Shown: in pieces, positions 1-64,000 of the stretch
How the letters are laid out: every line of letters begins with the position of its first letter
Numbering within the stretch: position 1 is the stretch's first letter
Assembly: GCA_016934515.1 (NCBI GenBank)
Contig: JAFGSR010000168.1
Location: forward strand, 34,521 to 98,520
Direction: 5' to 3'
Origin: Sedimentisphaerales bacterium
Lineage (GTDB): Bacteria; Planctomycetota; Phycisphaerae; Sedimentisphaerales; SM23-30
DNA length: 64,000 bases
Program-made: the position numbers and the translations under genes
The notes under the pieces: generated by a model
What the model was told of the DNA's origin: nothing
Databases searched by the model: none
Seen by the model: only the letters and a program-made list of their open reading frames with translations

Positions 1-372
1 TTCGGCTTTGCACAATCGGCACGACCTATGGCGTATGCGAATTTCTCGCCGTTCTCTCTGGATACCTGGGTGGGCACGGTGGCGGGTATGAATGGCCGGT
101 CGCTGAGCTACGATACCCGGTTGATGTTGCGTGGCGAAGATATTGACCTGACTTTACAGGCGTTGTTGCATCACCGCTTTGTGCTGGCGGAGTGTCGCTA
201 CTATTTTGCCCATGCGATGTTTAAGCTGAAGGGGGGCAACGCCGTCAATCGGAGTTCGGAGCGTCACCGGGCGGAAACGGAGTATATGCTGAAAAAGTGG
301 CGGGGGCATCTGGTTTCCAGAGAAACCAAGGGCGGAGCTGATCGGCTGGTGGTCCGGGTAAAACGAAAATAA
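1..372 (+). CDS. C-terminal part of a TAGT-like phage glycosyltransferase (partial)
   Basis: The reading frame is open to the left edge, so this is the end of a longer gene; the first ATG at 28 need not be its start. The visible 123 residues contain RGEDIDLTLQAL followed by YYFAHAMFKLKGGNAVNR. A D-x-D-x-TLQ core followed by a KGG-N segment resembles the C-terminal half of TET/JBP-associated glycosyltransferases (TAGT), which decorate hypermodified bases in phage DNA. The family call rests on motif memory only. Its place upstream of the phage packaging genes fits a DNA-modification role. It could instead be an unrelated phage protein. Family call moderate to low, coding call high. Confidence 0.5.
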   Translation, partial: FGFAQSARPMAYANFSPFSLDTWVGTVAGMNGRSLSYDTRLMLRGEDIDLTLQALLHHRFVLAECRYYFAHAMFKLKGGNAVNRSSERHRAETEYMLKKWRGHLVSRETKGGADRLVVRVKRK

Positions 373-397
373 ATCTTTAATAAATATTTTTTCCAGC

Positions 398-425
398 TTG
401 ACGCAAGGTAATCGTGTGCTAAGTT
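398..425 (+). promoter_or_regulatory. Extended -10 promoter for the gene at 487
   Basis: TTGACG at 398-403, a 16-nt spacer, and TAAGTT at 420-425 preceded by TGC, giving an extended -10. Almost the same sequence recurs at 1152-1179 in front of the AAA+ gene, which supports both as real promoters. The predicted start of transcription near 432 leaves a leader of about 55 nt. Confidence 0.5.
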
Positions 426-486
426 TAAGTAAAGCAAGGTACTTTATTACTTATTTAGTCACGTTTATTTTAAGAAAGGTGTAGCC

Positions 487-1083
487 ATGGGTTATCAGAT
501 TAGAACAATGAACAATTACGATTTTTTCGAGGTGGCGTCTGCGATGCAAAAGGCCATTCGCCGGGGCGATGGGCGTTTGGCTTCATATTGGGCATTGGAA
601 TTGTACGACAGCAAGTTTGAGGCTTATGTTTGGCGGCGGCTCCATATTATATCGGCTGAGGACGTTTGGGGCTGCATCACGTTTGAGATTGAGGCTTTGT
701 ATAACGCCTGGAAGCTGCTGAGGCAACAGGACAAGAAAGCCAAGCCCTTTTGTGGGGCGGGCAGGTTGTTTGCGGTCAAGGCGGCAATGTTGCTGGCCAT
801 GGCCAAAAAAAGCCGGGACGCTGACAATATGATAAATCTGGTTTTCAATCCCAAAAAAATCAGTGACGCAGACCTTGAGCGAGATTTGGCAATATCTCGC
901 CAGAATCGTGAGGATATTCCGGATTATGCTTTTGATTGTCATACGAGAATCGGAAAACAAGCCGGAAAAACAAAAGATGAGTTTATGGTTGAGGAGCATG
1001 ACGCTTTATATCCCCGCGAAAAAGGTTTGTTCGATCAAGACGTTGAAGATTTAAGGAAAAAAAATCAAAGAAAAAAAGGTTGA
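487..1083 (+). CDS. RarA/MgsA C-terminal-domain-like phage protein
   Basis: 198 residues. The N-terminal third has AMQKAIRRGDGRLASYWALE then WRRLHIISAEDVWG, which resembles the C-terminal (MgsA_C) region of the clamp-loader-like ATPase RarA, where the pattern is paired helices ending in an A-SEDIG motif. There is no ATPase domain, so it would be a stand-alone helical domain, perhaps binding SSB or DNA during phage replication. The last 60 residues are charged and probably disordered. The start at 487 follows the purine-rich AAGAAAGGTG. It is expressed from its own promoter at 398-425. The function is inferred from resemblance only. Confidence 0.5.
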   Translation: MGYQIRTMNNYDFFEVASAMQKAIRRGDGRLASYWALELYDSKFEAYVWRRLHIISAEDVWGCITFEIEALYNAWKLLRQQDKKAKPFCGAGRLFAVKAAMLLAMAKKSRDADNMINLVFNPKKISDADLERDLAISRQNREDIPDYAFDCHTRIGKQAGKTKDEFMVEEHDALYPREKGLFDQDVEDLRKKNQRKKG

Positions 1084-1151
1084 TTTAGTAAGAAAAAAAG
1101 TGAATCAGTAGCCGAAAGGTATAAAAAATCCAGTATTTTAGAAATTTATTT

Positions 1152-1179
1152 TTGACACAAAGCTAACGTGTGCTAAGTT
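1152..1179 (+). promoter_or_regulatory. Extended -10 promoter for the AAA+ gene
   Basis: TTGACA at 1152-1157, 16 nt, then TAAGTT at 1174-1179 preceded by TGC. The block from TTGAC through GTGTGCTAAGTTTAAGTA is nearly identical to that at 398-430. The transcript would have a ~95-nt A-rich leader before the start codon at 1282. Confidence 0.5.
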
Positions 1180-1281
1180 TAAGTAGCATGAAAAACAAAA
1201 AACAAAAAACTATAGCCAAAAAAACCGAACTTATGGGAAAGTTTCGGAAAATTTTAACCTTTTATATGTGGAGATTTTAAG

Positions 1282-2217
1282 ATGACAACTGAAACTGAAA
1301 ACAAAAAACGGAGTCACGCGGAACTAATGGAGCTGATGGGCAAAACGCTGTCTGAGTATATCGAAGCACCTGTCAGCGAGGAGGCGGTACGCAGGATTAT
1401 CGACGAAAAACTGGCCGAGCTGCCGGTGCAGAAGCTCGAAGTCACTTTGCCTGACGGTGTAACCACCGAAGTCGAGTCGCCGCACAAGCAACTGACCGAT
1501 GTGATCGAGCTGGTCAAGCAAGGGCACAATAATATTCTGCTGGTTGGACCGGCAGGGACCGGCAAGACTACGATTGCCAGCGACTTGGCAAAAGCCTTGA
1601 ATCTGGAGTTTGGATTTTTGAGCCTGTCGGCTGGAGTTACTGAGGCACACCTGTTTGGCCGCATCTTGCCGCAAGCCGATGGAGCTTGGGCTTATCAATC
1701 GACCCGATTTGTAGATGTTTACGAAAATGGCGGCGTGTTCCTGCTGGATGAGGTTGACGCTGCTGACCCGAACTTGATGGTTTCGATTAACGCGGCAATC
1801 GCTAACGGCCACTTGAGCAACGTGGTCAACGGTAAAATTCACCAGCGGCATCCAAATTGCATTTTGATTGCCGCGGCAAACACTTACGGTCTGGGTGCAG
1901 ACGCTCAGTATGTGGGCCGCAATCCGCTCGATGCTTCGACGCTTGATCGGTTTGTGCTGTCAACTACGTTTGTCGATTATGACACCGACCTTGAGAAGCG
2001 GTTGGCTCAGGGCGTTGAAGGGGCGGAGAGTCTGCTGGATTGGGTCTGGGCGATTCGTTCGAAAATTTCAGAGTACCGGCTTCGCCGGATTGCATCGACG
2101 CGAGTGGTGGTTAATGGCCTGTTGGCTCTGCGAGCGGAGCGTAGTTTGAATTACATCAAGACTATGTTTTTGCAATCGTGGTCAAAAGACGAGGTTGCCA
2201 AGGTCGAGAGTCTGTAA
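1282..2217 (+). CDS. AAA+ ATPase, MoxR/CobS-like (AAA_5 type)
   Basis: 311 residues. Walker A is GPAGTGKTT (89-97), Walker B is VFLLDEVD (152-159), and ALLDRFV-like sensor text is seen as ASTLDRFVLS near 218-227. This is the layout of MoxR/CobS-type chaperone ATPases, which act on a partner protein containing a metal-ion-dependent adhesion (vWA) fold. The next gene encodes a zinc-ribbon protein with a vWA-like core and is probably that partner. In phages such pairs are common but of unproven role; remodelling of replication or packaging complexes is a guess. Start chosen at ATG 1282, after a GGAG at 1270. AAA+ assignment is firm, the function is not. Confidence 0.85.
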   Translation: MTTETENKKRSHAELMELMGKTLSEYIEAPVSEEAVRRIIDEKLAELPVQKLEVTLPDGVTTEVESPHKQLTDVIELVKQGHNNILLVGPAGTGKTTIASDLAKALNLEFGFLSLSAGVTEAHLFGRILPQADGAWAYQSTRFVDVYENGGVFLLDEVDAADPNLMVSINAAIANGHLSNVVNGKIHQRHPNCILIAAANTYGLGADAQYVGRNPLDASTLDRFVLSTTFVDYDTDLEKRLAQGVEGAESLLDWVWAIRSKISEYRLRRIASTRVVVNGLLALRAERSLNYIKTMFLQSWSKDEVAKVESL

Positions 2218-2256
2218 ACCCGAAACCAATAACACTCGAAAGTGTGGAGCTATAAA

Positions 2257-3378
2257 ATGAAGTCAACGAAAATACCCGCAAGATTTAATGGTCGATGCCG
2301 AAGTTGCCAAAATCCTATCGCCAAAGGCGACCCGGTGTGGTGGAAAAAAGAGTACGGTGTGAAATGCGATGCTTGTGGCCCGCACACTGAAGACGATGCG
2401 GCGTTGCCTCGCAAAAACAAAGGCAAGGCTCCTCGTACCCGCAAGTCGAGCACGAATCCGAGTGCGAGCAGACGCAGACGGCGGAGCAGTTCTCCGGCTC
2501 CTAGTCCTGCTGCTACAATGACTGAATTATCGGCAGACCGGGGCGAGTACATGGTGGAGTTTGGCAGTATGGTCGAGACGGTTACTAATGCCTTGCAGCA
2601 GGAGCACGCAACCGGTGATAAGATGGCGTTAGCAAGTGCTATGAATAGTTTTACTAGGCCCGGTGGTGATTCGTGGGGCAATTGGTTTACAACTGACAAG
2701 TTTAGGCGGGAGCTTTCGGACCCGTCTTCTCATTACGTCGATGAAGTGGAGCGGATGCGTGAGGAGTTGGAAAACTCTTGCCCAGAGATTCAGTTAGGCC
2801 AGCGGATTAAACGTCGGGTTCGCCGGGGCCAAGAGTTTGGCGATCAGATCGACCCGGACCGGTTTCTTGCCAAGGTGCCGAATATCTGGGAGCGAACAGT
2901 TAGAGAGTTGCAGCCAGATCGTCAAGTTACTATTGGAGTCAACCTGACGGTGAATGGTAGTGAGCGAGCGGCGGCTACGCTGTATCGTGGTGCTGCTGTT
3001 CTGGCGATGGCTGATTATCTGTCGGCTCAAAATATTAACGTCAAGGTTGTGATGTATTTGCCGGTTACTAATCCCACCAACGAAGTTAAGTTGGTTCTGG
3101 GCAAGTACGTTGTAAAGGATTTTTGTTCTCCGATTGATAAAAATACGCTGGCTTTCATGCTGTGCGAAATCGCTTTTATTCGGCTGTGTTTGATCGGTCA
3201 GGAAGCCGGATTGCCGGGCAGGGTTTATCACGGTCTGGGCTATGCTGCGGAGTTGCCGTATTGCGAAGCAAAAAACTGCGATATAGTTGCCGGGCGGGAA
3301 GTGAACTCAAAAGAAGCTGCAATCGAGTGGCTGAGCGAAAACATTCAAAAGCACAGTGCCGACAAGGGTGCTGCATAA
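2257..3378 (+). CDS. Zinc-ribbon protein with vWA-like (CobT-like) domain, partner of AAA+ gene
   Basis: 373 residues from ATG 2257, which sits 8 nt after GGAG; an earlier in-frame start at 2242 lacks a site. C14/C17 and C37/C40 form a zinc ribbon. Residues 60-85 are R/S-rich and low-complexity. The C-terminal half (about 190-330) has VTIGVNLTVNG followed by alternating hydrophobic strands and helices (GAAVLAMADYLSAQNINVKVVMYLPV), which resembles a vWA fold whose metal site is not obvious. Tight linkage to the MoxR-like ATPase (39 nt apart) supports an ATPase-adaptor pair. The name is inference; a domain search would decide. Confidence 0.5.
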   Translation: MKSTKIPARFNGRCRSCQNPIAKGDPVWWKKEYGVKCDACGPHTEDDAALPRKNKGKAPRTRKSSTNPSASRRRRRSSSPAPSPAATMTELSADRGEYMVEFGSMVETVTNALQQEHATGDKMALASAMNSFTRPGGDSWGNWFTTDKFRRELSDPSSHYVDEVERMREELENSCPEIQLGQRIKRRVRRGQEFGDQIDPDRFLAKVPNIWERTVRELQPDRQVTIGVNLTVNGSERAAATLYRGAAVLAMADYLSAQNINVKVVMYLPVTNPTNEVKLVLGKYVVKDFCSPIDKNTLAFMLCEIAFIRLCLIGQEAGLPGRVYHGLGYAAELPYCEAKNCDIVAGREVNSKEAAIEWLSENIQKHSADKGAA

Positions 3379-3392
3379 ATAAAAAAATATCG

Positions 3393-3457
3393 TAGCGGCT
3401 CCCACCGCTATTGTTGTCCTTGCCCCTGCCGGTGGACTCCACACCGCCGGTCAGGGG
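3393..3457 (+). terminator. Two hairpins after the AAA+/vWA-like pair
   Basis: A perfect 6-bp stem TAGCGG/CCGCTA (3393-3398/3405-3410), then a stronger stem CCCCTGCCGGTGG (3423-3435) with CCGCCGGTCAGGGG (3444-3457), one bulge. No T-run follows, so this could be a structured spacer rather than a classical terminator. The rest of 3379-3631 holds no gene I can support. Confidence 0.35.
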
Positions 3458-3631
3458 TGAGGCGTTTACCGTCCTTGTAACCATGGTAAGATAGGCAAAA
3501 CAAAGTGTTGATAGCTCTAAAACGTTTCAGAATGTTGCGAGAGGCAGAGGGCTTGTTTGAATGATTCCTGACATAGATTGAAGGCAATTGCGGCAACTGA
3601 GGCTTGTCTGAGCAGAAAACGGAGTATTTTA

Positions 3632-4129
3632 ATGGCGGCTGACAACGAAATACGTGATCGCGTGGTGCTTTTGATAACGCAGGGAGTATCTTTTGCCCAG
3701 ATACTCGATTACTGTGGGAAGCAGGGGGTGGAGCCTGACGCGGTTGATGGTCTTATCGCTGAGGCCCGTAAACGTATTACGATTGCGGCTGAATATAACC
3801 GGGACGAGCAGGTCGGGTTGGCTGTCCAGCGGCTTACGGAGCTTTATCGCAACGCTCTCGCCGGGCAGGACTTTCGCACGGCGTTGCAGGCTCAGCGGGA
3901 GCTTAATCGGCTGATGGGATTATACGAAAACAAAAACGCTAGCAGTGGTCCGGACTTGTCTGAAGACTTGGCGGGGCTGCGTGAACAGTTGGACACCATT
4001 GCGGGATATGTTTTACCGCTTGGATTAACATCGGATAATTATCCGCTTGAGGAGCATGTACGTCTTGCCATCAAAGCAATCATCGACAACAAAAGAACGC
4101 TATCAGCGGCGGCTGGAAACGGCGAATGA
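3632..4129 (+). CDS. Probable terminase small subunit
   Basis: 165 residues from ATG 3632; an earlier in-frame start at 3578 is possible but the start at 3632 follows GGAG. The protein is mostly helical, with an N-terminal helix-turn-helix-like stretch (IRDRVVLLITQGVSFAQILDYC broken by a turn) and a basic middle segment. The call rests on place: it lies directly before, and overlaps by about 75 nt, a large terminase subunit. The small subunit binds pac/cos DNA and loads it to the motor. Sequence alone does not prove this. Confidence 0.5.
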   Translation: MAADNEIRDRVVLLITQGVSFAQILDYCGKQGVEPDAVDGLIAEARKRITIAAEYNRDEQVGLAVQRLTELYRNALAGQDFRTALQAQRELNRLMGLYENKNASSGPDLSEDLAGLREQLDTIAGYVLPLGLTSDNYPLEEHVRLAIKAIIDNKRTLSAAAGNGE

Positions 4130-6158
4130 GTTTAGTCTGAATCGTACTAGGGTGGGGCAGGATATTGCCCCATTGCCACCGGTAAAAAATCCGGCCCGGC
4201 GTGCCAGGGCTAACCACGATTTTCGTTTTTTCTGTGAAACGTATTTTCCAAACCAGTACACGCTGGCATGGAGCGACGATCACTTAAAGGTTATCAGCAA
4301 AATTGAATCGGTGGTTATCGACGGGGAGCGGTATGCGATAGCGATGCCTCGTGGTTCGGGGAAAACGACCTTGTGCGCAACGGCAGTGTTGTGGGCGGTT
4401 CTGAGTGGTCGGCATTTGTTTGTTTTTCTGATTGCTCAGACCAACGATCACGCCGTGACCATGATGGCGAATATCCAAACGCAGTTGATTACTAACAAGC
4501 TACTGCTGGAAGACTACCCGGACGCTGTGTATCCGTTTCATGCTTTGCGGGGCGAATCCAGACGATGTGCCGGGCAGAGCTATTACGGTGAACGTACTTT
4601 TATTTCGTGGGGTTCGGATGTGATTGTGTTTGCCGACATACCGGATTCGCCGTGTAGCGGTGCGGTGATCTGTGTGTCTGGAATTACGGGGGCTATCCGG
4701 GGCAAACACCACACCACACCGGGCGGAGCGATTATTCGTCCGACGCTCGCCGTGGTTGACGATCCGCAAACCGATCAGTCAGCCAGATCACCTATGCAGA
4801 TCGACCATCGTATGTCGATTGTTAAGGGGGCGATTCGAGGTTTGGCAGGGCCGGGTAAGCAGACGGCAATCATAATTCCGTGCACGGTGATCCAGCCCAA
4901 CGACATGGCAGACCAGTTGCTTAACCGCAAGGACAATCCTGTTTTTCAGGGTGAGCGTACTAAGATGCTGTATGAATTCCCGGCGAACATGGAGCTGTGG
5001 GATAAGTACGCCGAGGTCAGAGCGGAGTCGTATCAGCAGGAGCGGGGCGGGCGGGATGCTACGGAATTTTATGCAGCGAACCGTGAGGCGATGGATGTTG
5101 GTGCGAGAGTCGCTTGGCCTGCACGTTATGTTAAGGGCGAGCTGTCGGCTGTGCAAAACGCCATGAACATTTTTTATGATGATGAGCCGGCGTTTTGGGC
5201 AGAGTATCAAAATGAGCCGATGGTCGATGACGATGACACGGCAGACAAGCTGACCGCCGATCAGGTGTCGAGCCAACTTAATAATCGGCAACGGGGTGAA
5301 GTGCCGTTTCGAGCACATTACCTTACGGCTTTTATCGACGTTCACGACAAGTTGCTTTATTATGTCGTTTGTGCCTGGATGGATGACTTCACCGGATGGG
5401 TAATTGATTATGGTACGTATCCAGATCAAGGCAGACGGCATTTTTTCACGGTGCGTAATCCACCGGTTCCAATGGCGGAGCTGCACAAGGGCTTGAGTCG
5501 TGAAGGTGTCATTCAGGCGGGGTTGGACGTTTTGGCGGGCAAGCTGTTGAGTAAAGACTTTGTAAAGGCGGGCGAGGGTGGCAAGGTCCGTCTGGACAGG
5601 TTGCTAGTTGATGCCGGATACAAGCCGGTGATTATCGAAAACATTAAGCGGAAAATGGGCGGGGTGATGATGGCGAGCAAGGGTGTGGGTATTCGTGCCG
5701 GTCAAAAACCGATGAGCAGTTATCGACGCAAGCCGGGTGAGCGGTATGGGGATCACTGGATGATGCCGAGCATTCGTCGCACGATGGGTGAGTATCCGTA
5801 TGTTGCTATTGATACGAATTATTGGAAAACTTTTTCGCATGAGCGGTTAATGATGTCCGAGGCGGAGCAGGGCAATATGACTTTGTTTGGCAAAAATAAA
5901 GATCAGCATCGGATGTTTGCGGACCATATTGCTGCCTCTGAAACATGGACAAAAACCGAAGGTCATGGCCGGGTGGTTCACCAGTGGGAAACTTTGCCGG
6001 GTTCTCCTGATAATCACTGGTTTGACTGTCTGGTGGGCAACTGTGCAGCGGCGAGTATGTGTGGCTGTCAGATTGTCGAGCAGCAGGGGCAGAGAAGACG
6101 TAAAAAGACGGTTAAGTTATCAGAATTGCAGAAGCAGGGAGGCCGAGCACATGGGTAA
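4056..6158 (+). CDS. Phage terminase large subunit
   Basis: 700 residues from ATG 4056 (a TTG at 4047 is in frame and also possible; GAGGAG lies very close). Residues 97-105 read MPRGSGKTT, the ATPase Walker A of the packaging motor. A Walker B-like PTLAVVDDPQ follows, next to the IRGKHHTTPGG segment. The second half begins with LTAFIDVHDKLLYYVVCAW, where the Asp on the first strand fits the RNase H-like headful/cos nuclease. The motor threads DNA into the prohead through the portal encoded at 6707. Overlap with the small-subunit gene implies translational coupling. Length is normal for the family. Confidence 0.85.
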   Translation: MYVLPSKQSSTTKERYQRRLETANEFSLNRTRVGQDIAPLPPVKNPARRARANHDFRFFCETYFPNQYTLAWSDDHLKVISKIESVVIDGERYAIAMPRGSGKTTLCATAVLWAVLSGRHLFVFLIAQTNDHAVTMMANIQTQLITNKLLLEDYPDAVYPFHALRGESRRCAGQSYYGERTFISWGSDVIVFADIPDSPCSGAVICVSGITGAIRGKHHTTPGGAIIRPTLAVVDDPQTDQSARSPMQIDHRMSIVKGAIRGLAGPGKQTAIIIPCTVIQPNDMADQLLNRKDNPVFQGERTKMLYEFPANMELWDKYAEVRAESYQQERGGRDATEFYAANREAMDVGARVAWPARYVKGELSAVQNAMNIFYDDEPAFWAEYQNEPMVDDDDTADKLTADQVSSQLNNRQRGEVPFRAHYLTAFIDVHDKLLYYVVCAWMDDFTGWVIDYGTYPDQGRRHFFTVRNPPVPMAELHKGLSREGVIQAGLDVLAGKLLSKDFVKAGEGGKVRLDRLLVDAGYKPVIIENIKRKMGGVMMASKGVGIRAGQKPMSSYRRKPGERYGDHWMMPSIRRTMGEYPYVAIDTNYWKTFSHERLMMSEAEQGNMTLFGKNKDQHRMFADHIAASETWTKTEGHGRVVHQWETLPGSPDNHWFDCLVGNCAAASMCGCQIVEQQGQRRRKKTVKLSELQKQGGRAHG

Positions 6159-6342
6159 CAAAAAGATCAGGTTGAGTGAGAAGCAATGTCAGGACACCGA
6201 GAAGGGGTTGGTGTGTCGAGGGTGCGGGTGCAGACAGTTCACGGTGGTTTATACCCGCGAGAGTTGGGGCAACACGGTTATTCGGCGGCGGGAGTGTCGG
6301 AACTGTGGTAAGCGGATTCTGACGAAAGAAAAAACCGTCTAA
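6151..6342 (+). CDS. Small zinc-ribbon protein
   Basis: 63 residues starting at ATG 6151, which overlaps the terminase stop by 8 nt. C22/C25 (plus C27) and C49/C52 form a two-knuckle zinc ribbon around a WGNTVIRRRECRNCG core. That is like the NrdR N-terminal or Ogr/Delta-type zinc fingers found in phage late regulators. It may bind DNA as a late-gene regulator or simply be a small terminase-associated protein. Function unproven. Confidence 0.65.
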   Translation: MGNKKIRLSEKQCQDTEKGLVCRGCGCRQFTVVYTRESWGNTVIRRRECRNCGKRILTKEKTV

Positions 6343-6373
6343 CGGCTGCTTAAAGGGGGTGTTTTTGAAAAAA

Positions 6374-6395
6374 GTTACGTATATGTAACGTTTTT
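6374..6395 (+). terminator. Hairpin GTTAC/GTAAC with T-run
   Basis: GTTAC (6374-6378) pairs with GTAAC (6385-6389), flanked by A5 on the left and T5 on the right, so it can act in either direction. It lies 30 nt after the zinc-ribbon gene. Confidence 0.4.
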
Positions 6396-6457
6396 GCCAT
6401 TTATTTTATTTTTTTCTTGCCATGCAGAATATTTTTTTTTGTTTCGTGTATTGTTTA

Positions 6458-6491
6458 ACTGTTCAGATTTTTCTGACCAGTTTTTTTTTTT
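6458..6491 (+). terminator. Rho-independent terminator or attenuator just before the joiner gene
   Basis: ACTGTTCAG (6458-6466) pairs with CTGACCAGT (6473-6481) with one mismatch, followed by an 11-T run to 6491. The ribosome binding site TAGGAG of the next gene begins directly after the T-run, so the structural operon must start beyond it, read through it, or be attenuated by it. Confidence 0.6.
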
Positions 6492-6502
6492 AGGAGTTCG
6501 TG

Positions 6503-6703
6503 ATGCCGCAAAGTGATGTTGAAACTGCCTTGGAAACTAACGCACAGGGACCGGCGAGGGTTTCCGGCGATCAGGGGAGTGTTTCTCAGCATAGTTTGTC
6601 TGAGCAGATTGCGGCGGATAAACATCTTGCCAGTAAAGCAGCGGCCCGTGCCGGGCGGATCGGGCTTCGTCTTCATCGCATGAAACCACCGGGGACCGTG
6701 TAA
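6503..6703 (+). CDS. gpW-like head-tail joining protein (position-based)
   Basis: 66 residues from ATG 6503 with TAGGAG 7 nt upstream. The C-terminal half (EQIAADKHLASKAAARAG then HRMKPPGTV) is a short basic helix followed by a PPG end, like small connector proteins that lie between terminase and portal in lambda-like phages (gene W position). It lies 3 nt before the portal gene. The family match is not certain. Confidence 0.5.
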   Translation: MPQSDVETALETNAQGPARVSGDQGSVSQHSLSEQIAADKHLASKAAARAGRIGLRLHRMKPPGTV

Positions 6704-6706
6704 TTT

Positions 6707-8203
6707 ATGTCAAACGCTTTAGTACATACTGAGATTGCTGCTCCGCTTGACAGTACGCTGTCAAGTAAGGCGGTTTCTCGTCGTGCTCCCCGCCGTCGAA
6801 TTATTCGGGCGGGGTATGATGCTGCTCAAACGACTGACGATAACTCCCGTCACTGGGCTAACGCTGATTTACTGAGTGCGGATGCGGCTTTAGTGCCAGC
6901 GGTGCGGAGTATTCTCAGGAGCCGGGCAAGGTATGAGGTTGCCAATAACAGTTATGCCAGGGGGATTATTAATACGCTGTCTAATGACACAATCGGGACC
7001 GGGCCGAGATTGCAATTGCTTACACCTGCATCAAAGGCCGCTAATAATACCAACAAAAATATCGAAGCGGTCTTTGCGGCGTGGGCCAAAGAGATACGCT
7101 TGGCACAGAAGTTGCGAACTATGCGGGTGTCGAAGGCTGTGGACGGTGAAGCCTTTGGCATGTTGGTCAGTAATAAAAATCTAAAGTCGCCGGTCAAGTT
7201 GGATTTAGTTTTAGTTGAGGCTGACCGGGTAACAACGCCATGGAAAAAAGGGCTGGTGCAAACACAAAAGCCGGTGGTCGATGGTATTGAATATGATCGG
7301 TACGGCAACCCGAAAACGTATTATGTTTTGGATGTCCATCCCGGTAACGCCGGTGTGGGATTTCATAGCAGTGGCGGGGTGTTCAATAAATACACAGAAG
7401 TTCCGGCGAGTAGCATGATTCACTGGTTCAGAGTGGATCGACCGGGGCAACATCGTGGCGTGCCTGAGATTACTTCGGCCTTACCGTTGTTTGCTCAATT
7501 ACGGCGTTACACTTTGGCGGTTATAGCGGCGGCGGAGTCGGCGGCTGATTTTGCGATGGTGATTTACACTGACACTCCGGCAAACGCTGAGGCGGCTGAT
7601 GTGGATTCGATGGACACGGTTGAGCTGGAGCGGCGGATGGCAACGACCTTGCCGGAAGGCTGGAAGTTGGGGCAGACGAAAGCGGAGCAACCGGCAACGA
7701 CTTATCCAGAATTCAAAAAGGAGTTGTTGAATGAGATAGCCCGCTGTTTAGGGATGCCTTACAATATCGCTGCTTGCAATTCGGCGGGGTACAACTATTC
7801 GTCTGGGCGGCTGGATCACCAGACGTATTTCAAGGCAACCGGTGTCGAGCGGAATGACTGTGAGCTGGTGGTGGTGGATCGAGTGCTTGATGCATGGCTT
7901 GATGAGGCAGTGTTGGTTTCTGATTTATTGCCGCTGTCGTGGCGAACTAATCGGGCGATTTTGCACACGTGGTTTTGGGATGGGTATGAGCATATTGATC
8001 CTGCTAAGGAAGCAGTGGCACAAAAGACTCGTTTACTGAATAACACCACTACGCTTTCGAGAGAGTTTGCTGTGCAGGGTTTGGATTGGGAAGTTGAGTT
8101 GGAGCAGAGAGCCAGAGAAGTGAAGATGTTGAAAACTTTGGGCATTACGCCGGAGCCGACAAAGCCTGAGCCAGAGAAAAAAACAGCGGGAGTCACAAAA
8201 TGA
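6707..8203 (+). CDS. Portal protein, lambda gpB family
   Basis: 498 residues. NNSYARGIINTLSNDTIGTG near residue 85 and the later RCLGMPYNIAACNSAGYNYSS segment are typical of lambda gpB-type portals, which form the dodecameric ring at the capsid vertex through which DNA is pumped. Place between terminase and protease/capsid genes agrees. It overlaps the next gene by 4 nt (ATGA), suggesting coupled translation. Length matches the family. Confidence 0.9.
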   Translation: MSNALVHTEIAAPLDSTLSSKAVSRRAPRRRIIRAGYDAAQTTDDNSRHWANADLLSADAALVPAVRSILRSRARYEVANNSYARGIINTLSNDTIGTGPRLQLLTPASKAANNTNKNIEAVFAAWAKEIRLAQKLRTMRVSKAVDGEAFGMLVSNKNLKSPVKLDLVLVEADRVTTPWKKGLVQTQKPVVDGIEYDRYGNPKTYYVLDVHPGNAGVGFHSSGGVFNKYTEVPASSMIHWFRVDRPGQHRGVPEITSALPLFAQLRRYTLAVIAAAESAADFAMVIYTDTPANAEAADVDSMDTVELERRMATTLPEGWKLGQTKAEQPATTYPEFKKELLNEIARCLGMPYNIAACNSAGYNYSSGRLDHQTYFKATGVERNDCELVVVDRVLDAWLDEAVLVSDLLPLSWRTNRAILHTWFWDGYEHIDPAKEAVAQKTRLLNNTTTLSREFAVQGLDWEVELEQRAREVKMLKTLGITPEPTKPEPEKKTAGVTK

Positions 8204-10260
8204 GTGAGCTTAATTATATAGCGGCGAAGGATAACAACGATGCTGAGTTGCAGTTGAATTCTGTGGTTAATCTGGAGGCTGCTGCTCAGGACGATGAAGG
8301 TCAGCCGAAAAATCGACGTTTCGAGATGGATGCTTATGCCGGTGGAGCAATGAATGTCGGTTGGGGTGATCCGGTTGTTGTTGATATGGATGGTCTGAAG
8401 TTCTCTGCACCGATGCCCGCTCTTTTAGATCACAACAAAGAAGTTACGTCGATTATGGGGGTAATTGATGACATCAAGATTGTCAATGGTGTGTTGAAAG
8501 CAGCAGGCAATGTTATCGCCAAGAGCCAGAAAGCGAAGCTGGCGGTTGAGTATGCCGATGCCGGGGTGGAGTTGCAGGCTTCAATAGGAGCGAATGTGAT
8601 TCGGCGGGAGTTTGTGGAGCCGGGTGAGAGAGTAAGTGTAAACGGTCAGGATTTTACCGGGCCGATAATTGTAGCTCGTGAAGCTGAATTGAAAGAAGTT
8701 AGTATTGTGGTTCTGGGTGCAGATGAAAATACGTCTGTTGTCATGGCCAATAAACAGGAGACAAATCCCATGGAATTTGAAAAATGGTTGCAAGCAAAAG
8801 GTTACGAAATTGGCAATCTTTCTGAAGAAAAAAAGACGGAGCTGCGTGCTGAGTATGATGCCGAGCAGGGTAAGGGCAAGAAGACTGAGCCTGCCAAGAA
8901 AACCGAAACGGTTGAGGCTACTGCAACCAAGTCGGATGTTGAGGCAACGGATAAGTCGGTGCTTGAGCTGCGTGCCAGACATGCGGCGGAGCTGAGCAGA
9001 ATTACTGCCATTGCCAAGGTGTGCGGTGGTAAGCATCCGGACATCGAGGCCAAAGCAGTTGCTGAGGGCTGGAGCGAGATCAAGGCGGAGCTGGAGGTTT
9101 TGCGTGCCAGCCGTCCTGAAGCTCCGAACATTAATACCCGTGGTCCGAAGCTGGACACGAATGTTCTGGAGGCTGCTGCCTGCATGTCTTCGACTCATAT
9201 TGGTGAGGCTGCTATGGTGAAAGCCTACGGTGAGGAAGCCATGGAGTCCGCTGATAAAATTCGTGGTATCGGTGTGCAGGAGTTCCTGCGGTTGTGTGCG
9301 CGTATGGAAGGCCGGGAGCTGCCGTCTTGTGTTGGCACGGGTTCCGAGTTTATTCAGGCGGCTTTTTCGACGGTGAGCCTGCCGGGTTTGATGAGCAATG
9401 TTGCTAACAAGTCGCTGCTGGCTGGTTACAACTATGTTGAAAATGCCTGGCGGAAAATCTGCAAGATTGCTTCGCTCAGCGACTTCAAAACGCATACTCG
9501 TTATCGCATGACTGCTGATTTCAAGTTCCTGCCGGTTGGTCCAGATGGTGAGCTGAAGCACGGGCGTCTGGGTGAGCAGTCCTTCACCAATAAGGCTGAC
9601 ACCAAGGGGATTCTATTCAGCCTGACTCGTCAGATGATTATCAATGATGATCTGTCGGCGTTTACGGCTATCCCGTTCAATATCGGGATGGGTGCGGCTG
9701 AAGCGATTAACGATGCTGTCTGGACTTTGTTGCTGGCAAATACCGGGACGTTCTTTGGTTCCGATAACAGCAACTATGCTAACGGTGCGGCAACTGCTCT
9801 GGGTATTGATGCGTTGACGGCGGCTGAACTGCTGTTCTTGAATCAGACCAAACCCAACGGTCGGCCTTTGGGTGCTACTCCGAAAATCCTGCTGGTTCCC
9901 AACGCCCTGAAGGTAACGGGTGAATTGCTGATGGCTTCTCTAAAAACCAACGCCACCACTACGGAGGACACTCCGATTCCGCAAAACAATCCCCATGCCG
10001 GTAAGTTCGAGGTGGTCAATTCCTCTTACTTGGCTAACGCTTCGTACACTGGCTACAGTGCTTTGGCTTGGTATTTGTTTGCCGATCCGAACGTGCTGCC
10101 AGCTCTGGAAGTCGGTTTTCTGAACGGCGTTGACCGTCCGACAGTTGAGCGGGCTGATGCCGATTTTAATACTCTCGGTATGCAGTTCCGGGGCTTCATT
10201 GATTTCGGCGTTGCGTTCCAAGACCCCCGTGGTGCAGTGAAAATGAAGGGTGAGGCATAA
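8200..10260 (+). CDS. Fused prohead protease/scaffold and major capsid protein
   Basis: 686 residues, about twice the size of a capsid protein. Residues 1-185 (FSAPMPALLDHNKEVTSIMG, VELQASIGANV, ELKEVSIVVLGAD) look like the phage-Mu gpI/prohead-protease module. Residues 195-310 are charged, helical and A/E/K-rich, as a scaffold delta domain would be. Residues 320-686 form a coat-like domain (LFSLTRQMIINDDLSAFT, GAAEAINDAVWTLLLANTG) related to Mu-like or HK97-fold major heads. An autocleaving polyprotein would give equal amounts of protease and coat unless the fusion is proteolysed or internally initiated. No catalytic Ser/His was assigned. Confidence 0.75.
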   Translation: MSELNYIAAKDNNDAELQLNSVVNLEAAAQDDEGQPKNRRFEMDAYAGGAMNVGWGDPVVVDMDGLKFSAPMPALLDHNKEVTSIMGVIDDIKIVNGVLKAAGNVIAKSQKAKLAVEYADAGVELQASIGANVIRREFVEPGERVSVNGQDFTGPIIVAREAELKEVSIVVLGADENTSVVMANKQETNPMEFEKWLQAKGYEIGNLSEEKKTELRAEYDAEQGKGKKTEPAKKTETVEATATKSDVEATDKSVLELRARHAAELSRITAIAKVCGGKHPDIEAKAVAEGWSEIKAELEVLRASRPEAPNINTRGPKLDTNVLEAAACMSSTHIGEAAMVKAYGEEAMESADKIRGIGVQEFLRLCARMEGRELPSCVGTGSEFIQAAFSTVSLPGLMSNVANKSLLAGYNYVENAWRKICKIASLSDFKTHTRYRMTADFKFLPVGPDGELKHGRLGEQSFTNKADTKGILFSLTRQMIINDDLSAFTAIPFNIGMGAAEAINDAVWTLLLANTGTFFGSDNSNYANGAATALGIDALTAAELLFLNQTKPNGRPLGATPKILLVPNALKVTGELLMASLKTNATTTEDTPIPQNNPHAGKFEVVNSSYLANASYTGYSALAWYLFADPNVLPALEVGFLNGVDRPTVERADADFNTLGMQFRGFIDFGVAFQDPRGAVKMKGEA

Positions 10261-10350
10261 GCCTCGCCTTTTGGTTGAGTTGATTCTGTTGAGTTGCGGT
10301 AAGTGAATAAAGTGGACGAAATTTAATATTGAAACTTTAGGAGTAAAATA

Positions 10351-11076
10351 ATGTCTGATGCAATTTATATTCAAGACGGGTTGGCGATTGATTACACGCC
10401 CGGCTCTGCTGTCACCGGGGGCGATGTGATCGTTCAGGGTGATTTGATCGGTGTAGCCAAGCTGGACATTGCTGCCAATGAGCTGGGTGCTTTGCACATT
10501 GCCGGGGTGTTTGACTTTACCAAAAACGCGGGTGCTGCTTTGACTGTCGGGCAGAAGGTTTACTGGGATGACACCAATAATTATCTCGCTACCGACAACG
10601 AGCAGGGTACGCATAAATATCTCGGCGTTGTGGTTGAGGCGGCGGCTTCGGCGGCGGTGCTTGGTCGTGTTCGCATGGGCCATGCGATTAACGATGTCAA
10701 CGAGCAGATTGTTATTATCCCGGTCGAAGATTTGGCGGCTAATGCTGACATAGCCACCCGTGAGATATTTGTGCATCCCAGAGCGGTCACGATAGTGTCG
10801 ATAGGCATCCTGACTGACGGTGCTCCGGCTGGTGTGGATGATAGTAACACGTCGGTAATCGCTTTTGCTGACGATGCGGCTAATGCGATTCTGTCCAAAA
10901 CCTATAACACTGCTACGCAGCCGCCCACTTCTGATTATGAAGACTTAGGCACGGTGGATGCAACGCATTCGGTTTTGGCCGCTGGTGAGCATGTCACGAT
11001 GTCGATCACCAACGGCACGACTGCCGACCTGCCTGCGTTCTCGGTTATTATCCGTTTCATTCCCGCAAACGTGTAA
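10351..11076 (+). CDS. DUF2190 capsid-associated protein
   Basis: 241 residues, start ATG 10351 behind TAGGAG. The N-terminal 110 residues (GLAIDYTPGSAVTGGDVIVQ, GVFDFTKNAGAALTVGQKVYWDD, LGVVVEAAAS) match DUF2190, a small beta-rich decoration protein encoded next to major capsid genes. The C-terminal 120 residues form a second beta domain that most DUF2190 proteins lack. It likely caps or decorates the head surface. Confidence 0.75.
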   Translation: MSDAIYIQDGLAIDYTPGSAVTGGDVIVQGDLIGVAKLDIAANELGALHIAGVFDFTKNAGAALTVGQKVYWDDTNNYLATDNEQGTHKYLGVVVEAAASAAVLGRVRMGHAINDVNEQIVIIPVEDLAANADIATREIFVHPRAVTIVSIGILTDGAPAGVDDSNTSVIAFADDAANAILSKTYNTATQPPTSDYEDLGTVDATHSVLAAGEHVTMSITNGTTADLPAFSVIIRFIPANV

Positions 11077-11088
11077 GGTCTGGGCAGC

Positions 11089-11463
11089 ATGACTGATTTA
11101 CTGAAAACAGGTTCCGACTGGTTGGGAAGCATGATGAAAACTCATGCTTCTCAGTCAGTAGTTTATTGGCGGGATGTGAATTCAGTAACCGTCGATGCAA
11201 CGTTGGGCCGCACGTTTTATGACGATGTGGACGGTAATGGTTTTGCGGTTAAATCACACACTACGGATTTTATTATAGATACCGACGATCTGCTATTAAA
11301 CAGCGTTAAGATTGAGCCTGAAGTTGGTGACTTGATAAAAGTAACTAGAGCTGACCGGGTGGATGTTTTTGAGGTGAGCAGGCTTTCGGATAGTTGTTGG
11401 AATTACAGCGACGCTTATGCTCAGTTTTTTCGCATTCACACCCGTTTGATTGACACTGAATAG
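11089..11463 (+). CDS. Probable head-tail stopper / head completion protein
   Basis: 124 residues. After an N-terminal amphipathic helix (LLKTGSDWLGSMMKTHASQS) the protein is all beta, with VVYWRDVNSVTVDATLGRT and a repeated strand pattern up to FRIHTRLI. It fits head-completion proteins that plug the portal after packaging. It ends with TAG, so amber is a normal stop in this element. Family assigned by place and shape only. Confidence 0.45.
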   Translation: MTDLLKTGSDWLGSMMKTHASQSVVYWRDVNSVTVDATLGRTFYDDVDGNGFAVKSHTTDFIIDTDDLLLNSVKIEPEVGDLIKVTRADRVDVFEVSRLSDSCWNYSDAYAQFFRIHTRLIDTE

Positions 11464-11474
11464 GATGATTGCTT

Positions 11475-11711
11475 ATGTGTGAGCTTTACGAAAAACATTG
11501 TAAGCAGGCTTTTGCAAATATAAGTGAACAGTTGGGCCGGATAGATGAGTCGCTTCGCGGCAACGGCAAGCCGGGATTAAACGCCAGAGTGGACAGTCTG
11601 GAGAAGTCCCGTAACGCTGAAGACAAAAGCCGGTCAAAGTTCTTGTGGATGATTACGGGGTCGATTGTGACTATGGCTTCTGGTTATCTCTGGCAGAAAT
11701 TTATTGGTTAA
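11475..11711 (+). CDS. Small single-TM protein, holin/XhlA-like
   Basis: 78 residues from ATG 11475 (AGGA upstream). Residues 1-52 are hydrophilic and coiled-coil-like (FANISEQLGRIDESL, ARVDSLEKS). Residues 56-74 (FLWMITGSIVTMASGYLW) are a transmembrane segment followed by KFIG. This layout is that of XhlA-like phage membrane proteins. It lies in the neck cluster rather than next to a lysin, so a lysis role is a guess. Confidence 0.5.
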   Translation: MCELYEKHCKQAFANISEQLGRIDESLRGNGKPGLNARVDSLEKSRNAEDKSRSKFLWMITGSIVTMASGYLWQKFIG

Positions 11712-11714
11712 AAA

Positions 11715-12137
11715 ATGGCAAAGTCAATAGACATAGCGGATGCGATTGTTGTGACGTTGAACGGTCACGTTTTCAGCCCGATCTTTACTGCGGTCAGAAA
11801 GTTAGTGCCGGTTTGGGATATAAAAGACCTGAAGACCTTACGGGTGACGGTTGTACCGATTGACGTTGAAAAAGAACGCCAGAGCCGGTCAGCTTTTAAG
11901 CGGGAATACAATATCGACATTGGTGTGCAAAAGAAAGTCAGTAACGACGAGTCTGAGGTTCCGCCGCTAATGACACTGGTTGAAAGTATTGACGATTTTA
12001 TTTCAGGTGCAGTGTTGGCGGGCGTAACTGATGTTGTTTTTTTCAAGAGCCATGTGCTCCAGCTTTCGGCGGAGCATCTAATGGAAGACCGGGTTTTTTC
12101 CAGTGTTGTGAGATTGACGTACTTACGTATTTCGTAA
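11715..12137 (+). CDS. Probable tail completion / neck protein
   Basis: 140 residues; start 3 nt after the previous stop. The alternating strand pattern (LRVTVVPIDVEKERQSRSAF, YNIDIGVQKKV) with a helical middle (LMTLVESIDDFISGAV) resembles tail-terminator proteins of siphophages. Assigned by genomic order after the head-completion gene; I do not recognise the family with confidence. Confidence 0.45.
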   Translation: MAKSIDIADAIVVTLNGHVFSPIFTAVRKLVPVWDIKDLKTLRVTVVPIDVEKERQSRSAFKREYNIDIGVQKKVSNDESEVPPLMTLVESIDDFISGAVLAGVTDVVFFKSHVLQLSAEHLMEDRVFSSVVRLTYLRIS

Positions 12138-12154
12138 AGAGCCGGAGTTGAATT

Positions 12155-12409
12155 ATGAATAATGTTATTGCACGGAAAATTGCCGTTACTGCCAGTTATG
12201 CCGCACTTTCGTCTAGTAGTGAGGTGGTGACAGTAACGCTGTCAGCCTTAACGTCCAACAGCCATGATGTTTATCTTGAGGGCGATACCGGGGACGATGT
12301 GCCGTTGATAGCAGGCGAATGGCATACCTTGAAAAGTGTTGACCTGAGCAGAGTCAAGATCAAGGGGACGGTTGGCGATTATGTGTCGATCATCGGAGGT
12401 ACATGGTGA
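12155..12409 (+). CDS. Small hypothetical virion protein
   Basis: 84 residues, rich in S/T/V and beta-prone throughout, ending VGDYVSIIGGTW. No motif recognised. It overlaps the start of the next gene (TGATG at 12407-12411), so the two are translated together, and it is probably a minor structural protein. Confidence 0.5.
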   Translation: MNNVIARKIAVTASYAALSSSSEVVTVTLSALTSNSHDVYLEGDTGDDVPLIAGEWHTLKSVDLSRVKIKGTVGDYVSIIGGTW

Positions 12410-13044
12410 TGCCGTATTCAGTAAGTTCAAGCAGCGGTGGTACACCGGCGGGTGAGAATACTCAGTTGCAGTATAATAATTCCGGAGCGTTTGGAGCTTC
12501 GGCAAACCTTACGTTTGGGTCTGATATTCTCACGCTGGCGGGTACGCAGAACATCACGGGTCAGTTGAACGCTGATAATCTGCGGCTGGACGGCAATACG
12601 TTGTCAGTTACCAACGAGAATGGCAATCTTGTTCTTGCTCCAAACGGGACAGGGATTGTCAGTTTAACCGGCACGCAGACCATCACGGGGCGGTTGAACG
12701 TTGATAATCTTCGCCTGGATGGTAATACGTTGTCGAGTTTGTCTGGTGATTTATTGTTGTCAGCAGAGTCGGGCTACATAAAAAGTGTTGATAAGCAGTT
12801 GCAGCTTTCTCGTATTGATAGTTCTCCTGTCAAAATTGAGAATAATGGTGAGAGTGGTGCGTTGATAGATTTTGCCGGGGAATCAAGCAGCAGTACTGAA
12901 ACGCCAGTTACTACGTATGGAGTTGGAGCAGTTTCAGGGACAGTTTCAGGTCCAACCTCCGGTTGTTGGTCATGCGAATACATGTTACAAGTAGAGATCA
13001 ATTCTTCAACGTGCTTCATACCGGCATACGTCGAAGGTAATTAA
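12409..13044 (+). CDS. Fibre-like structural protein with two repeat modules
   Basis: 211 residues from ATG 12409, nine nt after GGAGG; ATG 12403 is also in frame but only 3 nt from that site. The N-terminus GGTPAGENTQLQYNNSGAFG is the typical head-binding tag of phage tail-fibre proteins. Two tandem modules follow, each containing an ITG-LN-DNLRLDGNTLS core, about 131 nt apart in the DNA. The tip region (140-211) is G/S-rich and contains a CW-C pair. Likely a receptor-contacting fibre or head spike. Confidence 0.6.
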   Translation: MPYSVSSSSGGTPAGENTQLQYNNSGAFGASANLTFGSDILTLAGTQNITGQLNADNLRLDGNTLSVTNENGNLVLAPNGTGIVSLTGTQTITGRLNVDNLRLDGNTLSSLSGDLLLSAESGYIKSVDKQLQLSRIDSSPVKIENNGESGALIDFAGESSSSTETPVTTYGVGAVSGTVSGPTSGCWSCEYMLQVEINSSTCFIPAYVEGN

Positions 13045-13063
13045 GTAAGGAGAGAATGTAATA

Positions 13064-13522
13064 ATGCTGTATCTTAAAAATAGCAAAGAAATCGGCGAAG
13101 CGTTAGAGGCGACTGGAGTCCTGAAGGATAAGATTCTGGTGGATGTGGGTTGCGGGTCTGGCGGCCTGATGCAAGCAGTGAAGGACAAGGGTGTTACGGT
13201 AAAAGGGATCGAGTTGTATGAGAGTGCGGTGGCGAAGTGTGCCGAGAAAGGTCTTGATGTAACACATGCCGATGCCGGTCAGGTTGGAGTAAGCCTTCCT
13301 GTGGGCGATGTGTATTTGCTCGATGTAAACGACCCGGCATGGATGAGCAACGTTCTGCTCAAGATACCTGCTGGCACAACAGTAATTTTTGGGCAGTATC
13401 GCGTCGGCAGCGAAGCTGCGAAATTTGTTGAGGCTCAGGTTAAACTTCGGCCCACCAAAACCACCCGCAAGATACTGGTAATGTCGGACGGCTTGGAAGT
13501 TCTAACAATTATCGAGAGGTAG
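13064..13522 (+). CDS. Small class I SAM-dependent methyltransferase-like protein
   Basis: 152 residues, with AAGGAGAG upstream. Motif I is VDVGCGSGG (26-34) and an acidic E50 ends the second strand (VKGIE), the two landmarks of SAM binding in Rossmann methyltransferases. The catalytic or substrate half is short, so the substrate (protein, nucleic acid or small molecule) cannot be read. It lies within the tail genes, an unusual place for a methyltransferase, and may modify a virion or host component. Confidence 0.65.
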   Translation: MLYLKNSKEIGEALEATGVLKDKILVDVGCGSGGLMQAVKDKGVTVKGIELYESAVAKCAEKGLDVTHADAGQVGVSLPVGDVYLLDVNDPAWMSNVLLKIPAGTTVIFGQYRVGSEAAKFVEAQVKLRPTKTTRKILVMSDGLEVLTIIER

Positions 13523-13524
13523 GC

Positions 13525-13818
13525 ATGGACTACAGCGAGCAAAGAAAATATTTGGCCGATCAATTATCGAATGAAAATCCGGAGGAGCATTTAGTGGCTG
13601 CGATTGAGTTGATTGATTGCTTATTGCTGGAGCAAGACAAGAAAACACCTGCTTCCAATATTACAGCTAAAATGATCGGCGATTCTCTGGATGCTTTATC
13701 GACAATGAAGCAAGCGTGTGACAAAGCACAGATGTGTCGGGCTGACCATGGAATAATTGATAATTGTGTGGCTTGTCTGAGAAAAGCGATTGATGAGTTA
13801 AAGAAATGCTCCGGATAG
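13525..13818 (+). CDS. Hypothetical helical protein
   Basis: 97 residues, nearly all helix, with paired cysteines (C62, C71 and C84) in the second half. The start lies 2 nt after the methyltransferase stop, and the end overlaps the next gene by 13 nt. No family recognised. Ends with TAG. Confidence 0.5.
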   Translation: MDYSEQRKYLADQLSNENPEEHLVAAIELIDCLLLEQDKKTPASNITAKMIGDSLDALSTMKQACDKAQMCRADHGIIDNCVACLRKAIDELKKCSG

Positions 13819-14330
13819 GCTGTACAAATACTTTTTTCGATAAGCCGAAGGTCATTAATGCCGTGGGCCGGGCAACCCGGAAAGTACTGTCGAAGTTTGG
13901 TGCTTATGTTCGACGGACGGCAAAGACGAGCATCCGTAAAAGGAAAAAGGTTTCTGCTCCCGGCCAGCCGCCTGCGAGTCATACGGGCCGTCTGAAAAAG
14001 TTAATATTTTTCGCTTACGATCCCATAAAAGCATCTGTAGTGATCGGCCCGGCGTTGGGCAACATGATTTCGTTTAACGGCAGCGGTAAGCCGGTTCGAG
14101 GCACGGTCCCGGAAACTCTGGAGTATGGTGGTCGGATAGGGACGTTAGTTGGAAAAAGAGTTGATGCCGTATGGTGCAAATGGAGCCGAGTGGATTTAAG
14201 AAATAAGCGAAGGTACAAAAAAACAAAAATGATTTTTTCGGATATTAAGGCGAGGCCGTATATGAACCCGGCCTTTGAAAAAGAAAAACCTAAGTTGCCG
14301 CTGATGTGGCAGGATTCGGTAAGGAGTTAA
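13806..14330 (+). CDS. HK97 gp10-like tail completion protein
   Basis: 174 residues, basic N-terminus with a leading helix (VGRATRKVLSKFGAYVRRTAKTS split over residues 20-45), then KRKKVSAPGQPPASHTGRLKKLI, the APGQPP-x-HTG-L signature common in HK97 gp10 / phage neck proteins that sit at the head-tail interface. Overlaps the preceding gene; the start at 13806 is the only one keeping this region. The C-terminal RPYMNPAFEKEK also fits the family. Confidence 0.7.
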   Translation: MLRIGCTNTFFDKPKVINAVGRATRKVLSKFGAYVRRTAKTSIRKRKKVSAPGQPPASHTGRLKKLIFFAYDPIKASVVIGPALGNMISFNGSGKPVRGTVPETLEYGGRIGTLVGKRVDAVWCKWSRVDLRNKRRYKKTKMIFSDIKARPYMNPAFEKEKPKLPLMWQDSVRS

Positions 14331-14333
14331 AAA

Positions 14334-14780
14334 ATGTCTGATAATTTTAAGCTCGGAATGAATGCGGTGGCGTATTACGGGACAGCGGGTACATACACAC
14401 CGGCCACGATGACGGCACTCACTAACGTGCGTGATGTAAATCTGAATTTTGAAACCGGTGAGGCGGATGTTACCACTCGTGCTAATAGCGGGTGGCGGGC
14501 AACGGCGGCGTCGCTGAAGGAATGTACGGCGGAGTTTGAAATGGTCTGGAAGCCGGGTGATGCCGGGTTCGAGGCACTCAAGGCGGCGTGGCTTGCTTCT
14601 TCTGAGATTGCCATGGCGTTTCTGTCGGATGCTTACGATGAAGATAATGCTGAGGGTCCGACCGGTGACTGGACAATCACTAATTTTAGTCGCAGTGAGC
14701 CTCTGGAGGAGGCAATCATCGTGAACGTGACGGCAAAAATCAGCTTGTTTAGTGCATGGTTCGACAGCGGAGAAAGTTAA
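14334..14780 (+). CDS. Major tail tube protein
   Basis: 148 residues, start ATG 14334 three nt after the previous stop. The sequence alternates strands: VRDVNLNFETGEADVTTR, ATAASLKECTAEFEMVW and a central helix GFEALKAAWLAS. This is the tail-tube fold pattern of siphophages. Position between the gp10-like protein and the tail chaperones agrees. The tube subunit polymerises around the tape measure protein. Confidence 0.65.
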   Translation: MSDNFKLGMNAVAYYGTAGTYTPATMTALTNVRDVNLNFETGEADVTTRANSGWRATAASLKECTAEFEMVWKPGDAGFEALKAAWLASSEIAMAFLSDAYDEDNAEGPTGDWTITNFSRSEPLEEAIIVNVTAKISLFSAWFDSGES

Positions 14781-14920
14781 TCGGGCTGGTTTGGCTGGTT
14801 GAGAAAAATATCAAAAATAGAGAAATGGTATGGTTTGGTTTTATGAAATAGTTTAAAGACTCAAAAGATAAAGAATGGGAAATATCGCTTACCATTGGCT
14901 CGGCCAGGCGGACGCTGGAC

Positions 14921-15328
14921 TTGACCGGCATTAATTTGCTGGAACCTGAGTCCGGCGATCCGCCGGTGCTTACCCGTCTGGGTACGGACGAAATGATGCT
15001 GTGCGATGTGATTTACAGCTTGTGTAAGACGCAGGCGGATGTGAGCGGTATTTCTGACGAAGATTTCGGCTTGCGGTTGGGCGGCGATGCAATTTTGCAC
15101 GCTCAGGAGGCGTTTTATGAGGAGCTGATTGATTTTTTCCGGCAGCGGGGGAGGCCCGACAGGGCGAAGGCCGTGGAAAAACAGAGAAGGTGGATAGTTC
15201 TGGCGGTGGACAAAGTGACAACGGTGATCGAAAAGCTGGACCTCGAAGCGGAAGTGGAGCGGGTGGGAGCGGAGTTGGATCAAGAGCTTGGCGAACTGTG
15301 TGGGAGCTTGCCGGAATTGTCGGAGTAA
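14921..15328 (+). CDS. Tail assembly chaperone, first frame; N-terminus interrupted by amber codon
   Basis: 135 residues if read from TTG 14921. However, coding continues upstream in the same frame: from ATG 14825 or ATG 14843 the frame reads a few codons, then TAG at 14849-14851, then FKDSKDKEWEISLTIGSARR in frame. That stretch is the expected N-terminus of such chaperones, so the natural protein probably included it and a sense codon such as CAG has become TAG. The rest (LLCDVIYSLCKTQADV, EELIDFFRQRGRPDRA) is typical of gpG-like chaperones. It overlaps the next frame by 139 nt in the -1 direction. Either a late start is used, the gene is broken, or the amber is suppressed. Confidence 0.6.
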   Translation: MTGINLLEPESGDPPVLTRLGTDEMMLCDVIYSLCKTQADVSGISDEDFGLRLGGDAILHAQEAFYEELIDFFRQRGRPDRAKAVEKQRRWIVLAVDKVTTVIEKLDLEAEVERVGAELDQELGELCGSLPELSE

Positions 15329-15573
15329 ATCCGAACCCGCTGACCTTGCGGGAATTACTGTGGATGGCGGAGGCAAACGCCCGTACCCGTTGGCAGCATA
15401 CCTCGAACCTTCTGGCAATGATGGCCAACGTCAATGCGACCAAAAAAAGTAAGAAGTTTAAGCCGAGCGATTTTAATCCGTTTGAGAATAAGAACAGCGA
15501 TGCTGTTCTTATTACCAAGGACAATATCGGCTTGTTGAAAAGTAAATTTATTGGCGGGGCAAAAGCCCCCTAA
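15190..15573 (+). CDS. Tail assembly chaperone, second frame (gpT-like extension)
   Basis: 127 codons open from GTG 15190, in the -1 frame relative to the first chaperone. The first 38 codons are G/S-rich and look non-native. Real coding seems to begin at VWELAGIVGVNPNPLTLREL and continue with WMAEANARTRWQHTSNLL. In lambda-like phages this second half is made by a -1 ribosomal slip (G-GT). A-rich candidates for slipping lie at 15175-15182 and near 15229, neither a perfect heptamer. It could also start independently. Confidence 0.6.
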   Translation: MDSSGGGQSDNGDRKAGPRSGSGAGGSGVGSRAWRTVWELAGIVGVNPNPLTLRELLWMAEANARTRWQHTSNLLAMMANVNATKKSKKFKPSDFNPFENKNSDAVLITKDNIGLLKSKFIGGAKAP

Positions 15574-15587
15574 CTGGAGGTATTACT

Positions 15588-16109
15588 ATGGATGTTCTGA
15601 GTAAAATTTTGAAGTGGTTGGATCACAATCGGTATCTGGTAATCGCGTTTGCTTTGGCTGTGGTTGCAATGGCGGGGGTAGTTTCTATGATTGGCTGCGA
15701 GTCAGCTACCATGAGCCTGTTCAACTCAGACGATGGTACGCCGACTGCCAAGGTGGGTCGGGCGGAGTTCAATCGTCAGGTTATCACCGGCGAGAAAAAC
15801 TTTGCCATTAAACGCATTGAACTTGAGGCTCAGGTTACTGCTTTTAACGAGGAGGTTGCGGCTTTCAATAAGCAGGCTGAGGCAGGCTCAGAAGACCTTG
15901 ACCGTCAGGACGAATTCCGACAGGAGATTATGAATACAGTGGCTCTGGTGGCAACTCAGGCGGCTGAGGGTACTCTTAATCCTGTGTCCCTGATACCTCT
16001 GGGCATCGGGATTTTTGGTGGGTTCATGGGTCTTGGTTTAGCTGGTGATAATCGTCGCAAGGATGGGGTGATTACTGACCTGAAAGCAAATCCGCCTGCC
16101 GTGACGTAA
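15588..16109 (+). CDS. Phage membrane protein with coiled coil
   Basis: 173 residues. Residues 17-36 are a transmembrane helix ending MIGC (C37), a weak lipobox. Residues 65-115 are coiled-coil-like (RIELEAQVTAFNEEVAAFNK). Residues 130-152 (LIPLGIGIFGGFMGLGLAG) are a second hydrophobic segment. The layout could suit a spanin-like or holin-like lysis protein or an injected membrane protein. Not recognised as any family. Confidence 0.5.
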   Translation: MDVLSKILKWLDHNRYLVIAFALAVVAMAGVVSMIGCESATMSLFNSDDGTPTAKVGRAEFNRQVITGEKNFAIKRIELEAQVTAFNEEVAAFNKQAEAGSEDLDRQDEFRQEIMNTVALVATQAAEGTLNPVSLIPLGIGIFGGFMGLGLAGDNRRKDGVITDLKANPPAVT

Positions 16110-16129
16110 AAAAAAGAAGGATGTGTTAA

Positions 16130-18475
16130 ATGCCCAGTAGCACCGGAGTACGGGCTGGTAAAGCCTACGTTGAGGTCTTTGCGGACGATAGCCGCTTAGT
16201 ACGGGGGCTGCGTGCGTCTGAGCGGCGAGTTCGGATGTTCGGCGTGAAGATCCAAGCTATCGGTACTCAGATGATGGCGTTTGGTACAATGGCTGCCCTG
16301 CCACTAGCGGGGGCAGCCAAGGCGTTTGCCGACTTCGAGCAGCAGATGGCCAATGTTTCGACGATGCTTGACGATCCTGATAAGTGGATGCCGAACTACA
16401 GCAAAGAAATCAAAAAAATGGCCAAGGACTACGGTGAGTCAACTGAGGCGTTGGCCGGTGGTCTTTACGACATACTATCTGCGTCGATTCCGGCGGAGCA
16501 GGCGATTAGTGTTCTGGATGTGGCGGTCAGGGCGGCGAAAGCGGGCATGACTGACACGGCTACATCGGCGGATGCGATTACCACGATGCTCAATTCTTAT
16601 GGCCTCTCTGCTGATCGGGCGGCGGATGTTTCTGATTTACTGTTCAAAGTGGTCAAGCGGGGTAAAACTACTTTTGCGGAGCTGGCTCCGTCGATTGGTA
16701 TGGTGGCGAGTGTTGCTGCTTCTGCTAATGTTCCACTGGAGGAACTTGGAGCAGGGTTGGCGGTGATGACTCGAAGCGGTGTGAGAACTGAGCGCGCGAT
16801 TACTGCCATGAACGCGATTATCATGTCTTTTTTGAAGCCGACCGATGAAGCTGCTGCGTTAGCCAAGAAGTTCGGTGTTGAGTTGAATTCGGCAACGATC
16901 AAGACTGAAGGGTTGCAGGGTGCTTTTGCAAAAATCGCTTCGTTGCCGCCTGATATAATCGCAAATATTTTCCCGAATGTCAGAGCGATTCGTGGTATCG
17001 TTCCGGCGTTGAAAAACATGACCGGCTTTGTCGAAGATTTAGGGCAGATGAAAAACCGGGCCGGTGCTGCGGATGCTGCTTTTAAGAAGATGACGGCAAC
17101 GCTGATGTTTCAGCTTAACAAGATCAAGCAGCAGTTTATTGCGGTGTTTCGAGCGGCGGGTCAAGCTCTGGCTCCGTCGATTATTGCTGTGGGTAAGGCG
17201 ATTGGTAAAGCGGCGGATGCAACAACGGCATGGATTGGCAGGCATCGGGGATTGGTAACTGCTGTCGGGTTGACCGTTGCGGCTATTTTGACGATGGGGG
17301 CAACGATGCTGTTGACCGGCGTACTTATCAAGGCCTTGGCTTTCAGTCTGGGATTTCTCGGTAAAGCGATTGTTGTGCTGAAAGTTACAGTTAAAGCATT
17401 TGTTCTGACGATGAAAATTTTAGGCAAGTCGTTGCTACTGTTTACTTCTCCGATTGGCGTGGTTGTTGCTGCGGTTATCGGTTTGGGGGTCGCTTGGTTG
17501 ATCGTAAGCGGTAACATGGCCAAGGCGATAGGGTGGCTGAGTAAAAAGTTCGGTTCGCTCAAGGATGATATGGTAAAAACTTTCGGCGGGATTGGCGATG
17601 CTTTGGCGGCGGGTGATTTGTCGCTGGCGATGAAAATCCTGTGGCTCATGCTGAAAATGGAATGGGCAAAGGGGATTAACGGCCTGAAGGTGTTGTGGTT
17701 TAATTTCAAATCGTGGATGGTTGACCGGTGGTATGACTTGGTGGCTGGTGCACAAACGGCCATGCACGGAATCGAAGTGGCATGGATCGAAACTGTGTCG
17801 TTTTTAAAAAAAACCTGGACAACTTTTTCAAAGTGGCACGCCTTGGCTGTGCAATCCACGGCGGGGGCGATGGCAAAGGCATGGGAATGGGCTAAAAATA
17901 AAATGAGCGGCGGTACGGAAGAAGACTTACAATTCCGTATGAATTACATCGACAAAGATGTTAATGATGCGATAGATAAAATTAACAAAGAGTTCGATGA
18001 TAAGTTAGCTGGACTTGAAACACAGCGAGAAGGTCAGCGCGCCGAGTCGAAAGCTCTGCATGAAGGAACGTTGGCTGCTATTGAGCAGGAGGCTCAGGCA
18101 AAGCTTGGCGAGATGCGAAAAGAGTTCAACGTTAAAAATGCTGCTAATATGACTGAGCTGGAGAAGGCCAAACAGGAGTGGCAGGCGGCGTTGGACGAAG
18201 CTCGCCAAAAGAGGGCGGCTCTGGACACCGGTGATGGTAAAGCTCCTGAAGGCGGCGGCATACAGGGTAAAATCAACGATGCTCTTGCCGCACTTGGGGG
18301 CGGGGTGGGTGCGGTGAAAAAAGGTTCGGTGTCTGGAACTTTCAATGCGTTTGCGGCGGCGGGCATGGGGACCGGCAACGCCATGGACCGAACGGCTAAG
18401 GCTACTGAGCAGACTGCGAAGAACACTGAAAACTTGTTGCAGGAGGCCCGGTTTGGCGGGTTAAAATTCACATGA
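16130..18475 (+). CDS. Tail tape measure protein
   Basis: 781 residues. The N-terminal FADFEQQMANVSTMLDD and the following EIKKMAKDYGESTEALAGGL are the TP901-type tape measure core. The middle (about 360-470) has several hydrophobic segments (LVTAVGLTVAAILTMGATML). The C-terminal part (600-720) is coiled-coil and rich in A/E/K. The protein sets tail length and is ejected into the host. 781 residues would give a fairly short siphophage tail. Its stop overlaps the next start by 4 nt. Confidence 0.9.
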   Translation: MPSSTGVRAGKAYVEVFADDSRLVRGLRASERRVRMFGVKIQAIGTQMMAFGTMAALPLAGAAKAFADFEQQMANVSTMLDDPDKWMPNYSKEIKKMAKDYGESTEALAGGLYDILSASIPAEQAISVLDVAVRAAKAGMTDTATSADAITTMLNSYGLSADRAADVSDLLFKVVKRGKTTFAELAPSIGMVASVAASANVPLEELGAGLAVMTRSGVRTERAITAMNAIIMSFLKPTDEAAALAKKFGVELNSATIKTEGLQGAFAKIASLPPDIIANIFPNVRAIRGIVPALKNMTGFVEDLGQMKNRAGAADAAFKKMTATLMFQLNKIKQQFIAVFRAAGQALAPSIIAVGKAIGKAADATTAWIGRHRGLVTAVGLTVAAILTMGATMLLTGVLIKALAFSLGFLGKAIVVLKVTVKAFVLTMKILGKSLLLFTSPIGVVVAAVIGLGVAWLIVSGNMAKAIGWLSKKFGSLKDDMVKTFGGIGDALAAGDLSLAMKILWLMLKMEWAKGINGLKVLWFNFKSWMVDRWYDLVAGAQTAMHGIEVAWIETVSFLKKTWTTFSKWHALAVQSTAGAMAKAWEWAKNKMSGGTEEDLQFRMNYIDKDVNDAIDKINKEFDDKLAGLETQREGQRAESKALHEGTLAAIEQEAQAKLGEMRKEFNVKNAANMTELEKAKQEWQAALDEARQKRAALDTGDGKAPEGGGIQGKINDALAALGGGVGAVKKGSVSGTFNAFAAAGMGTGNAMDRTAKATEQTAKNTENLLQEARFGGLKFT

Positions 18476-19242
18476 GTGTAACGGTTGAAGAACAATTTGG
18501 AAGTCCACAGGTTCGCAAAGATTCCGCAACTCGAAAGTATATTATTTCAGGTACGGCTGATGAAATGGCAGCGGAGGCAGCCCTGCTTGCGGAGGCGCCG
18601 ACTATTTACTTATATATGCCTGTGCAGGATTACGCCGTTGATCCGCTGACTAACGATAAGTGGGTGGGGACTGTGCAGTATGGGGTGTTAGCTGTTGCTT
18701 TGCAGGACGAGGCCTTTGAGTTCGATACCACCGGCGGCACGAAGCATATCACCCAGAGCTTAGGGACGATAGGTGCTTACGCTCCGGCAGGTTATACGGC
18801 CCCGGACTATGGTGGGGCTATTGGAGTCAACGGCGAGGAGGTTCAGGGCGTTGATATAACCGTGCCTGCGTTTAAGTTCAGCTCGCATCATATAATTGAA
18901 AATGCCAGTGCTAACGCTTTGGTTTATCGCAACTTGACCGGCTGTGTGAACAATGCGACTTTCATGGGGTTTGCCGCCGGTGAAGTTTTATTTTTAGGGG
19001 CCAGAGGTGTCGAGCAGCAATCGCCGGAGTGGGGCGTTGATTTTCATTTTGCCGCCGGAGCCAATGCTACCAATTTAATTGTTGGTGACATTACTGTTCT
19101 CGAAAAATACGCTTGGGATTACCTGTGGGTTCGCTACGAAACTGAGGAGGACGTTGCAGCCGGGTCTATTGTTAAACGTCCGGTAGCGGCTTACACCGAG
19201 CGTGTTTATCCGTGGGCGAACTTTGGTCTTTTAGGGATTTGA
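18472..19242 (+). CDS. Tail tip protein, unknown family
   Basis: 256 residues, start coupled to the tape measure stop (ATGA at 18472). Beta-rich, with IGVNGEEVQGVDITVPAF and FHFAAGANATNLIVGD. It lies in the place of distal tail proteins downstream of the tape measure gene. I do not recognise the family. Confidence 0.55.
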   Translation: MSVTVEEQFGSPQVRKDSATRKYIISGTADEMAAEAALLAEAPTIYLYMPVQDYAVDPLTNDKWVGTVQYGVLAVALQDEAFEFDTTGGTKHITQSLGTIGAYAPAGYTAPDYGGAIGVNGEEVQGVDITVPAFKFSSHHIIENASANALVYRNLTGCVNNATFMGFAAGEVLFLGARGVEQQSPEWGVDFHFAAGANATNLIVGDITVLEKYAWDYLWVRYETEEDVAAGSIVKRPVAAYTERVYPWANFGLLGI

Positions 19243-19247
19243 GCATA

Positions 19248-20411
19248 ATGTTAAAGCGAGTACAACCCGGTGATCGTCTGGAGATTTCGGCTAATGCTTA
19301 CAATGCTTTTGTTGATGCGGCTCAGGCTAATATTGATCGGCAGCTTAGCACTAATTTCAAGGCGGCAACTGGCGGCACAGCTACATCGGTTGTTCAGGTG
19401 CGGAATAATTCCGGGGCGGCTTGTGTGCGGTTTGGGGTGCTGGCGATAGGCACTCCGGTTATCTCGCCAGATGTTGATCTGGTGAAATTCCAGAACGGCG
19501 AGATTGTTTTTGAGGGGTACGCTCCAAGTGATGCTGACGCTGGTTTTTTTGGGATTCTTTTAGAGCCGCTGGCAGATGGCAAAATCGGCAAGGTGGTTAT
19601 CTCCGGTCTGTGTCATTGTCAGATTGATGTGCAGGCTGAGTCTCACGATTATGCGGAGGTAGTGGATGGTGAGAGTGGCTATCTGCAAAGTAATGTTGTC
19701 GGGTCGGCAACGATTTTATGGAAAGAGTCGGGCACGGGAACTAAGTGGGCCATGGTCAAGCTGGGTGGCGGCAGCAACGGTAACGGCAACGAATGGGCCG
19801 ATATTCCGGTAGTTAATAATTCAGCGGAAACGATCCCGGCATGTAGCTTTGTGGAGTTGTCTGGTTGGAGCGAACCGGATTTGGCGTTTGAGATTATTAA
19901 GCCGACCTCAAGTCATCTTGATTTGCATGAGTATGCGATTGTGGGACAAGAAATAGCCGTAGGTCAGATAGGGAGAGCTTATTCTGACGGTTACGCTACG
20001 GTAAGTCTTAGTAGTGTGGCTCATTGTCCTATAGGCCAGATCATCGGCCCGGTGAAAAATTATTATTATGGCCATGGTCATCAGCAGGGTTGGCGGGTTG
20101 TAAAGTATGTTTCTACCGCTTATCCGTACACGGCGGTAGTTCAGTATGTGGGGGCGGCTTTTCCGAGATTGTTTGTGATTCACGACACCGAAGCAGAGGA
20201 CGGCAAATATCAGATCAAGGAAAGGTTTTGGAGTATAGAAAACGACCGCTTTGAAGATATATGGTCTGACGATCCAGCAACAACTTATGGCCAGACTATT
20301 GAAACGTCTGGGCATAGTTTGTCGGTCGGTGATTATGTATATACTATAGCTCCTAGAAGTGCTACCGGTGTTTATCGGATTGCACTTTTAGATTATGCGA
20401 TGTGGCACTGA
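19248..20411 (+). CDS. Tail-associated structural protein
   Basis: 387 residues from ATG 19248, 5 nt after the previous stop. Begins LKRVQPGDRLEISANAYN then AFVDAA, a segment also found in weaker form near the start of the next protein (AAYNELVDATNEF), so the two share an N-terminal tag that probably docks onto the tail tip. The rest is beta-rich, with a G/N linker (LGGGSNGNGNEW). Function unknown; baseplate or fibre adaptor is likely. Confidence 0.55.
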   Translation: MLKRVQPGDRLEISANAYNAFVDAAQANIDRQLSTNFKAATGGTATSVVQVRNNSGAACVRFGVLAIGTPVISPDVDLVKFQNGEIVFEGYAPSDADAGFFGILLEPLADGKIGKVVISGLCHCQIDVQAESHDYAEVVDGESGYLQSNVVGSATILWKESGTGTKWAMVKLGGGSNGNGNEWADIPVVNNSAETIPACSFVELSGWSEPDLAFEIIKPTSSHLDLHEYAIVGQEIAVGQIGRAYSDGYATVSLSSVAHCPIGQIIGPVKNYYYGHGHQQGWRVVKYVSTAYPYTAVVQYVGAAFPRLFVIHDTEAEDGKYQIKERFWSIENDRFEDIWSDDPATTYGQTIETSGHSLSVGDYVYTIAPRSATGVYRIALLDYAMWH

Positions 20412-20413
20412 TT

Positions 20414-21520
20414 ATGGGTTTTTCTGTATTACCTTTAGATACCACCAATGACTCAGTTATTATTTCAGCGGCTTACAATGAGCTGGTGGATGCCACTAAC
20501 GAGTTTGCCAACATTTGGGGTGGGCCGGATGCTTATACCAAAATCGAAAGCCCGCAAGTCATTGACCGAAGCATATTCTCTAGCTTGAAAAACGCAGCCA
20601 AGGTTAGAGCTTATAATTACGCCTACATTGCTGTTGACCCGCCGGATAATTTTACAAGAGTTCCGTGGGCGGATATTTGTCAGGAGTTGTTTGGCACTAG
20701 TGATTGGCCGGTTCGTAGTGGCAACAAGCAGAAAATTATCAAGGCTGAAATGAATGACATTTACGAAGTAATCTGCTGGTCAAATAATAAATGGTACAAG
20801 GGTGCTATTGCGGCGGGGAGTGGTTGGGGCAGACTGACAACGGGTTATGTATATCAGCCGGAATTTGGCGAAGAACCGACCATTCCCCCGGAATGGGCTT
20901 ATGATACCAGGGAGGCTGCTGCTGATGCTTATGATGCTTACATAGCAGAGCCATATATCACAACGGGAGGTTCTCCGTATGATAATTATTTTTACGGTGG
21001 GTCTTCCGGCACAACTTTTGTTTGGAATAATCCGTATGGTCCAGAAAAAAAATATGCAGTCGTTACCGACGTTCCCGGTGGACGCACTAAAGACGAGCAG
21101 ACCATTTGTCGTATCCTGACGCCAAATTGTGCGGACATTGCCAGTGTGGTAGCTGAGGGTGTTGTGGGAAATTATTACGGTTATTCCGTAGAAGGTCCCG
21201 GTATTTACGAGCCTAACGCTCACGCATGGTCAGCTCAGTTGTACTTTGGTACTGACACGCCGCCAGACAACTTTGAGGAGTTTCGTGAATATGGTGTTGA
21301 ATGGGGAATAGCTTCTGGTCTTGGCCAGCCAGAAGCAAATAAAGCTACTGTTTTGTTAAGTAACGAGATTCCGATGAATACTTTTTTGTTTGTTCGCGTT
21401 GCTGGCAGGGGTCAAATTTACGGCGATTTAGACGATGTTGCATGGGGCAATGTAACTCCATGGCGAACATCTTTTTATGTGACTGATTTTTGGTTTCAGC
21501 TCCGGTGGGAATATAGCTGA
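20414..21520 (+). CDS. Tail-associated structural protein, last gene of the phage block
   Basis: 368 residues from ATG 20414; a GTG at 20402 is also in frame. Shares the N-terminal YN-LVDA tag with the preceding protein. The middle is rich in Y, G, P and D (PYDNYFYGGSSGTTFVWNNP), as in receptor-binding tips. It ends at 21520, followed directly by a hairpin and the CRISPR locus, so the phage block stops here without lysis genes. Confidence 0.55.
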   Translation: MGFSVLPLDTTNDSVIISAAYNELVDATNEFANIWGGPDAYTKIESPQVIDRSIFSSLKNAAKVRAYNYAYIAVDPPDNFTRVPWADICQELFGTSDWPVRSGNKQKIIKAEMNDIYEVICWSNNKWYKGAIAAGSGWGRLTTGYVYQPEFGEEPTIPPEWAYDTREAAADAYDAYIAEPYITTGGSPYDNYFYGGSSGTTFVWNNPYGPEKKYAVVTDVPGGRTKDEQTICRILTPNCADIASVVAEGVVGNYYGYSVEGPGIYEPNAHAWSAQLYFGTDTPPDNFEEFREYGVEWGIASGLGQPEANKATVLLSNEIPMNTFLFVRVAGRGQIYGDLDDVAWGNVTPWRTSFYVTDFWFQLRWEYS

Positions 21521-21542
21521 GCCTGTCCGCTTGAGGACGGGC
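21521..21542 (+). terminator. Hairpin after the last phage gene
   Basis: GCCTGTCC (21521-21528) pairs with GGACGGGC (21535-21542) through one G-T pair; loop GCTTGA. A short A-run follows but no T-run, so termination is likely but not certain. Confidence 0.4.
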
Positions 21543-21548
21543 AAAAGA

Positions 21549-21612
21549 GTTACCAGGCTGCCCTGATGAGGGCATTGCCGGAAATCTACGCATCCGTCAG
21601 GGGGTGCATTAG
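21549..21612. repeat. Left copy of a ~64-bp direct repeat flanking the CRISPR-Cas locus
   Basis: Begins GTTACCAGGCTGCC and contains CTACGCATCCGTC. About 54 of 64 positions agree with 29260-29324 in the same orientation. It touches the decayed end of the CRISPR array. Confidence 0.7.
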
Positions 21613-21672
21613 CCCACGCCCCCGCATGGGGCGACATTAAGTTTCGGGGCAAGTGGATAGATTCCGGTGTTT

Positions 21673-22687
21673 CCATCCACCCCCACACGTGTGGGGACAA
21701 TGACACAGCATCCCCCGGCACCCCTGGACATACGGTTCACCCCCACACGCGTGGGGACAATGCTGTCCACTGGTTTTACCAAACTCACACGCCGGTTCAC
21801 CCCCACACGCGTGGGGACAATCACGCCTCGATAATCTTAATCAGACCATCTAATCGGTTCACCCCCACACGCGTGGGGACAATTTGCCGTACCGCTTTGC
21901 GACTCCGCCGGATTCGCGGTTCACCCCCACACGCGTGGGGACAATTAAACGCTTCCGGAATAGTAATTGCGGGTATATCGGTTCACCCCCACACGCGTGG
22001 GGACAATGTAATTGTAGGGCTGCTGATTAAAGGCAACGGTCGGTTCACCCCCACACGCGTGGGGACAATCTCAAAGCGTGCATCCAACGCACAACAATTT
22101 ACGGTTCACCCCCACACGCGTGGGGACAATGACGCCTTTTTAAGCCGATATTTGCGATTGCTGCGGTTCACCCCCACACGCGTGGGGACAATTATTTGCG
22201 GCGACTGCTTAGAGGTGATGAAAACCGGTTCACCCCCACACGCGTGGGGACAATGAAACCCATCGGTCCCCGGCCCGATATTATTACGGTTCACCCCCAC
22301 ACGCGTGGGGACAATACACCGGGCGGGAAAGTTTTCCAGAGATATCGGCGGTTCACCCCCACACGCGTGGGGACAATGCCTCCATCTACAACTGTAATCT
22401 CGAACCAGTCGGTTCACCCCCACACGCGTGGGGACAATTTGCATCTTTGACGCCTGAATCTGTGGATCTTATCGGTTCACCCCCACACGCGTGGGGACAA
22501 TGGGTGTTCCGACCGCTAGCGGGCGTTCGTGTTTTCGGTTCACCCCCACACGCGTGGGGACAATGCCGGCGGCGTCCAGGTAGATATAAATATTGGCCGG
22601 TTCACCCCCACACGCGTGGGGACAATGTTATCAAAATCAAACAACAGCGCGGCATGCTCGGTTCACCCCCACACGCGTGGGGACAAT
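21673..22687 (-). CRISPR. Type I-E CRISPR array, 17 repeats, 16 spacers
   Basis: The 29-bp repeat reads on the + strand CGGTTCACCCCCAC, ACGCGTGGGGACAAT; on the transcribed - strand it starts ATTGTCCCCACGCGT and ends GTGAACCG, the usual I-E hairpin repeat. Sixteen copies are identical. The copy at 21673-21701 differs at its 5' side, marking the old, trailer end. Spacers are 31-34 nt by my count. The leader end is therefore at the right, beside cas2: 22688-22735, 48 nt, A/T-rich. A more decayed unit may lie at 21611-21638. Perfect repeats point to an array that has been active recently. It is read in the same direction as the cas genes. Confidence 0.97.
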
Positions 22688-22735
22688 ACCAAAGTATTGT
22701 ATTTTTAGAACATAACAAACACAAGATATATACCT

Positions 22736-23044
22736 TTATTTAACTTCTGAAGATGATAAATTCTTTTTTAAAGATAATTTCTTGATTAGCGTGAGTCCCT
22801 CCATTTCAGTCAAAATATAACGGCTATCGCCAAGCGAACGCCATTGATAGCCCTGCGCACAGGGATAATCCCATATTTGTAAAATATAACCCTGCTTACG
22901 TTTTTCCACGGCTTTTTCCCAGAGGATATCCCGTATTCTGACCGTTGGATTACCCAGAAATACGCCGCTGATCGGTTCGATCAGCCATCGAGACAGCTCG
23001 CCCTTCAAGCTCGCCGGAACGTTCTGTAAGATCATCACTAGCAT
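22736..23044 (-). CDS. cas2: CRISPR adaptation protein Cas2, type I-E (Cas2e)
   Basis: 102 residues. MLVMILQNVPASLKGELSRW, then GVFLGNPTVRIRDILWE, is the Cas2e (CT1978-type) start. Cas2 forms the core of the Cas1-Cas2 integrase that adds spacers at the leader end. The start ATG 23044 is set by GGAGG seven nt upstream. The gene overlaps the end of cas1 by 95 nt in another frame. Its stop lies only 48 nt from the first repeat, so the leader must be very short or lie partly inside cas2. Confidence 0.93.
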   Translation of the reverse strand: MLVMILQNVPASLKGELSRWLIEPISGVFLGNPTVRIRDILWEKAVEKRKQGYILQIWDYPCAQGYQWRSLGDSRYILTEMEGLTLIKKLSLKKNLSSSEVK

Positions 23045-23855
23045 CGAGCACCTCCGCTATATCCGGTAAAATTTTTTGCATAAGTTTTAACTCCCGAATT
23101 TTTTCTCTACATAGCGTCCGTGCTCTGCGTTCCACTTCTATGGTTCTTTGGGCCGTCTGAAATGCCACCGGGATCACCAGATCCGTTCTGTACAGATCCG
23201 CAATATCATAGACAAAGCTGAGCATTTTCCCGGTGTGAATAAAACCGATAGCCGGAGAATAGCCCGCCGACAGAATCGCCGCATGACATATTCCATAAAG
23301 ACATGCGCTGGCCGCCGAGAGCGAGCGGTTAACCGGATCGGCATAATCCCACTTATCCTGATCGTAATTACGACCATCCCAGCGAATCCCCCAGGTTTTG
23401 GCATTTTCTTCATAGGCAGCCCGCACACGATAGCCCTCTTTACCCCGTAAGGTTTCCAGAGACGTATCTTCCGGAATGATTTCCGGAAATCGCTTCTGAT
23501 ACATTCGCCGGGCCACCGCCAAACGCTGCTTTTCATCAACATACAATCGGGCCTGTTGTAATAAACGGTGGCTGGAATGTGTTCCGCCGGTACCGTGGGC
23601 ATAAAGCCGGGTGCCGTCCTGCCCCGTCCAACAGATCATACAGTTATTTCCCGCCAGCGCCTTAAAAGCAGCGTGCGTAACGGAACTGCCCGGCCCCAGC
23701 ATCACCAGAGAAAGTTGATCGATGGGGATGGGCATTTTCCCGGATTTATCACTGAACGTCAGAGAACCGGCGGTCCGGTCCAGCTTGCCCATTTCCAGGT
23801 ACAGATGACTCCAACGGTCCTGGAATTTGGGAATTTCATGTAAATTTCTCGCCAT
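22950..23855 (-). CDS. cas1: CRISPR integrase Cas1, type I-E
   Basis: 301 residues from ATG 23855, which has GGAGG upstream (a longer frame from 23882 has none). Integrase residues are all present: E140 in GKEGYRVRAAY, H207 in IGFIHTGKMLSFVYD, D220 in DIADLYR, at nearly the same spacing as in E. coli Cas1. The C-terminus is ~25 residues longer than usual and is encoded in the overlap with cas2. Adaptation should therefore be functional. Confidence 0.95.
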   Translation of the reverse strand: MARNLHEIPKFQDRWSHLYLEMGKLDRTAGSLTFSDKSGKMPIPIDQLSLVMLGPGSSVTHAAFKALAGNNCMICWTGQDGTRLYAHGTGGTHSSHRLLQQARLYVDEKQRLAVARRMYQKRFPEIIPEDTSLETLRGKEGYRVRAAYEENAKTWGIRWDGRNYDQDKWDYADPVNRSLSAASACLYGICHAAILSAGYSPAIGFIHTGKMLSFVYDIADLYRTDLVIPVAFQTAQRTIEVERRARTLCREKIRELKLMQKILPDIAEVLDASDDLTERSGELEGRAVSMADRTDQRRISG

Positions 23856-23948
23856 GTTTCTACCCTCCAAATAAAGATGCATCCAATGAATCCTTACTAC
23901 TAGAAAAAGAAACGCCTATTCACTTACCAAAGAACCTCTCCCCCGGCC

Positions 23949-24719
23949 TCACTGCACCGGGGCAATCGATAATAATCCAAAGCCAAACGCCTTGCCCGGA
24001 CCAATGCCCCTGACCAATGTTTCGCGAAAAGCATTGGGATTAATAATTTCAAGTATGCCCTCGTATCGAGCGGATCGGAGCCGCTGTCCCTTTCCTGCCT
24101 CATTTGTTTTGTTCATATACACATATCCCGGCTGGATAATCATATCATCACCGAGAGTAAACCCACACTTTTCACCCTTATGAACCAGCCATTCAAAAAG
24201 CTCTTCATTTGGCACCGAAACGCGTTTTCCATGCCGTCCTTTCTTGGACGTCCGTTCCTCGCTTGTAAGTGACTGTTTTTCTTGCTTACTGATAGTATCG
24301 ATCTTTTTTGTTGGATTCGCCATCAATCGAAAACGGAATCTCTGGCCATTCTCGATCGATGGAGTATATTTTTTCACTTTGTATGGAGCCGCCAGAAGGA
24401 AACCGGCATTATGAAAGGCATAATCCCAATCCGGTTCAATAGCCGACAAGACAAGTATCACCACATTTCCAGCCGGTTGCGGATCAATACGAAACAGAAA
24501 ACCGTTTTCCGTTCCACGCTTGACATGAACCTGCCCTTCGCCGAAATTCGTGGGATTGTAGGGCTTGAGAAAATGTTCATCGTTCCGGACACGTTCTTTC
24601 GACGGAAACGCCATGCACAACCGCTGATGCACACGGTATAAATTCCGCAGCCACAATCGTCCCGGTCGTGGACGATCGGGATTGCTCCCCGTATCGATGA
24701 GCAATGTCGAGATAAACAT
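23949..24719 (-). CDS. cas6e: crRNA endoribonuclease Cas6e (CasE)
   Basis: 256 residues. N-terminal MFISTLLIDTG, then YRVHQRLCMAFPS with H31 in the place of the catalytic His of CasE. C-terminal G-rich loop GIGPGKAFGFGLL. It cuts the repeat hairpin and stays bound to the crRNA 3' handle in Cascade. Start overlaps the cas5 stop (TAATG at 24717-24721). About 93 nt separate it from cas1. Confidence 0.93.
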   Translation of the reverse strand: MFISTLLIDTGSNPDRPRPGRLWLRNLYRVHQRLCMAFPSKERVRNDEHFLKPYNPTNFGEGQVHVKRGTENGFLFRIDPQPAGNVVILVLSAIEPDWDYAFHNAGFLLAAPYKVKKYTPSIENGQRFRFRLMANPTKKIDTISKQEKQSLTSEERTSKKGRHGKRVSVPNEELFEWLVHKGEKCGFTLGDDMIIQPGYVYMNKTNEAGKGQRLRSARYEGILEIINPNAFRETLVRGIGPGKAFGFGLLSIAPVQ

Positions 24720-25819
24720 TATTCCACCTCCTCTGCCGAGAGTCTGCGCCGCCTTGTCTGTATTGAACGGAACATGATTATTTCTCTCCGCTTCTTAATG
24801 ATCTCGTCGCGCCATTGCGGCTCTTCGGGGTTGATGCGGTCCATGCCCATACCAAGACCATATTCGAGCATGGTGACGGCGTCATGGCAGAGTCGGCAAA
24901 GAGATCGCAAGTCGTCATGGGTTTCATCCCCACCCGCCCGTCGATATGTGATATGTTGCACAGTGGTCGCCGGAGATTTACATAAAACGCATAAGTGATG
25001 GTCGTGGTCAAGCCGTTCAGATCGAGCTTGACGATAGGCGGAGTTGACATAGTTTGCCCTGGGCCGTGAGGGTGCTGGCGTATGGTGCTGAATCGGTTGC
25101 GACTCCAGAGCCACATCGCCATCCCTACCCACGTGCAGTGAACCGCCAATAACGAAGCGAGCTTCATGCGCCGGCGGGTCAAAACTCACAGGAACATCAT
25201 ACCAGATTTCCGCATCCGCAGGGGCTTCGGTCTGTGAGGCCGACGGTCGCCAGTCACAAAGGTAATCAAGCGTTTGCGGAGCGGCGTCCTGCCTGCAACG
25301 TTTGCGCCAAGGGACCGCTTTCAGAGCAGTGAGTACATCAGGATAATCACCGCCTTTGGACTCCAAAAGAGGACGCGACGGCGGACAAGATTTGCGGCCC
25401 AGATAGAGCGGCCAGCATGGCGCTGCCAAAGCATCTGAAAGTTTGCCAATCAAGAAAGGCTCGCCCTGTAGAACTACCAGAAAGGAGGCGTCGCAAAGAT
25501 ACTCCCGACGTGTGAGCATAGCGCCGGATTTAGATTCTCCCTTGGCTGTGCGCATCTGCATTTTGGCTCCAACCGTGTGATAATCCCACCATCTAATACC
25601 AGCCCGGTCGATACGCACACCCATCGTCAAGGCGGCCAGTCTCGGCAACCATTCGACGGAGGCTTCGGCACGAGTGATACCTAACGCTGCACAGAGTATC
25701 CCGATAACCGCCGACTTGGTCGGGGCGGGTCCGGTTCGCCGCACGACGAATTTACTTTGGTGATCGCCCCAGGCCTGCATCGGACCTTCGAGGCGAAGAT
25801 AAATTGTATTTATAGTCAT
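24719..25819 (-). CDS. cas5: Cas5e fused to a C-terminal HNH nuclease domain
   Basis: 366 residues from ATG 25819, coupled to the cas7 stop by TGATG; usual Cas5e is ~230-250. Residues 1-245 are Cas5e: YLRLEGPMQAWGDHQSKFVV and APTKSAVIGILCAALG are signature segments. Residues 245-366 are extra. They hold C277-x2-C280, H289 in TVQHITY, D303 (HNH 'N' position, DDLRSL), C308-x2-C311 and H312: a complete zinc-stabilised HNH (beta-beta-alpha metal) site. Cas5e holds the crRNA 5' handle in Cascade, close to Cse1 and the entry of target DNA. Here the HNH would cut DNA at the R-loop in place of Cas3, which is missing. The tail (335-366) is basic. Confidence 0.93.
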   Translation of the reverse strand: MTINTIYLRLEGPMQAWGDHQSKFVVRRTGPAPTKSAVIGILCAALGITRAEASVEWLPRLAALTMGVRIDRAGIRWWDYHTVGAKMQMRTAKGESKSGAMLTRREYLCDASFLVVLQGEPFLIGKLSDALAAPCWPLYLGRKSCPPSRPLLESKGGDYPDVLTALKAVPWRKRCRQDAAPQTLDYLCDWRPSASQTEAPADAEIWYDVPVSFDPPAHEARFVIGGSLHVGRDGDVALESQPIQHHTPAPSRPRANYVNSAYRQARSERLDHDHHLCVLCKSPATTVQHITYRRAGGDETHDDLRSLCRLCHDAVTMLEYGLGMGMDRINPEEPQWRDEIIKKRREIIMFRSIQTRRRRLSAEEVE

Positions 25820-27006
25820 CAGCAAACCTCCGGATTGACAATTTCTTTCTGTACTTCGCTCCAGTCAAAGCCAATCGTTCTGATGACGGCGGGAATCAAC
25901 TCGTCCAGCGATTTGATCTTTTCTCCTTCGAGTAAAATTTCACTTTTATTTTCCACAACCTGCAAAGCATGTCGATTATTAGGTGAGAACCAGAAACGCT
26001 GTTGTGGCTTTCCATAGCCGATTTCCATATCGTAAACATATTGGCTCAGTTGGGCGACACTCTGCTTGATAAGATCGCGTTCACCATGTTCGACCGGATT
26101 AGCAAAGGCGTTGGCGTAGCTAACGGGATTACCTTTCTTCTTGATTTCTATCAAGATACCATCAGGATGGTTATGAGCGGCATGGCTGTTCTGTTTGCCT
26201 GAAGGATTAGTCTTGGCAGCACCATACAAGAAAGCACCGACGGTGTGGGCGGCTAGTTGTTCATTACCGTCTAGGTTTCTAAGAAGTTGTTCCCAGTGAA
26301 TGGCGAAATACTTGTAGAAGCATGCCGAGGCGTAGAGGGCCTCGCCGATATGGGCACCGCCTGCGTCTTCACCAGGAACATCATCGGCGGCAACGAAATA
26401 ATCCACTTCCGGTCGCGCTTCATGGGTACTGATAGCATGAGCAACCTGCGCCGCAGCTTCGACGGTTAAATTCAATCCTTTCCAGACGCCTTTGCCGTTA
26501 TCTCCGCCCTTAGGTTCGAGCATCCGGCCAAAAAGAGCCATGTCAGGAATATAAACATGCTCGGCGATCTGATGGGCAAACTGAGTGGCGGTTTCCTTGT
26601 CGGACTTATTCTCTTTAAATAGTTGCTTCATTTTATCAATCGCCTTATTGCTGACATACACGATCCCGGCGCTCTTGTCATCATCGGCGGCGATGTCCGC
26701 TTCGGCCTTCGCTTTTCTTTTTTTCGCTTTAGGAGCAATGCCGCAAAGCTCAAGTACTTTCATCGCCCGCTTGAAATCTTCACTGTCGCCGTTTGCACCG
26801 GCAATTACCTGTGCCAGCCGCCGCGTTCGCAATCCGCCAAGCAAAGGTTTGAATTCCTTGCTAATGCGGATGCTACGCTTAATACATTGGCTGGAGATGC
26901 GAGAGCGCAACACGCCTCCGAAATAGCAGGTCTTTGGGGCCCCCAGATCGTCCCGGTTAAGATTGGCCGGGCTGTGATTTTGAACCATGTGCATTTCAAT
27001 TAACAT
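25819..27006 (-). CDS. cas7: Cascade backbone subunit Cas7e (CasC/Cse4)
   Basis: 395 residues. The N-terminus LIEMHMVQNHSPANLNRDDL followed by GAPKTCYFGGVLRSRISSQCIKR (split for length) is the hallmark of Cas7e. Six copies form the crRNA-binding backbone. The thumb/insertion region around 100-140 is K/D-rich. The stop and the cas5 start overlap, and the start overlaps the cse2 stop by 1 nt, so the operon is tightly coupled. Confidence 0.95.
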   Translation of the reverse strand: MLIEMHMVQNHSPANLNRDDLGAPKTCYFGGVLRSRISSQCIKRSIRISKEFKPLLGGLRTRRLAQVIAGANGDSEDFKRAMKVLELCGIAPKAKKRKAKAEADIAADDDKSAGIVYVSNKAIDKMKQLFKENKSDKETATQFAHQIAEHVYIPDMALFGRMLEPKGGDNGKGVWKGLNLTVEAAAQVAHAISTHEARPEVDYFVAADDVPGEDAGGAHIGEALYASACFYKYFAIHWEQLLRNLDGNEQLAAHTVGAFLYGAAKTNPSGKQNSHAAHNHPDGILIEIKKKGNPVSYANAFANPVEHGERDLIKQSVAQLSQYVYDMEIGYGKPQQRFWFSPNNRHALQVVENKSEILLEGEKIKSLDELIPAVIRTIGFDWSEVQKEIVNPEVC

Positions 27007-27500
27007 CAGAGTCTCCTTTCAAGGTATTGTAAATATTGTTCGGCCCATTGACGCCGTTTGTTTGGACGTCGCCAGATGGAAATATCATCAGTCAATCTTA
27101 CCCAGTCGAGCTTGAGTTCACTGGATGCAATAGTATCCAGAGCCCATTGCAGCACCGGTTCGATGCGGTCAAATGGCAGCATAAGCAATTCGTCGAATTT
27201 ACGTCGGCGGCGATTCGCTTCCCTGTTATCCTTCACTCGACAGCGGGCGAGTTGCCCCGCCAACAGTGCCCCGGCATCATGCTCAATGGGACAATAAGCG
27301 TAAAGTTTGGCGATCAGCCAGGCTGCTCCACGCCAGGGCGTTTTGGGATCTTTCTGTCTCAGCGGCCACCATAGGCCCGCAAAGAGATCGAAGGCATCCA
27401 CCGACTCATCCAGACTTCGACCTGAATGGCTGCGCAGCAAACTCAGATCGCCGTTTTGTAAACTACTCAAGACTTGGATATATCTCTCGGTTGCGATCAT
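27006..27500 (-). CDS. cse2: Cascade small subunit Cse2 (Cas11e)
   Basis: 164 residues, all-helical, basic. LWWPLRQKDPKTPWRGAAWL and LLMLPFDRIEPVLQWAL are typical of Cse2, the belly subunit that holds the non-target strand. Length is normal. The start overlaps the cse1 stop by 4 nt (ATGA). Confidence 0.9.
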   Translation of the reverse strand: MIATERYIQVLSSLQNGDLSLLRSHSGRSLDESVDAFDLFAGLWWPLRQKDPKTPWRGAAWLIAKLYAYCPIEHDAGALLAGQLARCRVKDNREANRRRRKFDELLMLPFDRIEPVLQWALDTIASSELKLDWVRLTDDISIWRRPNKRRQWAEQYLQYLERRL

Positions 27501-28924
27501 GCATCGGCTCCTTTCTTGCGACCAGCGCGGTCCGTTGCGATTATTTTGGGTTTCATATTGGGCTTGACGGCAGCAATCTCACGACGCCTCTGTACTTCAA
27601 CGGTTGTATAGCCGGGTGCGAGCGATTGTGCGACAACGGACATCATGGGGCTATAATCCCCGGCAACCTGCTCCCATGCCTCCGGCTCACCAGTCAATAA
27701 TGCGTGTATCTTGTCAAAAACCTGCGTCTCGATATGAGGTCTAACTGAATCAATCATTGGACGAATCTCTGCATGTTTGCGTGATGATTTCTTAGGTTTA
27801 CAACGGCTTATAAGCTTGCTGTTTTCTTTGCTCCAATAATCAATCTTCTCAATAGCCTTTTGAGGATTGAAAGAATCCGTATTCACATTAAAAGATACTT
27901 CGCATTTTTTTGCTTCGATGTATTTATCATTTTGGACAGTAGCAAAACTAACAGCAATAAACCTATGAGGACTAATCGCATTCTTTTGTATAAGTGCTCC
28001 TATCACTAACTTAGTCCATCGCCCAGAAGCTGCATCATAAGCTTTTAATGAATCGTTTGGCTTTAGAACGTTTTTGTTGTCATAAATAACATGTGGATCG
28101 TCCCAGTTCCTTCTCTCATCAACAGACTCTGCTTTTGTACTGCCGATGCCAGCAAATACCGATTGCTTTATGAGTTTTGCTTTGACTCCACAGGCAATGC
28201 AGTTTTCCTCGTCTGTTTTGGGAGTATCCAGCCATACTCTCCTAGGCAGCCATGTAAGCCCAGTCAGCAATGCCACCTTCCCTTTTGCTGGAAGCTGAAT
28301 ATCAGGTTTTACCCAGGCAGGTTCCCCAAAATCATTTTGTTTTTGATCTTGCCATGAAAGCAACAATGACTCAAAAAGGCAAGAACCCAAAGGAATAATA
28401 TAGATTGGTGGTTTTGAATTGATGCCCGGTGGTTTACCCCTCCCGCCAGATGTAGCAAATGATGGTAAGCGTAATAAACCTTTAGCGCAACAAGCAGGAC
28501 ACAAACCATTATCTTTATCCTTAGAATGGCAAAAATGATACCAATTTGAACCTGTAGGTATTTCCTGCATCAGATAATTAGCGGTAAGCTTATCAGGTTC
28601 CCCGGTTTTAGCTTGATATTGATAGAACCGCTTTCCATCGCCGAACAGGTTAAAACAATCACGGTTCTCATCGAGTTTGGTGAACCAATCATCTGGAAAC
28701 GACTTCTCGGCGTAGGCGGATACATAGTCAGGTGGATTACCCTTGCACCAATACAATAGCGCCAGTAGAAATCGGAAAATCGCCACACGGTCCATCGGAT
28801 TACTGGCCGCGATTTGGCGAATCCTGTGGGCATCAGTCAATGCTTGAAAAATTCCAACTCGGTCATATTTGCCATTACGATAAAGAACCGGTATCCATTT
28901 CTCATCTAGTAAATTATAGTTCAT
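27497..28924 (-). CDS. cse1: Cascade large subunit Cse1 (Cas8e, CasA)
   Basis: 475 residues. MNYNLLDEKWIPVLYRNGKY is the classic Cse1 start. A zinc-knuckle segment CHSKDKDNGLCPACCAKGLL precedes TSGGRGKPPG, also typical. Cse1 reads the PAM and, in ordinary I-E systems, recruits Cas3. With no Cas3 here, its Cas3-docking surface may have been lost or reused for the HNH domain of Cas5. Its start lies inside the last codons of the small ORF 28914-29057. Confidence 0.95.
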   Translation of the reverse strand: MNYNLLDEKWIPVLYRNGKYDRVGIFQALTDAHRIRQIAASNPMDRVAIFRFLLALLYWCKGNPPDYVSAYAEKSFPDDWFTKLDENRDCFNLFGDGKRFYQYQAKTGEPDKLTANYLMQEIPTGSNWYHFCHSKDKDNGLCPACCAKGLLRLPSFATSGGRGKPPGINSKPPIYIIPLGSCLFESLLLSWQDQKQNDFGEPAWVKPDIQLPAKGKVALLTGLTWLPRRVWLDTPKTDEENCIACGVKAKLIKQSVFAGIGSTKAESVDERRNWDDPHVIYDNKNVLKPNDSLKAYDAASGRWTKLVIGALIQKNAISPHRFIAVSFATVQNDKYIEAKKCEVSFNVNTDSFNPQKAIEKIDYWSKENSKLISRCKPKKSSRKHAEIRPMIDSVRPHIETQVFDKIHALLTGEPEAWEQVAGDYSPMMSVVAQSLAPGYTTVEVQRRREIAAVKPNMKPKIIATDRAGRKKGADA

Positions 28925-29057
28925 AGAATTCTCCCTGATAGTGTTTTGTAACTTGGTATTGGGGGCATCTTTTATCGAGCAGCCACCCTTCCGGGTCCGA
29001 ATGGGCGTAGAATACTTGTTTTGGTTTATCTGGACCTGCTGTTGCTGTTATTTCCAT
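28914..29057 (-). CDS. 47-codon ORF at the cas3 position, possible Cas3 N-terminal remnant
   Basis: Starts at ATG 29057 with GAGG six nt upstream and a TATAAT box 33 nt upstream, and stops (TAA) 11 nt inside cse1, so it is built as the first cistron of the operon. The peptide contains PKQVFYAHSDPEGWLL. An F/Y-x-A-H-S segment near the N-terminus is how the HD nuclease domain of many Cas3 proteins begins. In usual I-E loci cas3 precedes cse1. I infer that this may be what is left of cas3 after deletion, or a small leader or accessory peptide that couples translation to cse1. The peptide has no later HD residues and cannot be a nuclease. Confidence 0.5.
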   Translation of the reverse strand: MEITATAGPDKPKQVFYAHSDPEGWLLDKRCPQYQVTKHYQGEFYEL

Positions 29058-29089
29058 ATGTACCTCGTTTAAATGTCATATAGAAATCC

Positions 29090-29122
29090 ATTATAGGGCT
29101 TCGGAAGGAGATAATCTTCTCC
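29090..29122 (-). promoter_or_regulatory. Promoter of the cas operon with overlapping dyad
   Basis: On the - strand a perfect -10 TATAAT occupies 29095-29090. Seventeen nt upstream, where a -35 box would be, lies the dyad GGAGA-N6-TCTCC (29107-29122) instead of a good -35. This suggests control by a DNA-binding protein. Transcription would start near 29083, giving a ~26-nt leader before the 47-codon ORF. Confidence 0.5.
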
Positions 29123-29259
29123 CGTTAAGAATTCACGGCCAAAGCCAGCATTTGTTGCCACAATGTAATCCGCCTGAGCGAAAAAAGCAACGGTTTTTGT
29201 GGATAATATCGGTAACTCTTTGTGGCGTATGGCGTTGAAGAGCGGTATTCAGGGTGAGG

Positions 29260-29324
29260 GTTACCAGGCTGCCGGGCTGGGGGCATTGCAGGAAAACTAC
29301 GCATCCGTCTGGGGGGTGGATTAG
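29260..29324. repeat. Right copy of the direct repeat flanking the CRISPR-Cas locus
   Basis: Same orientation as 21549-21612; shares GTTACCAGGCTGCC, GGGCATTGC, CTACGCATCCGTC and ATTAG with small changes. The two copies enclose the array and all cas genes, 7.7 kb apart. Confidence 0.7.
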
Positions 29325-29726
29325 GGGTCGTCTTGCCATTATTGGGCAGGTGCGGGTGCGAAGAGTTCGGGCGGGTGGGAGGGGATTGGAGACAGAAAAC
29401 AGTTGATTTTATGAATTTAGCCACCTAACAAGCACATCGTATTCGCTATAACCTATTATGTTGTAGGGAGATACAAAAACGTACCATAATTCTATTCTTT
29501 GAATCATATAAATTTGTGAATTTTCACTTTTTTTTAATCAACAATTTGGCTTTTGAAACGCCTATTAAAAATTAGCACCTGTGGTCTGTTTTTAAACTGA
29601 AGAAGGGACAGATAAAACTCAATAAAACCGACAATATTATCCTTGCATTACCGTTTAATGTCTGTTAAAATAAACAATAATCACTTTTTCACGGACGAAA
29701 ACAACACTTTTTGCAGGAGAAAAACC
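29325..29726. other. Intergenic, no gene supported
   Basis: A/T-rich spacer between the CRISPR locus and the PEP-CTERM gene. A proline-rich frame on the - strand (29125-29424) crosses the flanking repeat and lacks a ribosome site; I do not accept it. The promoter of the PEP-CTERM gene must lie here but is not clear. Confidence 0.5.
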
Positions 29727-30335
29727 ATGTTCCACAAAGCAAAACTTTTTACCATAGCTTTAACCGGATTTGTGGTATTTTTTGCAAATTGTACCAAAGC
29801 CGATGTACTAACTTTTGATGATATAGGAACCACACCAATTGATGCTGAACCTATCCCAGATGGATATGGAGGATTCGATTGGTATACTATTTTGTATCTC
29901 GACCCATCCATTGTAACCGTAGATTCAGGTTATGCTAATGGCATAGTATCGGGAGATTATGTGGCACTTGTAAGTAATTATTCTCATGAAGGTATAGGAT
30001 GGCTTACCGGTAACCCATTCACATTCAATGGCGCTTACTTTACATCGGTTTGGCGAGACGACCTTAATATCCAGGTTGACGGTTATCTCGATAACAGCCT
30101 CATCTACACGACTACTGTAACAATTGACACGATCGATCCAGTGTGGTTCCAGTTCGAATATGAAAATATCGATGAACTAAAATTTTCTGCTTCCGGTGGT
30201 ACAGTTCACGATGGCTATATATGGGACAATACCCAGTTTGTGATTGATAACTTCTCATACATCCCGGAACCATCAACAATTTTACTGTTTACTTTCGGGG
30301 GGCTTCTGTTGAAAAGAATCCACAAGCAACTTTAA
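29727..30335 (+). CDS. Secreted PEP-CTERM protein
   Basis: 202 residues from ATG 29727, with GCAGGAG upstream; an in-frame start at 29643 has no site. Signal peptide at 1-26 (LFTIALTGFVVFFANCTKA). The body is a jelly-roll-like beta domain with D/Y/T-rich strands. The end is a PEP-CTERM sorting signal: IPEPSTILLFTFGGLLLKRI (180 on), i.e. PEP, hydrophobic helix, basic tail. Such proteins are cut by an exosortase and released to the surface or matrix. No exosortase is in the window. Confidence 0.85.
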   Translation: MFHKAKLFTIALTGFVVFFANCTKADVLTFDDIGTTPIDAEPIPDGYGGFDWYTILYLDPSIVTVDSGYANGIVSGDYVALVSNYSHEGIGWLTGNPFTFNGAYFTSVWRDDLNIQVDGYLDNSLIYTTTVTIDTIDPVWFQFEYENIDELKFSASGGTVHDGYIWDNTQFVIDNFSYIPEPSTILLFTFGGLLLKRIHKQL

Positions 30336-30374
30336 TCTAATCAATTCACTAATTTTTTTTCAGGAGGAACAAGA

Positions 30375-33300
30375 ATGTTCAACACAAACTCTATCAACAC
30401 AAAAAAATTATCGGTCGTTTTCTTAGCAATAATTCTTTTGTCAATATTAACAACAACCGCAAACGCAAAATCTATTTACGCTATTACAGATCATGGTTAT
30501 AGAAATGTGCCACCGTTTAGTGCTCCCGCCAAGATTACCGCATACAATATTGATAGTGACAAAATAGACTTCCAGAATATTTATACGCTTAACCAGAGTG
30601 ATTACCCAACAGGAATGTTTCGCGGGCCTGTAGGTTTGGCAATTGATTTAGATTCGGGATATATATTTTGTACCCACGAAAACTATCCGGACCCTGAAAA
30701 GGTGGAAGGCTTGAGAGGCATTCAATTAATCAATGGAAAATCGCTTACCGACGAAGGTGTATTGGAAATCCCCGGCACTCCCGACTTATCCGGTGTTGTT
30801 TATGACCATAAACGCCAAAAAGTATATTCTGTTGAGCGGGGCTCGGGGGAATTATATGTTTTGGATTGGGATGCTCAGGAAGCATCACTTACCCTGCAAG
30901 GGAGCGGGCCGGTAATATTAAAGGATTCTCTTGACGTTGAAATTAGCGGTGGAGGTCTGGCATTGGATGAAACCGATGATATTTTATATGTAACTCAATT
31001 GTCAAGCGGAGGTCATTCGGGCGCATCTAACATAGTCTATTGTTACGACCCAAACGATTGGACCTATATAGATAGTATCGAAATCTACAACCTTGGATCG
31101 ACAGAACTTAATGCAGTAGGAGTTGCGGTATATAACGATGGCGTGGAAACAAATTACCTTTACACCGGCGCCTGGGGCTTTAGTGGCAGTCATAATTACC
31201 TGGTAAGAACCGATTTGAATCTATACGAGGCTGATTCTGAAGAGCCTAACAGTTTCCGGTTTGCCAAGGACATCGGCACAAATGTTGCCGGAATAGCCGT
31301 GGACCCCAATACCGGCCTGGTTTACGTGACCACCTCTGACAATCAGGTAGCGGTCTTTGATACCTCTAACTGGACATCCGACCCTAACCAAACCATCGAG
31401 CCCAACGATTCCGAAACCTACATGGTTCACGGACCGGCTGGCATTGCTGTGGGGTCCCAGTACAAACCGCGGTGGTTGCATATTGAAAAAACCGATAATA
31501 TAGATACGGAAGAATGTATCTCGCCCGAAGCGGCTGACCCAAACATTACTTATACTATCGTTTTCAGGCCGTTAGGTTACGATGCCAACGATGTTTTGAT
31601 TACGGATTATCTGCCCTGGGGTGTGGATTTTTACTCAGCTAATCCGGATAGTGGTACTTGGGATCCTGAAACCCGCACCTACACCTGGTATCGTTCTGCT
31701 ATCGACGCGAACGACCCGAACGAAGAACTTGAGTTAGTAGTACAGGTGAATACCCTGGCCATGCCGGGCGGGACGATAACCAACGAAGTGGAAATAGAAA
31801 GCCAGAATTATTTCAACTGGACTACCGAAGATACCGACATCTGCTGTTGGGGCGGCAATATCATTTACGTCGATGCCAGTCTCGGCGACTTCGGTCTCAA
31901 CAACGGCACCTCATGGAGCCTTGCCTATACCAGCATTCAGGATGCTATGGACCGAGCAAGTGGCGGCTGTTACGATACCTGGCAAATATGGGTCGCCCAG
32001 GGCACCTATACACCGGACACAGACGATGACACGTTCGAGTTGGAGCCAAACCTCGCCCTCTACGGCGGTTTTCCTTCAGGCGGCGGCACCTGGGGCAGCC
32101 GCAAGCCGGGTATCTACGAAACCATACTCTCCGGCCAGGTAAGCCAAGATGAAAAATGCAGCGCTGTCGTAACCGCCGACGGCGTAAACTCAACCGCGGT
32201 AATTGACGGCTTTGTAATTCAGGACGGCTCGGACTACGGCATCTCCTGCACCAACACCGCCTACCCGATTATCGCCAACTGTCGGGTGCAGGCCAACGGT
32301 AATTACACAGCGTACGACGCCGGAATTTATTGCAACAATTCCGAGCCAAACATCGTCAACTGTATCGTTAAACATAATCGCTCGCACGGCATCTATTTTT
32401 ATAATAATTCCGATGTGTCGATAACGAACTGCGTGGTTGAATCAAATAGTAATAACGGCATCTACTGTAACGATGACTCCAACCCGATAATCACCAATTG
32501 CACCATTGAATATAACAGCGGCACCGGTATATATTGCGACGACTCCGACCCGAATATAATCAATTGCCTCATCAACGGCAATAACGAAGACGGCGTTTAT
32601 TGTGGAAATGATTCCGACCTCTTAATCATCGGCTCCATTATCGAAAACAACGGCGATAACGGCATCGAGTGTTCCCATTACTCGGCTTCGATAGACGTCT
32701 CCACCAGCAAAATTCGCGATAACGATGCTCATGGCATCTATTGTCTTTCTTCATCCGCAGCCATCATCAAAAACAACTGGATAAATCACAACAAATCCGA
32801 TGGCCTGCGACTATACAGCACCTCTCCCTCAACCGTTCGCAACAATACCATTGTTTATAATGAAAATTATGGCATCTACCAAACCGCCGGTACCGCCAAC
32901 ATCAGCAACTGTATCCTCTGGGGCAACAACACACAATTAGGCGGCAATTGCACCGCAACCTACAGTTGCATAGAAAACGGCAACGACGAAAACGGCAATA
33001 TCAACCAAGACCCGAACTTTGCCTACAAGAACCCCGAATCCTTTAACTTCCATCTCAGTCCCGTTTCACCCTGCATCGACAAGGGAAATTCAACCGACAT
33101 TTCCGACGAAACCGACATCGACGGCGACTATCGTGTGTTGGATGACGATGTCGATATGGGTGCCGACGAATTCGCCTGCTACGACGTATTCAACCAGGCT
33201 GATTTCAATGCCGACGGCGTCGTAAATCTGATCGACTATTCCTACTTAGCTGGCGTCTGGATGGACGTCAGCAACGAACCCAATTGGGTCCCCGATTATG

Positions 33301-33779
33301 ACTTGGTCGCCGACAACCAGATAGACCTGCTCGATCTGAACGCTTTCGACAACAACTACCTCTGGTTCGCCTGCTGGAATGATGCTGAATTACCTGGTGC
33401 TATGAAAAGCACCATGGGCATGGACGGTGATTCTTCCAACAATCGTTCTTCAGCTTTACTTTCCCAATCCCTTTCACTCTCCGCTTACCAACCTAAAGAA
33501 TTACAAATTGAAGTTACCAAAGAACTTCTGAACGATGGCACCAAGATAGAGCTTTTCTTCTACGCAAACGAACCTCTCGCCAAAATAACCACCGATCCCC
33601 AGGGCAACATAACCGGCTTCGTCGGCTATCTGGACAATGGCTATCGGGTGGAACTCATCAGCACCTATGACAATCAAGGCAACGAAACCAGTGCTATCTA
33701 CACCCACTACGATGCCGACAATAATATTATCCTGACAGAAAAAATGGAAGATGAACTGCTGCTTCAAAAGGAGGAATAA
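30375..33779 (+). CDS. Large secreted propeller / beta-helix / dockerin protein
   Basis: 1134 residues with a signal peptide at 1-31. Residues ~35-370 are a beta-propeller-like region of repeats such as GLAIDLDSGYIFCTH and GIAVDPNTGLVYVTTSD. About 385-480 is a DUF11-like domain (VLITDYLPWGVDFYSANPDS). About 600-860 is a right-handed parallel beta-helix with C/N-rich repeats (NNGIYCNDDSNPIITNC). About 943-995 holds a dockerin-like pair of Ca-binding loops (DFNADGVVNLIDYSYLAG; DYDLVADNQIDLLDLNAF). The C-terminus is a small beta tail. Probably a surface polysaccharide-binding or degrading scaffold protein. It lies 39 nt after the PEP-CTERM gene and has its own GGAGG, so the two may form an operon. 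Confidence 0.85.
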   Translation: MFNTNSINTKKLSVVFLAIILLSILTTTANAKSIYAITDHGYRNVPPFSAPAKITAYNIDSDKIDFQNIYTLNQSDYPTGMFRGPVGLAIDLDSGYIFCTHENYPDPEKVEGLRGIQLINGKSLTDEGVLEIPGTPDLSGVVYDHKRQKVYSVERGSGELYVLDWDAQEASLTLQGSGPVILKDSLDVEISGGGLALDETDDILYVTQLSSGGHSGASNIVYCYDPNDWTYIDSIEIYNLGSTELNAVGVAVYNDGVETNYLYTGAWGFSGSHNYLVRTDLNLYEADSEEPNSFRFAKDIGTNVAGIAVDPNTGLVYVTTSDNQVAVFDTSNWTSDPNQTIEPNDSETYMVHGPAGIAVGSQYKPRWLHIEKTDNIDTEECISPEAADPNITYTIVFRPLGYDANDVLITDYLPWGVDFYSANPDSGTWDPETRTYTWYRSAIDANDPNEELELVVQVNTLAMPGGTITNEVEIESQNYFNWTTEDTDICCWGGNIIYVDASLGDFGLNNGTSWSLAYTSIQDAMDRASGGCYDTWQIWVAQGTYTPDTDDDTFELEPNLALYGGFPSGGGTWGSRKPGIYETILSGQVSQDEKCSAVVTADGVNSTAVIDGFVIQDGSDYGISCTNTAYPIIANCRVQANGNYTAYDAGIYCNNSEPNIVNCIVKHNRSHGIYFYNNSDVSITNCVVESNSNNGIYCNDDSNPIITNCTIEYNSGTGIYCDDSDPNIINCLINGNNEDGVYCGNDSDLLIIGSIIENNGDNGIECSHYSASIDVSTSKIRDNDAHGIYCLSSSAAIIKNNWINHNKSDGLRLYSTSPSTVRNNTIVYNENYGIYQTAGTANISNCILWGNNTQLGGNCTATYSCIENGNDENGNINQDPNFAYKNPESFNFHLSPVSPCIDKGNSTDISDETDIDGDYRVLDDDVDMGADEFACYDVFNQADFNADGVVNLIDYSYLAGVWMDVSNEPNWVPDYDLVADNQIDLLDLNAFDNNYLWFACWNDAELPGAMKSTMGMDGDSSNNRSSALLSQSLSLSAYQPKELQIEVTKELLNDGTKIELFFYANEPLAKITTDPQGNITGFVGYLDNGYRVELISTYDNQGNETSAIYTHYDADNNIILTEKMEDELLLQKEE

Positions 33780-33795
33780 TCAGTGCCAGGTGTGT

Positions 33796-33832
33796 TATAT
33801 CCCTGTTTTTCACCGCCAAAAACAGGAATATA
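33796..33832. terminator. Bidirectional hairpin terminator
   Basis: Fifteen-nt arms, TATATCCCTGTTTTT (33796-33810) and AAAAACAGGAATATA (33818-33832), pair with one mismatch around a 7-nt loop. It lies 17 nt after the secreted protein gene. Confidence 0.65.
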
Positions 33833-34091
33833 ACCCTTTGTATTTGATGTGCTTATAGTTCCAATAAACGTCACGGTGAACTATCCCCGAACCCTGCACC
33901 CTGTTCCTGCTGACCTTGGGCGGTATGGCTTTACGGAGGAGAAGTCGCCGATGCTAGGCACAATGGCAGTATTCAAGCGGCAAAAGTTAAAAAAAATCCA
34001 CACCAGCTCCGTCTTTTTTTGGCAATTTAGGTAAGAGTACCTCAATCATGCTTAAAAAAATGCAGCGTTCTATTATTTTATAATTTTCAGC

Positions 34092-34119
34092 TTGATTGAA
34101 GCGTATTCTGTGCTACACT
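34092..34119 (+). promoter_or_regulatory. Promoter of the HTH gene
   Basis: TTGATT (34092-34097), 16 nt, TACACT (34114-34119) with TGC before it: the same extended -10 layout as the phage promoters at 398 and 1152. A 25-codon ORF (34128-34205) starts just after it and ends before the HTH gene; it may be a leader peptide. Confidence 0.5.
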
Positions 34120-34217
34120 AAAGAGTTATGAGTGAAAATATTAGAATATCTTCATGTGAGCCTGGCTCGGACAGCGGCAATATACTGCCTGAACTCAATA
34201 ATTAGGGAGCAGTTACC

Positions 34218-34451
34218 ATGTCAAGTATTGGGCAGAAAATCCGGCAGGCTGTTCTGAAGGAACTGGAACATCGGGGGTTGAGGCGAGTCCATTATGCCGA
34301 GATAGTCGAGGGCGTGGGCCAAGCCATGATATATCGCTGGCTGGACGGCGACACTGACATGTCTTTAGACCGCATTGAAAAGTGCCTCAAGCCTCTGGGT
34401 ATCACGCTCAAGATCGAGCCGAAACGACGGCGGAAACGGAGTAATAAGTGA
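34218..34451 (+). CDS. Small Cro/C1-type helix-turn-helix protein
   Basis: 77 residues, start ATG 34218 with GGGAG upstream. HYAEIVEGVGQAMIYRWLDG (about 26-45) is a helix-turn-helix, followed by MSLDRIEKCLKPLGITLKI, the usual fourth and fifth helices of the XRE fold, and a basic tail RRRKRSNK. Lies beside a mobile-element scar (direct repeats and a broken tRNA), so it is probably a leftover regulator of an integrated element. Confidence 0.75.
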   Translation: MSSIGQKIRQAVLKELEHRGLRRVHYAEIVEGVGQAMIYRWLDGDTDMSLDRIEKCLKPLGITLKIEPKRRRKRSNK

Positions 34452-34550
34452 GAAAAAAGTAGAGCGCCATTTATGTCGGATAGAGTTCTGACAAATTTTA
34501 TAAACTCTTAAATCTTAGTACTTTATAATTGGGTCTTACAATTAAAAAAA

Positions 34551-34707
34551 TGTAGGAAGTGATGTAGGAAATACCTGGAATTTAGCAAAACATTTATCGG
34601 AAAATATCGGGAAATATTTTGAAAATATTAAAATTGTAGGAAGCGATGTAGGAAGTGCCTAAAAAAGCCGTAAAACAAGTAACTCTAAGCAACAAAATGT
34701 AGGAAGT
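34551..34707. repeat. Direct repeats TGTAGGAAG-N-GATGTAGGAA
   Basis: Copies at 34551-34575 and 34635-34659 (each with two TGTAGGAA units 12 nt apart) and a half copy at 34698-34707. Five TGTAGGAA units in 157 nt, all in the same direction. Such spaced short direct repeats beside an attachment site resemble arm-type integrase sites or iterons. Confidence 0.6.
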
Positions 34708-34780
34708 AAAGCAATTGGGCAGAATGACTTACGATTATAAAGGTAGGTGTAATAAAGGCTTAGAATTTTCTTATATGGTT

Positions 34781-34820
34781 TCCCGAACGCAGCGCTCTAG
34801 CCAAGCTGAGCTACTCCCCG
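34781..34820 (-). pseudogene. 5' half of a tRNA-Pro(CGG) gene, broken in the anticodon loop
   Basis: On the - strand the sequence begins CGGGGAGTAGCTCAGCTTGG and runs through a proper D arm (TAGCTCAG, TTGG, TAGAGC) into an anticodon 5' stem CTGCG and loop TTCGGGA, anticodon CGG. Then the match stops: no 3' anticodon stem, T arm or acceptor follows. Such breaks are typical of tyrosine-recombinase integration in tRNA anticodon loops, so this is likely an attachment-site remnant. Confidence 0.75.
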
Positions 34821-34914
34821 TAGCATAATTCCAACAGAGATGATTTTAGCTTATCTGGGTGATTTTGCAAAGAAAAATTGTTGGGTAATTTTTCAGCGTT
34901 TTCGGGGGTCGGGG

Positions 34915-35060
34915 GTGGGTAAGCAGTCAGATTATGTAACTCTTTTGGAGCAGGCTGCGAAAAGGGCTCAGTGAAAGCCTGGCGGGGGGGGAATAGCCAC
35001 TTTCAAGTTACCCACTAGCGTGGAGGTTTAATCCTGGCTGGGCCAAGGCTGGCCATTTAT
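34915..35060. other. Unexplained structured intergenic block
   Basis: GTGGGTAA at 34915-34922 can pair with TTACCCAC at 35008-35015, enclosing further hairpins such as GGGCTCAGTGAAAGCCT, and is followed by GCCAAGGCTGGCC-type dyads. High G content against A/T-rich surroundings. No protein frame. It may be a non-coding RNA or another piece of a mobile-element end; I could not match it to 6S, SRP, tmRNA or RNase P. Confidence 0.3.
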
Positions 35061-35078
35061 CTTATCGAAAGTGTATTG

Positions 35079-35107
35079 GAAATACAGATTCCTATACATT
35101 CAAGTTA
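35079..35107 (-). repeat. Dispersed repeat, copy 1
   Basis: On the - strand: TAACTTGAATGTATAGGAAT then a C-containing TGTATTTC end. It matches 61351-61379 (+ strand) with one difference in 29. Both copies are intergenic. Confidence 0.6.
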
Positions 35108-35124
35108 GAAATAGCTAAATTCTG

Positions 35125-35337
35125 CTATTTGGCATTGTCGGTGTTGGATTTTTTCTGCTGAGCTTGATTATTATCATGTTGGGCCGATTGTTCCTGTCGG
35201 GCTTTCATTTCCTGTTGGATATTGTAAGCCTTGACAAGTTCGGCCCGTTTTCCGGCCAGGCAGGACAGAATAACTAATGAACCGCCGGCAGCCGCAGCGA
35301 GACTAGCCATGACGATGAACATTTCCATTGAGGACAA
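35125..35337 (-). CDS. Small single-TM membrane protein
   Basis: 70 residues. TTG 35337 lies 5 nt after AAAGGGA; ATG at 35328 or 35322 is possible. MFIVMASLAAAAGGSLVILS is a transmembrane segment, followed by a Q/N/K-rich cytoplasmic or periplasmic tail (QEQSAQHDNNQAQQKK). No family recognised. Lies upstream of and in the same direction as nothing else nearby, so monocistronic. Confidence 0.5.
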   Translation of the reverse strand: MSSMEMFIVMASLAAAAGGSLVILSCLAGKRAELVKAYNIQQEMKARQEQSAQHDNNQAQQKKSNTDNAK

Positions 35338-35459
35338 TTTGTTCCCTTTCTGTCGGCGAGTGACAAGGATGGATCGGCTGGTCTGGCCTGGAGGACCCTA
35401 TGGTATTTGTATCGGCCGGTGGGGTGGTAAAAATTAAATACAATCAATGAAAAATTGGA

Positions 35460-36917
35460 TTAGGAATTGAGTCGTAATTTTGCAGTGAATCCCCCATCAT
35501 GATAGCCCAATTGTGAGGCAGGAGGTGCCGGTTCATCGGCCGATGGGGTAAAATGGCCGGCGGAGGGAAAGGTTAAGGACTGTTCTTCCAGCTTGAAGAG
35601 AGCATTTTCAGAGAGGAAATCCTGAACCAAAAGCTCGTTTTCGGCGTTATCAATGCTGCAAGTGCTGTAAAGCAGCAGGCCGTTGGGACGCAGCATGGTG
35701 GAGGCTTTTATTAGTAATTCCATCTGAATTTTCCGCAGGTTTTTGATGTCGATGGGATTTAGCCGATGGCGAACTTCCACGCGTCTAGCTAGAACGGCGG
35801 TATTGCTGCATGGGGTGTCGATCAAAATGGCGTCGAAACCGTTATCCTGTTGGGAAATTGTCTGCAGTTGCTCGGGCAGGCAGGTTTTTACGATAGAAAT
35901 TCCCAGTCGGTCGCAGTTTTGGCGGACCAGATTCAGCTTTTGGTGGTTAACGTCGCAGGCAACGATTTGGCCTCGGTTGTCCATCAGTTCAGCCAGATGG
36001 GTGGTTTTGCCGCCGGGAGCGGCGCACAGGTCGAGAATCCGTTGGCCCGGCTGGGGGGCGAGCGTTGGGGCGACAGTCATGGCGGTGCTATCCTGGATCG
36101 AAAACCAGCCTTGTTGGAAGCCGGGCAGATGATCCGGTGCAGCCGGTGCATTAAGTTGCACGCCGTGGGGGATTTTTTCGGAGGTTAATCCTGCTTCGTT
36201 GAGCCGATTTTGTAATTGTTCCACGGTGCAGCGCAGGCGATTGGCTCGAAGGTTCAGGGATGGACGGGTGTTGCCAGCCGAGCAGATTTCGGCAAGCTGA
36301 TCCATACTAAAATATTTCAGCCAGCGTTCCATTAACCAGCGGGGATAGCCAAAAGCGACACTGAAGTATTTGGCGGATTTTTTACAGGGATGGGGCAGGA
36401 TTTCAGTTTTGAACTGAATAGCAGCATCGTTTGTTGTCCGGATGATTGAGCGCGAAAACCTTTTCGTCATTTCATCAGGTGAAAATTTTACCGGGCCTTT
36501 AATATGAGATTGAACTGATCTGAGAATCGCATTAACAAAACCACCTGCGCTGAGCAGCCGAGCGGATTTGCATTGTTGAACAGATTCGCTTAGCACGGCA
36601 AAATCAGGAGTGCGTTCCAGGAAGAGAAGTTGGTAGAGCCCGACCCGTAAAATTTGCCGAACCAGCGGATCGATTTTGGCTATTGGGCGATTGCTGTGCC
36701 GGGTGAGCAAAAAATCCAGAGTGATGAGTCGCCGGCAGGAGCCCCAGGCCAGTTCAGCTGCCAGGCGTTTATCAGCGTCTTTCAAGCTGGTTGATTTGAA
36801 AGCGATATCCAGACTGTCCTGGATGAGCATCTGGCACTTTTCGAAATCCAGCAGGCAGTTCACAGCGATATCGCGTGCCGATCTATTTTGTAAAGCAGGT
36901 GGGCTTTTTTGTTTCAT
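35460..36917 (-). CDS. rsmB: 16S rRNA m5C967 methyltransferase RsmB
   Basis: 485 residues. Residues 10-150 are the NusB-like RNA-binding domain (LLFLERTPDFAVLSESVQ). Residues 220-485 are the Nop2/Sun methyltransferase: SAM motif ILDLCAAPGGKTTH (294-307), catalytic C420 in YSTCS, and the partner C370 in DTPCS, which has Asp-Thr for the usual Asp-Ala. It methylates C967 of 16S rRNA. It lies 42 nt after fmt, the usual fmt-rsmB order. Confidence 0.95.
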   Translation of the reverse strand: MKQKSPPALQNRSARDIAVNCLLDFEKCQMLIQDSLDIAFKSTSLKDADKRLAAELAWGSCRRLITLDFLLTRHSNRPIAKIDPLVRQILRVGLYQLLFLERTPDFAVLSESVQQCKSARLLSAGGFVNAILRSVQSHIKGPVKFSPDEMTKRFSRSIIRTTNDAAIQFKTEILPHPCKKSAKYFSVAFGYPRWLMERWLKYFSMDQLAEICSAGNTRPSLNLRANRLRCTVEQLQNRLNEAGLTSEKIPHGVQLNAPAAPDHLPGFQQGWFSIQDSTAMTVAPTLAPQPGQRILDLCAAPGGKTTHLAELMDNRGQIVACDVNHQKLNLVRQNCDRLGISIVKTCLPEQLQTISQQDNGFDAILIDTPCSNTAVLARRVEVRHRLNPIDIKNLRKIQMELLIKASTMLRPNGLLLYSTCSIDNAENELLVQDFLSENALFKLEEQSLTFPSAGHFTPSADEPAPPASQLGYHDGGFTAKLRLNS

Positions 36918-36959
36918 AGGAGTTCCCGGAAAGCAGGCCGAATGGGAGATTTCAGCCGG

Positions 36960-37940
36960 TCAGCCATTGAGGAATTGATGGCCGGCGGACAGACGTCGGC
37001 CGTTAACGTAATCGGCGAAACTCATCAGTCGGCCGTTTTCGGGTTTAACTTCTAACAATCGTAATTGTCCTGCTCTGCATTCGATGGTCATCTCGGTGGT
37101 GAGTGTGCCTGGGGTGATAGCGGCGGGAGAGGTATTTGCCTCGTCAACAGTTACGGCAGAGGGGGTGGATGGGGCAATTTCTGCCCGGGCAATGGTTAAT
37201 CTCTCCGCTTTGGATTTGTTGGTCTGGGGAACCTGGCAAAAAGCGCCCGGCCAGGGCCACATGCCGTGAATAAGATTGCAGATTTTCTGAGCAGGTTGTG
37301 ACCAATGGATAGCCGCATCGGTTTTACGCAGCTTGGGGGCCGGACAGGCAAGCGAGTCATCCTGTTTAAGTGGCTGGTCTTGTCCTTTGCTGATCTGGTC
37401 CAGCACCTGTCCCACAAGTTCCGGGCCCAGCAGAGCCAGGCGATTGTGTAAAAGATCCGTGGTTTCACCGGGAAGGATTTTGGTTTTTGTCTGGCCCAGG
37501 ATTGCACCGGCGTCCCATTGTTCGTTAATTTCGATGACCGTCAGGCCGGTTTCCGAATCGCCGTTAATAATTGCCCAATTGATCGGGGCCGCTCCGCGAT
37601 ATTTAGGCAATAGCGACCCGTGCAGGTTGATTATGCGACAATTACTCAGGGCGAGCAATTTTGAACCAATTTTTTGGCCGAACGCAATTACTAAAATTAC
37701 CTCGGCCTGAATATCTCTAATGGTTTGTACGAATTCTGGGGTATTGACGTTTTCTGATTCCTGGTGAGAAATGCCCAACTGTTCAGCTAACTGTGCGATC
37801 GGGGTGGGTTTCTTTTTTCGGCCTCTGCCGGCAGGACGCGCAGGCTGGGTGACGACAGTTGCAATTTCATGTTCCGATTCGCTAAGCCACTGCAAAGTGG
37901 CGCAGCCGAATCGGCCGCTACCAAAGTACGCTACCCGCAT
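36960..37940 (-). CDS. fmt: Methionyl-tRNA formyltransferase
   Basis: 326 residues. MRVAYFGSGRFGC starts the Rossmann fold. Catalytic residues N105, H107 and D143 are in INLHGSLLPKYRGAAP and EQWDAGAILGQ. The SLLPKYRG formyl-donor loop is complete. C-terminal domain (210-326) is the tRNA-binding barrel. It formylates initiator Met-tRNA; rsmB follows in the same operon. A def gene, often upstream, is absent here. Confidence 0.95.
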   Translation of the reverse strand: MRVAYFGSGRFGCATLQWLSESEHEIATVVTQPARPAGRGRKKKPTPIAQLAEQLGISHQESENVNTPEFVQTIRDIQAEVILVIAFGQKIGSKLLALSNCRIINLHGSLLPKYRGAAPINWAIINGDSETGLTVIEINEQWDAGAILGQTKTKILPGETTDLLHNRLALLGPELVGQVLDQISKGQDQPLKQDDSLACPAPKLRKTDAAIHWSQPAQKICNLIHGMWPWPGAFCQVPQTNKSKAERLTIARAEIAPSTPSAVTVDEANTSPAAITPGTLTTEMTIECRAGQLRLLEVKPENGRLMSFADYVNGRRLSAGHQFLNG

Positions 37941-38030
37941 TTAAATCCCTCAAAACGTTTTATGCGCAAAATCTTCACTATCCAAAATAGCATTTGAACT
38001 TTATGGAAATGGTTTGATTGTTGCGGCCGA

Positions 38031-40232
38031 TCATTGCATCTGATCGATAATAAGCTTGCTGGTCTGGGCGCTGGGCAGATTCAGGGAACCAAACGCTTCA
38101 GCTGCCAGGTTTTTCAATTGCGGTTCGGTATTCTGAGAACTAACCAGATTGTAAATTTGAGTGACCTGTTCCGGTAACAGTAGATTACCGAAAGATTTTG
38201 CTGATGCTGTCAGGTTTTCCAAGGCCATCAAACGAATGGACATTTCCTGTTGTTCATCAAGAGCCAAAGTCGCAATGGCCCGTTGACCTTCAAGCGAATC
38301 AAGGTTGGCGACGGTTTCGATAGCTGCCTTCTGAATGGCCGGTCGGGTTTCACGAATTGCTTCAATAAGGGCCGGTTCGGCCGGTTTGAGACTCAACACC
38401 TGGTTACCGGTAATCGCCAAGCTGCGCAATACTTGGGCAGCATCGGTGGCATATTTGTCTGCCAAGCCGGCATCGAAGTCAATCGCCTGATTTTTGGCAA
38501 GGATTTCCAAGGCCGCTTTGATTATGTTCTCAACCGGGGTGTCTTCCAGAACCGCCTGAGCGAAATCACTGGCGGCAATATTCTTTTCGGTGGTGCTAAT
38601 GGAACCGGCAGAAGTTATCACAATTGTTGGGCAGAAAGCCAGGCGATAATCGTTGGCAATAGTTGCCAAAGCTTCATTCAGGTTGGGCTGGGAAATGTTA
38701 GAATTCAAAACAATCAGGTCAAAACTGGAAAGGTTTTTTGCTCTTTCAATTGTTACTCCGAGATGAGCTTCGCTTACAACAACACTGAACAGACCGGAAT
38801 TAACCAGTTCCCCTCTTAGTCGATTGCGGCGGTCTTCGTCTCCGTCAACGATTAAAGCATTGCGCTGTCCTTTTTGCCGTAAAGCTTCAACCAGAATCGG
38901 CATAACCAGTTTGCTGCGATTGAAAGGGGCGGATGGTTTAGCGGCGCCAATTGCCAGTGCCGCACTTAACCTCACTTCACGATCGGCAAAAGTCAGGGCT
39001 TTCATCAAAGGCTGCACCGTGCCCAGTTCGAAGAGCAGGGATTTCTGCCCTGAATTACGTCGCAAAGCTTTGATGGCGGATAGAGCAACCGGACGATTAC
39101 GGTTTTCCAATGCTCGATTCAGCACCCGATGCAGATACTCGGGTCCGGCGGTCAAGGCGTAAGTTGCCGCGTCGGCGTGACCTTCACCAAAATATGCCGG
39201 TTGTGGATGTCCTTCGGCTTCCAGGCGGGAAAAGGCCGACAACCAAAGCGAAATTGCCGTAGCCCGGTTGCGATCGAGCATAATAGCGCTCTCACAGCAC
39301 CGCATCGCCATCAGTTCGTCGAATGAATCGCTGATTACTTCTTCCGGGATCAGGCCCGTTTCATCATTCCAGAACCAGACATTAGCCTGTTCCTGTTCCG
39401 CAGGTACTGCCAGGGAATCCAGGTGGTTGTAGTAATCCAAAGCTAATTGCTCAAAAGCCGCGGCTGCATTTTTACCCGCCAGGTTGTCCTGATTGCGGAT
39501 TGAACGTAAGGCTTTTAATGCTGCGGTCCGCAATTCGGAACCGGCATTTTCATTTTCAACGATTTCCTGAATATATGGAACCGCACTTTGATAGCCTATT
39601 TCACCCAGCGATTCCAGGATGATTAGACGCACATTCAATTCTTTGCAGCGTTGCAGAGCCAGTACCAGCGGATTTACCGCGACCCGGCCCAGTTGAGGAA
39701 GTGCCCATTTAATCAGAGAAAATTCTTCCGATCGATTGGAATCCCGCAGTGCTTCGATCATTACCGGCACGGCCCATTCGCCTGAATCTTTAAGTCGAGC
39801 CATAGCCATTTCTCGCCCGCGGGTAGTACCGGAGAGCCGTTTGACCTCTGCGGCTATCCGGTCCGGCTTGGTACGTTCAATAAATCGGCCTTGTTCAACC
39901 AGCTTCATTACCTTCAGGGCAATATCCTTCACCGGAGTGTCCTGCTCAAGCAGGGATAAATTGCGATAGCTGTCGGCATATTTGTCGCTTTGAGCCAAAT
40001 TCAGCAGCAAGGTCGGATCCGGTTCCAAATCCAGCAAAGCGCGGCCACGGTCCTGTGCCAAATCCCAGCGACCAATCAGGCAATAATGCAATAGCTCATC
40101 CCAGTATTGCCGGGTTTGCTCGATAAGTTCCGTATCACTTTCTGCGTTGGTGGTTTGGCCAAGCGCCGCCATCATGGGCAGCAACATCATCGAAATCATG
40201 GCCAAGACCAAAACCTTTTGTTTATTGATCAT
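38031..40232 (-). CDS. Exported HEAT-repeat protein with degenerate receiver domain
   Basis: 733 residues with a signal peptide (LVLAMISMMLLPMMAALG, residues 8-25). Residues 130-250 and 380-450 are HEAT/PBS-lyase-like repeats (AVPVMIEALRDSN; LESLGEIGYQSAVPYIQEIV). Residues ~458-580 look like a CheY-type receiver: NALIVDGDEDRRNRLR, then SFDLIVLNSNIS where the phospho-acceptor Asp is Asn510, and a late IVITSAG strand. HEAT repeats resume at 610-733. A receiver outside the cytoplasm with no acceptor is unlikely to be phosphorylated and probably serves as a binding module. Confidence 0.75.
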   Translation of the reverse strand: MINKQKVLVLAMISMMLLPMMAALGQTTNAESDTELIEQTRQYWDELLHYCLIGRWDLAQDRGRALLDLEPDPTLLLNLAQSDKYADSYRNLSLLEQDTPVKDIALKVMKLVEQGRFIERTKPDRIAAEVKRLSGTTRGREMAMARLKDSGEWAVPVMIEALRDSNRSEEFSLIKWALPQLGRVAVNPLVLALQRCKELNVRLIILESLGEIGYQSAVPYIQEIVENENAGSELRTAALKALRSIRNQDNLAGKNAAAAFEQLALDYYNHLDSLAVPAEQEQANVWFWNDETGLIPEEVISDSFDELMAMRCCESAIMLDRNRATAISLWLSAFSRLEAEGHPQPAYFGEGHADAATYALTAGPEYLHRVLNRALENRNRPVALSAIKALRRNSGQKSLLFELGTVQPLMKALTFADREVRLSAALAIGAAKPSAPFNRSKLVMPILVEALRQKGQRNALIVDGDEDRRNRLRGELVNSGLFSVVVSEAHLGVTIERAKNLSSFDLIVLNSNISQPNLNEALATIANDYRLAFCPTIVITSAGSISTTEKNIAASDFAQAVLEDTPVENIIKAALEILAKNQAIDFDAGLADKYATDAAQVLRSLAITGNQVLSLKPAEPALIEAIRETRPAIQKAAIETVANLDSLEGQRAIATLALDEQQEMSIRLMALENLTASAKSFGNLLLPEQVTQIYNLVSSQNTEPQLKNLAAEAFGSLNLPSAQTSKLIIDQMQ

Positions 40233-40355
40233 TTCGCAACTCCGCTGAACAAGCTATAAGGTATTTTATCCAAAGTACTTACATTATTGTACAATTCGAA
40301 CGATTATAAAGCCTCGCTCCATTGTGTCAAACAAAAAACCCACATGGAAGGTTCA

Positions 40356-41369
40356 TTAACCGGCAGACTCGCGGACTCTCTGCTCCAGAGTTTCAAGATT
40401 GTCCCGAACTTCCTGAGACATTTTCGAGTTGGGATATTCTTCTATAATGCATTTGCCGACCTGCAAAGCTTTGTCCCATTGTTTCTCAGTTACAAACATC
40501 GAAAACTGAACACCCATATTGTGCAATTTACCACGCAGGACGCCTCGAGCCGATTCCTCCAGTGCAGCAGCTTCGGTAGGGGTCAGGTAAATATCCAGTA
40601 ACTTCAACAGTTCCACTCCCTGATCGTAATCATTTTCTTTGACTGCGGCGTCCAGGCGTCTGAGCAGGTCCTTTTTGTGCTCCTGCCGCAACTGAGCAGT
40701 TTTCCCTTCGAGCTTATGAACTTTTTCGTTATTTGGATACAATCGTGTCAGGTTATCGACTTCCTTTTGGGCGTCCACATAACTGTGAATGCTCCAGAGG
40801 GATTCAATGTGTTTGACCGAAGTATCAATTTTTTCCTCGACGCCGGCTATCTGGTAGCGGTTCAGCTCGTTTCTTATTTCCTGGGCTTCCTCTTTACAGC
40901 CGAAACGTTCGTGAAGTTCGTCAATCAGGACATTGGCGGAATCCCATTTTTCCGCGCGAATGTCCTGTTGTATCGCATCGCGTAATAACGAAAGATCCCT
41001 TTCGCGGAACACTACCGATTTGACGGTATCACTTAAAAGCAGATTTTCGCCGAGTTGAGTCAGCAAGGCCTGCCGCTGGGTGTCGCTGGCTTGCATACGT
41101 CGCAAAACGCTTACGATAATTTCGCCATTGTTTCGCAAGGTGTTGACGTAGCGCAAAAGGAAAAAACAGGTCAACGCAAACGCCAACAGAGTGAAAAACA
41201 CCGAAGCCCATAAAGATGAATATGCCGATGAATTACCGACGGCATCTGCCTCAGTTGGTTGTTGCCCTAACAGTAAAAGTGTAGCGAATAACCAGCTCAC
41301 CAGCGATATTAACCAGACTATCCCCACAAACCATAGCCCGGCGCGACTATTTTTTACTGCCGCTGCCAT
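40356..41369 (-). CDS. Inner-membrane protein with TPR-like cytoplasmic domain
   Basis: 337 residues from ATG 41369, six nt after AAGGAGG (an earlier in-frame ATG at 41396 has no site). Two transmembrane helices, about 13-36 (LWFVGIVWLISLVSWLFATL) and 57-78 (FFTLLAFALTCFFLL). Residues 130-337 are helical pairs like tetratricopeptide repeats (AEKWDSANVLIDELHERFG; EKQWDKALQVGKCIIEEYP). Probably a scaffold for an envelope complex. Lies ~120 nt upstream of the HEAT-repeat gene in the same direction and downstream of the giant matrix protein; the three may act together at the envelope, but this is inference. Confidence 0.75.
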   Translation of the reverse strand: MAAAVKNSRAGLWFVGIVWLISLVSWLFATLLLLGQQPTEADAVGNSSAYSSLWASVFFTLLAFALTCFFLLRYVNTLRNNGEIIVSVLRRMQASDTQRQALLTQLGENLLLSDTVKSVVFRERDLSLLRDAIQQDIRAEKWDSANVLIDELHERFGCKEEAQEIRNELNRYQIAGVEEKIDTSVKHIESLWSIHSYVDAQKEVDNLTRLYPNNEKVHKLEGKTAQLRQEHKKDLLRRLDAAVKENDYDQGVELLKLLDIYLTPTEAAALEESARGVLRGKLHNMGVQFSMFVTEKQWDKALQVGKCIIEEYPNSKMSQEVRDNLETLEQRVRESAG

Positions 41370-41473
41370 AGATTGCCTCCTTGCTGCGATCTGCAAATCG
41401 TTAATGGCAGACCAACACTTAGCTATCCAAAAACCAAATTGTTCTCAAAATGGCCAATCAGTTTTTGGGATTA

Positions 41474-44400
41474 TTAATTTTGTTCCCCAATATCGGTGCC
41501 TGAGCCAATGTAGCGTAAAAGCAAATCAATTTCATTTTCAAAACCAATTTGTCTCATAAATAATTCATAACCTTGCTGTTCGGCAAAGAGCCGATAGCTG
41601 TTGCGCGCCTTGAATTCCTGTTCCTCCAGGGTCATATCATAATTATATCCCATCAAGTTAGCCGGCTCGGCGGTGTTGATTTCTGTGGCATGTTCCAACC
41701 CCAGAATATGGCCTAATTCGTGGGCACCCGTATTGGCCAAAGCGTTAACCGTTTCCAGGAAACGTTCGGTGGGATCCTCCGACATCTCCGATAGATATCC
41801 GAAAGCGATTTCATCGGTTAATACGATTGCCATATCGGTGTGGTCTTCATTGTGACGATCCAGCTTTTGTGCCAAACCATAAAGGCCCAGCATAGGTGTG
41901 GTTCCACCAAAAATCACTGTCGAATATACCGCACCGGCCTGGGGTTTTTCGGTAACAAATTCAATCTCGTCTTCAGTTAAACCGACATTGCGATAGATTT
42001 CTTCGATACGATCGGCAATCGCCTGAATCAATGATTCACGCATCCCGTCAAGTTCAAACGCTTCAGCGTCAAAAGCCGGGCGGTTAACAACATTTGGTCC
42101 CCAGCCCATATCAGCTTCTTTAAACAAATAATCTGCTCGTGCCCCGTCGAAAGCCAACCAAACAAGTTGCGACGGCGGAGTTTCCACGGCTTCCGGTTCG
42201 GTGGTTTCGATGGTCAACTGATAGGCGATAACTTCAGAGAAGTTTTGCAGAGAATATCCTGTTACTACCACGTAATAGGTGCCCATACCATTCTCGGCGG
42301 GATCGATTACTACCGACTCATGGTTGGGCATGCTGAAAATCGCCTGAGCTTCGTAAAGCGTGTCGGCATTTTGGGCGGCACCGGTAGCCAGGACATCGTC
42401 GGCCTCATCCATAATAGTAGTTAATGCTTCATAGTCACCGTTGTAAATAGCAACATATAACTCAACATCATCTCGACCGAACAGGACTTCGGAATCCAGA
42501 TCTACGGTTACTCGCTGACCTTCTTCCAGCCGGAAACTGTAAACATCCACGTCGAGAAGATTACCCAGACAGGAACTGATTACCACGCTGCCCGCCTGCC
42601 CCGGCTCCAGCAGGGTGCCGGTAACTTTTTCTACCGGAAGATAACATTCGGCACTAACAGGATTATTTAACAAATCCACATTGTAACGATAAACTTGTGG
42701 ATTATCTTCGTCCTGAACCAACTCGTCATTACCCCAATCCAGTGGTTCCAGATTTACAGGTCCATTGGTCGGATAGACCTGGCTGTAAGGTAAGCCGCTG
42801 GCAGTGGTGTCCGAACCAAAATCACTGTTACCATCGTTGAAGACCAGGACCTCAAGGTTGTATCTGCCCAACGGGGAATCGACTCCGCCTGCCAGGAAGT
42901 CAACTTCACCTACCCAGAAATATCCCGGATCAAGCGAATTGCGGAAAAGATTGCTGCTTACATTCAATAAATAATCACCGTCTTCAGGAACCTCAAACAG
43001 TGCATTTAGTTCTCCGGTGCCTGTCCAACTGGTTACCAGAGACAATGTTCGCTGGCTGTTTGCCAGGACCATAAGGTCGCTGGTGGTACCAAAGTAGATC
43101 GTCATACTGTCCGTCGAACCGCCACCCGGTACCGAGTGATTGGTGTGGATCAATATAGAAATATCATCGTCACCAAAAGTTTCAATGGATCCGTTGAGAG
43201 AATCGCTAATCTGCACCGAATCTACCAGAGCACTTGCATCACCCACCCAGTTGATGTCGTCAATTTCAAGCAGGATATCACCCTGGCCTGTAGTATAGGT
43301 AACATTAAACTGATAGAATCCGCCTTCCGGTGTTACATCGCTATTGCCAATCGTACTGGAAACGGTAAGGCCTCCCAGATTGGTGGATGAACTGCCAAAG
43401 GTGTGGTTGGTGGATGCCTGGCCATTTATGCTGACCTGAACGACATCGTCAACCGGGCTGCCCGAAGTGGAGCGTACCAGAAAACCCGGCGTATTAAAGG
43501 CAGCCATGTCAAAGCTGATATCGCTGTATTCCCCGCCAGCCGGCAGGGGCATTACCAATTCCATTCGGCTGCCATATTCGGTGTTTCTGATATCAGTGAA
43601 GATTTCCACTATGTTATTTGAAACGTTTTCAATTCCGTAAAGACTGCCGTCGGGAGCAAAATCAATCCCGATTATTTCTATATTGGTACCTGGATTGGCC
43701 AGGTTATCCATCTCGTCACCCACCGCAGCGGCTTTGCCAAATTCCGGATTAATTTTCAATTGATTATTAATCTGGGGTACTTTCTTTCGGGTATCAATCT
43801 TAACTAGTGTCTGAGTAACCTGATCAATGCCATACATGCAACCGTTATTTATGCTGCTACCGGGTATGTCACCGTATGCCAGGGATACAATATCCGTAAA
43901 ACCATAAAATTCCAGATCCTGTTCCGATAATTGCAGGTCTGCATACGGATCTATTATATTAGAAATAGACAACAGGGAATCGCGCGTGGTCGAATTGCCC
44001 GTTACCGGCACGATAGTTATGGATACGACTGCGAACAATTCATCAATCCCCAGATTTTCATCAGTAGATCCAAACTCCAGGGCTAGAATATCATCTATTG
44101 TCAGAGTGGCAGTTGTACCTGTACCGTACACCGATGCGTTGACGAGGTCGCTTAAAACCGTCCTGGTTAAAACCACATCGTCATCGGTTTCCGTCGTCGG
44201 GTCCAGCGGATTGGGATCGACAAAAATCGGCCGGGTATCAAAAGAAAATGTGCTTATCAGGGCAAAGGTCTCCAGGCTCGAATCGTAGCCTAAGGCATCG
44301 TAATTGATGGTGACCAGGGCGTCATTAAAATCATTCAGCAAATCAAATTCACCGGCCTGGATCAATCCAATTCTAGTGTCAAGAATAATCTCACCGGTCA

Positions 44401-47400
44401 GAACTTCATTTTTTAAATCATCCAGCAATTCCGCAGTCAACACCTGGGCAAGTGCTGATTCAAGCTCATCGGTTAGTTCCAGGAAATAATCTGTTTCCAA
44501 AATCGTTTTGCTGATGGTTATTTCGTCCAGTCCCGGCAATATCATGTCACGTGTCGGAGTTAAATCCGTGCGGGAAGATTCACCCAGCATCTCTCCTGCC
44601 AATATCAACTCCGCCGGATATTGAGTCTCAATCTGGCTGGTGCCGGCGAAAAACACTCGAACGTCGCCGTCGCCGTGTTCCGCGTCTATTTCAACCCGTA
44701 AGACACTGCTGCCATCGACTCCGAATCCAAAAATTACGGTCGTGTTATCCGGATCATCGGTAACCGCCGAAATAATGAAACCATTTTCGGTATCATTGAG
44801 CCAGTCAATGTCTTCTATGAGTACCTCAACATCGCCATGGGCTTCCCCGTGGGCATATTCAATGTCAAAACCGTAATAGTAACCTTTATCGATAAATTCC
44901 TGTAACCCGGCGTTTAGCGCTACTACCGAGGAATCAGAGATTACCCGGTTGCCTCCCGAAAAATCAGTGGTTTCCTCAGCGAAAATATGTTCGACCGGTC
45001 CTTGATTGCCAAAGGTAATGTTCATCGTATCGCCGGCGGGACTGTTACGCAAAGGCAAACCAACGAAAATTCCACTGTTGGGCTCCGTTGCTAAACCGTG
45101 CCTTTCCGCGTCAAATTCAAACTCCTGCAACAGGACCGCCGCACCGGTGGCCGGGTCGATCGTGTATAAAGCGTCACGAAGCAGGTTGCCGGTTTCGTTC
45201 ACCGGTTGATTATGTAGTGCGATTAGCCCGTCACCGCCCTGATTCAGCGCCAGACCGGTAATTACCAGATTGTCCGCCAAACTGGAATCCACACTACCCA
45301 GGTTCCCCAATCCGGAGCCCACCGCTGTTGCCAGGCCAAAGCCGGCACTGTTCGGATCAGAATTAAACCTTACCAGCGTATTAGTAGCAGCATCGATTCC
45401 ATACAAAACTCCATCCAACTCTGCCAGTCCGCTAATGTTGGTAAAAGTGCTTCCGATATTATTGCTCGAAATCGTTACGCTGGCCCGATTGTCCGGATCG
45501 AGGTTGTTGATATCCTCGCTGACCTTGTTGATCAAAACCAGGCTCTGACGTGCCGAACCTGAATTTGGCTGAAAATCGGCAATCGCCCAAAGCGAATCCA
45601 AACTGTGACCGGCCAATCCCTTCAGGTCCAGTATGGCACCCTGGCTGGCTACCAGACTGTTCAGATCATTAAGGTCATTTTCTAGCAGCTCTAAATTGCT
45701 GAACACTAACGGATTTATATTATAGAACTTGTGCCCGATTCCATCATAACCGTAATAACTTGTTCCGGTATATGCCAGTTCATCCAACTCCGGAGCCACC
45801 AGGTCAGCAGACACCGTTATGTCCGGATCATCTTCCACCATATCTTCGACGCCATCTGTGCCAATAACATTAAAAGTCTGACCGGCAACCGAATCATCAT
45901 GAATCTGCCACAGTTGTACCAAATAGATGCTGGAATTTTCCGTATAGCCACCAGAGCCGCCCCCGCTGCCCACTGCCTGGGATATATTTACGTCCACAGT
46001 CTGACCCGCTACCAGATCATTCATCCGAATAAAATCGTCTTCATCCAATGCCGAATCACCGGTAAATCCAGGATTATCACCCATTTGGCTGGTGTAGGAC
46101 CAGATCATGTTTTCCGGAAATTCCTCAAAGGGTGAAAACGCCGTTACTATCGAATTGCCCAGATCAGCTACCGCAAAGTAATAAACAAAATCACCACCGG
46201 GAATGCCATTGCCGCTGGGCACGTTACCTTCGCCATCCAACGAAACTCCCTGTTGATTGGTGATCTGATTGGCGACCAGAGTTATCTGGTAATAATTTGT
46301 GCCCCAGCGATTGATGGCGAAACCGTCCTCGTTGTGAAATGTTGCTGAGTTGGATCCTTGGTCGAAGGTTACCCAGGCAGTTGGATCCGTCAAAGGATTA
46401 TCGTCCCCGCCGATGATAATATCGTCGGACACTCCGGAACTCGGGTTAAGTCCGAAAATCTGGTCCAGTCCAATAGAACGAATCTGAAAAGCCTGACTTA
46501 ATGCGTTCGCTGCCGTTATATCGGAAACTTCCAACGTTGCCCCGTCAACGTCCTTGCTGTTTACTTCCAGAAGACTCACATTACCCTGACCTACAAAAGC
46601 CTCCCGGCCGACGCTTACTTTGCCCACCATGCCGGCCGCTCCGATCACGAAGCTATCTTGCGAGAATATCGATCCGCTGACATCGCCACGAATATCCACT
46701 TCGCGAATTACCCCGATTACGTCAGTTTGTTCATGGGAAAACTCCACCGTAATAGCGTTTAAATCCGTCGCGTCGAAAAATACATTCGAAACCTGCGGCG
46801 GATTCAAAAATTCAATGTTCTTTTGCTCCAGCAGATCATCCCCGGTGCCAAACATCTCGTCCTGTCCCGGTGCCAAAGCCGCAACCACGTTAGATTCAAC
46901 GAAATCACCATTGATTATTACCTTGTCGATAATTCCGCTCAGGGCCCGGTCGCGATCAGGATCATCAGCGGCAGTGCTGTCAAAGTCAAACAACTTTCCG
47001 CTTGGCCCAATATCCAAACCAGCCGCCAGGGTACTGAATTCCATGTTGCCGTTTATCTGGGCTAGTTCCAGATTGCCTCCTGCCGCAACCACGCTCAAAC
47101 GCATGCTGCTGCTTTGGAAGGTGCCAATGTTGCCTCCGGCACGGATACCCATGACCTCACGTAATCCTTCACCGCCGGTCATTCCCTTTACGATTACTCT
47201 GTCGATGTCGCCTTCCGAACTCAGCACACCACCCAGATCGCCCGTTACCTGAGCATAAGACAACAAACTGTCGGAACAGTAAAGCATCCCGTCCATGTCG
47301 CCTCGGAAAAGCGCCTTGGTTACATTCGCCGCGGAGATGTTCACCTGCTCGCTTACCTGCGTACTCTGCAGCAATTTCACATCCCCCAGAATATCAATAT

Positions 47401-50400
47401 TGGTCGGTAGGGCATCGGTGCCGTTCATTTCTCCTAAAATCGCCTTGGTCACATCACCGCCGACAACCACTTCACTGCCCGATGCTACCCCGCGCAGATT
47501 CATAAAACCAACATCACCGTTGATATCCATGTAGGCGTCATTAGTCTGGTTGCCAATCCACCCATCAACAAACACCGTACCCATGGACTCATCGTCGCCA
47601 TTATAAAGCTGACCGACATCAATCGTCGCCCCGCCCGCTGCCATAACCTTCAATTTCGTCTTGCCGGAAGTGTTACGCAACTGGATAGTTTCAATCTGAT
47701 CTGCCCCCGGTAAAACTTCACCTTCTCCAGGCCCACTCAATACTACGGTTACTTTGTTACCGTTAATTATTCCTCGATAAGGCAGACCCTGCTGAATAAT
47801 TATTCCGCCTACCAGGTCCGGAAGCTGTTCTGATATCGTCCACGAATTAAAACCACTTACCATGGAAATCGGCGTAGGAAATCTCATGCCCTCGATTCGC
47901 AGCGACACAATCTGAGCATCGGCGAATACTCCAAAGGGACTGCCCTGTCCGATGATCTGACCGATACTCATCCGCCGGATGGTGCTCAACCCTTCACCCG
48001 GCGTATCGCTGCCGTCCTGATCTCCAAAAATCGTATTCGGGCCCGGACTTACACCGGCGGCAATTACCGAATTATCCAACGTGTCAACCTTGCCCGTCAG
48101 AATATCACCTTCCAGTGCCTCGCCGTTGATTATCAGCGTGCTCCGGTCGATAAGATCATCGTTGTCGTCAAATACCTCACCCGGATCAAAACCTGCCAAC
48201 ACATAAGTGTTCCGCATCAAACCACTCACATCCAGGCTGCGAATATCACCGCCGGCCGTAACCAGCGACTCATCGTCCAGAATATTAGCAGCCTGAATAC
48301 TGCCGATATTGCCCGTAACGTGCACCGTACCGAAAATCGAACCGTCCACAATCAGCTTTTCCAGATCGCCCGTAATATCCAGCACTCCACCGGCTTCGAT
48401 GTTACCCGAAATGTGTAATGTCCCGATATTGCCCGTCGAAATATATCTGCCGCTGCCGGTTATCGATCCGTCGATGTCGATCCCTTCACCGCCGCCGATT
48501 ATAATCGTACCGGAAATGTCCGATCCGCGAATCACAATCTGCGGCCCTGTTCCCGCCACATCAATCGTTACCGGCCCGCCGTCCACCACGTCGGTCAGCG
48601 CAATGTCACCGTTAATAATTGTCAATTTGCCAAAATCTTCACCAACTGTGATGCTGGCGTTCAGATCGGCACGGTCGTCTCCGATTCCCTTGAGCATCAG
48701 CGAACGGAAATCTTCCGTAACCTCAATTTGGCCGTTCACACTGCCCATAACTTTTGCAATGCCAAAATCACCATCGACAGATACCGAACTTTCCAGATCA
48801 CCCGGTGTCCGCCCGCTGCCGATTGTCAGCTTACCCAGATCGCCATGGATGCCAAATTCCGAACCCGGATTACCAAATTCACCACCGCTGATTATCGATC
48901 CGACATCTCCCCCGATATCACCCAACCCGAGCACCTGACCGCCTGCCTTCAAGCTTTTCAACTCGATACCGGCCCGATCATATTTTGCGTGCGGACCCAG
49001 CGGATTGCCCGGTCCCACCGGCGCAGGATCCCAGTTCAACAGCAACTCCGCCTGGAAATCACCACCTGCCGAGATGGTCCCTACCTTGCCGTCCACAATA
49101 ATAATCCCACCTACCGGCGTACCAATATTTCCGCCGGCCTTGATCGCCCGCAAATCACCATAAGGCCCGGTTACCTCAATCGTACTGATTAAATCTCCCC
49201 GGCTTTGAATCATAGCTACCGGCCCGGCAACGAAGATGCCCGAACCCAATATGTCGCCCCGGCTGCTCAGCGTCCCCAACTCACCCGCCTCAAGCACCAG
49301 ATCAAATATGTCCCCCGTAGTAGTAACTCGATCTATCTGGTCGAACGCGTTTATATTCGTCCGGTTAATTTCATCTGCCGTTATCGTACCAATATGTATA
49401 CCGCAGAAAATCTCACTGTCCTCAATAGTGCCACCTCGCTGGATGGTTATTCGGCCGATGTCCCGGTTTGCTGAGATTATTGTATTATGAATACCTGCTC
49501 CACCTACGGTTATTTGTCCTATTATACTTTCTTCGATGGTTAACGGACCGACTATCAATGCATTAATTCGAGTGTCGAATATCCCCTCGGCCCCTCCTAA
49601 TACCTGAATAGTATTGATACTTTGGGCCTTAATAAAGGCCCCTCGTATCTCCGAACCGGCACCCCGTACTTCAATAAAACCTATCGGGTCAACTGTTCCC
49701 GTACTAGAGTTATAAAGCTGGTAATTATCAAACATGGAGGTCGTCGAAATCGTATCGGCTATATAACGCGAACCACGAACTCGCTCACTTGTTCCGCCTG
49801 AAGCGTTATAACCTGTTATTCTTGCTCCGTTGCTCACCTGCACTCGTACAATGCCGCCGCTGCCAAAAAGCGGACCGCCTATATCGTGTCCTGCATCATG
49901 TGCTTCAGCGAAAACGATTACACCTGTAACGAATATACCCGACTGAGCCCATTCGCCTGTGCCCGGATGACGGATACCATCACCCAGACTTATCCGGTTA
50001 AGGTTGCCCTCGATTACCAATGCCCCGTCCATCCCATCAAACTGACCCCCAGCCCGACTGTTGTCACTGTTCAGGGTAATTCTATCTACATCACCGGTTA
50101 TTCTGGTATCTCCCAGTGATCCGCCAATAACTATCCTGTCTATTCCCACCGCCGAAAGCAATCCGGAAACCTGAGATCCTATCGGATTGATAATCGCTCT
50201 AAGAACATCATCTTCTATCGGTGCAATCTCGACCGTTTCAATAATCTGACCCGTCGAGTTCTCCGTCCGTCCCAGATGGCCGTCAATACTTATCAAAGCA
50301 AAAGGCTGACCACCCGGCGGGAATGTCACCACATCTTCATCACCTTGATCGGCTGGAGTCGTCCCTTGATCATCTGGATCTTCCACGAAACCCGTACCTT

Positions 50401-53400
50401 CAGCGATTACAATAGATACAATATCGCCCCCCGGGGTACTGTTGACTATCTGCTCTATTGCTCCGTCAACATTCACCTGCAAAACCGATATCTCATCATT
50501 TCCGGTGATATTAACCCGGTTATTCTGGTCTCCGGTAACGTTCAATACACCCAGTTCCGCCGGCCCGCCTGTCGTCGTGACCCGCAAACCATCCGTTGAA
50601 GTAACCTCCGTTATCACGTATCCCAGAACAGCCTGGTTGTAAAACCCAAAGCTTTGTATATAGTCCGCATAGGACAAATCCCATATCGGCAGCAACTGCA
50701 CCGTGAGCACTCCGCCTTCGTTGGGGGTAGCATTAGGATCAGTAACATCATCCGGCGGAGTCACAAAAAGGAATTCATCAACGTCTTCTTCTCCCGTATA
50801 ACCCGGCGACAATTTCACCAGAACGCCTGAGTCGTCAGTAACCGTTACCGATTGACCCGCCGCGAATTCAAACGGACCGAATGGTCCAAAATATCCTGAC
50901 ATATTTACAACTATGCTGCCTTGAATATCAACAAACCGAACATTACCGCCGCGACCTCCGACACTGACCGGAATGCCAGATCCGAAGCTCCCACTAAATA
51001 CCGACAAACCAAAATCTCCACCTACATAAATCCGGTCAATAACTCCCGGCTCGCCGATCTCGTCGGCGTTCGCGAAAATCCCCGTCGGTTGCCCAGAAAT
51101 AATTGTACCGGAATCGTGATTCATCTCATCGCTGAAACTACCAGCGATTACCACTTCGCCAATATTACCGTTAGATACGATCAACCCGGAAAGACTGCCT
51201 CCCATTTTTACCGAACTGATCTGGCTGCCTGCTTCTATATTTATCGTGCTGTCAACTGGCGAACTCACCTGACCAATATCGCCCGCCGTGAACACTGAAG
51301 GATCGGGTAATGTTACAATTCCATCATCATCATCCCAGTTAAAGCCCACCACCGAGCCATTAAAACCTGCCCGCAAACCTCCCAGGCTCCCATCGTCAAC
51401 GCGAATCTGCACATTACGCATTGCCCCGCCGCTACTGAAAGCCCCCATATTGCCGTTCAGCACCTCGACCGTAGGCCGTGGGTAATTCGCTAGATGACCG
51501 TAACGAACGTCGGTAAGCACATTGCCCCCGCCAAAGGTCGTCTCGCTGACACCCTCAATCTCCAGCCTATACGACATAATCCAATTTGTGTTGCTGCTGC
51601 CAATAATATCAGCTGCTGCTACGACGGTGTATATTCCCGCTTTTTCCGCCGTGTATTCCAATTCCAGCGGCGCACCGGTAACGATATCCACTTCACCAAG
51701 CAAAGCCACCAACTCGCCGTCAGGATCTATCAGAGTCAAATTCGCTTCTGCGGGTACTTTCGTGCCGGGAAGCAACGGATGACCGCTGGCTCCAAACGTT
51801 CCATACGCGTCATACAGATTGATCGTCAGCGTCTGACCGGCAAATACTCCAAAGCTGTAATAATCCTCGGTGTCCCAATCACTACTCTCCGTCTCGCCCA
51901 GCACCGAAATCTTGCCGTCTATCGTCCCCAGATATTGCGCTTCTGCCACAGTATCATTAGTGAGAATCCAGCCCCCGCTGGTGTCCATTGCTCCGGACAT
52001 GAATGATACAGTATCCCCGTTATCGTCAATTTTCCGCTCAAGCTCTCGATAAGCACGAACATATTTTTCGGAAAAAACGTCGTACACACCCGGGAACTGC
52101 GGCGCATCACTTGCACCATGCACCAGTATCGGCAATCCCCAGTCACCCTGACCATATACACTTCCCAGGTTCCCCTGCACATCAAGAACCGGTGAATTGC
52201 CGCTGCCCCCGTATGACGCCGAACCTGCCAGTGTCCAACTGTTATCCGATTCACTAACCCCGCCCGCCTGGGTATGCACTACCAGATTATTCAAGTCGCC
52301 GTCAACCACAAAATCGTTGGTTCCCAAAAATCCGGCGTAAAACAAGTCGATGCTGCCGTTAATTGACACATCACCAAAAACCCCGCCGCCAATCTGGATT
52401 CGGCCAATATCCTGGGGTTTACCCTCAAAGTCAGGTGCTACTATAATGCCCGGACGAATGCCACCACCCGGATATGCTCCTATCGGACCGGGATCAGCCG
52501 CAACCTCAGAATCGTCAAAAAACGTACCTACCGTGCTTAACTGCCCCGGTGACCAGTACTGTGTTTCTTCCAATGTCTGAGGAATGGTACCAATCATTAC
52601 CCCGCCGGCGCCGCTTGGTGTCGATACACTTGCATCATCCTCGTCAATAAACAACAATGCCTCTGTGCCGCCGGTTGGGGTATATACACGATTGCCGTCA
52701 CTGTCTATAGTTAAACTGGTTATCGTAATATATACATCCGGCGTACTAGAAGCTATATACATCAGATAAATGTCTGATAATCCGCCAACTATCACAAACT
52801 GATCATCCACCTCCTGGATAAACTCAGTATTTATTGCATACAATGTCCCACTTGTCGGATCTGTTGCGTAGCCAACATTATTAGTGTCGTCAAAGGACAT
52901 ACCCGTAAGAAAGATCGGAGGCGGATCAGCGCCACCCGTGGGCTGATCACCAAAATCAACAATATCCTGGAAGCGGTCGGCAACTGCTGCATCCAGGTCC
53001 ACGGTTACCAACGTGCCGCCATCCATCGAGCCGGCCTGGTGCAACAATCCAAACAATCGGCCAAACTGATCGTACATCAAACCTTCTACTATGTCGCTGT
53101 CATCCACTGTAGCACGCGGGGCGGTAAATATTCCTATCGAGTTGCCAATGTCTGCCTTGACTACCGATATAGTCAAAAATTGGTTTTCAACGTCACCTGC
53201 TCCGTTAACTCCATTGTCATAGGCCAGGAAAATCGGCTCGCCTATTCCATTCTGACCGGTATGGACAATCGTTAGAATATCGTCACCGGGACCGGATACT
53301 CCACTTAAGCTGTAGTCAGTCTGCCCCTGATTATTTACTCCGATTGCTTCCGCTTCACCCGTAATCGTGTCGATAGAAATTAATACCTCCCCCGTTGTTA

Positions 53401-54085
53401 ATACCTGACCAACTCCATCAAAGGATGTGGGGCCTACTACCACCGCGTATAAGGTCCCGGTTACCGGATCAAATGCCGCCGCATCAAAATCCGTAAAGAT
53501 AACATCATTACCCTTCGCCCCCGCGTTATCCGTATCTACCACTTCGCCTATTAATCTATCTATCACACCTAATGTTCTGTCAACTTCAACCAGAAATCCA
53601 CCCGTGGTGATACCAAATGTGTCACCGTTGGTATTGCTCGCTAATGCGTTTATGGAAGCCCCCAAACCACCTAATACATCCGAGGGCACTTCATCAATTA
53701 TCGATATGCCTCCCGGGCCGCCGCCAATTCTGATCGTCTGGCCGTCAACCACCAAATCCCCGGGAATATCTTCGCCACGGTAATTCAGAAGTTCCACCAC
53801 CACATCTTTGCTGGGGCCCATCCCGGATAACGTACCTATACGTACCTCATTAAACACGGCTACATCGCTGCCCGAATCATTTTCCTCCGGGTCCGCATAG
53901 AGAAAGGTAGTTTCCTGTTGGACATCTGCCGGTAACGTCAGGGTCGTCAACAAAACGCGAGGCTCCAGAAACTCCGCTTCCAGGTTACTGCGTTTAGCTT
54001 TCTGGCTTTTTAGTCCCATTCTTTTGATGATACTCTGGTACAGTTTTTCCCCTTGACGGCCTCTTCTACGTAATAATCGATTCAA
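41474..54085 (-). CDS. Giant secreted LEPR-xLL protein with C-terminal metzincin-type protease site
   Basis: 4203 residues, 12.6 kb. Start is TTG 54085, decided by a perfect AAGGAGG five nt upstream; no ATG fits. Residues 40-46 read LEPRVLL, the planctomycete LEPR-x-LL N-terminal motif on surface proteins. About 60-600 are beta-propeller-like blocks. Residues ~700-2900 are very long beta-helix-like repeats (GDIGQVSSPV, GNIGTVQ-type turns every ~15-25 residues). PPC-like domains occur near 730-850 and 3700-3960. Residues 4122-4132 are HELGHILGLEH with a later NLMGY Met-turn (4145), the zinc site of matrixin/serralysin-type proteases. I infer a surface fibre that carries a protease at its tip. 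Confidence 0.9.
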   Translation of the reverse strand: MNRLLRRRGRQGEKLYQSIIKRMGLKSQKAKRSNLEAEFLEPRVLLTTLTLPADVQQETTFLYADPEENDSGSDVAVFNEVRIGTLSGMGPSKDVVVELLNYRGEDIPGDLVVDGQTIRIGGGPGGISIIDEVPSDVLGGLGASINALASNTNGDTFGITTGGFLVEVDRTLGVIDRLIGEVVDTDNAGAKGNDVIFTDFDAAAFDPVTGTLYAVVVGPTSFDGVGQVLTTGEVLISIDTITGEAEAIGVNNQGQTDYSLSGVSGPGDDILTIVHTGQNGIGEPIFLAYDNGVNGAGDVENQFLTISVVKADIGNSIGIFTAPRATVDDSDIVEGLMYDQFGRLFGLLHQAGSMDGGTLVTVDLDAAVADRFQDIVDFGDQPTGGADPPPIFLTGMSFDDTNNVGYATDPTSGTLYAINTEFIQEVDDQFVIVGGLSDIYLMYIASSTPDVYITITSLTIDSDGNRVYTPTGGTEALLFIDEDDASVSTPSGAGGVMIGTIPQTLEETQYWSPGQLSTVGTFFDDSEVAADPGPIGAYPGGGIRPGIIVAPDFEGKPQDIGRIQIGGGVFGDVSINGSIDLFYAGFLGTNDFVVDGDLNNLVVHTQAGGVSESDNSWTLAGSASYGGSGNSPVLDVQGNLGSVYGQGDWGLPILVHGASDAPQFPGVYDVFSEKYVRAYRELERKIDDNGDTVSFMSGAMDTSGGWILTNDTVAEAQYLGTIDGKISVLGETESSDWDTEDYYSFGVFAGQTLTINLYDAYGTFGASGHPLLPGTKVPAEANLTLIDPDGELVALLGEVDIVTGAPLELEYTAEKAGIYTVVAAADIIGSSNTNWIMSYRLEIEGVSETTFGGGNVLTDVRYGHLANYPRPTVEVLNGNMGAFSSGGAMRNVQIRVDDGSLGGLRAGFNGSVVGFNWDDDDGIVTLPDPSVFTAGDIGQVSSPVDSTINIEAGSQISSVKMGGSLSGLIVSNGNIGEVVIAGSFSDEMNHDSGTIISGQPTGIFANADEIGEPGVIDRIYVGGDFGLSVFSGSFGSGIPVSVGGRGGNVRFVDIQGSIVVNMSGYFGPFGPFEFAAGQSVTVTDDSGVLVKLSPGYTGEEDVDEFLFVTPPDDVTDPNATPNEGGVLTVQLLPIWDLSYADYIQSFGFYNQAVLGYVITEVTSTDGLRVTTTGGPAELGVLNVTGDQNNRVNITGNDEISVLQVNVDGAIEQIVNSTPGGDIVSIVIAEGTGFVEDPDDQGTTPADQGDEDVVTFPPGGQPFALISIDGHLGRTENSTGQIIETVEIAPIEDDVLRAIINPIGSQVSGLLSAVGIDRIVIGGSLGDTRITGDVDRITLNSDNSRAGGQFDGMDGALVIEGNLNRISLGDGIRHPGTGEWAQSGIFVTGVIVFAEAHDAGHDIGGPLFGSGGIVRVQVSNGARITGYNASGGTSERVRGSRYIADTISTTSMFDNYQLYNSSTGTVDPIGFIEVRGAGSEIRGAFIKAQSINTIQVLGGAEGIFDTRINALIVGPLTIEESIIGQITVGGAGIHNTIISANRDIGRITIQRGGTIEDSEIFCGIHIGTITADEINRTNINAFDQIDRVTTTGDIFDLVLEAGELGTLSSRGDILGSGIFVAGPVAMIQSRGDLISTIEVTGPYGDLRAIKAGGNIGTPVGGIIIVDGKVGTISAGGDFQAELLLNWDPAPVGPGNPLGPHAKYDRAGIELKSLKAGGQVLGLGDIGGDVGSIISGGEFGNPGSEFGIHGDLGKLTIGSGRTPGDLESSVSVDGDFGIAKVMGSVNGQIEVTEDFRSLMLKGIGDDRADLNASITVGEDFGKLTIINGDIALTDVVDGGPVTIDVAGTGPQIVIRGSDISGTIIIGGGEGIDIDGSITGSGRYISTGNIGTLHISGNIEAGGVLDITGDLEKLIVDGSIFGTVHVTGNIGSIQAANILDDESLVTAGGDIRSLDVSGLMRNTYVLAGFDPGEVFDDNDDLIDRSTLIINGEALEGDILTGKVDTLDNSVIAAGVSPGPNTIFGDQDGSDTPGEGLSTIRRMSIGQIIGQGSPFGVFADAQIVSLRIEGMRFPTPISMVSGFNSWTISEQLPDLVGGIIIQQGLPYRGIINGNKVTVVLSGPGEGEVLPGADQIETIQLRNTSGKTKLKVMAAGGATIDVGQLYNGDDESMGTVFVDGWIGNQTNDAYMDINGDVGFMNLRGVASGSEVVVGGDVTKAILGEMNGTDALPTNIDILGDVKLLQSTQVSEQVNISAANVTKALFRGDMDGMLYCSDSLLSYAQVTGDLGGVLSSEGDIDRVIVKGMTGGEGLREVMGIRAGGNIGTFQSSSMRLSVVAAGGNLELAQINGNMEFSTLAAGLDIGPSGKLFDFDSTAADDPDRDRALSGIIDKVIINGDFVESNVVAALAPGQDEMFGTGDDLLEQKNIEFLNPPQVSNVFFDATDLNAITVEFSHEQTDVIGVIREVDIRGDVSGSIFSQDSFVIGAAGMVGKVSVGREAFVGQGNVSLLEVNSKDVDGATLEVSDITAANALSQAFQIRSIGLDQIFGLNPSSGVSDDIIIGGDDNPLTDPTAWVTFDQGSNSATFHNEDGFAINRWGTNYYQITLVANQITNQQGVSLDGEGNVPSGNGIPGGDFVYYFAVADLGNSIVTAFSPFEEFPENMIWSYTSQMGDNPGFTGDSALDEDDFIRMNDLVAGQTVDVNISQAVGSGGGSGGYTENSSIYLVQLWQIHDDSVAGQTFNVIGTDGVEDMVEDDPDITVSADLVAPELDELAYTGTSYYGYDGIGHKFYNINPLVFSNLELLENDLNDLNSLVASQGAILDLKGLAGHSLDSLWAIADFQPNSGSARQSLVLINKVSEDINNLDPDNRASVTISSNNIGSTFTNISGLAELDGVLYGIDAATNTLVRFNSDPNSAGFGLATAVGSGLGNLGSVDSSLADNLVITGLALNQGGDGLIALHNQPVNETGNLLRDALYTIDPATGAAVLLQEFEFDAERHGLATEPNSGIFVGLPLRNSPAGDTMNITFGNQGPVEHIFAEETTDFSGGNRVISDSSVVALNAGLQEFIDKGYYYGFDIEYAHGEAHGDVEVLIEDIDWLNDTENGFIISAVTDDPDNTTVIFGFGVDGSSVLRVEIDAEHGDGDVRVFFAGTSQIETQYPAELILAGEMLGESSRTDLTPTRDMILPGLDEITISKTILETDYFLELTDELESALAQVLTAELLDDLKNEVLTGEIILDTRIGLIQAGEFDLLNDFNDALVTINYDALGYDSSLETFALISTFSFDTRPIFVDPNPLDPTTETDDDVVLTRTVLSDLVNASVYGTGTTATLTIDDILALEFGSTDENLGIDELFAVVSITIVPVTGNSTTRDSLLSISNIIDPYADLQLSEQDLEFYGFTDIVSLAYGDIPGSSINNGCMYGIDQVTQTLVKIDTRKKVPQINNQLKINPEFGKAAAVGDEMDNLANPGTNIEIIGIDFAPDGSLYGIENVSNNIVEIFTDIRNTEYGSRMELVMPLPAGGEYSDISFDMAAFNTPGFLVRSTSGSPVDDVVQVSINGQASTNHTFGSSSTNLGGLTVSSTIGNSDVTPEGGFYQFNVTYTTGQGDILLEIDDINWVGDASALVDSVQISDSLNGSIETFGDDDISILIHTNHSVPGGGSTDSMTIYFGTTSDLMVLANSQRTLSLVTSWTGTGELNALFEVPEDGDYLLNVSSNLFRNSLDPGYFWVGEVDFLAGGVDSPLGRYNLEVLVFNDGNSDFGSDTTASGLPYSQVYPTNGPVNLEPLDWGNDELVQDEDNPQVYRYNVDLLNNPVSAECYLPVEKVTGTLLEPGQAGSVVISSCLGNLLDVDVYSFRLEEGQRVTVDLDSEVLFGRDDVELYVAIYNGDYEALTTIMDEADDVLATGAAQNADTLYEAQAIFSMPNHESVVIDPAENGMGTYYVVVTGYSLQNFSEVIAYQLTIETTEPEAVETPPSQLVWLAFDGARADYLFKEADMGWGPNVVNRPAFDAEAFELDGMRESLIQAIADRIEEIYRNVGLTEDEIEFVTEKPQAGAVYSTVIFGGTTPMLGLYGLAQKLDRHNEDHTDMAIVLTDEIAFGYLSEMSEDPTERFLETVNALANTGAHELGHILGLEHATEINTAEPANLMGYNYDMTLEEQEFKARNSYRLFAEQQGYELFMRQIGFENEIDLLLRYIGSGTDIGEQN

Positions 54086-54413
54086 GGTGACCTCCTTACA
54101 GGTAAGGTTGGTGTTACGTAGGCTCTTTTATGGTAAGTAATTACAAAAACCCATTTCGGCAAACCACACTTGCCCCTCTCTACGCGGGTTCACCTGCATC
54201 CTTGGCTTTCGGGTCTTGCCCGCCAACGATGCCGGGATAACGGTGGATAATTTTTGCACCGTCCCCTTTATACCATTTACAAATGAGTATTACATACAAC
54301 TCATCTGCTAAATTTATACCTGACAACCCTTTACAATAGGACACGCCAGGAATCATCATGCCCATCTAGTATAAATTTTAGGCATTTTCCGGGGTTTTAC
54401 CCCATTTGTCAAT
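54086..54413 (-). promoter_or_regulatory. Long leader and probable promoter of the giant gene
   Basis: Going upstream from the start: a ~275-nt leader, TATACT at 54368-54373, the perfect dyad GGGGTAAAACCCC (54391-54403), then TTGACA (54408-54413). TTGACA and TATACT are too far apart to be one promoter, so the true -10 may be another A/T hexamer. A 61-codon frame in the leader (54180-54365) has no clear ribosome site. The leader folds in places (CCCGGCATCG..GGCGGG) but I could not match it to a riboswitch class. Confidence 0.3.
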
Positions 54414-54494
54414 AAAAAATTGGCCTTATTCCTGCTTACAACCACAACTTTTCGCAATTTTCTTATCAGTATAAATACTGTCTTGCCAATAAGA

Positions 54495-54535
54495 TAAAAA
54501 AACCGCACGGACCAAAATTCCTCTGGAACGTGCGG
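54495..54535 (-). terminator. Rho-independent terminator of the corrinoid protein gene
   Basis: On the - strand CCGCACG and CGTGCGG (54529-54535 and 54503-54509) form a stem with a 19-nt loop, followed by a T-run (54495-54502). Confidence 0.8.
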
Positions 54536-54573
54536 ATTTCTTGCAATTCGACTCTGTTCTGTCCTGGGTGGGC

Positions 54574-55200
54574 TTAACTGACCAGTTTTTTTGCGATATC
54601 TACCGCTGATGCGGCATCTGCGGCAAAGCCTGCCGCACCGATCTTGTCCGCGTAATCTCGGGTCACTGGTGCTCCACCTATCATTACTTTCGCATCTATT
54701 CCCGCTTCCTTAAACGCCGATACCGTTTTTTCCATCATCGGCATCGTCGTCGTCAATAATGCCGACAGACCCGCAACCTTGGCTTTATGCTCCTTGGCTG
54801 CCTGCAGAAATTTGTCCGGGGATACATCTGTTCCCAAATCTATAACATTGAATCCGGCACCCTTGAGCATCATCGCTACCAGGTTTTTTCCGATATCGTG
54901 CAGATCGCCCTGAACCGTTCCCATTACCACCGTTCCAATAGGTTCCACACCGGCTTCCACCAGCTTCGGCTCCAGGATTTCCATCGCCGTTTTCATCGCT
55001 CTGGCCGCGATCAGTACTTCCGGTACATAAACCTCATTCTTCTTGAACGCTGCCCCTATCACGTTCATACCGGCTATCAATCCATCATTCAGAATGGACT
55101 CCGGATCCATTCCTTCTTCAACCGCTTTGGTCGTTATGTCCTTAGCTGTGGCCTGATCACCCTTAATCACTGCATTTTTCAATGCTTCCATGTCTGCCAT
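54574..55200 (-). CDS. Corrinoid (B12-binding) protein, MtaC/MtbC-type
   Basis: 208 residues. Residues 5-85 are the four-helix cap (EEGMDPESILNDGLIAGMNV, GAAFKKNEVYVPEVLIAARA split). The B12 domain has D99-L-H-D-I-G104, the D-x-H-x-x-G motif whose His coordinates cobalt, then the SALLTTT and GGAPVT loops. Such proteins carry methyl groups from a substrate-specific MtxB to a methyltransferase. No methyltransferase is next to it, so the substrate is unknown. The gene is alone, with its own terminator. Confidence 0.93.
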   Translation of the reverse strand: MADMEALKNAVIKGDQATAKDITTKAVEEGMDPESILNDGLIAGMNVIGAAFKKNEVYVPEVLIAARAMKTAMEILEPKLVEAGVEPIGTVVMGTVQGDLHDIGKNLVAMMLKGAGFNVIDLGTDVSPDKFLQAAKEHKAKVAGLSALLTTTMPMMEKTVSAFKEAGIDAKVMIGGAPVTRDYADKIGAAGFAADAASAVDIAKKLVS

Positions 55201-55438
55201 AATCTACCTCGCATTCAGATTCAAACAGTTTAGTTGATGGGAAAGCTTTACTTGACTCGCCCAAATCCAGTTTCAAAACAATCTAACCAACACCGCTAAA
55301 CCGTATCGTCACTTGCCGTTCTTGCCCATACGCCCATACGATTTCGCGTACCAATTTCCAGACATCATATTAGTGGGCTTACCCCTTTACCTGCAAGCTT
55401 ATTTGAAATGAAAAAAAAACGTCATAATTACTTGTGAT

Positions 55439-55500
55439 ATAATAACATAAATTTGGTGAGCATGTTTTTTTCTGGAAATTGTTATGTGACTTAAATCACA
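55439..55500 (-). promoter_or_regulatory. CRP/FNR-type site and -10 for the corrinoid protein gene
   Basis: TGTGA-N6-TCACA (55485-55500) is a perfect CRP-family dyad. On the - strand TATTAT lies at 55444-55439, placing the dyad centre near -60 of the predicted start (about 55433), the class I activator position. No good -35 is seen, as expected for an activated promoter. A ~230-nt leader follows; nothing recognisable is in it. Confidence 0.5.
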
Positions 55501-55511
55501 AAGTAACTACC

Positions 55512-56150
55512 TTAGCGATCTTTAAATTCATCCAGTAATTGCTTGTATTCATTCAACTTACCCAACTTCAAAAGCTCAAATGCCTCAGAATTGGCAAAAT
55601 CCTGCAATATTTCCGCCCGTTTGGGTTGTGCATCCGGATATTTCCCCTTTACATGCTCGCGAAGCTCCCCCAATCCCTCTAAAAAACCCTCAAACTCAAC
55701 ACCGAAATGATTTTCCAGCTCCAATCGAATTTTTTTTGACAATGCCGGACTGACCCCACCCGTGGAGACCGCAATTTGCATTAATCCCCGCCTTACCACC
55801 GCCGGCACCTGGAAACTGCACAACGTCGGCTCATCCACCACATTACAAAAAATTCCCTGTTCAGTTGCCTGCTCGAAAACCTGACGATTCACCTGACCAT
55901 CACCACACGCCGCCACCACCAGCCACTTCCCTGTAATATCCCCGTCCTCATATTTCCGCCGGCAAACCTCAATTTTCCCCTCTGCTTCAAGAATTCCCAA
56001 TTCTTCCGTCAATTCTGGGCTAACCACCACCACCTTCGCTCTACTCGCCAGAAGCGACTCCACTTTCCGCTCAGCTACCTGACCACCGCCCACCACCAGC
56101 ACCTTCCTGCCTGCCAAATCACAAAATATCGGATACAATCGACTCTTCAT
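55512..56150 (-). CDS. Precorrin-2 dehydrogenase / sirohydrochlorin ferrochelatase
   Basis: 212 residues. KVLVVGGGQVAERKVESLL (16 onward) is the NAD-binding start of the CysG N-terminal / MET8 family, and FCNVVDEPTLCSFQVPAVV with the later STGGVSPALSKKIR are its other hallmarks. It oxidises precorrin-2 to sirohydrochlorin and may insert iron, for siroheme or heme d1 and for cobalamin side paths. The C-terminal uroporphyrinogen methylase half of CysG is absent, as in the stand-alone enzyme. Lies near the corrinoid protein but on its own. Confidence 0.9.
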   Translation of the reverse strand: MKSRLYPIFCDLAGRKVLVVGGGQVAERKVESLLASRAKVVVVSPELTEELGILEAEGKIEVCRRKYEDGDITGKWLVVAACGDGQVNRQVFEQATEQGIFCNVVDEPTLCSFQVPAVVRRGLMQIAVSTGGVSPALSKKIRLELENHFGVEFEGFLEGLGELREHVKGKYPDAQPKRAEILQDFANSEAFELLKLGKLNEYKQLLDEFKDR

Positions 56151-56231
56151 AGCTCCAATATGCTCCGGTAGCTAATGCAGGTCAATCAAAAAAGTTTCTT
56201 TCGCCTGTCCGTGGAAAAAAGCAAATTGACG

Positions 56232-57998
56232 TCAGCAAATCTCATCTTCCAGGAATGTCTTAATGCTTCGCAAAAACTCCGACGCCAGTGCTCCGTCAAT
56301 CACCCGATGGTCGCTGCACAACGTCATCTTCATCATCGGCCGGATCCCGATCCCGCCCTCAATCGCCACCACCTCATCTTTCACCGCACCCACCGCCAGA
56401 ATCGCACTCTCCGGCGGATTGATTATCGCCGTAAAGTTGTCCACCCCAAACATTCCTAAATTTGAAACCGTAAACGTCCCCTTACCCGCCCCGATAATTT
56501 TACCCGTCCGCGCCTCCAACGCCAGCCGCTTGGTCTCCACCGCTAGCTCCTCCCAACTACGCTTCTCCGCATTGGTCAGCACCGGCACCACCAGCCCTTC
56601 CTTCACCGCCGTCGCTACACCAACATTTATATCCGGCAGGTAAATAATTTTCTCTCCCGTAAATCGGCTGTTTACCGCCGGATAATGTGTCAATGCATTG
56701 GCCACCGCTTTTATCACCAGGTCGTTCACCGAAATTTTGGTGCCGTTTTCCCGGCCCTGGTTAATCTCCTTACGGAACGCCATTGCCCGCTTCATGTCAA
56801 CCGACATCGTTACATTAAAGTGCGGCACGTCGCGACTGCTCATCTGCAGGTTCATTCCGATCGCTCGTCGCATCTTTGTAACTACCACTTCCGTGCCCGG
56901 CTGCGGTTGATCAGGTGCCGGTCCAGCCGCAACTGCCTCAGCCGTCACTGCCTTGCCCGTCGCTCCGGCAAAGTTCTGCACATCATCTCCCACAATCCGC
57001 CCGCCCGCGCCGGTCCCCTTGACCAGCCGCAAATCCACACCCGATTCACTTGCCAACTTTCTCGCTCTCGGCGACGCCATTACCCGACCACCGTCCAACA
57101 ACACCGCCTGAACCGTTTCCGTGCCCATCACTGCTATCCCGGTCGAACCGGTTGAACTACCGCTCGCCGCGATGGTTTCCACGTCCGCCTTAATAATTCG
57201 ACCGTTCGGCCCGCTGCCCGTCACCTGCCGCAGGTCAACTCCCAGCTTGGCCGCCAGATTTTTCGCCACCGGCGATGCCATAATCCGCCCGCCCGCATCA
57301 GTTGAAACCGCCGCTGGTGCTGCCGCCGCCGACACCGTACTCGACGCCATCCCGCTGATACCGCTCGCCTGACCTGCCGCATCACCAATTTTCGTCCCCG
57401 ACGGCCCTACAAACCCCACCACCTTACCCACCGGCACCATATCATTTTCCACGTGTAGCTGCTTCAGCAAAACGCCTTCGCCGACCGACTCCACTTCAAT
57501 TACCGATTTATCCGTCTCGACCTCCAGCACCACTTCAGACTTCACCACCGCATCGCCAACCGATTTCAACCACTTGACCACCCGTACTTCTTCGGTCGTC
57601 TGATCCGGAATCGGTACCTTCACTTCACTGACACCCGCCGGCACAGCACTTGCAGCAGTTACCACTGACGGACTCCCAGCCGATTCCGCAGTTTGCGATT
57701 TCGATCCAACTGCCGTTGCCGCAGCCCCAGCAGACTTCGCTGACGAACTCACCTTCTCACCTGCTGCGCCGACAAAACCAACCACTTTGCCCACCGGAAC
57801 CATATCATTCTCCGCGTGCAACTGTTCCAGCAACACCCCTTCGCCGACCGACTCCACCTCAATTACCGATTTGTCCGTCTCGACCTCCAGCACCACTTCA
57901 CCATTCGCCACCGCTTCCCCGGGTGCCTTCATCCATTTGACAATTCGTACTTCTTCCGTCGTCTGATCCGGTATCGGTATCTTAATTTCCGTTGCCAT
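56232..57998 (-). CDS. 2-oxoacid dehydrogenase E2 (dihydrolipoamide acyltransferase)
   Basis: 588 residues from ATG 57998 (MATEIKIPIP); 58034 is in frame but less likely. Two lipoyl domains: residues 1-80 and 124-200, with lipoyl lysines K43 and K164, both in ETDKSVIEVES. Two E1/E3-binding domains: ~238-274 and ~305-341 (MASPVAKNLAAKLG; MASPRARKLASESG), one more than usual. Catalytic domain 370-588 ends with DHRVIDGA, His564 and Asp568. The lipoyl and binding domains look like recent internal duplications at DNA level. It lies just downstream of the E1 gene; E3 is not in the window. Confidence 0.95.
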   Translation of the reverse strand: MATEIKIPIPDQTTEEVRIVKWMKAPGEAVANGEVVLEVETDKSVIEVESVGEGVLLEQLHAENDMVPVGKVVGFVGAAGEKVSSSAKSAGAAATAVGSKSQTAESAGSPSVVTAASAVPAGVSEVKVPIPDQTTEEVRVVKWLKSVGDAVVKSEVVLEVETDKSVIEVESVGEGVLLKQLHVENDMVPVGKVVGFVGPSGTKIGDAAGQASGISGMASSTVSAAAAPAAVSTDAGGRIMASPVAKNLAAKLGVDLRQVTGSGPNGRIIKADVETIAASGSSTGSTGIAVMGTETVQAVLLDGGRVMASPRARKLASESGVDLRLVKGTGAGGRIVGDDVQNFAGATGKAVTAEAVAAGPAPDQPQPGTEVVVTKMRRAIGMNLQMSSRDVPHFNVTMSVDMKRAMAFRKEINQGRENGTKISVNDLVIKAVANALTHYPAVNSRFTGEKIIYLPDINVGVATAVKEGLVVPVLTNAEKRSWEELAVETKRLALEARTGKIIGAGKGTFTVSNLGMFGVDNFTAIINPPESAILAVGAVKDEVVAIEGGIGIRPMMKMTLCSDHRVIDGALASEFLRSIKTFLEDEIC

Positions 57999-58065
57999 TA
58001 ATCTTGTTCGCTCCTGAAAAATCCCGTTCGTCATTAATTTGTCATTCGAGCTTCGTCATTATTTC

Positions 58066-60333
58066 TTACGCCTTGCCCAACATCGCCAGTACCGCAGCGC
58101 TGATCTTCTCCGCGTTAGGCATATTCTCCGCTTCCAGAGTCGGCGCCATCGGCGGTGGCACTTCACAAGCCGCAACCAGTTCAATCGGCGCATCCAGATA
58201 ATCGAACGCCTTCTTCTGAATCTGATTGATAATATGTTCGCCAAAACAGCCCGTCCCCGGCGCCTGCGAAACCACGCAGCCGTAATTTGTCTTCTTGATC
58301 GACTCGATTATCGTCTCCACATCCAACGGTATCAGGCTTCTGACATCGATAACTTCCGCGTCCACTCCCTTGCCCGCCAGTATCTCCGCCGCCTTGGCCG
58401 CTTCCAATGCCAGATACGAATAAGCCATAATCGTAACATCCGCACCTTCCCGACGAATCGCCGCCTTACCAAACGGCACCAGATGTTCTCCTTCCGGCAC
58501 AACACCGCGGTCGCCGTACAGCAACTGATGCTCAATGAAAATCACCGGATTGTCATCCCGAATCGCCGTCTTCAGCATCCCTTTAACATCCGCCGGCGTC
58601 GAAGGCACCACCACTTTCAGACCCGGTATCTGCGTCGCAATCGCTTCCAGACTTTGCGAGTGCTGGCCGGCGTAACCTTTACCGCCCCCGATCGTCGTCC
58701 GGCAAACCATCGGTATCACCGCTTTGCCACCGAACATATACTTGTTTTTCGCCGCCTGATTACCCAACTGGTCCATCGCCATCGGCATGAAATCAATATA
58801 CATCAACTCGCAAACCGGCCGCATCCCCGTCATCGCCATCCCCACCGCCGAACCACAGATTGCCACCTCTGATATCGCGGTGTTGAACACTCGCTCACCC
58901 CCGAATATCTCATACAGCCCCGCCGTCGCCGCAAACGCTCCACCGTGTTCCGCCACGTCTTCACCATAAAACACCACCCGCTTGTCCCGCAGCATCTCTT
59001 CGGTCATCGCTTCCAACACCGCCCGCCGGTAGGGCATGCTACCCTTATTATCCCGATAATTCTGAATCGCATCAGCGTTGTAATCCTTCGTCGCCAGATC
59101 CGCCGAAATCCCGTCACTGGTTGAATCGCTGTACAAACCTTCATAAATCGTCGAAGCTTCCGGATAAGCACTATTCGCCGCCGCAATGGTGATTTGCTCC
59201 ATCTCCGCGTAAACCCGCTTCTCAGTGTCCTCCACCTCTTGCGGTTCCATAACTCCCGACTTGACCAACTCCTGCTTAATTTGCCCGATCGCGTCTTCAC
59301 ACTTCCAGGCTTCAATCTCTTCTTCACTACGATACTTATTCTGATCGCTCAATGAATGGCCCATGTAACGGTAAGTCTTCACCTCCAGCAGCACCGGACC
59401 TTCACCCTTGCGACAAATCTCCGCCGCCCGTGCCACCGCGTCACGCACCGCCAGCACATCCATGCCGTTAACCACTTCCGCATGCATCCCCTTCTCGTTG
59501 TAAGCCCAGCCCCGCCGCGCCAGATAATCGATCCCCGTAACTTCGCCCGTACTGCGACCGGTCATCCCGAAACCATTGTTCTCAATATAAAAAATCACCG
59601 GCACGCCCCGCTCAAACTGACCCATGCACGCCATGTTCAGCGATTCGCAGAATACCCCGTTGTTACTCGCCCCGTCACCAAAGAAACATAACGTTACCCG
59701 ATCCTTTTTCTGCAGCATCATCGAAATCCCCGCCCCAGTAGCAATCGGAATACTCCCGCCCACAATCGCGTTGGCGCCCAGGTGCCCCACGTTGAAATCG
59801 GCAATGTGCATTCCGCCGCCACGCCCCCGGCAGTAACCCTCTTCCTTGCCCATGAACTCCGTCATCGTCCGGTACATGTGCACGTCCAGCGCCTGGCCCA
59901 GCAACGTCTTTTTATCACTTTTGTAACTCACCTCAGCGATAAAACTATTCAACTGCTTATCGTTCATCTCCCGCAGCGCAAAAGCACTCTTGGCGATCCC
60001 GTGCCCGTGTCCGCGATGGCTGCTCGTAATGTAGTCGTCCGCCTTCAATGCCGCGTTCGCTCCCACCGCCGACGCTTCCTGACCGATCGACAGGTGCGTC
60101 GCCCCGGAAAACCGATACCCTTCAAAAGGCACCAACTCACCGCTACGCAGTTTCACGATCATCGTCTCAAACGCCCGAATCGCCAACATCTGCTCGTAAA
60201 GGAAAATCGCATCCTTTTTCGTCATACCGCCCTTGAGTTCTTGCGCAAGCGATTTGTTGTATTGAAAACAGGGTACCTCACCAAAAGTAAGTTTTTTAGG
60301 CTTGAAATCCGGACACTGAATCAAATTTTTCAT
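58066..60333 (-). CDS. 2-oxoacid dehydrogenase E1, alpha-beta fusion
   Basis: 755 residues; usually two proteins. Residues 40-400 are E1-alpha with the thiamine diphosphate motif GDGASNNGVFCESLN (219-233). Residues ~430-755 are E1-beta (VVFYGEDVAEHGG, FNTAISEVAICGSAVGMAM, PGTGCFGEHI). It decarboxylates a 2-oxoacid (pyruvate, acetoin-like or branched) and hands the acyl group to the E2 lipoyl arm. Substrate cannot be read from the sequence. Divergent from a DeoR-type regulator gene. Confidence 0.95.
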   Translation of the reverse strand: MKNLIQCPDFKPKKLTFGEVPCFQYNKSLAQELKGGMTKKDAIFLYEQMLAIRAFETMIVKLRSGELVPFEGYRFSGATHLSIGQEASAVGANAALKADDYITSSHRGHGHGIAKSAFALREMNDKQLNSFIAEVSYKSDKKTLLGQALDVHMYRTMTEFMGKEEGYCRGRGGGMHIADFNVGHLGANAIVGGSIPIATGAGISMMLQKKDRVTLCFFGDGASNNGVFCESLNMACMGQFERGVPVIFYIENNGFGMTGRSTGEVTGIDYLARRGWAYNEKGMHAEVVNGMDVLAVRDAVARAAEICRKGEGPVLLEVKTYRYMGHSLSDQNKYRSEEEIEAWKCEDAIGQIKQELVKSGVMEPQEVEDTEKRVYAEMEQITIAAANSAYPEASTIYEGLYSDSTSDGISADLATKDYNADAIQNYRDNKGSMPYRRAVLEAMTEEMLRDKRVVFYGEDVAEHGGAFAATAGLYEIFGGERVFNTAISEVAICGSAVGMAMTGMRPVCELMYIDFMPMAMDQLGNQAAKNKYMFGGKAVIPMVCRTTIGGGKGYAGQHSQSLEAIATQIPGLKVVVPSTPADVKGMLKTAIRDDNPVIFIEHQLLYGDRGVVPEGEHLVPFGKAAIRREGADVTIMAYSYLALEAAKAAEILAGKGVDAEVIDVRSLIPLDVETIIESIKKTNYGCVVSQAPGTGCFGEHIINQIQKKAFDYLDAPIELVAACEVPPPMAPTLEAENMPNAEKISAAVLAMLGKA

Positions 60334-60529
60334 TCTCGTTAACTCTCCAATTCCTTAATTTTGTCACTTTCGCGGTCAAAAATACCGCATCATTCTGCGG
60401 CTCCCATTTCCAGGCTACAAAACCGCTTTTCGCCAAACAATAATAACTCCTATCCAATCACAGTCAATCAAAACATCAATTCTACCAAATCTGCAATATT
60501 TGTCAATAATATTGCAAAAAAACTGGCAT

Positions 60530-60552
60530 ATTTTGCAAAATTAGCTTATAAT
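60530..60552. promoter_or_regulatory. Palindromic operator and -10 in the E1/deoR intergenic region
   Basis: A perfect 12-bp palindrome ATTTTGCAAAAT (60530-60541) lies directly before TATAAT (60547-60552), the -10 of the regulator gene. A related half, ATTGCAAAA, is at about 60511-60519. Likely operator of the DeoR protein, controlling itself and the E1-E2 operon. Confidence 0.55.
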
Positions 60553-60562
60553 TAAGCACGTA

Positions 60563-61333
60563 ATGAGACAAAGACAGCAAAAAATCCTGGCTCACGTTCA
60601 AAAAGTCGGCGTATCTTCCCTGACTGAATTGGCGCAAATGTTTAGCGTATCAGAATTTACCATTCGACGCGACATCGATTACCTCTCCCAGGCCCGCTTA
60701 CTGGTCAAGGTAAAGGGCGGTGCCCAGCGCATCGAAACGCCCACCCATTTCCGCGAAGCTCACCTCCCCAGCAGAATGCAGATTAACCTGGCCGAAAAGG
60801 AAAAAATCGCCGCCAAAGCACTCGAGTTCATCCACCCCGGCGACACCATCTTCCTCGACGGCTCCAGCACCATCACCTGTTTCGCCCGCGCCCTCGCCGG
60901 TTGCTGCCGTGACATCACCGTCGTCACCAATTCCATCCTGGTTACGCTTGAGCTTTCCGAAGCCAACGAAATCCGCGTCATTGGCCTGGGCGGCATCTTC
61001 GATAACGAAACCTTCTCCTACGTCGGGTTCGACGTCGATCTCTCCCCGGAATCCTTCCACGTTGACAAAGCTTTTTTCTCCTGCACCGGCTTCGTTCCCG
61101 AACAGGGCACCTTCGAAAACGCCGCCTTCAATCGCAACACCAAACGGCTCATGGCTATGTGGGCCGAAAAAGTCTTCCTACTAATCGATTCATCAAAATT
61201 CGGAAAACGCGCCCTCGCCGGGGTACTCGACACCGATCAGATCGATACCGTTATCACCGATAAAATTCAATCACCACAAATCATCAACTCATTGAAAAAT
61301 CACCTCGTCAAACTCATCTCCACCGATAAATAA
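60563..61333 (+). CDS. DeoR-family transcriptional regulator
   Basis: 256 residues. VSSLTELAQMFSVSEFTIRR (16-36) is the DeoR winged helix-turn-helix, followed by the effector-binding sugar-phosphate-isomerase-like domain (GDTIFLDGSSTITCFARAL; VVTNSILVTLEL; DKAFFSCTGFVPEQGTFENA). Divergent from the 2-oxoacid dehydrogenase genes, which it may control through the palindrome in between. Leader of the transcript is very short (~5-10 nt after the -10). Confidence 0.93.
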   Translation: MRQRQQKILAHVQKVGVSSLTELAQMFSVSEFTIRRDIDYLSQARLLVKVKGGAQRIETPTHFREAHLPSRMQINLAEKEKIAAKALEFIHPGDTIFLDGSSTITCFARALAGCCRDITVVTNSILVTLELSEANEIRVIGLGGIFDNETFSYVGFDVDLSPESFHVDKAFFSCTGFVPEQGTFENAAFNRNTKRLMAMWAEKVFLLIDSSKFGKRALAGVLDTDQIDTVITDKIQSPQIINSLKNHLVKLISTDK

Positions 61334-61350
61334 TTGACTTGTTGGGCGGC

Positions 61351-61379
61351 TAACTTGAATGTATAGGAATTTGTATTTC
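61351..61379 (+). repeat. Dispersed repeat, copy 2
   Basis: TAACTTGAATGTATAGGAAT then TTGTATTTC; one difference from the - strand copy at 35079-35107. The rest of 61334-61499 holds no gene. Confidence 0.6.
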
Positions 61380-61499
61380 GCTGTTTCCGAAAACCGTAGC
61401 GACCAACGGGAGCGTCGAAACTTCTCGTGGATCGCGGCGAATCCGGTCCAGCGAAAGCTGGTAAATTGTTACCCACGCAGCTTTTGCTTGCATCTCCGT

Positions 61500-62891
61500 T
61501 TATTCCGGTTGACTTCTTAAATATGCACCACAATTAAGCATTTCCTTCTGCAGCTTGTGTACATCCAGGTCCACCGGCGAAACTTTTTCCCGGATACACA
61601 TCTTGGCCGCTCGTCCGGCCGCTTCACCCATCGCCATGCACGTTGACATCACCCGAATCGCCGCCATAGCTTCGTGGGTCGTCGATATGCTTCGCCCGGC
61701 AACAAGCAGGTTCTCCACTTGCTGCGGAACCAGCGATCGATAAGGAATGTCGTAGCAATCACCGCACCACTCCAGCTTACAATCATTACCATCGGGACTA
61801 TGCAGGTCGATAGGATAGCTCCCCACCGCAATTGCGTCATCAAATCGGCAACAGTTCCGAATGTCATCGCCGGTCATTGTGTACTGTCCTACTATCCGTC
61901 GAGTCTCGCGGATGCCCAAAAAAGGTGCCACTTTCGACACAAAAGCTTTTTCAAAACCCGGCACATAGCCGACCAGATACCTAAACAGATCGTCGATTTG
62001 ACCCCGTGTTTCAATCTCACCGGCCGTCAGACTACGAGATTCGGTGCCGTCGATCCCCTTGACCCTCGTCATGTTAATCCAGACTTCACCTTCCCGAAGC
62101 CCGCTGATGATAATCGTTCGCTCATTCGGAATAACAAATCCCTCGGCTCGCGCTTGGGTAATTAGTTTTCGCAGACCCACCACGATGAACCGGCGGTTTT
62201 GGCCGAAATAACCAGCCGGGATAAAATCGGCATCGTAGGTCTCCGGCTCATTCGCCAGGCTCATTCGAAGCCGTTCGGTATCAACACCGCCCAGACAAAA
62301 CATCAGCGTAGGAGGCTGCATTTTCCCCTGTTCACTGCCTTTCTCGCACGGCACTCCCGATTGAAAAGCTACATCACCGTCTCCGGTCCCATCGATAATC
62401 AGATCAGCAAAAATTGCTTCTCGCCCCGACTTGCTCTCGACAATCAAAGCTCCGATCCGATTGCCATCCATCAAAACTCCGCAGAACATGGTGTTTAGCA
62501 TCAGATCGACGCCGCGTTCAGCGAGCATCTCCAGCCCGACCGCTTTAACCGCCTCCGGCTCAATCAGCGTCAAACTCACATGCAAAGGACACGCCTGATG
62601 TGGACCGGCGGCATTTCTCGCTTTCAATCGGTCAATTAGCTTCTGAGGCAAACCCGCAATGATGGGTTTACCCTTTTGGCTGAGAAATCCCAGGATCGGC
62701 AAACCAATTGTAAGGTTGCCCCCGACGAAGCCGCGATTTTCGATGAGAGCCACCTTCAAACCGTCCTCAGCCGCAGCTAGCGCCGCCATCATTCCAGCCG
62801 GACCCGCTCCAACCACTGCAACATCTACCTTCGCACAGACCGGCAACGTCTTCGCCGGTTCGAGAACCGTTTGGGCTTCGTGAATTTCCAT
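61500..62891 (-). CDS. FAD-dependent oxidoreductase
   Basis: 463 residues. VDVAVVGAGPAGMMAAL (23-39) is the FAD Rossmann motif, E51 binds the ribose, and IDGTGDGDVAFQSGVPCE is the second conserved block of the FAD_oxidored family (pfam12831 type). The C-terminal RSISTTHEAMAAIRVMSTCM also fits. In planctomycetes such proteins are often linked to polysaccharide or alcohol oxidation, but the substrate is unknown. It lies 22 nt downstream of the EEP-family gene, same strand, so the two are probably an operon. Confidence 0.88.
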   Translation of the reverse strand: MEIHEAQTVLEPAKTLPVCAKVDVAVVGAGPAGMMAALAAAEDGLKVALIENRGFVGGNLTIGLPILGFLSQKGKPIIAGLPQKLIDRLKARNAAGPHQACPLHVSLTLIEPEAVKAVGLEMLAERGVDLMLNTMFCGVLMDGNRIGALIVESKSGREAIFADLIIDGTGDGDVAFQSGVPCEKGSEQGKMQPPTLMFCLGGVDTERLRMSLANEPETYDADFIPAGYFGQNRRFIVVGLRKLITQARAEGFVIPNERTIIISGLREGEVWINMTRVKGIDGTESRSLTAGEIETRGQIDDLFRYLVGYVPGFEKAFVSKVAPFLGIRETRRIVGQYTMTGDDIRNCCRFDDAIAVGSYPIDLHSPDGNDCKLEWCGDCYDIPYRSLVPQQVENLLVAGRSISTTHEAMAAIRVMSTCMAMGEAAGRAAKMCIREKVSPVDLDVHKLQKEMLNCGAYLRSQPE

Positions 62892-62913
62892 TGCATCCTC
62901 TATTTTCAGGCTG

Positions 62914-63879
62914 TCAAATGCTCTTGGTTGCTTCCCCGCTAGGCTTCAAAATTACCTCCGCCGAAAGGAAGTAATGATCGCTCGGATAACGCCCGTTGCG
63001 CTGATCTAAAATTAACTTAGAGGCGATCGGTTGCACTGCTCCGTAGCAGAATATAAAGTCGATCTTTCCCGTTTTTGCCTTGGAAGCATATTTCGGCCCC
63101 CAGAAACGATGGTAAGTGAATCCGGGATCTTCAGGACCGTTCACAGCCGTGTAGCTGTCGATCCAGCCGGCATCTTTGATGACTTTGATCGGTGCCGTGG
63201 TGGCATCGGTATTCAGATCGCCGCTCAGAATCTGGGGCGTCTCGGGATAGGCCCCGGCAGCTTCCATCAGCACCCGCGCCTGTTCTTGCCGAGCCACCAC
63301 TCCTTTGTGATCGAAGTGTGTGTTCCAATAGCGAAACACTTCACCGGAGGCCCGATCTTTCAGATCCATCCAGTTAGCAAACCTCGGCCGCAGCGAATCC
63401 CACGAAATGGAACCGGCTATGTGTGGCGTTTCCGAAAGCCAATAGCCTCCGCAAGTAATCACCTCGTAACGAGCCTTGGAGTAAAGAATAGCGTTAAGCG
63501 GATTATACACCGGCCCCGGAATAGCTTGACCAAAACTCCCGAACTCCGGCAGTTGGCATTTCAGATAATCAAGCTGAATACCGTAGCATTCTTGCAGCCC
63601 AATCAGATCCGCCTTTTGCGTACGCATTACCTCCACGCAAAACTCCTTACGAGCCTCCCAACCGTTGCCCTCCTTATCGTCCTGTGGAAGTGGTGTGCGT
63701 ATATTGCAGGCAAGAATCTTATGCTTCCGCGACGGTGTCTTGACGGACTCATCAGCCTCAACCTTGGCCGACTGATCCGCTTTAGCCTTGACCGAGCCGA
63801 CCAGCAAAGGCATTGCCACCGCCGCTGCCGTTTTGATAAACATTCTTCGTTCTATAATGATAGGACTTGATGGTTTCAT
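62914..63879 (-). CDS. Tat-exported endonuclease/exonuclease/phosphatase-family protein
   Basis: 321 residues. ERRMFIKTAAAVAMPLLVG (10-28) is a twin-arginine signal. The mature part shows EEP-fold motifs: KILACNIRTP, DLIGLQECYG (metal-binding Glu), YWNTHFDHKG, QILSGDLNTD (catalytic Asp-x-Asn) and YPSDHYFLSAEV (final Asp-His). All active-site residues are present. It likely cleaves phosphodiesters or phosphomonoesters outside the cytoplasm; exact substrate unknown. Confidence 0.92.
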   Translation of the reverse strand: MKPSSPIIIERRMFIKTAAAVAMPLLVGSVKAKADQSAKVEADESVKTPSRKHKILACNIRTPLPQDDKEGNGWEARKEFCVEVMRTQKADLIGLQECYGIQLDYLKCQLPEFGSFGQAIPGPVYNPLNAILYSKARYEVITCGGYWLSETPHIAGSISWDSLRPRFANWMDLKDRASGEVFRYWNTHFDHKGVVARQEQARVLMEAAGAYPETPQILSGDLNTDATTAPIKVIKDAGWIDSYTAVNGPEDPGFTYHRFWGPKYASKAKTGKIDFIFCYGAVQPIASKLILDQRNGRYPSDHYFLSAEVILKPSGEATKSI

Positions 63880-64000
63880 CTCTTACGCCTTTCTTATTCT
63901 GATCTTTAACAAAATATTTTTGGATCAACTCGGAAAAAGTTGGTTGATTGAGAGGAAAAAATGGTTTATTGCCCGGCTAAAGTTTATCGCCTTATTGCCA

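Follow-up and report, generated by a model that had tools for sequence, protein, structure and literature searches.

What does a protein of more than four thousand residues do with a protease-type domain at its very end? The question is raised by a minus-strand ORF of the window, the whole 64,000-nucleotide stretch of DNA analysed here, which comes from an uncultured Sedimentisphaerales planctomycete. From the letters alone, it had been described as a 4203-residue, TTG-started surface protein that begins with LEPRVLL at residues 40–46, continues as thousands of residues of beta-helix-like repeats and ends in a matrixin-type protease site, with predation, prey adhesion or matrix turnover as its conceivable business. 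The features of the gene, its product and the two genes downstream are collected in Table 1.

Table 1. Features of the giant-protein gene and its downstream neighbours, in window coordinates.
Feature	Residues	Position	Strand	Basis or remark
Giant-protein ORF, complete, TTG start	4203 aa	41474..54085	-	ORF and orthologues
Shine-Dalgarno AAGGAGG		54091..54097	-	~5 nt upstream of TTG start
LEPRVLL, in basic N-terminal segment ending LEPRVLLTTL	40-46	53948..53968	-	Motif read in translation
Beta-solenoid segment	1290-2110	47756..50218	-	AF2
PPC domain	3845-3943	42257..42553	-	PF04151
Metzincin-type domain and C-terminal tail	3973-4203	41477..42169	-	Alignments, AF2, profiles
Zinc-binding motif HELGHILGLEH	4122-4132	41690..41722	-	Sequence motif
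Met-turn NLM	4143-4145	41651..41659	-	Sequence motif
Conserved C-terminal tail IGFENEIDLLLRYIGSGT	4180-4197	41495..41548	-	f1 tip alignment
First gene downstream	346 aa	40356..41396	-	Hydrophobic N-terminus, repeat-like C-terminus
Second gene downstream, HEAT-repeat protein	733 aa	38031..40232	-	PF13646

The reading frame of the giant (54085 to 41474) contains no internal stop, as compared to 83–332 stops in the other five frames, and a strong Shine-Dalgarno sequence precedes its TTG codon, which bears out the size and start first assigned to it. Orthologues were sought in 161 genomes of the same order using residues 3976–4203, the tip, as the query. Tip relatives were found in 25 of them, including all 13 genomes of f1, the GTDB family of the source genome (f10, f12, f16 and similar labels denote other families of the class). 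Besides the source genome, 11 f1 genomes carry an orthologous tip, and one (G139) yielded a shorter paralogue only. Six orthologues (4116–4317 aa) are full-length or almost full-length, and five are fragments. The six long ones are 39–56% identical to the 4203-aa protein across about 3900–4100 aa; conservation extends from end to end, and the tip belongs to the best-kept parts. Where the start of an orthologue was examined, it is TTG or GTG, and an AAGGAG-type Shine-Dalgarno sequence lies close by. Differences from the nearest long orthologue at codon positions 1, 2 and 3 are 0.35, 0.27 and 0.65, a pattern indicating protein-level selection on the gene. These results demonstrate that the giant ORF is a real conserved gene.

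Several f1 contigs share, completely or partially, the gene order corrinoid protein, giant, membrane protein of ~340 aa, HEAT protein, fmt and rsmB. In most f1 loci, the giant is followed by a relative of the 346-aa gene, and the HEAT-repeat gene is again second after the giant in several. The 346-aa protein had no Pfam match and is a possible partner of the giant. Elsewhere in the window, a prophage-like block (1282–21520, plus strand) with terminase-, portal-, protease/capsid- and tape-measure-like ORFs adjoins a Cas-gene-like run (22950–28924, minus strand) that reads by eye as Cas1, Cas6, Cas5, Cas7, Cse2 and Cse1, type I-E-like. The Cas5-like ORF (24719–25825, minus strand) has a C-terminal HNH-nuclease-like stretch, HHLCVLCKSPATTVQHITYRRAGGDETHDDLRSLCRLCHD, and is a candidate Cas5-HNH fusion. 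A PEP-CTERM-like sorting signal, YIPEPSTILLFTFGGLLLKR, was seen on a small secreted-type protein (29643–30335, plus strand), whose gene is followed by that of a 1134-aa parallel-beta-helix-like protein.

The giant is acidic (D+E 14.6%, K+R 4.3%), contains five cysteines and shows no membrane-spanning stretch by hydropathy. Pfam scans recognised nothing beyond the PPC domain and a Matrixin match under the threshold. LEPRVLL is present in the translation at the place first reported, and a LExRxLL-TT(L/I/V) start is common to the giants of the class. LEPR-XLL is a curated NCBIfam domain (NF012209); the giant's N-terminus did not match this model at E≤10, the motif being visible by eye, and class relatives that did match scored 11.9–15.6 bits, just under the 17-bit cut-off. 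By its sequence, the LEPRVLL segment is probably an export or sorting tag.

Type II secretion genes were noticed soon downstream of the giant at two loci: a GspF and pseudopilin/GspK-like run in f1 (L144, 1072–5809, G140) and GspE-GspF in f16 (L099, 12244–15213, G285). Such proximity may be due to chance because several T2SSF-type genes are present in each f1 genome and there are only two cases. It gives a weak hint that type II secretion could be the export route. In most genomes, neither a prodomain nor a dedicated secretion gene was found linked to the giant gene.

The body of the protein was assessed by structure prediction and by comparison across the class. AF2 folded residues 1290–2110 (821 residues) into an all-beta solenoid with a mean pLDDT of 82.5. 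Its nearest PDB folds, weakly matched, were beta-helical adhesins (EtpA and Ag43; best, EtpA, E 5e-3), and a solenoid profile had no match among PDB sequences. Solenoid-type homologous blocks extend over residues ~1200–2550, the remainder consisting of other domain types including PPC, and amino-acid autocorrelation gave only weak signals of repeat length, near 19–21 residues, in parts. The thousands of residues of beta-helix in the sequence-only reading were therefore overstated; what is modelled is one long all-beta solenoid, and the body is only partly beta-helical. When segment-wise profiles of f1 giants were compared to giants of other class families, residues ~1200–2850 were found in the same order, and most of the N-terminal third and residues 2850–3800 did not recur. 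The long acidic body would be a stalk or fibre, a reading modelled for residues 1290–2110 only.

Two domains were recognised at the C-terminal tip. PF04151 scored 31 bits on the tail scanned alone, above its cut-off of 25.9, and 24.7 in the whole-protein scan. The domain that follows holds HELGHILGLEH and, in ANLMGY, a Met-turn with M4145, both as previously noted. The H, E, H, G and H of the zinc motif and the N and M of the Met-turn are invariant in 11 of 11 aligned f1 tips, as is, entirely or nearly, much of the tail GFxNEIDxLLRxIGSGT in the same 11. Counterparts of this tail read FPIGxxDTxDLLLRWLG in other giants and FPIGYQN..LL...G in free-standing proteases.

In the AF2 model of residues 3815–4203, confidence was highest in the metzincin core (pLDDT about 90), and the topology S1-hA-S2-S3-S4-S5-hB(HExxH)-Met-turn-hC is the metzincin order. 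However, a Foldseek search of the PDB with the two-domain model of PPC and metzincin gave no metzincin among the best 50 matches, which were mostly beta-sandwiches together with spurious two-domain alignments to BcsB. The metzincin fold expected around residues 4040–4180 is thus supported by strand and helix order and by a high-confidence HExxH helix, but not independently confirmed. A 20-member profile of the domain could be aligned with structures of human MMPs, the alignment (E 8e-6) being confined to the active-site helix and the Met-turn, and 19 of the 20 members matched PF00413 at E≤0.01. The giant's own domain reached 20.6 bits against a PF00413 gathering score of 24, its tip passed no cut-off in an NCBIfam scan, and the cysteine-switch prodomain motif PRCGxPD is absent from the 4203-aa protein. 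Strict matrixin membership was rejected on the sub-threshold Pfam score and the lack of a cysteine switch; what survives of the matrixin-type protease is a metzincin-type domain at the extreme C-terminus of an acidic, signal-tagged, surface-type giant. From sequence comparison, the tip fits none of the curated protease families and is best regarded as a metzincin family not yet catalogued.

The domain profile had matches in 158 of the 347 class genomes searched. Nine loci that were examined encode free-standing proteins of 357–478 aa, most with a lipobox-like N-terminus, and two of these nine carry the protease in tandem copies. In the tandem pairs L063 and L072, the upstream member ends in a short cysteine-containing tail, RCGxCxHxDD. 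By its sequence, the giant's tip is homologous to these stand-alone secreted proteases.

Giants with an intact C-terminal metzincin were identified in f12, f16, f20, f22, f25 and f26. They begin with LExRx(L/M)L-TT(L/I/V) wherever the N-terminus is present, those of f12 and f26 being cut off by the contig. Taken together, giants with LExRxLL and metzincin span 2.9k to ~19.8k aa in at least six families beyond f1. The f22 open frames alone measure 6,793, 7,175, 12,459, 17,845 and 19,806 codons, each with HELGHxLGxxH 80–96 residues before the stop. The two longest of these (L160/L161 of G282, 19,806; L162/L163 of G333, 17,845) begin LEPRVLLTTL and have the intact motif 96 residues from the end. 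One giant of 6316 aa (L076, G213) shows a second HELGHALGLGH near residue 1152 beside the terminal one.

The head is not catalytic throughout the class. One f17 giant keeps HExxH with Asn as the third ligand. The f10 giants, mostly 3,000–3,700 aa, still end in the domain (best profile E 1.9e-13), and this tip is present in 42 of 81 genomes and 37 genera. HExxH is missing from all 42 f10 tips, and in 35 of them RRxxE takes its place. A tree of 49 tips, built from a short alignment of 158 columns and for that reason less certain at its deeper nodes, recovered f10 as monophyletic (0.996) with the catalytic f25 tips as its sister group (0.958), which indicates that the loss of the zinc site is secondary. 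That the head is retained in all 42 tips despite the missing zinc ligands suggests that catalysis is dispensable somewhere.

The giants of genus g114 (family f16) end in Peptidase_C39_2 instead, with both tips that were scanned above the Pfam cut-off; a third tip, L100, is C39-like as read from its sequence. No metzincin was found in the three g114 giants (L094, L099 and L100). None was seen in the f16 giants of G265 and G309 either, whose ends may be incomplete or frameshifted. The sequence-only reading had missed this class-wide architecture and the whole lineages in which the protease site is lost or replaced. The pattern is probably that of a conserved stalk whose protein-engaging head can be exchanged; catalysis is probable in the f1 giant but not universal. 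We tentatively suggest, as a view somewhat short of likely, that the Phycisphaerae-type class shares a single orthologous type of giant surface protein, between about 3,000 and about 20,000 residues long, made of a dedicated LExRxLLTTL tag, a collinear solenoid stalk and, at the far end, a replaceable head that engages proteins (a protease in most families, a pseudo-protease with the new RRxxE signature throughout one, an unrelated C39-like domain in another), possibly exported by type II secretion.

For the f1 giant itself, the likely reading is a tagged extracellular stalk with a C-terminal zinc endopeptidase head that most likely cuts proteins near the cell, engagement of protein being the core job. 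Export or sorting would be directed by the basic N-terminal segment, which closes with LExRxLLTTL. The acidic, beta-rich body, modelled as a beta-solenoid in part, would form the stalk or fibre and presumably be displayed at the surface. PPC, metzincin and the short tail would together make up the endopeptidase head, for which homology is established and proteolysis of a protein substrate is predicted. The proteins cleaved in f1 would most likely be extracellular and near the cell, such as surface coat, matrix or protein food. Engaging a protein target at the end of the stalk would be the head's core task, to which most lineages would have added cleavage. The zinc-site loss in f10, the C39-like swap in g114 and the constant C-terminal position of the head all point to such engagement. 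Strict catalytic conservation in f1 and the persistence of a zinc-less head in f10 also fit a protein-engaging head that cleaves in most lineages.

The position of the metzincin at the extreme C-terminus would also suit a maturation protease, one that cuts the giant itself or neighbouring giants at export or assembly and may then be released. The same module is known as free-standing secreted proteases, and secreted peptidases commonly lose their PPC domains. The C39-like peptidase domain of g114 could equally be a processing protease. However, f10 conserves the domain entire even though it appears inactive there, which pure self-processing would not need, and we regard maturation as an unlikely main role.

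The f10 giants bear on a second alternative, in which the head is a structural cap or ligand-binding end of the stalk and zinc binding in f1 is secondary. A pseudo-metzincin persists there in 37 genera, with RRxxE in 35 of 42 tips, on giants of ordinary length, and these tips nest beside the catalytic f25 tips (support 0.96). Pseudopeptidases elsewhere have roles in binding and assembly, and they typically act in binding (PMC11266112). The f1 tips tell against a cap: they preserve every catalytic residue, whereas identity with the 4203-aa protein over the tail as a whole is down to 37–70%, as expected under selection on catalysis. A mainly structural or binding role in f1 is quite improbable.

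Predation would make the giant a contact-dependent weapon, the stalk delivering a C-terminal protease toxin. The layout of a beta-helical body with an exchangeable C-terminal enzyme does recall polymorphic toxins (PMC3482391), and the tip swap in g114 speaks for this reading too. In polymorphic toxins, however, the C-terminal toxin varies between close relatives (PMC3482391), whereas the tip of the giants has been passed down vertically through many genera within f1 and f10. Neither a small immunity-type gene nor a delivery or pre-toxin domain was recognised. Since the tip is inherited vertically and does not vary between close relatives, turnover of coat or matrix, or digestion of protein near the cell, is a more plausible role than that of a weapon, which we consider very improbable; no direct evidence was found for the predation or prey adhesion first envisaged. 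Finally, the notion that a chance HExxH lies in a spurious long ORF, for which the TTG start and sub-threshold Pfam score might speak, is refuted by the full-length orthologues, codon-position pattern, Shine-Dalgarno sequence and conserved catalytic motif.

An extracellular stalk with a protein-engaging, usually cleaving head, as favoured here, resembles several known systems in part. CdiA/Rhs-type polymorphic toxins likewise combine a long repetitive stalk with a replaceable C-terminal enzyme; the giants differ in a tip that is constant over tens of genera, in the absence of a recognised immunity gene and in their N-terminal tag. Planctomycetes are described, in the accessible part of a survey, as rich in giant genes, and giant genes in general as encoding mostly surface proteins or PKS/NRPS (PMC5177795). 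Giant size is shared with these, and that part of the survey holds no description of the tip architecture or its variation. A literature search, with subscription papers mostly outside its coverage, found no account of either. Most planctomycete giant genes are without known function; here, one architecture can be traced from 2.9k to ~19.8k residues with an interpretable domain at a fixed place. Family f10, with its tip in 42 genomes and 37 genera, amounts to a natural zinc-site mutation and would allow catalytic and dead heads to be compared in cultivable relatives.

With the established metzincins (matrixins M10A, reprolysin-like M12, archaemetzincins M54 and fragilysin) the tip shares HExxHxxGxxH, the Met-turn and the strand and helix order, but it falls below curated cut-offs and has no cysteine switch. 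It has, in common with its class relatives, a LDFDGA-type strand, a YSTV(Y/F)IGG strand, a DxxNxD segment and the LLxRxIGSGT tail. Free-standing PPC-metzincin-type proteases of the class (L061, L062 and L065) have the metzincin, tail and intact zinc site of the giant, but at 360–480 aa, mostly with a lipobox-like N-terminus and without a stalk. The f1 genomes also carry a 1270-aa LEPR-type paralogue (L042–L045) with a LEPR-like start and a metzincin of the same family; it differs in that the metzincin is N-proximal, with HExxH at residue 254–265 in the variant HEA(G/A)H. In another family of the order, LEPR proteins of 2.8–4.9 kaa likewise have an N-proximal metzincin. LEPR-XLL planctomycete proteins (NF012209) have a similar basic N-terminus with LExRxLL near residue 20–60 and are very long and of secreted type. 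The giants read LL-TT(L) at this point, whereas two matches to the model (L047 and L048) read LL-SG or ML-SG. Comparing catalytic and dead heads would also offer a way to learn what is exported by the LEPR-type N-terminal tag, so far unexplained.
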